Shown piece by piece: positions 1 through 30,940 of a DNA stretch of 30,940 nt. Made by a program: the position numbers and the translations under genes. The notes under the pieces were generated by a model. The model worked only from the letters and a program-made list of their open reading frames with translations, made no database searches and was not told the DNA's origin. How positions within the stretch are numbered: the first letter of the stretch is position 1; every line of letters starts with the position of its first letter. The stretch is from a virus, in the IMG/VR virus record IMGVR_UViG_3300031240_000034, positions 1 through 30,940 of that record, one strand, 5' to 3'.

Positions 1-2
1 CA

Positions 3-101
3 GATCCAGATAATTGGCCCGAAAGTTGGTGGGCTGATATCGACGATCAAGCGAGTGCTGGATTGATCGATATTTTGACTTATCTTTTGAGGACTTCGTG
101 A
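3..101 (+). CDS. C-terminal end of an unidentified protein (truncated by window start)
   Basis: An open frame enters from the left edge and stops with TGA at 99-101, giving about 32 residues ending LLRTS. It begins DPDNWPESWW and is acidic and tryptophan-rich. Its stop overlaps the GTG start of the next gene in a GTGA arrangement, which is the coupling style of the whole plus-strand arm and supports a real gene end. Too little is present to assign a function. Confidence 0.55.
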   Translation, partial: DPDNWPESWWADIDDQASAGLIDILTYLLRTS

Positions 102-313
102 GAGACAAGGTTTATTACGATCAGGTTGTGCAATTATATTCGGACCATTGCAAGGCGACGGGATGGCGTTCGGCATTGAGTTATCTGTCTGGTGACGTGA
201 CGGACGCCGAAGTTGTTTTGCGGTCAAAATACAATCGCGTGCTTGCTCGGTATGATCGTACAACGATGGAGTTCACGGAGTTGCACGATTTTGATTCACT
301 GGAGAAGGTATGA
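98..313 (+). CDS. Small hypothetical phage protein (71 aa)
   Basis: The start is GTG at 98, chosen because GAGG at 89-92 is well placed as a ribosome binding site and because the start overlaps the previous stop (GTGA). The stop overlaps the ATG of the next gene (ATGA at 310). The product is charged with no membrane segment and no recognised motif. By position it belongs to the virion gene operon and may be a tail-assembly accessory protein, but this is inferred from context only. Confidence 0.7.
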   Translation: MRDKVYYDQVVQLYSDHCKATGWRSALSYLSGDVTDAEVVLRSKYNRVLARYDRTTMEFTELHDFDSLEKV

Positions 314-744
314 GCGTAGCGGAAGCAAAATCAAGCACAAACGGCGTCATTCGTATTGCCCGCAAGGGAATTGTCAAGTTCGCTTTTGGTGAAGACGGCG
401 ATGAGTTCCCTGTTGATGTTCGTCTTGTCTATGACGCATGGCGTGAAGTCGATTGGCAGCTTCGCAACGAGAAGGGCGAGTTGCCGAGCGATAAATGGGT
501 TGAGCATGGGCAAAATCGTGTTGCGTTCGTCCAAAACGTTGTCAATAATGCGTATGCTTTGTTGACATCGAAGGATGGCGTTGATCGTGAGATTCCGCAA
601 GTGTCTGGAGCTGAGGCTATCGCGTTTATTGATTTTGTCTACGAGGAGGTGGAAAAGGTCCATAATTTTTTCTCACCAAAAAAAGACGAGCCTTCATCCT
701 CGCCCGCGAGTCAGCCGGAAGTGCGGATCAACTTTTCCCAGTGA
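310..744 (+). CDS. Putative tail assembly chaperone, short form (G-like)
   Basis: This 144-residue acidic protein has a compact N-terminal part and a low-complexity Ser/Pro tail (residues ~125-144). No sequence family is recognised. The G-like reading rests on the genetic arrangement: near the 3' end the zero frame reads CCA AAA AAA G, a perfectly phased -1 slippery heptamer at 678-684, and the -1 frame is then open without a stop through the next gene to 957. Lambda G/GT and many other tail chaperones are made this way and lie upstream of the tape-measure gene, as here (4277), though with other genes between. ATGA coupling links it to the gene before. The next GTG (741) has no visible ribosome binding site, which favours frameshifting over independent initiation. 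Confidence 0.6.
   Translation: MSVAEAKSSTNGVIRIARKGIVKFAFGEDGDEFPVDVRLVYDAWREVDWQLRNEKGELPSDKWVEHGQNRVAFVQNVVNNAYALLTSKDGVDREIPQVSGAEAIAFIDFVYEEVEKVHNFFSPKKDEPSSSPASQPEVRINFSQ
678..684 (+). other. Putative programmed -1 ribosomal frameshift site (A AAA AAA)
   Basis: The heptamer A AAA AAA is in the correct X XXY YYZ phase relative to the frame starting at 310 (codons CCA AAA AAA GAC). After a -1 slip the reading continues AGA CGA GCC and stays open from 684 through 741 to the stop at 957-959. A small GC-rich hairpin, CTCG-cccg-CGAG at 699-710, starts 14 nt downstream and could act as a stimulator. Confidence 0.55.
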
Positions 745-959
745 CGGAGTTTGGACGCGGTGCGTTTTGGGAGGAGTTGTTGTTTGCTGGACTGAGAATA
801 GCGAAAGCCTGGGAGATGCTGAACGGCGGCAAGATTGGGCATTTGAATGCCGAACAGTACATGCATCTTTGCCGAGATGCTGGATACGAAGAAGTGGCTG
901 TGCAGAAGGCGGGGACGGCTTGGGCTAACAAGATTTTGGATGCGAAGAGTACGCAATGA
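741..959 (+). CDS. Frameshift extension (T-like part) of the putative tail chaperone, or separate 72-aa protein
   Basis: Read alone, this frame starts with GTG at 741 overlapping the previous stop, but no Shine-Dalgarno sequence precedes it. The same frame is open back to 666, past the slippery heptamer at 678-684, and the intervening codons give a continuous extension through LFPVTEFGRGAFW. It probably forms the C-terminal part of a GT-like fusion protein. The sequence is helical and aromatic-rich (residues ~5-30 after GTG). Its stop overlaps the next ATG (956). A separate coupled gene remains possible. Confidence 0.55.
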   Translation: MTEFGRGAFWEELLFAGLRIAKAWEMLNGGKIGHLNAEQYMHLCRDAGYEEVAVQKAGTAWANKILDAKSTQ

Positions 960-1387
960 AAATAGTTGATGATTTCTTGGAGAGACTTCGCAAAGGCGAT
1001 AGCAATGACATTCAATTGTCGATTTCGCCGCGTCGATTAATAATGGTTGATCGTTTTGTGTCTGCATGTCTCGCGGTTGATTCCAGTGGCCATTCACATG
1101 ATGCGAGTGGAAAATTCGCTGCGGCTGAAAAGGCTTCGTCAGAAGCTTATGAAAGCGGTAGAAAGGCTGAAAGTAAATCTTCTCAATCTTACCGAAAGAA
1201 AACCAAGGCTTCTCATAAAGAAGCACAGACAGCCCATATGTACGCAGAGCGTCATCACATGAATGCTAGTCAAGCTCATAAAAAAGCTGGCAATCCGACA
1301 CGTCAGGAACTTCACGAATTAGCAGCGAACATGCATTCAAAGAAGGTTAGCCATCACGACGAAGAAGAAAAGAAAGCCGAAGAATGA
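956..1387 (+). CDS. Small basic His/Lys-rich protein with the shared N-terminal module
   Basis: The first ~40 residues (MKIVDDFLERL... then DRFVSACLA) match the N-terminal module also found in the proteins starting at 1740, 16556 and 18553. A linker with HSHDASGKFA follows, a form of the H-x-D-x-x-G-K-F linker seen in the 1740 protein. The rest (~60-143) is very rich in Lys, His, Ser, Ala and Glu and looks like an extended helical or disordered basic segment. ATGA overlaps at both ends couple it to its neighbours. The module plus a divergent tail suggests a virion-associated protein, possibly DNA-binding; this is inference. Confidence 0.65.
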   Translation: MKIVDDFLERLRKGDSNDIQLSISPRRLIMVDRFVSACLAVDSSGHSHDASGKFAAAEKASSEAYESGRKAESKSSQSYRKKTKASHKEAQTAHMYAERHHMNASQAHKKAGNPTRQELHELAANMHSKKVSHHDEEEKKAEE

Positions 1388-1743
1388 AACCAGGCCAAAC
1401 AAAACAGTTTGATACCTACGACAATCTCGCCGATCGCCGCGAACTCGTCATCTTGTTCCAACGCCTCGGCGAAGGCTTGCCCTCACCGATGGACCGAGAA
1501 GTACGCAAGAAATGGCTTGAGATGTTGATTTTGATGTCGATGAGCGGCATGGATAAATGCCCGGTTGAAATCGACGTTGAACAATGTACGCCAGTCGGAG
1601 CATATAATCTGTTTGTCCAGTTCGTCGGCGTGCTGGGCGTGCCGATAGACGATGCTGCGAAGTTGCTTGATGATTGTGTGCGGAAGAAAGGTTGGCTGAA
1701 GCCGTTTTGGGAAGATGGCGTTAGGGAAGCGGTAACCGCATGA
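1384..1743 (+). CDS. Hypothetical phage protein (119 aa)
   Basis: The product is a soluble, mostly helical protein with no recognised motif. A hydrophobic Met-rich segment (LEMLILMSMSGMD, residues ~38-50) is too short and too interrupted to be a clear membrane helix. It starts at ATG 1384 inside the previous stop (ATGA) and its own stop overlaps the next ATG (1740), so it is translated as part of the same chain of virion-region genes. No function is assigned. Confidence 0.65.
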   Translation: MKPGQTKQFDTYDNLADRRELVILFQRLGEGLPSPMDREVRKKWLEMLILMSMSGMDKCPVEIDVEQCTPVGAYNLFVQFVGVLGVPIDDAAKLLDDCVRKKGWLKPFWEDGVREAVTA

Positions 1744-2474
1744 AGATAGTTGACGAGTTTGTTTCTCGATTAGAATCGGAAGGCGTCAATTTGTCTATTG
1801 AAAATACGTCGATGGTTGACCGATTCGTGTCAGCGTGTTTATCGGAGTTCCACGAGAAGGATCATCCTCGCGATCATGGAAAGTTCGCTGAAAAAGAAGG
1901 CGGCAAGCAAACGGAAAAGGCAATATCTTTTACTGGAAAACAATGGAACAAAGCCATTGGTGCTAGCGACGATTCAGAAATAGAGGTCTACAAAAAAGGA
2001 GATAATTCCGCCGACGTACAGATAAATCATCCAGAATATGACGCTCAATATCTATTCCGTAATGATGAAGACGGTGGCGGCAAAAGAGTAAAGATAAAAT
2101 CGTTTTACGTCAAACCGGAAATGCAAGGAAAAGGCGTTGCGGCAAAGGTGTTGCTCGATCAAGCGAAGTTTCTTTCGGATAACGGTTTCAAGTTACTTAG
2201 GTTGGACGCTGGCAGGTCGAAAGATGATGGAGAAAACGGCTATTACAGTTGGCCGCGTTTGGGGTTTGACAAGAAACTTACTGCATCTGACAAGATGGAT
2301 TTGCCAGAGGAATTTCAAGACGTAACAACGCTCTCTGACTTGATGAGTACCGATGCTGGCAGAAAGGCATGGAAGGAATACGGATCAACGGTCAAGGATT
2401 TGGAGTTCGATCTTTCCGAGAATTCAAGGTCGATGAAAGTTCTTTCGGATTATGTAGCGTCAAGAAAAAAGTGA
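1740..2474 (+). CDS. Shared N-terminal module fused to a GNAT-type acetyltransferase
   Basis: Residues 1-40 carry the shared module (MKIVDEFVSRLE... then VDRFVSACLS), followed by the linker FHEKDHPRDHGKFAEK, a form common between domains of phage polyvalent proteins. The C-terminal region (~75-190) has a GNAT fold signature: a beta strand ending in FYVKPEMQGKGVAAKVL (R/Q-x-x-G-x-G/A type acetyl-CoA loop, near residue 125), then an alpha helix and YYSWPRLGFD, like the usual Y-x-x-x-G-F end of GNAT domains. Acetylation of a host or phage protein after delivery is the likely role; the substrate is unknown. It is coupled to the gene before by ATGA. The cargo half is more AT-rich than the flanking genes, suggesting separate acquisition. 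Confidence 0.7.
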   Translation: MKIVDEFVSRLESEGVNLSIENTSMVDRFVSACLSEFHEKDHPRDHGKFAEKEGGKQTEKAISFTGKQWNKAIGASDDSEIEVYKKGDNSADVQINHPEYDAQYLFRNDEDGGGKRVKIKSFYVKPEMQGKGVAAKVLLDQAKFLSDNGFKLLRLDAGRSKDDGENGYYSWPRLGFDKKLTASDKMDLPEEFQDVTTLSDLMSTDAGRKAWKEYGSTVKDLEFDLSENSRSMKVLSDYVASRKK

Positions 2475-2529
2475 TGGTGCTTTCATGAATGCTGTTTATG
2501 AAGACGTAGTATCATCTTGAGCGAGGTGA

Positions 2530-3129
2530 ATGCACTTGACAGACGCTTTGCTATTTGCTGTGCGAGATGCCATCCGTGCTCAACCATTCGGCTACGGCAG
2601 TGAGTCATTGTGCGATATCCAAGACGACGGTCATCCGCCAGCACAATGCGGCAATATTTATGTGGCGATCCATGAGGGGACGAGCCAATCGAAAGCCCGG
2701 CGGAACCTTGATGAGTATTTCGCGTTCAGCGTGACATTGACGATGCGAGTGAGTGTGCCGTTGGATCGAATCGGCAATACGCTCCTTGCGTCCAAGTTGG
2801 CCCGTACACCGACGAAGGGACAGCCTAGCTTCAATGCTCGCATGGAGCAATTGCGAGCGTTCCTGCACATGAATTGGCCGATTACGGTGATGATGACGCA
2901 GACGCCGAACTCGGCAAATGATAATATTGCGGAGTGGACGCCAAGCGGACAAGTTTATGGGTTCATCGAGCCGGCCGGTTATACAGGACGCGGGGTGCCA
3001 GAATTGGTAGGCGGCGAATGGTTTGGTGCCGCTCCTGATGCTCAGGATGTAGGACTGAAATGCGAGATGAAGTTTGATAACGCTCGCCGATTTCAACCGC
3101 AAACGCAACCAGTTGGGCCATACGGATGA
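2530..3129 (+). CDS. Putative tail terminator / tail completion protein
   Basis: A 199-residue protein, with helix at the N-terminus (ALLFAVRDAIRAQ), then a strand-rich section including YFAFSVTLTMRVSVPLDRIGN. Length, gene position just upstream of the tail-tube candidate, and the pattern of an N-terminal helix followed by beta strands recall gpU-like tail terminators. No diagnostic motif is present, so this is an inference. The ribosome binding site AGGTGA ends at 2529, right against the ATG at 2530; TTG at 2536 has better spacing and may be the true start. A 55-nt gap separates it from the previous gene. The stop overlaps the next ATG (3126). Confidence 0.5.
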   Translation: MHLTDALLFAVRDAIRAQPFGYGSESLCDIQDDGHPPAQCGNIYVAIHEGTSQSKARRNLDEYFAFSVTLTMRVSVPLDRIGNTLLASKLARTPTKGQPSFNARMEQLRAFLHMNWPITVMMTQTPNSANDNIAEWTPSGQVYGFIEPAGYTGRGVPELVGGEWFGAAPDAQDVGLKCEMKFDNARRFQPQTQPVGPYG

Positions 3130-3380
3130 CGCCAGAAACCATGATCCTTGCCGATGGCAGCGAAGTGACAGTAATCCACTTTCTGTTCCATCCTGAATTC
3201 GGTCAGTCTCGCATCGCTTGCATGCCTAACTTGCGTGTTTTCTCAGCTAGTAAGTTCCGTCAATTGCCGCACATTAGGACGGACGATGTTAGGGCCGTAA
3301 ATTGTCCTCTTTGCGAGAAGACAGCGGACTACTCGGAAGGAATCAGGAAGATTCGTGGCAAGGTTGGAGTAATGAAGTGA
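3126..3380 (+). CDS. Small hypothetical protein with one CPLC knuckle (84 aa)
   Basis: ATGA coupling at both ends makes this a convincing gene. It contains a single NCPLCEKT motif near residues 60-67 and one more Cys near residue 32, so it may bind one metal alone or as a dimer. The rest has no recognised fold. It sits between the putative tail terminator and the tail-tube candidate, but no role can be assigned. Confidence 0.65.
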   Translation: MTPETMILADGSEVTVIHFLFHPEFGQSRIACMPNLRVFSASKFRQLPHIRTDDVRAVNCPLCEKTADYSEGIRKIRGKVGVMK

Positions 3381-3700
3381 TTCTTAATGTCAAACTGTTG
3401 AACGACGGATCGAGGAAACTCTTGATTCATTGGTTAATTCAAGACGCTAATGGTCCAATTACAACGATTGGTAAAAGCGTTGTGACGCCGCGAGGACCAT
3501 TTAAGTTGGGCGGCGTTCGCGGTCGTGTTGCGTGCAATCCAGAACAGAACAGCGTGAATCCGCAGCATCGCGGTCAAGAAGTTTTAATGTGCTTGCATTC
3601 CGGCGAAGTGAGAGCAGCGACGTGCAAGAAATGCTTGGCGACGGACGAAGCGCAAGCGTTGCTTGCGAAGTATGCTGAAGGCGTTGATTTGGCAGCTTGA
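3377..3700 (+). CDS. Small Cys-containing hypothetical protein (107 aa)
   Basis: The start is GTG at 3377, which overlaps the previous stop (GTGA) and has TTGGAG at about 3364-3369 as ribosome binding site. An earlier in-frame TTG at 3302 would overlap the previous gene by 79 nt and lacks a binding site. Strand-rich first half, then Cys residues in VACNPEQ, MCLHSGEV and TCKKC that could make a small zinc site. Function is unknown; context is tail morphogenesis. Confidence 0.65.
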   Translation: MILNVKLLNDGSRKLLIHWLIQDANGPITTIGKSVVTPRGPFKLGGVRGRVACNPEQNSVNPQHRGQEVLMCLHSGEVRAATCKKCLATDEAQALLAKYAEGVDLAA

Positions 3701-3738
3701 GTCTGTAAAATAACGAACGAATTCCATAGGAGTAAGTT

Positions 3739-4263
3739 ATGGCCGCTGCTGTTGTTCTGCCTATCGCCGGACCTTATCTGGGGGTATGGGATAGCATGCC
3801 TCTCGGAGTGCAAAACGATGATGGCTTCGTTTTGTCCGCCAACTTCCAGGGCCAAGAAATCAACGCTACGGATCAATATGGTCTTACGCTCGTCGAAGCA
3901 ATCTGGCGAGGGATGAATTGGCGAATTCGTTTGCGGGGACTGGAGGCGGACGCGGACGGTTTGAATGCGTTGCTGCAAATGTTCGGTCAAACGAATTCTC
4001 CCGGTATTCTTGGACCAAACTTGACGAATATCGGAGACCGCTGGAGTAATTATTGCCGCACGCTTTTGCTGGTAGCGATTCTTGGCAATCCGCCAACGTC
4101 GCCAGCGACTTTGACCGCGATGACGGCTGGGCTTGCTCCTGGTCAGACGACGGAAATGATGATGACTTCCAAAATGAAAGAGATGCCAATCGAGATGGTG
4201 TTGCTGCCATATTCGGCGGTTGATGGGTCAGAGTCAGTAGTTATTCCGTTTTCGACGACATGA
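3739..4263 (+). CDS. Putative major tail (tube) protein
   Basis: A 174-residue protein preceded by a strong ribosome binding site (ATAGGAG, about 3726-3732) and a 38-nt gap, as expected for a highly made structural protein. It lies directly upstream of the tape-measure-like gene, the usual place for a tail-tube gene. The sequence is beta-rich at first (GFVLSANFQGQEIN, then WRGMNWRIRLRGLE), has a central helix (LNALLQMFG), and ends in a strand-rich section (IEMVLLPYSAVDG...VVIPFST), consistent with a tube-protein beta-sandwich. The assignment rests on order, size and predicted composition. Confidence 0.5.
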   Translation: MAAAVVLPIAGPYLGVWDSMPLGVQNDDGFVLSANFQGQEINATDQYGLTLVEAIWRGMNWRIRLRGLEADADGLNALLQMFGQTNSPGILGPNLTNIGDRWSNYCRTLLLVAILGNPPTSPATLTAMTAGLAPGQTTEMMMTSKMKEMPIEMVLLPYSAVDGSESVVIPFSTT

Positions 4264-4276
4264 CAAGGCGTAGAAT

Positions 4277-6514
4277 GTGTCCGATCAAGCGTCAATCAGA
4301 ATTATTGTACAGGACGAAGGAGCGATAGCTCCGTCCAACGCTCAGAGTCCGTCCCGATCCGCTCCGAATCCAAATCCATACGCACCTCAATATTCAGGTC
4401 AATCTGTTGCGGCGACACCTCATTCGTCGCCGCAATCTGTCCGTTCTCAATTTGATGCTGTTGAAGAGGCAAAAAAGCGATTAGAGGCAGATCGGCGGCG
4501 AGCATTAGTTGATGCGGAATACGCTAAATTAAATCCTCCTCCAGCTTCGCCAACGTTTAATCCAGTTGAAGAAGCAAAGAAACGCCTTGATGCTGATAAG
4601 AAACGAGCAGCGATTGACGCTGAGTATGAAAAATTAAATCCTACTCCGCCTACTCCGTCATTCGATCCAGTTGAAGAAGCAAAGAAACGCCTTGATGCTG
4701 ATAAGAAACGAGCAGCGATTGACGCTGAGTACGAAAAATTAAATCCAACAGCAAAGGAAGTGTTTGATCCAGCACTAGAAGCAAGAAAGAGAATTGAGGC
4801 GGAAGATAGAAAAAAAGAAATTGAATCTGAATACGAAAAACTTCGTCCTTCTGCTCCAGAAAAAAAATTCGATCCGGTTGAAGAAGCAAAAAAGCAGCGA
4901 GAAGCCGAAATTAATCGTGAGATGGTCAAGGCGACGTATGACCGTCTGTATGATACTGCACACAAAACCGAATCAGCACTTGACGCGATGCTAGATGTTT
5001 CTCTCAAGTTGCGTGGGACATTGGGCGGGGCGTTTGGCGGATTGATTGGGACTGCCCTTGATGCTTATGCGATGTACAAGGATAAGCAAAAGAGCAGCGT
5101 TCGCATCGAAGCGGAACGCCGTCTTGGCTTCGCGAGCGGCGGCGAGATTCCGCCCGCTCCAGGCGTGCCGCTAGGTGCAGACGAAGTGCCGATCAAGGCG
5201 ACGGCAGGCGAGTTCATCGTCAATCGGGCAGCGGCACAGGTTCCGGAGAACAGGGCAATATTGGAGGATATGAATGCTAGAACCGTTAGCGTCCCTGAAA
5301 ATGTTTCTGGTTTACCGATGGATTTGACGGTAAAAACTAATCCATCGCTAGATGAACATGCTAGGGATATAAAAAACAGCAGTTCTTTTTCAAAATACGA
5401 ACATGGTAAAGGTATTATCGATCTTCGAGGAAATGTTTATACTTGGCAGAATCATGAGAAGGCAAACAGAGAAACAACGGGATTGATCCATCATGAAGAG
5501 GTTGCTGAAAAGCTTGGCCTAGAATATGGGACATGGGCACCATTGATTTACGAACACGATCCTGAATCAGATGTTGGAGTGAAAGCTACTACAGATGTGA
5601 AAGGATACGCTAAACAAGAAAACAGAAAGAGACTAGAAAGTCATCTCAATAAACTTCCTTATTATGTTGGAGGTATGGAGCATTGCGCATCTGGAGGAAT
5701 GGTAGGCCATTACGCCACTGGAGGTAGCGTTGCAAGCGGTCCACCTCCAGCAACCCCATACAGAGGAAGGACTCCGCCAGATGTATCGGAGAAAGAATAT
5801 CCATCAATTAAGAAAGAGCCGGCCGCTAAGTCTGATAGCGGAGCGGCTGACGCATTGATGGCTGTCGCTCCAGAAATCAGAATCGCTCTGAAAATTGGTC
5901 AAGCGGTGCAAGATGCTATTGTTGGTGGGATTCGTGGCGTTGGCAACACGATAAACGCTGCGATCAATCCTGATCCGAATGCGGCAAAATCAGTTGAGGC
6001 GATGGGCGACGCGTTAGGTGTCCTCAATCCGATCCTCGGCGAAACCGTCTCGGCATTTGGCCGCTTAATGGGTACAATTGACGGCATGGCCAGTCGCTAC
6101 GGCGAGTTCAGCCCAGAGATAGCACAAGCGCAAGGGATGGCCGAAGTACGCCAAACGATGGGCGATTTGCGGCGTGCTCAGGAAGCAGGCCCGGAACTTG
6201 CTCGGTACATCCAAATGCAAACGGAGTTGCAGCAGAAATTTGAAGACATTAAAATAAAGGTGTTGCTCAAGATTTTGCCGATCGTCGAGCTTGTCGGCAC
6301 ATTGCTAGGAGAAGCCGTGAGTGCAGGAGCGGACGTTACTTCGGCGATTGTGGCGATTGCGACGCCGTTGAATCAGTTGGTTGCAGTTGCGAGGTTTATT
6401 TCCGGCACGATGGAAGACGCGAATCGCGAAGAACCGCAAGACCCAACGAATTTAATTATCAATTTGCAGACTGGTGTAAATGGTCCTGGTCTGAATTTGC
6501 CGCCGCCAACGTAA
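4277..6514 (+). CDS. Tape-measure-like tail protein with coiled-coil repeats and an inserted domain
   Basis: A 745-residue protein starting at GTG 4277 (AAGGCG upstream). Residues ~1-55 are Pro/Ser/Asn-rich. Residues ~57-225 are five charged helical repeats of about 35 residues (core FDPVEEAKKRLDADKK). A tape-measure signature follows at ~285-320: FASGGEIPPAPGVPLGADEV then ATAGEFIVNRAAA, like the GG-x(n)-D-x-VP-x-x-LTPGEFV motif of phage tail tape measures. Residues ~350-470 are AT-rich in DNA and hold a compact inserted domain (IIDLRGNVYTW, LIHHEEVAEKLGLEYG) of unknown function. A second Gly-rich joint (HCASGGMVGHYATGG) leads to a long helical, partly hydrophobic C-terminus with Ala/Gly/Ile/Val stretches. 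It is short for a tape measure of a long tail. Confidence 0.6.
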   Translation: MSDQASIRIIVQDEGAIAPSNAQSPSRSAPNPNPYAPQYSGQSVAATPHSSPQSVRSQFDAVEEAKKRLEADRRRALVDAEYAKLNPPPASPTFNPVEEAKKRLDADKKRAAIDAEYEKLNPTPPTPSFDPVEEAKKRLDADKKRAAIDAEYEKLNPTAKEVFDPALEARKRIEAEDRKKEIESEYEKLRPSAPEKKFDPVEEAKKQREAEINREMVKATYDRLYDTAHKTESALDAMLDVSLKLRGTLGGAFGGLIGTALDAYAMYKDKQKSSVRIEAERRLGFASGGEIPPAPGVPLGADEVPIKATAGEFIVNRAAAQVPENRAILEDMNARTVSVPENVSGLPMDLTVKTNPSLDEHARDIKNSSSFSKYEHGKGIIDLRGNVYTWQNHEKANRETTGLIHHEEVAEKLGLEYGTWAPLIYEHDPESDVGVKATTDVKGYAKQENRKRLESHLNKLPYYVGGMEHCASGGMVGHYATGGSVASGPPPATPYRGRTPPDVSEKEYPSIKKEPAAKSDSGAADALMAVAPEIRIALKIGQAVQDAIVGGIRGVGNTINAAINPDPNAAKSVEAMGDALGVLNPILGETVSAFGRLMGTIDGMASRYGEFSPEIAQAQGMAEVRQTMGDLRRAQEAGPELARYIQMQTELQQKFEDIKIKVLLKILPIVELVGTLLGEAVSAGADVTSAIVAIATPLNQLVAVARFISGTMEDANREEPQDPTNLIINLQTGVNGPGLNLPPPT
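4562..4746 (+). repeat. Two near-identical 80-bp direct repeats inside the tape-measure-like gene
   Basis: Bases 4562-4641 and 4667-4746 are almost identical (a single T/C change in a Tyr codon is seen) and are spaced 105 bp apart, exactly 35 codons. They encode two of the five helical repeats. The other three copies are diverged, so this pair is a recent duplication that could change protein length in steps of 35 residues. Confidence 0.85.
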
Positions 6515-6522
6515 GGAACGAT

Positions 6523-7857
6523 ATGCCGTCTACTTACAACTTCACGACAGGACCATCGACTCTACCTGCTGTTGGCATCTTGAGTTATAACGGTTGCGTT
6601 TTCAGTCCGTTATTCGAGACGTCGATTAATGGCAAAGTCATACAGGACGATGCGAAGCGGACGACCAAATACATGGAGTACGATTTGGTTGTTGATGGGT
6701 TCGTTACGCTTCCAGATAATGCAACGTCAACGCAGAACACTACGAAGCAGTTGCGACAGCTCCTTACTGCTCAAGCTGGCATATTGATCTATAGTGGTCG
6801 CGGCATCGATTTGAAAATAAATGTCCCTGGCACATTGGTTAAGGACGCGGCATGGGGGCCGATGCCTGAAGTTCTCGATTTGCAAACATTGGGGGCAGGG
6901 CGTTCAGCGAAAATCAAATGGCGCGTAAAAGTGTGCGTACCTGAAATAGCTTCCACCGGAATTTTTAGTCCGGTTTTGCAATTTTGCGAAGAGGTCAGTG
7001 TTGGATACGGAGAGGATGGGTATAGTTCCTTGAATATTCAGGGGATTTTGGAGATCCCACTAACACGTCCACTTCAGCCGAATCGTTTTTTCGATACGAC
7101 CGTTGATAATTTTCGCACTCAATATCTCAACATTATTGCTGCCGGAATCGACTTGACGCGTTTTCGCGTTACGCGAAGAGAATTTACCGTCTCGAAAGAT
7201 CGAAGAACGATGAATTGGAGCTTCGCGGCAGAAGAATTGCCGCCGCAAGGATTGCCGGCTGATATGACGATGGCTCGCGGCAGCTTCAATTTTCGGCCAT
7301 CGAAGGCCGGAGTCGGTCTGTGTAATTGGCTTTGCACGTTACGAGTTACATATACAGTAAAAAAGACGGCAGCGAGACGTGAAGCCTGGTTGGCTTTTCT
7401 AATATTATTGCGATTACGGATGGACGCTTCGCGATTAGGGTTGATTCCTACTCCTGACGGGCCGCAAAATCCAGGGTTACAAGCATTAAACACTCTTGGA
7501 AATGTTGCCGGGTCCGGACTTATTCAAAGTACAATTTCGATGTTTCAAGGCGTCGCGTTGTGGCGTCGTCTTGTTGAGAGGCAAAATCAAAACGCACTAG
7601 CATTGCGTCGAGCGTGGCTTATTGAGTTTTCTGGCGACGAAGGATTATACCTTGACTCGAAAACAATGACGTTTTCGGCTACGTGGAAACTCGTAACAAC
7701 CTTTGATCGCATCCTCGTGGCTTCTGGTTTATGGCGGTATGTTCCTTCGGATGGAGGTAATACATGGGCGACTAACATTCGTGGCATTTCCGGAGCGCAA
7801 TCTTGGTTGAGGAATCCAGTTAATCCGGATGTTATTGTCGATTTTGGAGGTGGATAA
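6523..7857 (+). CDS. Uncharacterised virion protein, probably tail (444 aa)
   Basis: The gene follows the tape-measure-like gene after 8 nt, with AAGGAA at about 6514-6519 as ribosome binding site. The protein is beta-rich in its first 240 residues (VEYDL-type strands, KIKWRVKVCVPEI), then has a more helical C-terminal half with ending GAQSWLRNPVNPDVIVDFGGG. In many phages this place holds distal-tail or baseplate proteins. I do not recognise a family. The stop shares one base with the next ATG (TAATG). Confidence 0.55.
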   Translation: MPSTYNFTTGPSTLPAVGILSYNGCVFSPLFETSINGKVIQDDAKRTTKYMEYDLVVDGFVTLPDNATSTQNTTKQLRQLLTAQAGILIYSGRGIDLKINVPGTLVKDAAWGPMPEVLDLQTLGAGRSAKIKWRVKVCVPEIASTGIFSPVLQFCEEVSVGYGEDGYSSLNIQGILEIPLTRPLQPNRFFDTTVDNFRTQYLNIIAAGIDLTRFRVTRREFTVSKDRRTMNWSFAAEELPPQGLPADMTMARGSFNFRPSKAGVGLCNWLCTLRVTYTVKKTAARREAWLAFLILLRLRMDASRLGLIPTPDGPQNPGLQALNTLGNVAGSGLIQSTISMFQGVALWRRLVERQNQNALALRRAWLIEFSGDEGLYLDSKTMTFSATWKLVTTFDRILVASGLWRYVPSDGGNTWATNIRGISGAQSWLRNPVNPDVIVDFGGG

Positions 7858-8585
7858 TGCCAACGCCATTTTTGGTTATCGGCAATGAGAATCAGGCAAA
7901 TGGTTTGCCGGAAAATTCTCAATTTCAAGCGGGAATATCCAATTACGATCCGCCCGGTTCTCCAGTTGAGCAAGGAGCGTTTCTTCTTGGCAGTCAAGAG
8001 GCATCCGCGTCATGGATGTATTACGATATCGCTCTCGCTTGCATACTCGATTCCGGCATCGTCGTGCATCGCCATTTGCCACAAGTAAACAACAACGCTG
8101 ATACGCTTGCGTCGTGTTTTATCAGCGATCCGAACATCGACAAAATCACTGGACGCGGAGTCAATATCATATCGAATGACGAGTTCACTGATACGATTCA
8201 GCGGATGGCTCATTCGGTATACTGGTTTCGTTTGTACGGGCAGGCGATGCGAATAGGTTTGCAAGTGCCGATTCCTGGTTTGAAGACGGTGGGCGGCGTC
8301 CAGGCGATTCCGCATGATGCTAACCCGCAAAATGCCTGGAACAAGATCGTAGGTAATTATTCTGGCCTTCCGCTCTGGCATGCATATTGGTCGCTGTGGT
8401 ATACTGTTGCCGAGCCTCCGACGAGTCAGCAAGTGCCGCCATCGAATTTGGCACAGCACATTGCTGGAGACGTGAAGTTGCCGGATGGGATGCAAGCTCC
8501 GTTTAGTACGCCGGATGACCTGGCACAATCGACGAACCCGTTGCAGCAACAAACTCAATTGCAGAATCCGATTGGCAACAAATGA
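7857..8585 (+). CDS. Uncharacterised virion protein (242 aa)
   Basis: It starts at ATG 7857 overlapping the previous stop by one base and ends overlapping the portal ATG (ATGA at 8582). The product is Trp/Tyr-rich in the middle (WMYYDIALACIL, VYWFRLYGQAMR, WHAYWSLWYTV) and ends with a Gln/Pro-rich disordered tail. The hydrophobic stretches are interrupted, so a membrane segment is unlikely. Coupled translation with the portal gene suggests a structural role. No family is recognised. Confidence 0.55.
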   Translation: MPTPFLVIGNENQANGLPENSQFQAGISNYDPPGSPVEQGAFLLGSQEASASWMYYDIALACILDSGIVVHRHLPQVNNNADTLASCFISDPNIDKITGRGVNIISNDEFTDTIQRMAHSVYWFRLYGQAMRIGLQVPIPGLKTVGGVQAIPHDANPQNAWNKIVGNYSGLPLWHAYWSLWYTVAEPPTSQQVPPSNLAQHIAGDVKLPDGMQAPFSTPDDLAQSTNPLQQQTQLQNPIGNK

Positions 8586-10156
8586 ATAGCGATAGCTGGT
8601 ATTTTAATAAAAAACGTGATGAGCGAAAACGGCGAAGACTTTCGCTATCAAAATATGATATTTTGTCTGACCACGAAAAGTATTTCAAATTCGCCATTCG
8701 CGAAGGCGAATCAGTCAACAATGCTTTTCAAGTAGCGAGATTAGCAATGGAAATGGCCGTAGAGAAAAATGGTAAGCCGACACCTACCGAGACGCAGCAG
8801 ACGCTCGAAAATTTAGAGCATCAGTTGACTTCCGGTTATCGTCCGCAATTGCCGATTGAAGGCATGTTTACCGGCAACGGCTTGCCTCTCATGTCGTTGC
8901 GTTTCGACATTGAGAATATGCTGACTCATCCAGATGTACGGCAAGCTCTCGGCTATTTTCGCGGCGGCATTGCAGGGGCGGAATTTTGGGGAGGACCAAA
9001 TCCGGATAATCCGGAAGATGAGCAAGGATTGCCGATTTGCCAGGAAAATCCTCAAGTCGGGCGATTCATCAAAGAACAGTGCGAGCGTTTCTGGGATCGC
9101 GGCGTACCTCATCTTCAACGTGCTGATGAATACGGATGGATCGGCTCGGAGCAAATTTACGACGATTGCGATGGAGTTCTCAAATGGGAAAATCTTTATA
9201 CATTCTCGCCGCGCGATACGTACCTATTGACGCAAGATTTTCAGCCGGTCGGCGTTCGCGTCAAGAACGTTCAACAATCGACGAAGCCAATTGATCTTTG
9301 GATGGCGGGCGAGAACGTGCCGGCAAAGGGCATCTGGTACGCTCACCAGCCACGCTACAACTCGTTTTATGGTCAGAGCCAGCTTTATGCAGCGTGGCGT
9401 CCATGGCGGCGTCTGGCGTTCAAGGATGGTGCTGAGAGCGTGATTGATGGGGCGGTGTATCGAGCTGGTTATCAAGGTCCGCTAGGTCGCTATCCCGATG
9501 AAGATTTAATCGGGCCGCAAGGCGTGCCGAACACGACGGTAGGAGCGGACGGAAAACCGCGTCGGTATGCTCGCGATATTATGCGGCAAATTTGTGAGCA
9601 GGCGAAGGCAGGGGCGGCAATTGGGTTGCCGAGCAAGCGTGACGGCGACGGGAATTATCTTTACGATCTCGTGATGCCGACGCAGGTCTTGCAAGGCATC
9701 AACGGCTTGATCGATTACGTGAAGTATCTTCGCGATCAGATTACGGCAGGGATCGGCGTGCCTCCCGAATTGATTCAAGCTGCTGATTCGGGAAGTGGGT
9801 ACAGTGGCCGACGTATCCCCTTAGAAGCGTTCCTTGCGAATCAGCAGCAGATTGCGGATGCGATGCTGCGAATGTTTATTCATCAGGTATTGCGTCCGCT
9901 TGTGTTGTGGAATTTCGGGAAGGTAAGGTTTAACGTTCAGGTGAAGTCGCTCATTAAGACGAGAACAAAAGCCGCTCAAGGCGGTCAACAAGGACAACAG
10001 GACGGCGGACCTGATCCGGATCGGTCGGAAGCCGCTAAGCGAGCATGGGAAACGCGGCGTGGTGGGGGCGGACAGCAGAATCAAGCGATGTTTTCTCATC
10101 AATCGCTTATTACGGATCGCATGCGAGACATAGCAAGAAAGGCGTTGGCGGCGTGA
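8582..10156 (+). CDS. Portal protein
   Basis: A 524-residue protein with the layout of DUF935/HK97-type portals. There is an N-terminal alpha/beta part, a central stem region with WYAHQPRYNSFYGQSQL then YAAWRPWRRLAFKDGAE (the family pattern G-x-x-x-YG-x-S-x-L followed by the W-x-x-K stem helix), and a helical clip/crown region with YLRDQITAGIGVPPELI. Portals form the dodecameric ring at the capsid vertex for DNA packaging and ejection and bind terminase. The MuF gene follows immediately with a GTGA overlap, the classical pairing, which supports the call. The C-terminus adds a Gly/Gln-rich linker and SEAAKRAWETRR, then MFSHQSLITDRM, which faintly recalls the DRFV module of the cargo proteins in this window. 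It lies downstream of tail genes, an unusual order. Confidence 0.85.
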   Translation: MNSDSWYFNKKRDERKRRRLSLSKYDILSDHEKYFKFAIREGESVNNAFQVARLAMEMAVEKNGKPTPTETQQTLENLEHQLTSGYRPQLPIEGMFTGNGLPLMSLRFDIENMLTHPDVRQALGYFRGGIAGAEFWGGPNPDNPEDEQGLPICQENPQVGRFIKEQCERFWDRGVPHLQRADEYGWIGSEQIYDDCDGVLKWENLYTFSPRDTYLLTQDFQPVGVRVKNVQQSTKPIDLWMAGENVPAKGIWYAHQPRYNSFYGQSQLYAAWRPWRRLAFKDGAESVIDGAVYRAGYQGPLGRYPDEDLIGPQGVPNTTVGADGKPRRYARDIMRQICEQAKAGAAIGLPSKRDGDGNYLYDLVMPTQVLQGINGLIDYVKYLRDQITAGIGVPPELIQAADSGSGYSGRRIPLEAFLANQQQIADAMLRMFIHQVLRPLVLWNFGKVRFNVQVKSLIKTRTKAAQGGQQGQQDGGPDPDRSEAAKRAWETRRGGGGQQNQAMFSHQSLITDRMRDIARKALAA

Positions 10157-12186
10157 ACGACACGGTTACTACGGAACTGACTGCTCATCAGCAAGCCAAG
10201 TGGTACAACACGCTGCTCGCTCGCTGTCTTGACCAAACTCAAGACGTTGACGAAGCGGTTCGGGCGGCGGATTTGGCATTCAGTGTGCAATCGGTGCCGC
10301 TGGCGATTGAGGATGATAATGGACATTGGGTTACAAAAGAAGATGGGCAGCATGTGTTTATTAACAAATTAGGTGAATTAAAGCCTAGTCCATCTTCGCA
10401 GAAAGTAATTGGCAAAAAATCTTCTCTTCGGCGAAATAAAGAATCGCCAAGTGGTGATACTTCTCAGCAAACTAGCGGCATTACACCTTCCCAGGTTGCC
10501 GATATAGTTTTTAATTCACCAAACAATCAATTACCTCCAGATGTAGACAAAGAAGAGGCACGGAAAAAATTTATAGAACACTTCGGAGTCAGCGGCACTT
10601 ATGAAAAAACCAGTATTAACGTTGATGCGTTAAAAAAAGATCTTGAATCAGGAAGAATAAAAACAGTAAAACCTCCTGACCAAGACGAAGTGAAAAGAAA
10701 ATCCGCTAGCGGAAAATTCAATGACGTTTTGTTGGTTCCTGATAAAACCGGGCAGCTATATATACTTGACGGCACGCATTCTTTGCTTGGAGCAATAGAA
10801 AGTGGAGCTAAAAACATCAATGTTATAAAGCAAACAAAAAAAGCGAAATTAGCAATTGATGCATTATTGGCTCAGATGTTCCAAGGAGCGTCATTTCCAT
10901 CTCATCCTAAAGATGAATCTAAGCCGTCAAAAGACGACGCTGAAGTACTGTTTGCTAAAAGCAAATCGTTGTCGATTGCATTTGCTCACGACATATTTAA
11001 CCGCAAAGCCCAAGGCATCTTAAACAAAAGCATCGCCGCTGTAAAAAAGATGAACGCCTCCGCCCGCATTGACCTCGAAAAGTCACTCAAAACCGAAGAC
11101 CCAATCGAGTTGTCGCGAGCGTTGGAAGCGTTTATCCGAAAATATCGCACTCAATTGGCCGACATTCTCACGACAACGCAATTAGCATCTCTCCTTGAAG
11201 GTGCAAGGGAAGTCGCCAAGAAGATCCCGACAGTCCCGATGTTCCCAGGAGCGGCACTTCCGCCCGCAACGCTTGAACCGGTCAAGGCGGTCGAACTCCT
11301 CGACAAGCTTCGCGTGTTGCCAACGCTTGAGCGTGAAGCGGAGATATACAAGCTCCCCGGCGATCAGCAGACGTTCGTTCGGCAAGGCATCCAGGCCCAT
11401 CAGCAAGGCGGCAACATCCCGCCGACGCCGTTCGTGCCAGCGTCTCCCGAAGGAACGCCGGAGCGGATTCATTATCCGATCATTGATGAGGCGGCACGGT
11501 CGCTTGCAGCGAAGAACGTGATGACTCGTGCTCAGTTCGATTCGCTTGACGCGGCGGCTCGGCAGAAAGCGTTTACGGTCGCTCATGTTGAGTGTTTGGA
11601 TACGATTGACAAGATTCGCACGGTGATGAGTGAGGTTGTTCGCGATGGGATCGATGTTCAGACGTTTCGGGAGAGGGTGCTTGCGGCGGTGGATGAAGGG
11701 ACGTTCATGTCGGATTGGCATATGGAAACGGTCCTAAGAACCAATGTGCAAGTAGGATTTTCAGACGGCCAAATGGCTGTGCTGCAACATCCATTCGTCA
11801 AGAGTGGATTTCCATACGCTTCCTACGAAGCGATAAGAGATGATCGTGTCCGTCACAATCATCTTGCTTTGGAATCTTTGGGAATTCAAGGAACCAATAT
11901 TTATCGAATCAATGATCCGGTGTTCTTGATGTTTAGACCGCCTTGGGATTGGTGCGATAGATGTTCATGGGTGCCGATGACTGTGCGAATGGCGGCGAGT
12001 AAAGGCATTGAAGAAGCAAAGCAATGGCTCGAAACTGGCGTCGAACCATCTCCTCCAGCATTTGTAGCGATGCCATCGTTTCGACCGCCAGCGGGTTTTC
12101 AGCGTTCGCTGTCTGGTATGCCGTTGTCGATTCAGTTGTCTTGTGAGCCGATGGCGATTCCTAAGTTTAAGCGTAAGCCCGGTTGA
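10153..12186 (+). CDS. Mu gpF-like head morphogenesis protein with inserted ParB-like domain (polyvalent protein)
   Basis: The start is GTG 10153 overlapping the portal stop; the open frame before it lies inside the portal gene. The 677-residue product has several modules: a helical N-terminus (1-50); HWVTKEDGQHVFI (56-70), a motif of the same type as GKWITIGG...GKHVGGF in the 16556 and 18553 proteins; an AT-rich section (~75-236) whose core YILDGTHSLLGAIESGA resembles the D-G-x-H/R-R-x-x-A loop of ParB-type domains; a helical middle; and a MuF domain (~450-616) with RTNVQVGFSDGQ, YEAIRDDRVRHNH and PPWDWCDRCSW. MuF proteins sit inside or near the portal and can be injected with the DNA. The short C-terminus FKRKPG may be frameshifted (see finding at 12181-12241). 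Confidence 0.82.
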   Translation: MNDTVTTELTAHQQAKWYNTLLARCLDQTQDVDEAVRAADLAFSVQSVPLAIEDDNGHWVTKEDGQHVFINKLGELKPSPSSQKVIGKKSSLRRNKESPSGDTSQQTSGITPSQVADIVFNSPNNQLPPDVDKEEARKKFIEHFGVSGTYEKTSINVDALKKDLESGRIKTVKPPDQDEVKRKSASGKFNDVLLVPDKTGQLYILDGTHSLLGAIESGAKNINVIKQTKKAKLAIDALLAQMFQGASFPSHPKDESKPSKDDAEVLFAKSKSLSIAFAHDIFNRKAQGILNKSIAAVKKMNASARIDLEKSLKTEDPIELSRALEAFIRKYRTQLADILTTTQLASLLEGAREVAKKIPTVPMFPGAALPPATLEPVKAVELLDKLRVLPTLEREAEIYKLPGDQQTFVRQGIQAHQQGGNIPPTPFVPASPEGTPERIHYPIIDEAARSLAAKNVMTRAQFDSLDAAARQKAFTVAHVECLDTIDKIRTVMSEVVRDGIDVQTFRERVLAAVDEGTFMSDWHMETVLRTNVQVGFSDGQMAVLQHPFVKSGFPYASYEAIRDDRVRHNHLALESLGIQGTNIYRINDPVFLMFRPPWDWCDRCSWVPMTVRMAASKGIEEAKQWLETGVEPSPPAFVAMPSFRPPAGFQRSLSGMPLSIQLSCEPMAIPKFKRKPG

Positions 12187-12241
12187 CATTGAAGATTTGC
12201 CCGAAGAATACAAGCCTAAACCAGTGTTGGGGAAACTATAA

Positions 12242-13108
12242 GTGAACATCGTCTTGAGCAGCGGCATGCCAAGGTCAGGCAGTACGCTATTGCAAAACTT
12301 GCTAGCCCAGCATCCGAACCATCATTGCACAAGCACGAATGACCTAATCGATATGCTGATGGTGGTTCGTGACCGATGGATGACATGCACCGGATTCGTT
12401 GCACAAGGGCTTGCCAAAATAGAGCCGCGAATTAAAGCGATGATGCGTAATATGGTTTTTGGCTTTTACGAGATGGAATTCAACGCTGGAAAAATTGTGT
12501 TTGATAAGAGTCGTGGTTGGCTGTCCAACCTTGAATTGATCGAACAAGTTCTTGAACGTCCGGTCAAGGTTATCGTCCCTATTCGCGACATTCGGGATAT
12601 TATTGCCAGTTTCGAGAAGATTTTCCGTAAATCATCCTTGACCGATCATGCGGTGCAAGGACCAGAAAGTTTTCAGCGTTTGACGGTTCAAGGTCGTGCT
12701 GAGCGATTGTTAGCTATTGAAAAGACGGTTGGCTATATGGCACACTGTATTGCGGACGCATTTGAGAGGGGATTGGGGGATCGCTTAGTTGTCGTGCCAT
12801 ACTGGGAATTGACGCATCATCCCGTAAAGACGATTGAACGTGTATGCTTCGAGTGTGGTATTGAACCGTTCGTTTGCAATCCGTTCAATGTGGAACAGGT
12901 AACGCAAGAGGACGATACCGTTTATGGAATGCAACTTCATACGGTAAGGAAGAGCGTGGAACCTGATTGCGGCTATTCTTGGAACGGGATTATTCCTGAC
13001 GTTCTAGCCGATGCGATTAGTAACGCCTTTCCGTTCATTCAGGAATTGGCCAGTAAGAAGTATCTTGCACGCGAACATTATACACCGATGGCTACTTTAT
13101 CTATTTGA
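12242..13108 (+). CDS. PAPS-dependent sulfotransferase family protein
   Basis: A 288-residue P-loop protein. The 5'-phosphosulfate loop is at residues ~8-18 (GMPRSGSTLLQ), and the 3'-phosphate-binding region is VIVPIRDIRDIIASF (~109-123). This matches the sulfotransferase fold that moves sulfate from PAPS to a sugar, lipid or protein hydroxyl. Start GTG 12242. There is no signal peptide. It sits inside the virion block, between MuF and small structural genes, not in the glycan block on the other strand, suggesting that it modifies a virion component or is co-expressed late. Length is usual for bacterial members. The acceptor is unknown. Confidence 0.8.
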   Translation: MNIVLSSGMPRSGSTLLQNLLAQHPNHHCTSTNDLIDMLMVVRDRWMTCTGFVAQGLAKIEPRIKAMMRNMVFGFYEMEFNAGKIVFDKSRGWLSNLELIEQVLERPVKVIVPIRDIRDIIASFEKIFRKSSLTDHAVQGPESFQRLTVQGRAERLLAIEKTVGYMAHCIADAFERGLGDRLVVVPYWELTHHPVKTIERVCFECGIEPFVCNPFNVEQVTQEDDTVYGMQLHTVRKSVEPDCGYSWNGIIPDVLADAISNAFPFIQELASKKYLAREHYTPMATLSI

Positions 13109-13116
13109 GAAGCATC

Positions 13117-13566
13117 ATGATCCCAAGCAAAAACACGTTACAGGCGATAAAGGCGATGATTGCCAACAAGTATCCTGGACAATCGGCGACGGATGTGCTT
13201 GCCGCAATGAATGCTCAGAAAAGCCAGTCCCCCCCAGTATTTACTCCGGCACCGCTCAGCAAAGCATCATTCATGCTATTGATCGCTCCAGCCGTTTTGG
13301 CGGTTGGATCAAAACCTGATCTTGTAGCGAAGTGGGGACCGACGATTGCGTTGCTCCAATCCGCTCCAGATAGCAGCGTGGTTGATGTAACGTCCCCGAT
13401 CATGATTGAAATATTTGCTCAACTTGTGTCCGATAGTCTGATGTCTCAAGCAACGATTGATGTAGTGGTTGCAAGTGGGAGGATTGAGGTCTTGCAATCA
13501 GACGCATCGTCTTTTGGATACTCGTCGTTAACGATTGACGATATCAATGCCGCCATGAACGCTTAA
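13117..13566 (+). CDS. Hypothetical protein (149 aa)
   Basis: ATG 13117 is preferred (GAGAAG just upstream); TTG 13105, overlapping the previous stop, would add four residues. The N-terminus is basic and helical (LQAIKAMIANKYPG), followed by a Pro/Ser-rich linker and a moderately hydrophobic Ala/Val/Leu-rich helix (SFMLLIAPAVLAVG, ~47-60). The rest is small and alpha/beta-like. No family is recognised; it is probably a structural or assembly protein by location. Confidence 0.55.
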   Translation: MIPSKNTLQAIKAMIANKYPGQSATDVLAAMNAQKSQSPPVFTPAPLSKASFMLLIAPAVLAVGSKPDLVAKWGPTIALLQSAPDSSVVDVTSPIMIEIFAQLVSDSLMSQATIDVVVASGRIEVLQSDASSFGYSSLTIDDINAAMNA

Positions 13567-13577
13567 AGGAATCTACT

Positions 13578-13973
13578 ATGGCCTACTTGTTTTTGACCCA
13601 AGACCAACAAGACGATATCGTCGCGAAAGCACTTCGCGGGCGGGAGCATGAATACGCAAATTATGAACTAAACAAGCAAAATTACCTGGCCATACTGGCC
13701 AGTCCTGATGTTGTTGCGTTGCCAGTTCTTTGGCCAAACAATTTGATTCGCTATCAAAATATCGTCGGCGAGGACTTGGCAAAATCATTGACGAATCCAG
13801 ACGATTTTGCGATGGTGACAAAACTGCAATTTCGCGACAGAGTGCAATTACTTTTAGCGACGACTGGGATCGAACAGGACAAGACGCTTCAGGTTTACAA
13901 CACGCTGCTAGATCAGTTACCTGAAGGAGATCGTCGCATAGCGGCGATTACTCGTGTTGCGGCAACGAAGTAA
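13578..13973 (+). CDS. Hypothetical protein (131 aa)
   Basis: It starts at ATG 13578 after AAGGAA at about 13566-13571. The first 25 residues (LTQDQQDDIVAKALRGREHEY) form a charged helix, and most of the rest is helical and soluble. It lies just before the propeller gene, a position where tail-fibre chaperones or small structural proteins occur, but no sequence evidence supports either. Confidence 0.6.
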   Translation: MAYLFLTQDQQDDIVAKALRGREHEYANYELNKQNYLAILASPDVVALPVLWPNNLIRYQNIVGEDLAKSLTNPDDFAMVTKLQFRDRVQLLLATTGIEQDKTLQVYNTLLDQLPEGDRRIAAITRVAATK

Positions 13974-13982
13974 GGTTGATTT

Positions 13983-16223
13983 ATGGCTACCTCAATCGCT
14001 GTTGCTCACAATAGTCCTCCTTACATTTCCGCTTATCCTTGGACTGGCGTTTTTGGTACGAAGTTTTCTAATCCAGGAATCAACGTTGGTGGTAATGGCA
14101 TAGGAATAAGATTCTCAGGCGACAATGCAAATGTCGCTATCTCTTCTGGTCAATCACCCTATATAGTTGCGTATCCTTGGAATAGTGGCACAGGATTTGG
14201 CTCGAAGTTTTCCAATCCTGGAACACTACCCGTAGGAGGTTCTAATTTTGGGGGAGTTGGTTTTACCCCAACAAGTAATGCTATCGCCGTCGCCTCGGGA
14301 GCGACCCCATTCATATTAGTCTACCCGTGGAGTGGTTCTGGGTTTGGAACCAAGGTGAGCAATCCACTTACTTTGCCTACCGGACCTGGAGGTCAGGTTG
14401 CTTTTTCTCCTGCTGGCACTGAAGTAGCTATCGTACATGTCAACAGCCCGTGGGTTACCGCTTATCCTTGGACAGGGGCGTTCGGGACTAAATTTTCCAA
14501 CCCAGGAACGTTGCCGGCCGATTCTGCTGGATATGGTCCGCACGGCTTGGCGTTCGGCGGTTTAGGATTTGTCGCCATCGCTTCTAACAATTCACCGCGA
14601 ATTCAGGTTTATCCCTGGAGCAGCGGCGGTTTTGGCAGCAAGGTATCAAACCCTGGAACCCTCCCTGCCGGCTACGGTGGCGGTGTAGCATTTTCTCCTA
14701 ACGGAAACGCCATAGCCGTTTCCCATTACGGTTCGCCTTATGTCTCTACTTATCCGTGGACAGGGGTCTTTGGGACGAAGTTCTCGAATCCTTTGACGCT
14801 TCCGCCATCTCAGCAAGGTAGAGTTAATTTCAAGGCAGCTAGCGATGCGATTGCGATAACTGGAGTAGAGTCTAGCCCTTGGGTTGCTGCTTATCCTTGG
14901 AGTGGATTAGGGTTTGGCACGAAGGTAGCAAATCCCACTACACTGCCTACTGGTGCTGGCAATGATGTGGCATTCCAAACAGATGCCGTTAGTCCAGGTT
15001 CATCGGCTTCATCTGGCGTATTATCTTCATCGATCCGTCCTTCTTCTATGTCTGCTTTGCCATCGTCAGTATCCCCTTCGTCGCTTTCGATTAAACTATC
15101 GTCTCTGTCGATTGTTCCTTCCATACAATCATCGATTGTTCCTTCAAGTTCGTCGGTTTTACCGTCGAGTGTATTATCGATTTCTCCAAGTGTTCAATCG
15201 GCGTCACTTTCGCCGTCACTTTCGCCGTCACTTTCGCCGTCACTTTCGCCGTCACTTTCGCCGTCACTTTCGCCGTCACTTTCGCCGTCACTTTCGCCGT
15301 CACTTTTTGTTTCGCCATCGCCATCAGCGTCGATTTCGCCGTCAGCGTCTCCGTCAATTTTTGTTTCGCCATCAAGGTCGGCGTCGTTATCTCCGTCGGC
15401 GTCGTTATCTCCGTCGGCGTCGTTATCTCCGTCGGCGTCGTTATCTCCGTCGCCATCAATTTCAGTACATTCTTCCGTTCTGTCTTCCTTGTCGATTATT
15501 CCATCGAGCATCTCTCCTTCGGTGTCCGTTCGTTCGTCATCATCGATTACGGTGTTTTCTTCGTCGCCATCAGTTTCAATAGTTGTTTCGGCAAGCCCAT
15601 CGGCGTCAGCAAGCCCATCGGCGTCAGCAAGCCCATCAACTTCGGTGAACGTTGCAAGCCCATCGGTATCGGTAAGCCCGTCAGCGTCAACGGTCGTATC
15701 GGTATCGGTCAAACCATCAGCGTCCGCTAGCCCGTCAGCGTCCGCTTTGGCGTCAGCAAGCCCGTCAACAAGCCAAATTCATTCATCCTCTGGCATATCG
15801 TCGATCGGTCCTTCGTCGGCATTGTCAACATCGCCAAGTTTAAAGACTTCATCTGTTTCGCCAATTCAATCATCATCTTTTACGCCGTTTCAGTCGTCTT
15901 CATCAGGAAGAACGTCGCCTGTTTTTTCGTCAGTGTCATCTCCGCAATCGTTGGGTCCGTCGGCATCACCATCAGTTGTTCCGCCCGCGTCGTCGTCCTT
16001 TACGCCGCCAATTGGATCGTCGTCCTTCACGCCAGTCGTCTCGTCTTCGTTCTTCCCTATCGGTTCATCCTCAATAACACCGTTCGTCGGCACGGCCGCA
16101 ATAATTGCCGATTTCATCAATTTCGGCTTCACGGATGGTTGCCCGGTCGATTTTGATTATGAAATTGACGAGACGCCGAACTATAATTATACTCAAGACG
16201 AGCAAATACCTTACGCGGGGTGA
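13983..16223 (+). CDS. Seven-bladed beta-propeller virion protein with long Ser/Pro-rich stalk
   Basis: Residues ~1-330 are seven WD40-like repeats, each with S-P-x-h-x-x-YPW then FG(T/S)K(F/V)(S/A)NP and a turn LP(T/A)G; seven YPW motifs can be counted, so the propeller is complete. Residues ~335-700 are almost only Ser, Pro, Ala, Val and Leu, including an eightfold SLSP repeat. The last ~45 residues (IIADFINFGFTDGCPVDFDYEIDE) form a distinct acidic cap. No signal peptide is seen. A propeller on a long flexible stalk suggests a host-surface-binding tail or head decoration, and the Ser/Pro stalk could be a glycosylation target for the phage's own glycosyltransferases. This is inference. Length probably varies by repeat slippage. 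Confidence 0.75.
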   Translation: MATSIAVAHNSPPYISAYPWTGVFGTKFSNPGINVGGNGIGIRFSGDNANVAISSGQSPYIVAYPWNSGTGFGSKFSNPGTLPVGGSNFGGVGFTPTSNAIAVASGATPFILVYPWSGSGFGTKVSNPLTLPTGPGGQVAFSPAGTEVAIVHVNSPWVTAYPWTGAFGTKFSNPGTLPADSAGYGPHGLAFGGLGFVAIASNNSPRIQVYPWSSGGFGSKVSNPGTLPAGYGGGVAFSPNGNAIAVSHYGSPYVSTYPWTGVFGTKFSNPLTLPPSQQGRVNFKAASDAIAITGVESSPWVAAYPWSGLGFGTKVANPTTLPTGAGNDVAFQTDAVSPGSSASSGVLSSSIRPSSMSALPSSVSPSSLSIKLSSLSIVPSIQSSIVPSSSSVLPSSVLSISPSVQSASLSPSLSPSLSPSLSPSLSPSLSPSLSPSLSPSLFVSPSPSASISPSASPSIFVSPSRSASLSPSASLSPSASLSPSASLSPSPSISVHSSVLSSLSIIPSSISPSVSVRSSSSITVFSSSPSVSIVVSASPSASASPSASASPSTSVNVASPSVSVSPSASTVVSVSVKPSASASPSASALASASPSTSQIHSSSGISSIGPSSALSTSPSLKTSSVSPIQSSSFTPFQSSSSGRTSPVFSSVSSPQSLGPSASPSVVPPASSSFTPPIGSSSFTPVVSSSFFPIGSSSITPFVGTAAIIADFINFGFTDGCPVDFDYEIDETPNYNYTQDEQIPYAG
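15204..15299 (+). repeat. 12-bp tandem repeat, 8 perfect copies, in the Ser/Pro stalk
   Basis: The unit TCACTTTCGCCG is repeated eight times without change and encodes SLSP. Further short tandem repeats follow in the same gene: an 18-bp unit near 15377-15450 and a 15-bp unit (AGCCCATCGGCGTCA type) near 15594-15630. All are multiples of three, so slippage changes stalk length without breaking the frame. Confidence 0.92.
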
Positions 16224-16226
16224 GTT

Positions 16227-16556
16227 ATGGCCGTTGGCCCAGTCGTTGTCGGCAGTACGTACCTGTGGTCACCTACCTTTCTCAAGGACGGGGCAATCTA
16301 CGATTTGACCGGAGCAACGGCAACGGTCAATTTCCTTGACCCGAACGGCAACGTTTACACGTTCACGATGGTGATTCCCACTCCGACAAACGGGAAAGCA
16401 CTCTACCAAAATTTAACGTCGCTCTTTACTATCGTCGGTGAAAGCGGCAGTCAGTTCGCTCAGTGGTATCGCTCGTACAAGGTGGTTGTGGGCAGCGTCG
16501 TGCTGGAATCAGCTCCGATACCGTTTCCGGTTTACAAGTCCGTTTCGGGGGCGTGA
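16227..16556 (+). CDS. Small beta-sandwich protein, BppU-like baseplate/tail component
   Basis: A 109-residue protein with GAIYDLTGATATVNFLDPNG, the pattern (D-L-T-G-x-T-h-x-h...P-x-G) seen at the N-terminus of BppU/DUF2479-type baseplate proteins and similar Ig-like phage modules. The remaining sequence alternates hydrophobic strands and ends in a tail-like segment (PIPFPVYKSVSGA). It begins 3 nt after the propeller gene, and its stop overlaps the ATG of the next gene (16556), so it is probably made together with the propeller. The exact role is unknown. Confidence 0.55.
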   Translation: MAVGPVVVGSTYLWSPTFLKDGAIYDLTGATATVNFLDPNGNVYTFTMVIPTPTNGKALYQNLTSLFTIVGESGSQFAQWYRSYKVVVGSVVLESAPIPFPVYKSVSGA

Positions 16557-17338
16557 TGTTCAATATTGTTGACGATTTCGTTGATCGATTAGCCGATGAT
16601 ATCGGCGTATCCTTGTCGCTCAGTGGCGAGCCGTCGCCGCTGATTGATCGGTTCGTGAACGCATGTCTGTCTGACGAAGATGGCAAGTGGATCACGATTG
16701 GCGGGAAATCGGAAGGCGATAAGGGGAAGCATGTCGGCGGCTTTCGCGTGCAGATTAACGGCGACGGAAAGATTATCAAGGGGCGGTTGAAAGGGACGAA
16801 CGTTAAGGACGTAAAGAAGCGGTTTGACGAGGGTAAGAATCGCGGTACGCCGATACGCGATAAGCAAGAAACCAGCAACATTCCTCATTTTATGAAAAAT
16901 GTAAAAAATACTGTTGACAATTCTAGGAAGGATGCTAATATAGAAGGGACGGCAGCGAAAGAGACTGCCGGGAATGATGATGCGAAAGGGACGAAAATGG
17001 AAACCGCCAACATGACTCCTAACCAAGAAATTAAATTCCGCCAAGATAAGTCGTATGGCGAGATAATGAAATCTTTGCCAAAGTTGGAAGGGTCTGAAAA
17101 GCAGGTGTCTTGGGCAAATAAAATTCGCGACACCAAGCTTGAACATCTGACGAGAAACATCGTGTCTCGCGAAATGCAACTCGTCACGATAACTAGCGAA
17201 AATCAACGAAAAAGATACGATGTTCGCGTGTCTCAGTTGAAAAAAACACTGTCTGATGTTTTGTCGAAAACCGCTGCGAAATTTTGGATTGATTCGCGAG
17301 ATAGCGATTTGACAGCGGAACCAGAAGAAAATTACTAA
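16556..17338 (+). CDS. Modular cargo protein: shared N-terminal module, WITIGG motif, GSEKQ-type C-terminal domain
   Basis: The start is ATG 16556, overlapping the previous stop. Residues ~1-40 are the shared module (NIVDDFVDRL... LIDRFVNACLS). GKWITIGG...GKHVGGF (~43-63) and DGKIIKGRLKG follow. Residues ~115-147 are encoded by a DNA cassette that also looks like a sigma-70 promoter, hairpin and ribosome binding site. The C-terminal domain (~148-260) has LPKLEGSEKQVSWANKIR and AAKFWIDSRD, a small module I associate with phage and plasmid polyvalent proteins. An internal ATG at 16997 after AAAGGG would give the C-terminal domain alone (113 aa). The N-terminal half is nearly duplicated at 18553. 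Confidence 0.7.
   Translation: MFNIVDDFVDRLADDIGVSLSLSGEPSPLIDRFVNACLSDEDGKWITIGGKSEGDKGKHVGGFRVQINGDGKIIKGRLKGTNVKDVKKRFDEGKNRGTPIRDKQETSNIPHFMKNVKNTVDNSRKDANIEGTAAKETAGNDDAKGTKMETANMTPNQEIKFRQDKSYGEIMKSLPKLEGSEKQVSWANKIRDTKLEHLTRNIVSREMQLVTITSENQRKRYDVRVSQLKKTLSDVLSKTAAKFWIDSRDSDLTAEPEENY
16562..16870 (+). repeat. Duplicated gene segment, copy 1 (partner 18571-18879)
   Basis: About 309 bp match the partner at an offset of 2009 bp. The first 104 bp (16562-16665) are identical in the two copies; later differences are mostly at third codon positions. The pattern fits a duplication followed by gene conversion or recombination at the 5' end. Confidence 0.9.
16914..16999 (+). promoter_or_regulatory. 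In-frame sigma-70-like promoter, hairpin leader and RBS (copy 1)
   Basis: TTGACA (16914-16919), a 16-nt spacer, and TAATAT (16936-16941) with an extended -10 TG at 16933-16934 form a near-consensus promoter. Downstream lie a hairpin CGGCAG/CTGCCG (16950-16955 with 16965-16970) and AAAGGG six bases before ATG 16997. All of it is read through in frame by the gene starting at 16556. It should produce a transcript for the C-terminal domain only. Confidence 0.65.
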
Positions 17339-17339
17339 G

Positions 17340-18569
17340 ATGCCAAACACCTTCGGCACAACCAAGACGCAAGTCAAGCTGATCGATCCTCGCGATGCTC
17401 GTCGCTATCGTCAGCGATTTCGTCGCGACATGATCCCTCAGCTTGAGCTTGCGAACAGCCTCTATTGCCCGCTCGGTCGATTCCCGACGCGAGGATGGAT
17501 CTTGCTCACTCGCGGCGATTACGATCTCGTGCGAGGGTATGGCACGAACTATACGCTTAATTTCGCTGATGTCTTGGATGGAACGAACCTCACTTTTCAA
17601 AACCTCTCCATCGTGCAAGCCAAGTGCGTAACGACCGGCATCATCGACGATCCGGCGGCTATCTATCTGGTCGAGCTAACCGACCTGCGCGGCATCCTTT
17701 GGAATCAGTGGTTTCAATTCCCCGTTGAAAGCTATTACAACGTCCTTTCGCCAGCTTACCCAGACCTTCACTACGCCGATAGCCTTAACGCCGGTTCGCC
17801 ATTTTCTTGGCAAACAATGGTCGCTGACATGTGGTCATTGCTGGGCCTAGGATCGTTTCCAGGGCTTCCGAGTGCTCCGGCGAGTATTCCGACGAATTGG
17901 AACTTGCCTGGCGTGCACGGTTGGCCCAGGCTTTGCGATATGCTCTATCACGTCGGGATGAGTGTTTCGGTTGATCCGACTTCGCTTACGCCGTATGGCA
18001 TCGTTGAGAACGGTGATGACGACGCTAATTTCGATGCGTTGACGGCGAAATATCTCAAGGCGAACAAGTTGGAGGATGACCTGAATTGGATCGATATTGG
18101 ATCGGGTCGCGTCCCTGGCATAGTCATCGTTTACTTTCGCCGCGTCAATCAGTATTACGGCACGGAAGAGACTATTCGTCGCGATAGCGGGCAGTGGGCT
18201 ACGAACTCTGTTTATCCGATCGCCGTTGCCGCTCCCTCATCGTTTGCCGGGGCGGTTGGCACGCATGGCATGTTCGATGATTATCCGATCCGTTTTGACG
18301 TGGATGGCAACCCACTCGCTGCCGACGTGATTGAGGCGACGGCGATTGCGACGGAGCGGGTGCAACAATACTTTGACGATATTTATTCGCGGACTTCCGG
18401 ATATCTTAATCGCACCTACACAGGCATCTTGCCGTTCTTCCCCGGCTCGCAGATCGACGGCGTTTGCTGGCGGCAAGATTTCCGCGATCAAGATCGGGAA
18501 GGGTTCAGGACGCAGATTTTGCGTGGTCCTCTTTGGCCAGAGGTTTATCCGGATGCTCCGAAGCATTAA
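17340..18569 (+). CDS. Uncharacterised virion protein, probably baseplate or tail hub (409 aa)
   Basis: The gene starts 1 nt after the previous stop with a weak purine-rich site upstream. The product is aromatic- and Pro-rich with repeated beta strands (DYDLVRGYGTNYTLNFAD, VPGIVIVYFRRVNQYYG) and an N-terminal basic segment (DARRYRQRFRRDMIP). Such composition is common in tail-tip or baseplate proteins, but no family is recognised. It lies between the two duplicated cargo genes, and its last 17 nt overlap the next gene (ATG 18553). Confidence 0.55.
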   Translation: MPNTFGTTKTQVKLIDPRDARRYRQRFRRDMIPQLELANSLYCPLGRFPTRGWILLTRGDYDLVRGYGTNYTLNFADVLDGTNLTFQNLSIVQAKCVTTGIIDDPAAIYLVELTDLRGILWNQWFQFPVESYYNVLSPAYPDLHYADSLNAGSPFSWQTMVADMWSLLGLGSFPGLPSAPASIPTNWNLPGVHGWPRLCDMLYHVGMSVSVDPTSLTPYGIVENGDDDANFDALTAKYLKANKLEDDLNWIDIGSGRVPGIVIVYFRRVNQYYGTEETIRRDSGQWATNSVYPIAVAAPSSFAGAVGTHGMFDDYPIRFDVDGNPLAADVIEATAIATERVQQYFDDIYSRTSGYLNRTYTGILPFFPGSQIDGVCWRQDFRDQDREGFRTQILRGPLWPEVYPDAPKH

Positions 18570-19647
18570 TAATATTGTTGACGATTTCGTTGATCGATTA
18601 GCCGATGATATCGGCGTATCCTTGTCGCTCAGTGGCGAGCCGTCGCCGCTGATTGATCGGTTCGTGAACGCATGCCTGTCCGACGAGAGCGGCAAGTGGA
18701 TCACGATTGGCGGCAAGTCAGAAGTCAATAAGGGGAAGCATGTCGGCGGCTTCCGCGTGCAGATTGATGGCGATGGGAAGATTATCAAAGGGCGGCTGAA
18801 AGGCACGAACGTGAAGGACGTAAAGAAGCGGTTTGACGAAGGAAAGAATCGTGGCGAGCCGATACGCGAGAAGGAAGAGGGGAATCGGATGCCTGCGTTC
18901 ATGAAAAACAAGAAATCCGAAGAATCAGTAAAAAATACTGTTGACAACTCTAGGAAGGATGCTAATATAGAAGGGACGGCAGCGAAAGAGACTGCCGGGA
19001 ATGAAGATGCGAAAGGGACGAAAATGAAGAATGTTGACAACTCTAGGAAGGATGCTAATATAGAAGGGACGGCAGCGAAAGAGACTGCCGGGAATGAAGA
19101 TGCGAAAGGGACGAAAATGGAAACAAAAAAAATAGTCAGAAACACCTCGTCAAGCAAGGTTGATGATTATACGACTGGAAGCGTAATTATTCATGACGGA
19201 GACTACTACGTAGTTACAAGTGTCAATCGCCGATCTGACGATCATGGCGGATACTCTTACCAGATGACGGCAAGGACAGCCACTGAAAAAGAATCGCGAC
19301 GTAAGAGAAAGGAAATGTTAATCAAGTCGCTGAGGGGAAACGAAAACGTTCACAACCTTGCTTACGAAGCAGACAAGGAGTTTGACAGAGAAACCAGAAA
19401 AAAAATCAATGAAATTGAAAAACAAGAACATAACGATAGTCTTGTTGCGTGGCGAAAGCAAGCTGAAGAAAAAATGTCCGGCAAACTCACCCCAGAAGCG
19501 ATTTCTGAAATAACCAACCTTATCGATGGACCAAACTATACGTTTAGAGACGTCACCGAACTAATCAAAGATGCTTTAGGAAACCCTGATGCTTTTGAAG
19601 CTGAAGATTTTCCAGCTTTGATGGCATCTCACAAAAAAAATAAGTAA
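18553..19647 (+). CDS. Modular cargo protein: shared N-terminal module with tandem promoter cassette and distinct C-terminus
   Basis: The start is ATG 18553 (AGAGG at about 18538-18542), 17 nt inside the previous gene; the longer open frame upstream lies within that gene. Residues ~1-125 nearly repeat the 16556 protein (shared module, GKWITIGG, GKHVGGF). Two in-frame 31-residue repeats follow (~130-190), encoded by the promoter-like DNA cassette. The C-terminal cargo (~190-364) starts METKKIVRN, has a strand-rich part (SVIIHDGDYYVVTSVNRR) and a long charged helix. ATG 19117 after AAAGGG would give it alone as 176 residues. I do not recognise the cargo. It is the last gene of the plus-strand arm. 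Confidence 0.7.
   Translation: MLRSINNIVDDFVDRLADDIGVSLSLSGEPSPLIDRFVNACLSDESGKWITIGGKSEVNKGKHVGGFRVQIDGDGKIIKGRLKGTNVKDVKKRFDEGKNRGEPIREKEEGNRMPAFMKNKKSEESVKNTVDNSRKDANIEGTAAKETAGNEDAKGTKMKNVDNSRKDANIEGTAAKETAGNEDAKGTKMETKKIVRNTSSSKVDDYTTGSVIIHDGDYYVVTSVNRRSDDHGGYSYQMTARTATEKESRRKRKEMLIKSLRGNENVHNLAYEADKEFDRETRKKINEIEKQEHNDSLVAWRKQAEEKMSGKLTPEAISEITNLIDGPNYTFRDVTELIKDALGNPDAFEAEDFPALMASHKKNK
18571..18879 (+). repeat. Duplicated gene segment, copy 2 (partner 16562-16870)
   Basis: Its first 104 bp are identical to 16562-16665, and the remainder differs mainly at synonymous positions. It encodes the shared N-terminal module and WITIGG region of the second cargo gene. Confidence 0.9.
18941..19126 (+). 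repeat. Two tandem 93-bp copies of the in-frame promoter cassette
   Basis: Copies start at 18941 and 19034, exactly 31 codons apart. Each holds TTGACA (18941-18946; 19034-19039), a 16-nt spacer, TAATAT (18963-18968; 19056-19061) with upstream TG, a CGGCAG/CTGCCG hairpin, and AAAGGG before an in-frame ATG (19024; 19117). The cassette is nearly identical to the one at 16914. Frame is kept throughout. Confidence 0.85.
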
Positions 19648-19656
19648 TTTAACACG

Positions 19657-19684
19657 AAGATTATGACGGCATCCTCATAATCTT
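19657..19684. terminator. Hairpin between converging gene arms, possible terminator
   Basis: AAGATTATGA at 19657-19666 and TCATAATCTT at 19675-19684 form a perfect 10-bp stem with an 8-nt loop at the point where the two arms meet. It includes the stop region of the minus-strand gene. A T-rich stretch lies on the minus-strand exit side only after about 12 nt, so it is not a textbook rho-independent terminator, but its position fits bidirectional transcription termination. Confidence 0.5.
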
Positions 19685-20956
19685 AGTGACCGTAGATGTC
19701 GTGCTCCATCCTTCGAGCGGAGCAATTTTCACGACTTCCTTGGCGAATTGATCGCCATCGAAGTTTCGTCCCAAATCAGCAACAACGCGAATGTCTGGCT
19801 TCAACTGCTCCATTACTTTCGCTGGCGTATCCTCATCGAACACAACCACCCAGTCAACCGCTTCCAGACCGGCAATCAGCATTGCTCGTTGCTCGTGCGG
19901 GATAACCGGCCTCCCCATCCCCTTGAGATGGCGAACGCTTTCGTCGGAGTTGACGCCGACGACTAACGCATCGCCATGCTTCTTGGCTTCATTGAGCAAA
20001 TGAAGATGATGCGGTCCGAACAGATCGAAGCAACCGTTTGCAAAAACGATCTTGCCGGGGATGCTCTCACGCAGAGCGGTAAGACCCAGAAATTGAATGA
20101 TCTTTCCCTGGCAAGGATCGATATCGCGGCGAATTTCGTGAGGCCACGGTGGCCTATTGTGGGCGAATTGCACGTAGACGCGGCCAGCGGAATGAGCGAT
20201 GGTTGCGGCGTCTTCCAGTGAGAAGTCGTGAGCGAGTGCTAGTGTCAGATGGGCAGCGAAGCAATCGCCGGCTCCGACGTGCGAAACGCATTCGACAGGT
20301 TTAGTTTGGCCGCAAAGTTTTGAATTGTCGTATTCCTCGTTTAATACAACGCATTGCGAATGACCAAGCGTCAGAACGGCTGGCATGTCTCTTTTTTCCC
20401 ACCACTTATCATACTTGCGGTTATAGTCAGCATTGCACTTTATGATTGCCCCTCGATACAGCTTTGGCTCTCGCTTCGCATCCGCAACGCAAGGAATGCC
20501 GCGTTCATTAGCGTAGTCGATGATTTGGCGGATGAAATGCGGCGTAAGGAAATACTTATCATAATCGGAAATAAGTATCCCGTCGCAAGGATGTTCTTCC
20601 AACTCCTGCAACGCTAACTCACGATGTCTTTCTAAGTCATTTTCGCCGTAAAGGCAACCATCATCATCATGCCGAAATACCGTCTTGCCGTTGACGACGA
20701 ATCGAGTCTTTTTAATTCCGTACTCCGTCTCCGGTCCAAGCATGACCGCTTTGGAGTTCCACTGATAAAGTTGACGAGCGGCATTCGACGCTCCGCCTGG
20801 ACAGCATACCAAACGTTCTTCGATAAACTTTGGCGTGTCCTCTTGGCCGATTTCCATGCGGCCATGAGCGTAGATGTCGGTCATAGAATCGCCGAAAACT
20901 CCGATGCGTTTCGGCGTTTTCCGATCTGCTTCAATTAGTCGGTCGATTGCGTTCAT
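19661..20956 (-). CDS. HldE-like bifunctional heptose kinase / degenerate nucleotidyltransferase
   Basis: The 431-residue protein has the HldE (RfaE) layout. Residues ~15-270 are a PfkB/ribokinase-type kinase with GGASNAA (54-60), ISDYDKY (129-135) and the catalytic GAGD (228-231). Residues ~302-431 resemble the cytidylyltransferase-type domain (VFANGCFD, LVVGVNSDESVRHLKG, AVDWVVVFDEDTP, WSTTSTV). HldE phosphorylates heptose-7-phosphate at C1 and adds AMP to make the ADP-heptose precursor of LPS. Here the nucleotide-binding H-x-G-H (FDILHAGH in the bacterial enzyme) reads FDLFGPHH (310-317), so the first His is missing, and the KGGDY segment is absent. The kinase is probably active; the transferase may not be. 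ATGA coupling joins it to the zinc ribbon gene. Confidence 0.85.
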   Translation of the reverse strand: MNAIDRLIEADRKTPKRIGVFGDSMTDIYAHGRMEIGQEDTPKFIEERLVCCPGGASNAARQLYQWNSKAVMLGPETEYGIKKTRFVVNGKTVFRHDDDGCLYGENDLERHRELALQELEEHPCDGILISDYDKYFLTPHFIRQIIDYANERGIPCVADAKREPKLYRGAIIKCNADYNRKYDKWWEKRDMPAVLTLGHSQCVVLNEEYDNSKLCGQTKPVECVSHVGAGDCFAAHLTLALAHDFSLEDAATIAHSAGRVYVQFAHNRPPWPHEIRRDIDPCQGKIIQFLGLTALRESIPGKIVFANGCFDLFGPHHLHLLNEAKKHGDALVVGVNSDESVRHLKGMGRPVIPHEQRAMLIAGLEAVDWVVVFDEDTPAKVMEQLKPDIRVVADLGRNFDGDQFAKEVVKIAPLEGWSTTSTVTKIMRMPS

Positions 20957-21147
20957 AGATCAGTCCTGTGCAAACTAATAAACTGCGTTTTTTTACATAC
21001 CGGACATTGAATCAAGAAAGTTGATTCTTTGTGGTATTCTACATCCTCGTACAGGCAATAAATATCCGTGTAACACGTCGGACATGTTCCTTGCATTGGC
21101 GTGTCTTTTTTAAGTTTTTTATTTTCGTTAACACTGATTTTTATCAT
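20953..21147 (-). CDS. Small zinc-ribbon protein (64 aa)
   Basis: Starting at ATG 21147 (overlapping the thyX stop as ATGA), the product has two Cys pairs, TCPTCY and QCPVCKK, about 25 residues apart, the classical zinc-ribbon spacing. A longer start at 21165 would lie inside thyX and is less likely. The stop overlaps the next ATG (20956). Such small ribbons often act as protein- or nucleic acid-binding adaptors; the partner is unknown. Confidence 0.75.
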   Translation of the reverse strand: MIKISVNENKKLKKDTPMQGTCPTCYTDIYCLYEDVEYHKESTFLIQCPVCKKTQFISLHRTDL

Positions 21148-21833
21148 AGCTTGAATAACCCCCATGTTCGTGGAAACTTTTCCGAGATAATCTTGCCAAT
21201 CTCATTGGCAAATTGCCGTATTTCCCATTGAGCTTTTTCATCCATGCGAAGCGTAAGAAACGCAAGCCAGTTGCGAAGATTGGTACATGCACGCATTCGA
21301 CTGTATCGACCAACTGGGACAGGCAGACGAGCTACTTCTTTCGGAATGCCGCGTCGCAAACCGCTTCGATACACTCGCTCGGCGTGTTCATACAAGTCAG
21401 CAAGTTCGCATAACCAAGCGAGTGCTGCTTCGTGAGTTATCAAGTCGGAACCTTTGATAGCTCCTGCCTGTTTGTTCGTGCCGCTAACCGAAAGGCAACG
21501 CTCAACGGTTGGCATATAATTGGCGTATGGCAATGGAGTGTAACGCGCAGACATTTCGTTATAAGATTGAGTTCTATGCCTGTGCCATTCCCTGAATACA
21601 ACAATCGGGGCTTGCACCTCGATTACCATGCCTGCCATTTCAAACGGCGTTGCGTGTTTGTTTGTGTAAAGGTACTCAAGCAATCCTTGATCGCCTTTTG
21701 GATGCCCTTCGTATGGTTCCCAGGAAACGAACCCCTTGTCTGTTGACATGCGAGCCGCTTCGATGATGCTCATGTCGCTGCCCCATCCTTCGATGAATTC
21801 AAGGTATCCGTGATCGAGGACTTTTGTTCGCAT
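21144..21833 (-). CDS. thyX: Flavin-dependent thymidylate synthase ThyX
   Basis: A 229-residue protein with the complete ThyX signature RHRTQSYNEMSARY (residues 85-98, R-H-R-x(3)-x-N-E-x-S-x-R-Y type), AARMSTDKG (26-34) and the H-x-TPFEM segment (60-66). ThyX makes dTMP from dUMP using methylene-tetrahydrofolate and FAD/NADPH, acting in the cytoplasm as a tetramer. Phages use it to feed DNA replication. AAGGAA precedes ATG 21833. The start lies 64 nt inside the DUF3310 gene and the stop overlaps the zinc-ribbon ATG, so it belongs to the long minus-strand operon. Length and motifs are normal. Confidence 0.97.
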   Translation of the reverse strand: MRTKVLDHGYLEFIEGWGSDMSIIEAARMSTDKGFVSWEPYEGHPKGDQGLLEYLYTNKHATPFEMAGMVIEVQAPIVVFREWHRHRTQSYNEMSARYTPLPYANYMPTVERCLSVSGTNKQAGAIKGSDLITHEAALAWLCELADLYEHAERVYRSGLRRGIPKEVARLPVPVGRYSRMRACTNLRNWLAFLTLRMDEKAQWEIRQFANEIGKIISEKFPRTWGLFKL

Positions 21834-22036
21834 TTTATTCCTTCAATGTTCTTGATTTGCCTTTTAAGATACCATTCGGCCTTTTTCAAGTCTTCCAACG
21901 AGTCCCCTTTTAATCCAGCACGCCAAATATATTTAATCGCGTTGCCAAGATTGAACCCGAAATGCTCGGCTATGTCGATACACTCAACACCGCTCGGATG
22001 TTCCTTGTAGTGTTTCGGATGAATGGCATCGTTCAT
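21770..22036 (-). CDS. DUF3310 family protein (88 aa)
   Basis: ATG 22036 overlaps the stop of the glycosyltransferase gene (ATGA). The protein shows the DUF3310 core: HPKHYKEHPSGVECIDIAEH, then GNAIKYIWRAGLKG and LEDLKKAEWYLKRQI. This family is widespread in phages, often next to nucleotide metabolism genes, and is sometimes called a nucleotide kinase without firm proof. Here it directly precedes and overlaps thyX by 64 nt, which fits a role in nucleotide supply. The tail after residue ~65 lies over the thyX start and is poorly conserved-looking. Confidence 0.9.
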   Translation of the reverse strand: MNDAIHPKHYKEHPSGVECIDIAEHFGFNLGNAIKYIWRAGLKGDSLEDLKKAEWYLKRQIKNIEGIKCEQKSSITDTLNSSKDGAAT

Positions 22037-22923
22037 TGCAAAACATCCCCTAACCACGCCTTCACGCTCCGCACCAAATCCCCATCATCCGAATACGTCC
22101 GCCAAAAGTAGTTCGCCTCAAACCAATCAGCAACCGCCGCGTTGCCACGAAGCAAATCCATTTCGCGATGGTTCGCCGGCACAAGATGCGTCGTGTTCGG
22201 TGCGGGGTCATGGAACAACGCAGGATGATGTCCTGTCCAACAAATTAGCGTCGGCGTTTCGGTTGCACTCGCACACTTCCCAGGACCGCTATCGATGCCG
22301 ACGAACGCTTCGCACTGGCTAATGATCGCTGCGTTCATCTGGGCGTCGCGGCCCCATTCCTCAGAGCATGCAAGGCGTCCAGTCGTGTGAATGTACTTCC
22401 CATCTGGCAACGTGCTCTTGCTTCGCCAGTCAAGTAGGAGCGGAATGCGGTTTAGCGAAAGAACAGCATCGCATATCTCGGCGGCTTGATGCCTAGTCAG
22501 ATTCTTTTTGTCAGGGCTGCTGTCGCCTTCGTATTGGATGGCGACGCGGCCTTTTCGTTTATAATCATCCTTAGACCATTGATATGCGAAAAAAGTATCA
22601 AATACTTTCTCTTTAGCTTCTTCGGTTATGTTGATTTCGTATCGCCCACATTCAGCATCCCACTCCATCCCAAACCGTTCGTGCAGGCAACTTGTCACTC
22701 GCGTGTTGGGCTTGTTTGGGAACGCCATGAACGTATCGAATAAACGAATTTCAATCTCGCGATCATAATTCGTCGCTGGCAGCGAGTCGTTATAATTGAC
22801 CGCGTTCCTGACAAGTCCGAAAGCCGCGTGCGGCTTGTCGCTGACGTAATCGATGATCCAGTTTGGGCGATGCTTTCGCAAATGACGTAGGACGGCGGCG
22901 AATTGGACGTTATCTCCATTCAA
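22033..22923 (-). CDS. Glycosyltransferase family 9-like (heptosyltransferase-type) protein
   Basis: The product has the GT9 C-terminal signature FVGIDSGPGKCASATETPT (the D-S-G-x-x-H-x-A-x-A-x-x-x-P donor region, His replaced by Lys-Cys here) and an N-terminal GDNVQFAAVLRHLRKHRP, like the G-D-x-h-x-x-x-P-x-x-R-x-L motif. Family members move heptose from ADP-heptose onto LPS, and an HldE-like gene is in the same operon. The frame opens with TTG 22923, which overlaps the stop of a 17-codon reading frame starting at ATG 22973 with a strong site GGGAGG (22985-22990). That short peptide (MNPIHVLIRMHPGYGLG) resembles the missing GT9 N-terminus, so a frameshift or coupled start is likely. It follows the array directly. 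Confidence 0.75.
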   Translation of the reverse strand: MNGDNVQFAAVLRHLRKHRPNWIIDYVSDKPHAAFGLVRNAVNYNDSLPATNYDREIEIRLFDTFMAFPNKPNTRVTSCLHERFGMEWDAECGRYEINITEEAKEKVFDTFFAYQWSKDDYKRKGRVAIQYEGDSSPDKKNLTRHQAAEICDAVLSLNRIPLLLDWRSKSTLPDGKYIHTTGRLACSEEWGRDAQMNAAIISQCEAFVGIDSGPGKCASATETPTLICWTGHHPALFHDPAPNTTHLVPANHREMDLLRGNAAVADWFEANYFWRTYSDDGDLVRSVKAWLGDVLQ

Positions 22924-23001
22924 CCCAACCCGTATCCTGGATGCATTCGGATTAGAACGTGTATAGGATTCATAGTTGGTTAAACCTCCCTTCTAAAAAC
23001 A

Positions 23002-23043
23002 GGCAGCAAAACCAGCATCGGTTGCATCAACTCTCTCGCTGCC
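23002..23043 (-). repeat. TIGR-like unit 7
   Basis: Stem GGCAGC/GCTGCC (6 bp). Spacer A GAGAGTTGA (23027-23035), central TGCAACCGA (23018-23026), spacer B TGCTGGTTT (23009-23017). It is followed by TGTTTTT. Confidence 0.88.
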
Positions 23044-23052
23044 GTTAGTTTA

Positions 23053-23100
23053 ATTGCCAGCACATCGGCACTCGGTTGCAAGCCTATGGTCGCTGGCAAT
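23053..23100 (-). repeat. TIGR-like unit 6
   Basis: The longest stem, ATTGCCAGC/GCTGGCAAT (9 bp). Spacer A is CCATAGGCT, the centre is TGCAACCGA, and spacer B is GTGCCGATG. Confidence 0.9.
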
Positions 23101-23103
23101 ATT

Positions 23104-23967
23104 TCATGCGGCAATGACGCATTCGGTTACATTGCCCAAATCGCCGCAATAAGCGTACTCATGACTTCCACCATTCCACTCAATCCAAAGATGCTTGAGC
23201 AGCATCTTTGTCGCCAACAGCATGGCGTGCCGATGACAACGAAGCGGTTTCCAATCCGGGTGATTGACTTGAGCCGCTGCTTTCGCTGAATCATACCGTG
23301 AGCGATAAGGCCCAGCAAAAGAAGTCTCGATTTCACAGGAGCTCTCGCTGTTATCGCTCACGGTATTTTGCTTAACGATGCCTTCTCCGATCAAGAATGC
23401 GATTGATCGCCGACGCGGGGAATAACCAAATTGCTTCCATTCGGATGATGGCAACTTGCCTTCTTTCTTTGATCGCCACGTTGCACCCATCAGCGTCTTT
23501 CCGTCAAATGAGTGCGGAGCACATCCGAGCCGACGCCAGACTTTTGCAGGATTGGCATAGCCGGAAAGATCGCCGGTTTCGCCAATGACGATAGCAAGGA
23601 ACAGCAAGCCGAATCCCCGTTGCTCTGGCCGATGAACCCACTCTGCGACCGGCAATTTCTTGGCACGCGAGACCATGCTTTTCTCGATACTCTTCTTGAT
23701 TTCCTCAAAGGCGTCAATGCCGATCAAGGTAGTCTTGATGACTAGTCTAAGCTTGTGGCTCGCTTCATCATTGGCAACAGCACTGATAACGTCGGCAGCT
23801 TCCTTAAACTTCTTCATTCGCTCTTTTTTTGGCATTCCGCTATGGTAGCCGAGTGTGCCCGCAACTACGGCTTGCAGTCGATTAGCCTGCATGTTGCGAG
23901 ACTTGAGGATGATGCTTCGCTCACGCTGTAGAGATTGCAGGTCCGCAGAGATTTTTGCTGTTGTCAT
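23104..23967 (-). CDS. tasA: Tas-like Nop/Transposase_20 protein, nuclease-less, TIGR array-associated
   Basis: ATG 23967 (GGGG upstream) gives 287 residues; the frame is open further upstream, but only through array units. Residues ~8-110 are a long charged helical region, likely coiled coil. Residues ~117-200 are the Transposase_20 domain of IS110-type transposases (GLLFLAIVIGETGDLSGYANP, WRRLGCAP, YSPRRRSIAFLIGE), which is related to the Nop domain of box C/D RNP proteins. Residues 244-264 (CHRHAML...LKHLWIEW) form a conserved C-terminal helix. The DEDD/RuvC half of real IS110 transposases is absent and no HNH is seen. It lies between two groups of dual-spacer units, as in TIGR-Tas systems. 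The last 14 residues are encoded by unit 5. Likely role: an RNA-guided DNA-binding protein that uses the array transcripts. Confidence 0.85.
   Translation of the reverse strand: MTTAKISADLQSLQRERSIILKSRNMQANRLQAVVAGTLGYHSGMPKKERMKKFKEAADVISAVANDEASHKLRLVIKTTLIGIDAFEEIKKSIEKSMVSRAKKLPVAEWVHRPEQRGFGLLFLAIVIGETGDLSGYANPAKVWRRLGCAPHSFDGKTLMGATWRSKKEGKLPSSEWKQFGYSPRRRSIAFLIGEGIVKQNTVSDNSESSCEIETSFAGPYRSRYDSAKAAAQVNHPDWKPLRCHRHAMLLATKMLLKHLWIEWNGGSHEYAYCGDLGNVTECVIAA
23107..23148 (-). repeat. TIGR-like unit 5, inside the 3' end of tas
   Basis: Stem TGCGGC/GCCGCA (6 bp). Spacer A is TTTGGGCAA, the centre is TGTAACCGA, and spacer B is ATGCGTCAT. The 42 bp are also the last 14 codons of tas, immediately before the stop at 23104-23106. 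Confidence 0.88.
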
Positions 23968-23986
23968 TTTTTCCCCGTCTAAAAAT

Positions 23987-24026
23987 GCGTCAATCAAGCA
24001 TTCGGTTACACGGTGCGTTGCGACGC
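23987..24026 (-). repeat. TIGR-like unit 4
   Basis: Stem GCGTC/GACGC (5 bp). Spacer A is AACGCACCG, the centre TGTAACCGA is at 24002-24010, and spacer B is ATGCTTGAT. This unit has GC in place of GA after the stem. It is followed by ATTTTTAGA before the tas ribosome binding site. Confidence 0.85.
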
Positions 24027-24036
24027 CTTGGTTTGA

Positions 24037-24080
24037 TGCCAGCATAACGACTTTCGGTTGCAAAGGCCCGCTCGCTGGCA
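24037..24080 (-). repeat. TIGR-like unit 3
   Basis: Stem TGCCAGC/GCTGGCA (7 bp). Spacer A is GCGGGCCTT, the centre is TGCAACCGA, and spacer B is AAGTCGTTA. Confidence 0.9.
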
Positions 24081-24089
24081 AATACAATA

Positions 24090-24131
24090 GGCGGCAACTC
24101 GGCTTTCGGTTACATACACGAAATCGCCACC
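24090..24131 (-). repeat. TIGR-like unit 2
   Basis: Stem GGTGGC/GCCGCC (6 bp with one T-G pair, as expected for RNA pairing). Spacer A is TTTCGTGTA, the centre is TGTAACCGA, and spacer B is AAGCCGAGT. Confidence 0.88.
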
Positions 24132-24140
24132 ATTGATTAA

Positions 24141-24184
24141 GTCCCGCAATCAAGTGATCGGTTACACGCCAGTATTCGCGGGAC
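24141..24184 (-). repeat. TIGR-like unit 1 (first in transcript)
   Basis: Stem GTCCCGC/GCGGGAC (7 bp). Spacer A is ATACTGGCG, the centre is TGTAACCGA, and spacer B is TCACTTGAT. It starts about 11 nt after the stop of the upstream gene. Confidence 0.9.
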
Positions 24185-24195
24185 GTTTCTCCGTG

Positions 24196-24702
24196 TCATC
24201 CGAAATTCATTTCGTTGCGGATGCGATCAAACTCTTTCTTGAGCTTCTTCTCGCTCAGCACTTCCTCAACACGTTTCTCAGCAGGAACAACTCCGCCAAG
24301 AAAAGACAAAAGGCGATGGTTGAACAAATGACCATTCGCAATAGTCAGTTCGCTCGTTGCTATCCTAAGAGCATCTTCGCCAGTCAGTTTGCCAAGGATC
24401 GACCCGCCGACCTTGTAGAGGTAAACTGATGCGTACGCTTCGTTGACGCAACCTTCAATCGGCCTCGATTTGTTGGTTGAATAGAACCCGTTGTCTTTCT
24501 TGAAATTCTCATTCCATTCGTGCCTGGCGCTGTAGACAAGCTCACGGATTGAGTGCGTAATGAGTTTCTCAACCAGAGAAGCGAATTCCGGCATCTTTCG
24601 TATTGCTGCTTCCGCTTCAGCAACAGCCGCTGGAATATCGTCAGGGTGGGCATCTCGTGCATCTCGTGCCGCCTTGACTATTTTCGGTGGATAATCAGCC
24701 AT
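24196..24702 (-). CDS. Hypothetical protein directly upstream of the TIGR-like array (168 aa)
   Basis: AAGGAG before ATG 24702 is a strong ribosome binding site. The protein is helical and soluble: an N-terminal basic/Ala-rich helix (PPKIVKAARDARDAHPDD), a middle section with Tyr/Asn (DNGFYSTNKS, NEAYASVYLYKVGG), and a charged C-terminal helix (KRVEEVLSEKKLKKEF). No family is recognised. Its stop lies 11 nt before unit 1, so it is probably co-transcribed with the array. It is not evident that it takes part in the system. Confidence 0.65.
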   Translation of the reverse strand: MADYPPKIVKAARDARDAHPDDIPAAVAEAEAAIRKMPEFASLVEKLITHSIRELVYSARHEWNENFKKDNGFYSTNKSRPIEGCVNEAYASVYLYKVGGSILGKLTGEDALRIATSELTIANGHLFNHRLLSFLGGVVPAEKRVEEVLSEKKLKKEFDRIRNEMNFG

Positions 24703-24723
24703 AATAACTCCTTTTGCAGTCCA

Positions 24724-25221
24724 CTATTGTTTCGGCACATAAACAGGCACAGGCAACTCATCCTCAGTTTCATGTATGTACTCCGCATCCTTGCACGAAT
24801 TTAACGTATTTTGTTCCGGCTTGTAACCTGGAATGTCTAGGTCTGAACTCCTAACGAATGAAAATTCTCCAGTCGCTAATCGTACTAGGAAAAGATCAGC
24901 TTCCGCGAAGTTAATCTTCAACGCTTTTGCAACAATAAAAACAGTTTCTCCAACGGGTCCGCACAATACAGCGTCAGCAATGCAGAAAGTCGCCGCATCG
25001 TTAAGCATGCTTACGGTAAACCAATCGGACAGGCTAGAGATTTTTACGTTTGGCATGGGTTCAAGACACGTTGGCTTGAAACGCTTAAATACGATTGACC
25101 TTTTCAATTTTGCTGTTATCACGGCACTTTCTCCAATTTTCGGATCAACGCAACGCCCCAACCTGCACTGTGCAATAATACGACGCATAATGTCTTTGGC
25201 GTATTTTCTCGGTTCACTCAC
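24724..25221 (-). CDS. Hypothetical protein (165 aa)
   Basis: The start is GTG 25221, chosen because it overlaps the previous stop (GTGA) and has GGGAGA upstream. A longer frame to 25278 would lie inside the previous gene. The first third is basic (PRKYAKDIMRRIIAQCRLGR) and the middle is alpha/beta with hydrophobic strands (VFIVAKALKI, ADLFLVRLATGEF). The C-terminus is acidic and disordered. No family is recognised. It belongs to the operon leading into the array. Confidence 0.6.
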   Translation of the reverse strand: MSEPRKYAKDIMRRIIAQCRLGRCVDPKIGESAVITAKLKRSIVFKRFKPTCLEPMPNVKISSLSDWFTVSMLNDAATFCIADAVLCGPVGETVFIVAKALKINFAEADLFLVRLATGEFSFVRSSDLDIPGYKPEQNTLNSCKDAEYIHETEDELPVPVYVPKQ

Positions 25222-25457
25222 TTCGCATCTCCCTGGGACGCAACCTTCAAACTTTCCCGCAAGTCGATGGAGCGGCATTCTTGAATGAGGGCGGCGACAT
25301 CCGAAAGCTTATTTTTACGTATCGACAATGCCACCGTAAGTATTTCGTTAGTTCCGCTAATGTCTTTCGATCGGTTAATCGTCATACTTACTAATCTGCT
25401 TTCGTTGGCAGCTAAGTTTATTTCATCCAAGACAACAGCTAGTCTTTCCGGCATCAT
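25218..25457 (-). CDS. Hypothetical small protein (79 aa)
   Basis: ATG 25457 overlaps the stop of the ribbon-helix-helix gene (ATGA), and its own stop overlaps the next GTG. The protein is alpha/beta with alternating hydrophobic residues (LAVVLDEINLAANES, EILTVALSIRKNK) and a C-terminal helix. The small size and its place just after a RHH gene could suit a partner protein, but there is no diagnostic toxin or antitoxin motif. Confidence 0.6.
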   Translation of the reverse strand: MMPERLAVVLDEINLAANESRLVSMTINRSKDISGTNEILTVALSIRKNKLSDVAALIQECRSIDLRESLKVASQGDAK

Positions 25458-25642
25458 TTCTTTTTGTCCAGAGCATCAAGAAACATGGTCAAAACCAATT
25501 GCGACCGCTTGCATCGCTTCACCTTCGCAAGCCGGTCGATCTTGTCGATTTGGTCGGTCGTGAAGTACAGGCTAACTTGCTTGTAGCCTTTCGCGGCCAT
25601 CCAGTTGGAACCGACTTGATCTTTGTCTCGTTTTGCTTGCAT
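25454..25642 (-). CDS. Ribbon-helix-helix (CopG/Arc-like) transcription regulator (62 aa)
   Basis: Residues ~22-58 fit the RHH fold: a short strand KQVSLYF, helix TTDQIDKIDRLAKVK, a turn, and helix SQLVLTMFLDALDKK. These proteins dimerise and insert the paired strand into the DNA major groove. A consensus-like promoter lies immediately upstream with its -10 about 7 nt before the ATG, so the message may be leaderless, and there is no Shine-Dalgarno sequence. It is the first gene of a run that continues through three unknown genes into the TIGR-like array and tas, so it is a candidate regulator of that system, probably acting on its own promoter. Confidence 0.75.
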   Translation of the reverse strand: MQAKRDKDQVGSNWMAAKGYKQVSLYFTTDQIDKIDRLAKVKRCKRSQLVLTMFLDALDKKK

Positions 25643-25648
25643 GGAGAT

Positions 25649-25677
25649 ATGGTAAGCGGCGTTCCGCGAATTGTCAA
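25649..25677 (-). promoter_or_regulatory. Sigma-70-like promoter of the RHH/array operon
   Basis: On the minus strand, TTGACA (25672-25677) is followed by a 17-nt spacer and TACCAT (25649-25654). The predicted start of transcription is at or within a base or two of the ATG at 25642. The spacer and flanks would overlap any autoregulatory RHH operator. Confidence 0.65.
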
Positions 25678-25697
25678 TAGAGATTCTAGGAATTAAG

Positions 25698-26030
25698 TTA
25701 AATTACTTTATCCCTCGCCTTCGCCGCCGCCAGCAGCACTTTCAACCCAGCGACTTCGCCTTCGTGCTCCGCGATCAGTCTTTCAATCTCAACAACGTTG
25801 AGCGAACGAACCAAATCGGCGACATTATTCATCTTGGTCACGACAATGCCGTTTGGCAAAGCAACTGGCACTTTGCTCGCCAGTTGAATCACTTCCTTCT
25901 CTATCTTGGACCTCCCCGAGCACGGTTCTTTCGCGTCCGGCCCATTGTCCGGCGTAAAGCACCATTTGCATGACCGAACGATTGAGCCGTTGAAGTTCAG
26001 GGATTGCCATTCGTGGGAGTCGTGCATCAT
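25698..26030 (-). CDS. Hypothetical protein with N-terminal CxxC site (110 aa)
   Basis: ATG 26030 overlaps the exonuclease stop (ATGA). The first 40 residues include HDSHEW, SCKWCFTPD and a further Cys (EPCSG), a possible small metal site of a type common in phage proteins. Residues ~45-110 are helical with a likely coiled coil (LVRSLNVVEIERLIAEHEGEVAGLKVLLAAAKA). No function is assigned. Confidence 0.65.
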   Translation of the reverse strand: MMHDSHEWQSLNFNGSIVRSCKWCFTPDNGPDAKEPCSGRSKIEKEVIQLASKVPVALPNGIVVTKMNNVADLVRSLNVVEIERLIAEHEGEVAGLKVLLAAAKARDKVI

Positions 26031-26617
26031 TTGATGGGCATCCCTGATTCAAGTATCGCCTTATAAACCGCAATCGTCGCTCTTACATCATGCAACGCAT
26101 CATGGGCCTTCTCAATCTTGATGCCGAAATGCTCAGCAACCGATTCAAGTTTGAGTGATCCGAGCGTAACACCAAGCTCGTAAAAGTGAAAAATCGCCCG
26201 CTGATACACGTCCATAATCCGATACGACGCTGGCAGAAACGCACGCTCGTTCTTGAAGAATTTCTGGATGAACGGTCCATCAAACGTTACCGCATTGTAC
26301 CCGGCGAGTTGAGCTACCCTGTATGGATTTCCCGTTCGTTCACTCTTACGTTCGATATCGGCGTACTTGCTCAAGAACCGGCCAAACTGCCCGCACGCTT
26401 GGAGTGGAGCGATAGCTTCTTTGTTCCACACGTCCAAGTCATAACCGTTCATCTTCAATGCGTTGTCTTCGCACATATCCTCTTTGAATGTCAACTTACA
26501 CTCAAAAGCTTCCAGTTCTTTCAATTGCTCATCGACGGCAATCGCCGCGATTTGCGTGATGGGATGAACTTCTGGTATCAAGCCGCCGGTTTCCAGGTCG
26601 AAGAAGACGATACGCAT
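26027..26617 (-). CDS. DEDDh-family 3'-5' exonuclease (DnaQ/RNase T type)
   Basis: From ATG 26617 (AAAGGAA upstream) the protein is 196 residues. Exo I is FFDLETGG with D7 and E9. Exo II is YNAVTFDGPF with D113. Exo III is HDALHD with H172 and D177. All four metal-binding acids and the histidine are present, so an active DEDDh nuclease is expected. Such proteins remove nucleotides from 3' ends of DNA or RNA as proofreading subunits or in repair and turnover. There is no polymerase domain, and it lies among small unknown genes in the minus-strand operon. The length is normal for a standalone exonuclease. ATGA coupling links it to the next gene. Confidence 0.88.
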   Translation of the reverse strand: MRIVFFDLETGGLIPEVHPITQIAAIAVDEQLKELEAFECKLTFKEDMCEDNALKMNGYDLDVWNKEAIAPLQACGQFGRFLSKYADIERKSERTGNPYRVAQLAGYNAVTFDGPFIQKFFKNERAFLPASYRIMDVYQRAIFHFYELGVTLGSLKLESVAEHFGIKIEKAHDALHDVRATIAVYKAILESGMPIK

Positions 26618-26817
26618 CAAGATTCCTTTATAGCAATGATTCCTTCAACGAAGTCGAGATTAATGGCGAACGATTGGTCTTCTGGAATTAGCCAACTTCC
26701 AGTGGACTTGTTTCCTGACTTGTACGCAACAATATAACCAATTGGATTTGCGTCGTCGGCAATCTCTATCGTGTGCTGGTATCCGGAAGTAAAAAGCACT
26801 TCGTATTTTTTCATCAT
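26617..26817 (-). CDS. Hypothetical small protein (66 aa)
   Basis: ATG 26817 overlaps the stop of the preceding mini-gene, and its stop shares one base with the exonuclease ATG. The sequence alternates hydrophobic strands (YEVLFTSGY, HTIEIADDA, IGYIVAYKSG, FVEGIIAIKE), suggesting a small beta barrel or SH3-like fold. No function is assigned. Confidence 0.6.
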   Translation of the reverse strand: MMKKYEVLFTSGYQHTIEIADDANPIGYIVAYKSGNKSTGSWLIPEDQSFAINLDFVEGIIAIKES

Positions 26818-26876
26818 TCATCTTCACTTTCATTAGCAGGTTCCAACCACTCCCGATCTTCATGTTTTTTCTTCAT
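26814..26876 (-). CDS. Mini-protein (20 aa)
   Basis: ATG 26876 follows a good ribosome binding site (GGAGAG, about 26880-26885) placed after a run of nine T. It reads MKKKHEDREWLEPANESEDE and stops over the next ATG (26814-26817), so it is probably translated. It may be a true micro-protein or mainly serve translational coupling of the following genes. A longer in-frame start at 27005 lies inside the radical SAM gene and is unlikely. Confidence 0.45.
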   Translation of the reverse strand: MKKKHEDREWLEPANESEDE

Positions 26877-26902
26877 TGTCTCTCCAAAAAAAAAGTTACA
26901 GG

Positions 26903-28060
26903 TCAAACAAAATTTGCATGAGTTGGCGTCTCCGCTGGCGGCGTGATATCCGCCGAGCCGTTGACGACGCCTTCCAGAATCGTATTGCTTTGATGGAACA
27001 CGCATCCAGGACAGGTCTTGGCAGGATCAGCAATCAAGCTTCGCACGGGCGATTCGTAAATCGATGCGATATCAGACCAATGACAAACTCGCCACGGGTT
27101 CGCGAACGAATGCCCGGCCGCGTCATTGAGAACACAGCTATCGCATGGATAGACGTACCCATCGCAGTTCAGTACCGGGTGGATATAGCCAAGATAGCAA
27201 GCGTGCGGAGCCTGCGGGGGCTTTTGCTGCACGAAGACGACTTCGCGTTTAGCGATCGAGTTGACGATGTTCGCCATGTTCTGCAATTGGACGCATCGCT
27301 TCGGGATCAGGTTTGGCTCCAAGCAGTTCGGCAGTATCCGCACATACTTGGGGTTGTAAGTGCTGACATAATGATCAAATTGCCTGGTTAAATCATCAAT
27401 GCGATCTTCAAACTTCCATGTTGGTTTGCACTTAGCACGCTCCAGCGTAATCAAGTCTCGCTCCGTGCTTACCTTACCGTGATGTGGGTCTGCCGGTTCG
27501 TCGTAAAGGTCATGAGCGACGTAGCTAAATCCGAGCGTCGTCTTGCTCGGATCGATATCCGGCACAAAGACTTCGTTTTCCGCGTGGTCAAGACCGCTCA
27601 TGGAGATGCGAATCCAGGTTAGTTTGTCGAGTGTTTCCGGATGAACAGTAGACCATGATCTACGAATAGGAATTCCCGGATAACTCCTTAGCGGCATGCC
27701 GTTCGTGATAAGTCCTATTTCAAGTCCTCGCGAGGAAATAGCATCGACGACATCATTAAAGTTATTGCCAGTTCTTTTGCACTTGTACAGGATCGGATTG
27801 CCGCCACCACTCAGAATGACCGCTTTCAATCCGTACTTTATCAAGATGTCGAGATACGCTATGATGGTAACGTAATCAAGTGAATCGCCAGCACGAGCTT
27901 GCACGGAGCAAAACGCACACGAATGATTGCAAATATCCGTGAGCATGACGTGAGAAACTACTGCTTGCCCTTTACCATTGCGTAGGTTCTTCATCACCTC
28001 TTGATGATGGAAGAACTTAGCCCCGGTCGAAGTGAATGTGTCATTCATTGGTTTTTTCAT
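26903..28060 (-). CDS. Radical SAM enzyme with C-terminal Cys-rich (SPASM-like) region
   Basis: The 385-residue protein has the iron-sulfur motif CNHSCAFC (C44, C48, C51; C-x3-C-x2-C) and the SAM-binding SGGGNP segment (~84-89). The C-terminal part adds several Cys residues (HACYLGYIHP, LNCDGYVYPCDSC, TCPGC) like a SPASM/twitch auxiliary cluster region, which in related enzymes binds extra clusters for peptide or carbohydrate modification. The reaction is unknown. Neighbours are two methyltransferases and glycosyltransferases, so modification of a sugar, nucleotide or peptide are options. ATG 28060 overlaps the methyltransferase stop (ATGA). Length is normal for SPASM-type enzymes. Confidence 0.87.
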   Translation of the reverse strand: MKKPMNDTFTSTGAKFFHHQEVMKNLRNGKGQAVVSHVMLTDICNHSCAFCSVQARAGDSLDYVTIIAYLDILIKYGLKAVILSGGGNPILYKCKRTGNNFNDVVDAISSRGLEIGLITNGMPLRSYPGIPIRRSWSTVHPETLDKLTWIRISMSGLDHAENEVFVPDIDPSKTTLGFSYVAHDLYDEPADPHHGKVSTERDLITLERAKCKPTWKFEDRIDDLTRQFDHYVSTYNPKYVRILPNCLEPNLIPKRCVQLQNMANIVNSIAKREVVFVQQKPPQAPHACYLGYIHPVLNCDGYVYPCDSCVLNDAAGHSFANPWRVCHWSDIASIYESPVRSLIADPAKTCPGCVFHQSNTILEGVVNGSADITPPAETPTHANFV

Positions 28061-28656
28061 TTGACGCCTTCCATAAACAACGTGAATGACTGACGATTGT
28101 CAAAATCAGCTAATGGAGACAGTTTACTCGACTGGAACGTTCTTCGCTCAATTTCTTTGAACCCAGTTTCCGCGAAATGACACCATAGAGAGTCTTCCGT
28201 GAAAACCTGCTTATGCTCACGAAAGAATAATGCCGCATGAATGAATGAGGTTTGCGGATCGCCGTTCTCTCCGTAAATTTCGTTAGTTCCGCCAGGAACG
28301 TCTCGATCAAAATTAGCCCGGAATATCGATGCGTCCGGAACTCCGATACGCAGCACTCCTCCTGGAGCAAGCACACGCTTGCACTCGCATAGGAGTTTCA
28401 ATGCGCTTAAGCAATCGAAATGTTCCAAAGTGTGATTCGCCACAATCCCGTTGACGCTATCGTTCGCAAATGGCAACGGCGACTTTTGCAAATCGACATT
28501 GACATAGTTAGTCTCGGCACGAAGCATAGCCAAAGCGACTGTAAATGTCACAATGCCATCTTTACTAGGCCCAGCCAACACCTCAAATAAATTGTCGATA
28601 TTTATCCACGGTGGACCGGGCCTAGTAGCTCCGCAGCCTATATTAAGAAGCGTCAT
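28057..28656 (-). CDS. Class I SAM-dependent methyltransferase
   Basis: ATG 28656 overlaps the previous stop (ATGA); TTG 28662 is a less likely start. The N-terminus LLNIGCGATRPGPPWINID is motif I with an acidic residue after strand 2, PLPFANDSVNGIVANHTLEH matches motif II of Methyltransf_11-type enzymes, and LAPGGVLRIGVPD is the post-motif. The predicted insertion EIYGENG...FIHAALFF before the last strands is usual for small-molecule or sugar methyltransferases. The substrate is unknown, but the glycan-type neighbours favour a sugar. Confidence 0.85.
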   Translation of the reverse strand: MTLLNIGCGATRPGPPWINIDNLFEVLAGPSKDGIVTFTVALAMLRAETNYVNVDLQKSPLPFANDSVNGIVANHTLEHFDCLSALKLLCECKRVLAPGGVLRIGVPDASIFRANFDRDVPGGTNEIYGENGDPQTSFIHAALFFREHKQVFTEDSLWCHFAETGFKEIERRTFQSSKLSPLADFDNRQSFTLFMEGVK

Positions 28657-29345
28657 TGACAAAACTCCGAATAGTCCAATCCAGTCGTTTTCGACGCTTC
28701 CGCAAAATGTTCAATTCGCTCTTGTCTTGATAATGGCCGCAAATCCACGCCAGGATTGTCTGGCAACTCTTGACTGAACGTATATGGTGGCTTTGGCGTT
28801 TTGCGAACGCAGATTCCCATGCCGCAATCATGGAAAAGCTCCAACACTTGCCACTCATCGGTTTTGCGAATCAAATCAAACACCATTCGAGGACCGACGC
28901 TCTGAACTATATCATCCAGGCAAATACATGACGCCCCAGCGTACGCCGCTCTCGTGAAATCATGTAAGCAAGTTTGATAAGAATGCCAACCGTCGATGTA
29001 GGCGAAATCTATCTTGGCGGGCCAAATAACTTCATCTGACTTTCCAACAATCAACGTAGCCCAATCCCGCACTCCGGTTGCTGTCAGGTTATTACCCCAG
29101 TGCGTTACAGGATCAGTGCCGTACCTTGCAAGATGATCGGTGAGAGATAGGTTGTCAATGCAATAAAGATGGCCGTTATTGTTTTCTTGCAACGCACGAG
29201 CCATATAGCATGCGGCATAACCTCGATACGTGCCGACTTCGACGGCAACGCTAGGTTTCATGGCTCGGATGAGCGAGTACAGGATTCGCGGATGGTCATA
29301 TCGCCAATCATGAAAAACAGATTCAACTGTCTCGAAGAAATTCAC
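28653..29345 (-). CDS. Class I methyltransferase, Methyltransf_24-like
   Basis: GTG 29345 with GGGAGAG upstream is chosen; the longer TTG start at 29357 has no spacing for that site. Motif I is VAVEVGTYRGYAACYMA, followed by LYCIDNL (acidic end of strand 2), IDFAYIDGWHSYQT (D-G-x-H-x-Y, typical of this family) and CICLDDI. The family includes sugar O-methyltransferases. The C-terminus is Pro-rich. It forms a pair with the next methyltransferase gene (ATGA). The substrate is unknown. Confidence 0.85.
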   Translation of the reverse strand: MNFFETVESVFHDWRYDHPRILYSLIRAMKPSVAVEVGTYRGYAACYMARALQENNNGHLYCIDNLSLTDHLARYGTDPVTHWGNNLTATGVRDWATLIVGKSDEVIWPAKIDFAYIDGWHSYQTCLHDFTRAAYAGASCICLDDIVQSVGPRMVFDLIRKTDEWQVLELFHDCGMGICVRKTPKPPYTFSQELPDNPGVDLRPLSRQERIEHFAEASKTTGLDYSEFCQ

Positions 29346-29368
29346 TATCTCTCCCAAAAAAAAAGATA

Positions 29369-29821
29369 TTACTCAACCATCGCCGTTCCAACCAGTCTCC
29401 AATTGATCCGATTGAACGCTTTGTGATGTACTTCGTGCGGCGTAAATCCTTCCGCCAGTCCACGCAACTCTTTAATCTTGCCTACCCAGTGATCCCAGCC
29501 AAATCGCCCAGCGACGACATTTAACGCCATCACCGCAATCGCAATCGCCCGGCTTGTTCCATCATGATCGACCACCAGCGTCACACGTCCGCCATTCATC
29601 AGACTACATAACTGGAGCAACGCCGAATGGTATGCTGCCATCGTCGTTCCTGGACCATCCACGATGCCGCACTGAGCGTATAGGACATGATCTGTCCAAC
29701 CTCGCCGGCATTGCAGGTCATGAGCGACGTTCAGGATGGCGGAGATGCCGTTAGCGTGCAGGTCCGCGTGCTCGGCATCTCGGCTGTCGCCTATCCAGAG
29801 TTGGTCGGTGATTTTGGTCAC
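29369..29821 (-). CDS. Dual-specificity-phosphatase-like protein without catalytic Cys (pseudophosphatase)
   Basis: GTG 29821 overlaps the previous stop. The fold matches dual-specificity phosphatases: an N-terminal ITDQLWIGDSRDAEHADLHANG (the h-x-x-x-L-hIGD-x-x-D-A pattern), ILNVAHDL, and a P-loop region VVDHDGTSRAIAIAVMAL. In active enzymes the loop is HC-x(2)-G-x-S-R; here the Cys position is Asp85 and the His before it is Val84, while G88, S90 and R91 are kept. It can still bind phosphate-like groups but should not form the cysteinyl intermediate. A binding or regulatory role for a phosphorylated sugar or protein is plausible, given the glycan neighbours. Confidence 0.75.
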   Translation of the reverse strand: MTKITDQLWIGDSRDAEHADLHANGISAILNVAHDLQCRRGWTDHVLYAQCGIVDGPGTTMAAYHSALLQLCSLMNGGRVTLVVDHDGTSRAIAIAVMALNVVAGRFGWDHWVGKIKELRGLAEGFTPHEVHHKAFNRINWRLVGTAMVE

Positions 29822-29976
29822 AGTTTTCTTTTGTCTTTGTGTTCGGCCTTGATCGCTAATATCTCCGCCACAAGAAACAACCGCTCAGACAACTGCAATG
29901 CGAACTTATGCAAACGTTCATTTTCTTTCTTGACTTCGCACAAATTCTTCAAACGATGGTGGCGTCCTACCTTCAT
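29818..29976 (-). CDS. Small basic/coiled-coil protein overlapping the GT2 gene end
   Basis: The frame is open from 30114, but starts before 29976 are deep in the glycosyltransferase gene. ATG 29976 gives 52 residues, beginning MKVGRHHRLKN and continuing as an amphipathic helix (ENERLHKFALQLSERLFLVAEILAIKAE). It overlaps the GT2 gene by 59 nt and its stop overlaps the next GTG (29821), which supports translation. The start is uncertain: TTG codons further in would also fit. Confidence 0.45.
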   Translation of the reverse strand: MKVGRHHRLKNLCEVKKENERLHKFALQLSERLFLVAEILAIKAEHKDKRKL

Positions 29977-30787
29977 TGATCGAGTTGTAAATGGCAATGT
30001 CGTGCTTCCTTTGCGTCGGCTCAAGTTTCTTGAAAAACAAATGAAAGTGGTCCAGAAAAGGCCCATGCGTAAAGTTCGGCTGATAATGGTTCGGAGCACC
30101 GTGCAACCCCTCATGCATCCGCCCGCCGAAGTAAACGCTATCGACGTTCTTCACGATCCGCATTTGGAAATCAGGCTCGGTATGCCAGTTCTGCGTAGGT
30201 CGCTTCATCGAAAAATCATGCCAGTGACGACGAATCGACTTGATCGCGTCATAGTCGTGTTTTTCGATGATATCGCGAACCCATGCTCCTTGGGTGTAAA
30301 CCTCACCGTAAGATACCGTCAAGTTCGCACCGAGTTTTGCCATATTCTCGAAATTCGACGGGCAAGCCGTAAAATCGATCTTGGCGTCATACGGCTGAAT
30401 TACCTGTGAATCGACATAGTTCGGATTACTATAGTCGTACAGCAATTGATTGACTTCTTCACGCGGCGTGCTCTCGCCGTGACAGCCGAGCACTTGAGCG
30501 ATAGCGTCGAAACGCTCGTCTGCGTCAAGCAAGATCACGTAGTCGCATGGCGACGTTCGTACCGTCTTCGTGCGGACAGGTCCGAAACCTTCGTCGATGC
30601 TGCCATAGGTAATCGGAATCTTCCATTTTTCAAGAATCTCGATTGTGCCATCATCGCTCTTGGCTCCGTTCGGTCCAGCGTGGTACACGCTGATATGATC
30701 GGCGAATTTCGCTGCCGATTCGAGCCAACCTGTAATGGCATTGGCCTCGTTGTAGATATTGGCGACGATGCCGATTGTCTTTGCCAT
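29918..30787 (-). CDS. Family 2-type glycosyltransferase
   Basis: The 289-residue protein opens with IGIVANIYNEANAITGWLES (the GT2 h-x-x-x-h-x-N-E start) and has LLDADERF with the metal-binding DAD at residues 88-90, as in GT-A enzymes. The His-rich C-terminal half (RHWHDFSMKR, HTEPDFQMRI, GRMHEGLHG, HGPFLDHFHLFF) resembles the R-x-x-x-x-HE-x-h section common in this subgroup. It would transfer a nucleotide sugar to a glycan or protein acceptor in the cytoplasm; donor and acceptor are unknown. TAATG couples it to the gene before. It is the first complete gene of the minus-strand arm in the window. Confidence 0.85.
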   Translation of the reverse strand: MAKTIGIVANIYNEANAITGWLESAAKFADHISVYHAGPNGAKSDDGTIEILEKWKIPITYGSIDEGFGPVRTKTVRTSPCDYVILLDADERFDAIAQVLGCHGESTPREEVNQLLYDYSNPNYVDSQVIQPYDAKIDFTACPSNFENMAKLGANLTVSYGEVYTQGAWVRDIIEKHDYDAIKSIRRHWHDFSMKRPTQNWHTEPDFQMRIVKNVDSVYFGGRMHEGLHGAPNHYQPNFTHGPFLDHFHLFFKKLEPTQRKHDIAIYNSINEGRTPPSFEEFVRSQERK

Positions 30788-30940
30788 TAGTTGCTCTGGT
30801 AATTAGCCTTGCGAAGCTGTTGCCGAGAAAACTTACTCGTCACATCCATCAGAGATACACTATCGTTGAGAAGATACGCTCCAATGCAAGTCAACAGTGA
30901 GGACGCCAGGCATGCGTCTTCCGGATTGCCAGTTGATCTT
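30787..30940 (-). CDS. C-terminal end of an unidentified protein (cut by window end)
   Basis: A frame is open from the right edge to TAA at 30787-30789, giving about 50 residues (ACLASSLLTCIGAYLLND, then a basic end KFSRQQLRKANYQSN). The stop shares one base with the GT2 ATG, which is the coupling used throughout this arm. The function cannot be judged from this piece. Confidence 0.55.
   Translation of the reverse strand, partial: RSTGNPEDACLASSLLTCIGAYLLNDSVSLMDVTSKFSRQQLRKANYQSN

What the first reader, a model, noticed from the sequence alone, without database searches (positions are those of the whole stretch)
23002..24184. TIGR-Tas-like dual-spacer RNA-guided system in a phage
Seen: seven same-direction units around one gene, each a self-complementary variable stem enclosing exactly 30 nt with two 9-nt variable segments around the constant TG(T/C)AACCGA, flanked by GA (GC in unit 4) and T. 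The gene encodes a coiled coil plus Transposase_20 domain. Known: TIGR-Tas systems, reported in 2025, use arrays of ~36-nt guides with two 9-nt spacers and a Nop-domain protein related to the IS110 C-terminal domain, and occur in phages. The interior plus three stem bases per side is 36 nt. Inference: a working RNA-guided DNA-binding system, possibly for competition between phages or gene control.
Basis: partly seen in the sequence, partly recalled or inferred. Interest (0 to 1): 0.97.

Follow-up and report, generated by a model that had tools for sequence, protein, structure and literature searches.

The report
Phage RNA-guided TIGR-Tas stem-loop array
This phage carries a compact RNA-guided DNA-binding system of the recently described TIGR-Tas kind, and its relatives show three features I did not find in the published description: a conserved second gene, guide units written inside the effector's own gene, and arrays that duplicate while only their guide sequences change.

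Summary
Observation confirmed. Seven minus-strand units lie at 23002-24184, each a variable stem closing exactly 30 nt (2+9+9+9+1). An eighth lies inside the gene. The 287-aa protein is a solo Nop-domain Tas (TasA). A family profile finds TasR in the PDB (E 9e-15). Its predicted fold aligns best with TasH and TasR (Z about 14), then IS621, then Nop5/Prp31. The units obey the published symmetric box C/box D rule, and the boxes covary between edge and loop across clades. This is the 'stem-loop array' class already described with TIGR-Tas (Faure et al. 2025, PMC12045711), so the system is not new in kind.

Surveying 83 distinct Tas loci added three features absent from that paper's main text. (1) A conserved ~165-aa partner gene sits upstream of tas in 70 of 92 loci and resembles nothing known. 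(2) Guide units lie inside the tas coding sequence: 15 units in 11 loci, all in one reading frame. (3) Units duplicate with flanks and a terminator while both spacers are replaced: in L001, 111/114 flanking bases are identical but only 9/36 spacer bases.

No targets were found. DNA binding and biological role are inferred, not shown here.

The parts
23104..23967 (-). tasA-type gene, 287 aa: solo Nop domain with N-terminal coiled-coil helices, no nuclease domain
   Evidence: ORF; PDB profile hit to TasR 9mty; AF2 pLDDT 85; Z 14 to TasH/TasR; NF052498 E 2e-15, below its cut-off
24196..24702 (-). conserved partner gene, 168 aa, function unknown
   Evidence: Homologues directly upstream of tas in 16/16 close loci and 70/92 loci after profile iteration; no Pfam, PHROG, NCBIfam, PADLOC or PDB match
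24141..24184 (-). TIGR stem unit 1: GTCCCGC GA atactggcg TGTAACCGA tcacttgat T GCGGGAC
24090..24131 (-). TIGR stem unit 2: GGTGGC GA tttcgtgta TGTAACCGA aagccgagt T GCCGCC
24037..24080 (-). TIGR stem unit 3: TGCCAGC GA gcgggcctt TGCAACCGA aagtcgtta T GCTGGCA
23987..24026 (-). TIGR stem unit 4: GCGTC GC aacgcaccg TGTAACCGA atgcttgat T GACGC (box C CGC instead of CGA)
   Evidence: weak fold z -0.55
23293..23366 (-). Eighth TIGR unit, inside the tas coding sequence (aa 206-219, flexible loop): CAGC GA gagctcctg TGAAATCGA gacttcttt T GCTG within a further 16-bp stem with a 4-nt bulge
   Evidence: perfect 16-bp inverted repeat; unit rule; MFE z -6.8; reading phase 2; low-confidence loop in AF2
23107..23148 (-). 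TIGR stem unit 5, forming the last 14 codons of tas: TGCGGC GA tttgggcaa TGTAACCGA atgcgtcat T GCCGCA
   Evidence: reading phase 2
23053..23100 (-). TIGR stem unit 6: ATTGCCAGC GA ccataggct TGCAACCGA gtgccgatg T GCTGGCAAT
23002..23043 (-). TIGR stem unit 7: GGCAGC GA gagagttga TGCAACCGA tgctggttt T GCTGCC

Best explanation
A tailed-phage TIGR-TasA system of the stem-loop-array class. Shown here from sequence: eight stem-loop units, each with two 9-nt spacers between matching box C (CGA) and box D (UG) motifs at the stem base and in the loop, around a nuclease-less Nop-domain protein and a conserved partner gene. Inferred by homology to TasR/TasH: the transcript is cut at linkers into single hairpins. 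A TasA dimer holds each hairpin by its two box C/D pairs. Spacer A then pairs with one strand of an 18-bp DNA site (5'-A.rc(B)-3') and spacer B with the other, which opens and bends the site. With no nuclease, the likely effect is blocking transcription, replication or maintenance of competing mobile elements or phages. Two units lie in the tas reading frame, so making those guides should destroy or sequester tas mRNA. That predicts feedback control of Tas by its own guide processing (inference). Arrays grow by duplication of whole units and linkers, and the spacers are exchanged while the surroundings stay (pattern shown; process unknown).
For: Protein: PDB 9mty (TasR) by profile E 9.4e-15; TasH/TasR Z 14, IS621 12, Nop5/Prp31 8; NF052498 TIGR_Tas 20/20 members. 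Array: exactly 30-nt interiors, 97 near tas against a background of about 6 per length; edge and loop box C covary by clade, GA/CCGA, GT/CCGT, CA or CG/CCCA or CCCG; stem pairing on 136 sites chosen by core only, positions 3-6 at 62-71% against 35% shuffled. Reverse search by unit pattern finds tas loci. A Tas relative carries a canonical 36-nt-period dual-repeat array. In-frame units: 15 in 11 loci, all phase 2; 0.263/kb against 0.046/kb control. Spacer exchange: L001 111/114 outside against 9/36 inside, P 7e-19; L012/L013 orthologous units.
Against: No expression, RNA processing or DNA binding was tested. No target was found in own contigs, relatives, cultured carriers or, for single units, large collections. 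The window protein scores below the curated cut-off of NF052498 (57 against 100 bits). Feedback through in-frame units is untested; the insertions could be tolerated rather than regulatory.
Confidence: 0.82

Rival explanations
1. The Tas RNP targets RNA rather than DNA, like box C/D sRNPs, with two 9-nt guides binding transcripts of host or rival phage.
For: Same Nop fold as Nop5/Prp31 and sno-like hairpin units; no DNA target found.
Against: Closest structures are DNA-targeting TasH/TasR and IS621; TasR did not cleave RNA substrates (PMC12045711). No fibrillarin or L7Ae gene was noted beside tas in the ORFs read.
Confidence: 0.08
2. A decayed IS110-type transposase with a bridge-RNA-like remnant, not a guide system.
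For: NCBIfam IS110 profile also matches 18/20 members, more weakly; PHROG labels the family 'transposase'.
Against: No N-terminal DEDD/RuvC domain (AF2 helix starts at residue 3); many tandem units with variable spacers conserved beside an intact gene in more than 50 loci; better fit to TasR/TasH than to IS621.
Confidence: 0.04
3. The hairpins act as DNA or RNA palindromes (protein binding sites, recombination or processing signals) and the 9-nt segments are only filler of fixed length.
For: Stems covary; the units themselves duplicate.
Against: The fixed 9/9/9 geometry and the box symmetry covary with Tas clade; the segments differ between all units and are exchanged faster than any flanking base.
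Confidence: 0.05
4. The units inside tas are chance or passive insertions with no role in regulating Tas (a rival to the feedback step only, not to the family assignment).
For: The window's lies in a flexible loop and only some loci have them (11 of 83).
Against: Enriched over other sequence, all 15 in the single stop-free frame, found at several sites in different loci; window copy has z -6.8. Phase alone shows only that the frame is kept open.
Confidence: 0.45

Closest known systems
TIGR-TasA stem-loop array (Peromyscus leucopus gut contig; Faure et al. 2025, PMC12045711)
   Same: Solo Nop-domain protein; several sub-arrays of hairpin units; variable palindromes in place of edge repeats; [quoted passage not shown]
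   Different: Here the loop has fixed length 9 and near-constant sequence across a wide clade; a conserved partner gene; units inside the tas coding sequence; spacer exchange in fresh duplicates. None is described in the main text; its supplement was not read.
Dual-repeat TIGR arrays with TasA/TasR/TasH
   Same: 9-nt spacers, UG...C-type boxes, Nop protein; a relative in this survey (L047) has the canonical 36-nt period.
   Different: Variable stems instead of constant edge repeats; no nuclease domain.
IS110/IS1111 transposases with bridge RNA
   Same: Nop-like C-terminal fold and split guide pairing with both DNA strands.
   Different: No catalytic DEDD domain, no element ends seen; many units instead of one two-loop RNA.
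Archaeal/eukaryotic box C/D sRNPs (Nop5/Prp31)
   Same: Nop fold, box C/D-bounded double guides in hairpins.
   Different: No K-turn partner or methylase known here; nearest relatives act on DNA.
TasParB operons (PMC12045711)
   Same: A second gene operonic with tasA.
   Different: The partner here has no detectable ParB match in any library used.

Membership tests
TIGR-Tas (stem-loop-array class) | Nop-domain Tas protein related to TasR/TasH and the IS110 C-terminal domain | tested here: met
TIGR-Tas (stem-loop-array class) | Array of several units up- and/or downstream of tas | tested here: met
   8 units in window; 51 of 83 loci with 3 or more
[quoted passage not shown]
   CGA/UG in both; covary across clades
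TIGR-Tas (stem-loop-array class) | Variable but palindromic sequence in place of edge repeats | tested here: met
   core-only site set shows stem covariation
TIGR-Tas (stem-loop-array class) | Protein above the curated cut-off of NCBIfam NF052498 (TIGR-Tas endonuclease) | tested here: inconclusive
   Window 57.3 bits against cut-off 100; all 20 members match, best E 3.9e-41. The model describes the endonuclease; its cut-off is not a defining trait of TasA
TIGR-Tas (stem-loop-array class) | Coiled-coil mediated dimer | not tested
   Long helices 3-38 and 74-102 predicted; dimer not modelled
TIGR-Tas (stem-loop-array class) | Array transcribed and processed into unit RNAs bound by Tas | not testable with these tools
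   needs small RNA sequencing
TIGR-Tas (stem-loop-array class) | tigRNA-guided binding of both DNA strands | not testable with these tools
   needs purified RNP; no natural target found
Dual-repeat TIGR array | Constant edge repeats | tested here: not met
   stems differ between units in the window
TasR / TasH | N-terminal RuvC or HNH nuclease domain | tested here: not met
   287 aa starting directly with the first coiled-coil helix
IS110 transposase | N-terminal DEDD/RuvC catalytic domain | tested here: not met
Box C/D sRNP | K-turn with L7Ae and fibrillarin partner | not tested
   no targeted search made; partner gene resembles nothing in Pfam, PHROGs or NCBIfam

The most novel reading that the evidence does not exclude
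A self-limiting, spacer-rewriting guide system: tigRNAs cut out of the tas mRNA itself tie guide production to loss of Tas message, and a dedicated process, possibly involving the conserved partner protein, rewrites both spacers of newly duplicated units. That would be adaptation without Cas1/Cas2.
Probability: 0.25. Interest if true: 0.93.

Novelty: new variant of a known kind. Interest (0 to 1): 0.66.

Why it matters
The origin of TIGR spacers, how arrays grow, and what nuclease-less TasA does are named as open by the discoverers (PMC12045711). Here the array-growth question becomes concrete. In recent duplicates everything is kept except the two spacers, so the exchange can be looked for in passaged phage. 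A partner gene kept across most of the clade revises the published view that TIGR systems generally consist of one protein. Guide units written in the effector's reading frame suggest a simple feedback loop. Sequenced, cultivable carriers (Gordonia phage Morrissey, Mycobacterium phage Rich, Rhizobium phage RHph_X2_25) make all of this testable in ordinary laboratory hosts; their tas and partner genes are annotated as hypothetical proteins.

Tried and rejected
Target searches all gave nothing above chance: A.rc(B) with 0-2 nt gap and up to 3 mismatches in own contigs and up to 2 mismatches across relatives; the same in the complete Morrissey genome and the first 50 kb of Rich; two window units exactly, ungapped, in IMG/VR; four units of cultured phages in INPHARED. 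The orientation A.rc(B) assumed there was derived from the published 8-nt 3' overhang, not read from the figure. Other spacer orders gave no signal either. Single-sequence PDB search with the window protein gave only coiled-coil noise; the family profile was needed. Genome-contig scan found no relative. Rfam: no match. Partner fold search: nothing (an absent match does not show a new fold). Antisense counts were rejected as a background for unit density because they largely mirror the true units; distant sense sequence was used instead. Near-identical contig pairs (L047/L048, L020/L022) were too similar to inform on spacer change. Sigma-70 and terminator scans around the window array were at chance.

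Full report
WHAT IS THERE. On the minus strand of the window lie a 168-aa gene (24196-24702), four hairpin units, a 287-aa gene (23104-23967) and two more units; one further unit forms the 3' end of the 287-aa gene and another lies in its middle. Each unit is a variable stem closed by C-G around exactly 30 nt: GA, 9 variable nt, TGNAACCGA or TGAAATCGA, 9 variable nt, T. Six exact copies of the core are found where 0.01 are expected by chance; with stems, 7 are seen against 0 in 100 resamplings. Because the stem always closes C-G, each edge reads ..CGA-spacer and spacer-UG.., and the loop reads UG...CGA: the same box D and box C at both ends. This is the symmetry that the TasR structure explains by a symmetric dimer (PMC12045711). 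The window is a tailed-phage record: Mu-type portal, minor head and tape-measure matches.

THE PROTEIN. Alone it finds no structure. With 19 relatives the profile finds PDB 9mty, the TasR complex, at E 9.4e-15. The AF2 model has mean pLDDT 85. Its best structural partners are TasH (Z 14.6, 204 residues, 3.2 A), TasR (14.2, 183 residues, 2.8 A) and IS621 (12.2), followed by Nop5/Prp31 near 8. Helical models can reach Z 13 by chance, but the top rows are all one functional family and stand clear of the rest. NCBIfam's TIGR_Tas model matches all 20 members (window 57 bits, below its cut-off of 100). There is no room for a nuclease domain, so the protein is of the TasA type.

RELATIVES. Protein and unit-pattern searches of IMG/VR gave a large family. 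Near tas, stems closing C...TG number 97 at interior 30 and about 6 at other lengths; 17 at length 31 come partly from one locus, L010, that uses 31. Scanning by unit pattern without regard to protein returned, among contigs with several matches, almost only contigs that carry tas; one six-unit array (L020) has no tas in its 22-kb contig. In 136 sites chosen by the core alone, stem positions 1-6 pair well above shuffled partners (positions 3-6: 62-71% against 34-36%). Edge and loop box C change together: GA with CCGA, GT with CCGT (L003), CA/CG with CCCA/CCCG (L011-L014). In cultured actinophages and a rhizobium phage box D becomes CG in edge and loop alike. One relative, L047, has the textbook dual-repeat array with 36-nt period. 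These results place the window in the published stem-loop-array class.

PARTNER GENE. A gene of about 165 aa lies directly upstream of tas on the same strand in 16 of 16 close loci. After profile iteration it is found in 70 of 92 loci examined, several of the rest being truncated upstream. Distant versions are supported by profile comparison (E 8e-5 over the C-terminal 60 residues). The actinophage genes upstream of tas (Rich gp51, Morrissey gp43) look alike by eye but were not recovered by the profile. No library names it and its model matches no solved structure. The 2025 paper states that TIGR systems generally consist of one protein, with occasional ParB-like partners; this gene shows no ParB match.

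UNITS INSIDE TAS. The window's eighth unit occupies aa 206-219, a loop that the model leaves least certain (residues 210-213 below 50). It has a 16-bp perfect outer stem and folds at z -6.8. Relatives carry units at the same place (L001 one, L003 one, L033 three, L038 two), nearer the N-terminus (L084, L102, L117, L118, L124) and near the C-terminus (window unit 5, L012, L013). Among 83 distinct loci, 15 units lie wholly inside the conserved Tas core in 11 loci: 0.263 per kb against 0.046 per kb in distant sense sequence; at stem score 10 or more, 4 against 0. All 15 are read in the same phase (xxT GNA ACC GAn), the only phase in which the fixed bases can never make a stop. In Morrissey a unit lies between the annotated start and the first coiled-coil helix. 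Phase bias shows that the reading frame is maintained; it does not prove regulation. The proposal that cutting these units out of tas mRNA limits Tas is inference.

SPACERS CHANGE, FLANKS DO NOT. L001 holds a 150-bp tandem duplication of two units, linker and a terminator-like hairpin. Outside the spacers 111 of 114 bases are identical; inside, 9 of 36, exactly the random value (Fisher P 7e-19). Other duplicates (L002, L020, L045, window units 2-3 against 5-6) and the orthologous arrays of L012/L013 (tas 82% identical) show conserved stems and loops with largely unrelated spacers. In those gapped comparisons spacer identity is inflated by the aligner. Morrissey reuses two long stems on both sides of tas with different spacers. 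No intermediate, partly changed spacers were seen among the closest pairs. Point mutation is therefore an unlikely route; exchange, rewriting or homogenisation of the flanks remain open.

MOBILITY. Rich carries partner and tas as a 1.62-kb block where EastView9101 has 247 bp, between the same helicase and exonuclease genes. Morrissey's pair is likewise absent from Nocardia phage NS-I at the matching place.

TARGETS. None found (see Tried and rejected). The role of the system is therefore inferred: a nuclease-less RNA-guided DNA binder carried by phages, most plausibly against competing elements or for control of gene expression.

VERDICT. The system class is known since 2025; what is new, subject to the unread supplement of that paper, is the partner gene, the guide units inside the effector gene, and the clean evidence for spacer exchange.

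Noticed in passing
L020:3192-3511 (contig 3300025289_000127): Six-unit stem array with no detectable tas or partner in the 22-kb contig: possibly an orphan array using a Tas in trans, or an incomplete contig.
   Followed up: partly
L047:1600-2270: Canonical dual-repeat TIGR array (edge TGNGAGCCA, loop TGAAAACCA, 36-nt period) directly before a Tas gene and after a RusA-like gene; near-identical contig L048 from another sample.
   Followed up: partly
L027/L032 (contig 3300037247_001044, 45.4-48.4 kb): Long array of more than 30 units with period about 45 and nearly constant short stem bases, seemingly between the stem-loop and dual-repeat forms.
   Followed up: partly
L134 (KY224000.1 gp50-51), L135 (MH271305.1 gp42-43), L132 (MW960032.1): Cultured phages Rich, Morrissey and RHph_X2_25 carry tas plus stem arrays, all annotated as hypothetical proteins; units overlap annotated CDS starts.
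   Followed up: yes
A3 members L005, L007, L010, L033: Some Tas proteins carry a DnaJ-like CXXCXGXG zinc-finger insertion between the GPY and HRH motifs.
   Followed up: no
window 19661-20956, 22033-22923, 26903-30787 (-): Cargo cluster unusual for a phage: HldE-like kinase/cytidylyltransferase, heptosyltransferase-like GT9, radical SAM, two methyltransferases, GT2-like enzyme; ThyX at 21144-21833; a sulfotransferase at 12242-13108.
   Followed up: partly
window 956-1387, 1740-2474, 16463-17338, 18331-19647 (+): Four ORFs share a repeated N-terminal motif (..IVDDFV.RL...LIDRFV.ACLS...GK); 16562-16999 and 18571-19026 are 86% identical at DNA level.
   Followed up: no
L003:17310-20838: Further units of the GT type lie 7-11 kb downstream of tas on the same contig, with GGCCGGC-like stems: dispersed rather than clustered array.
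   Followed up: no
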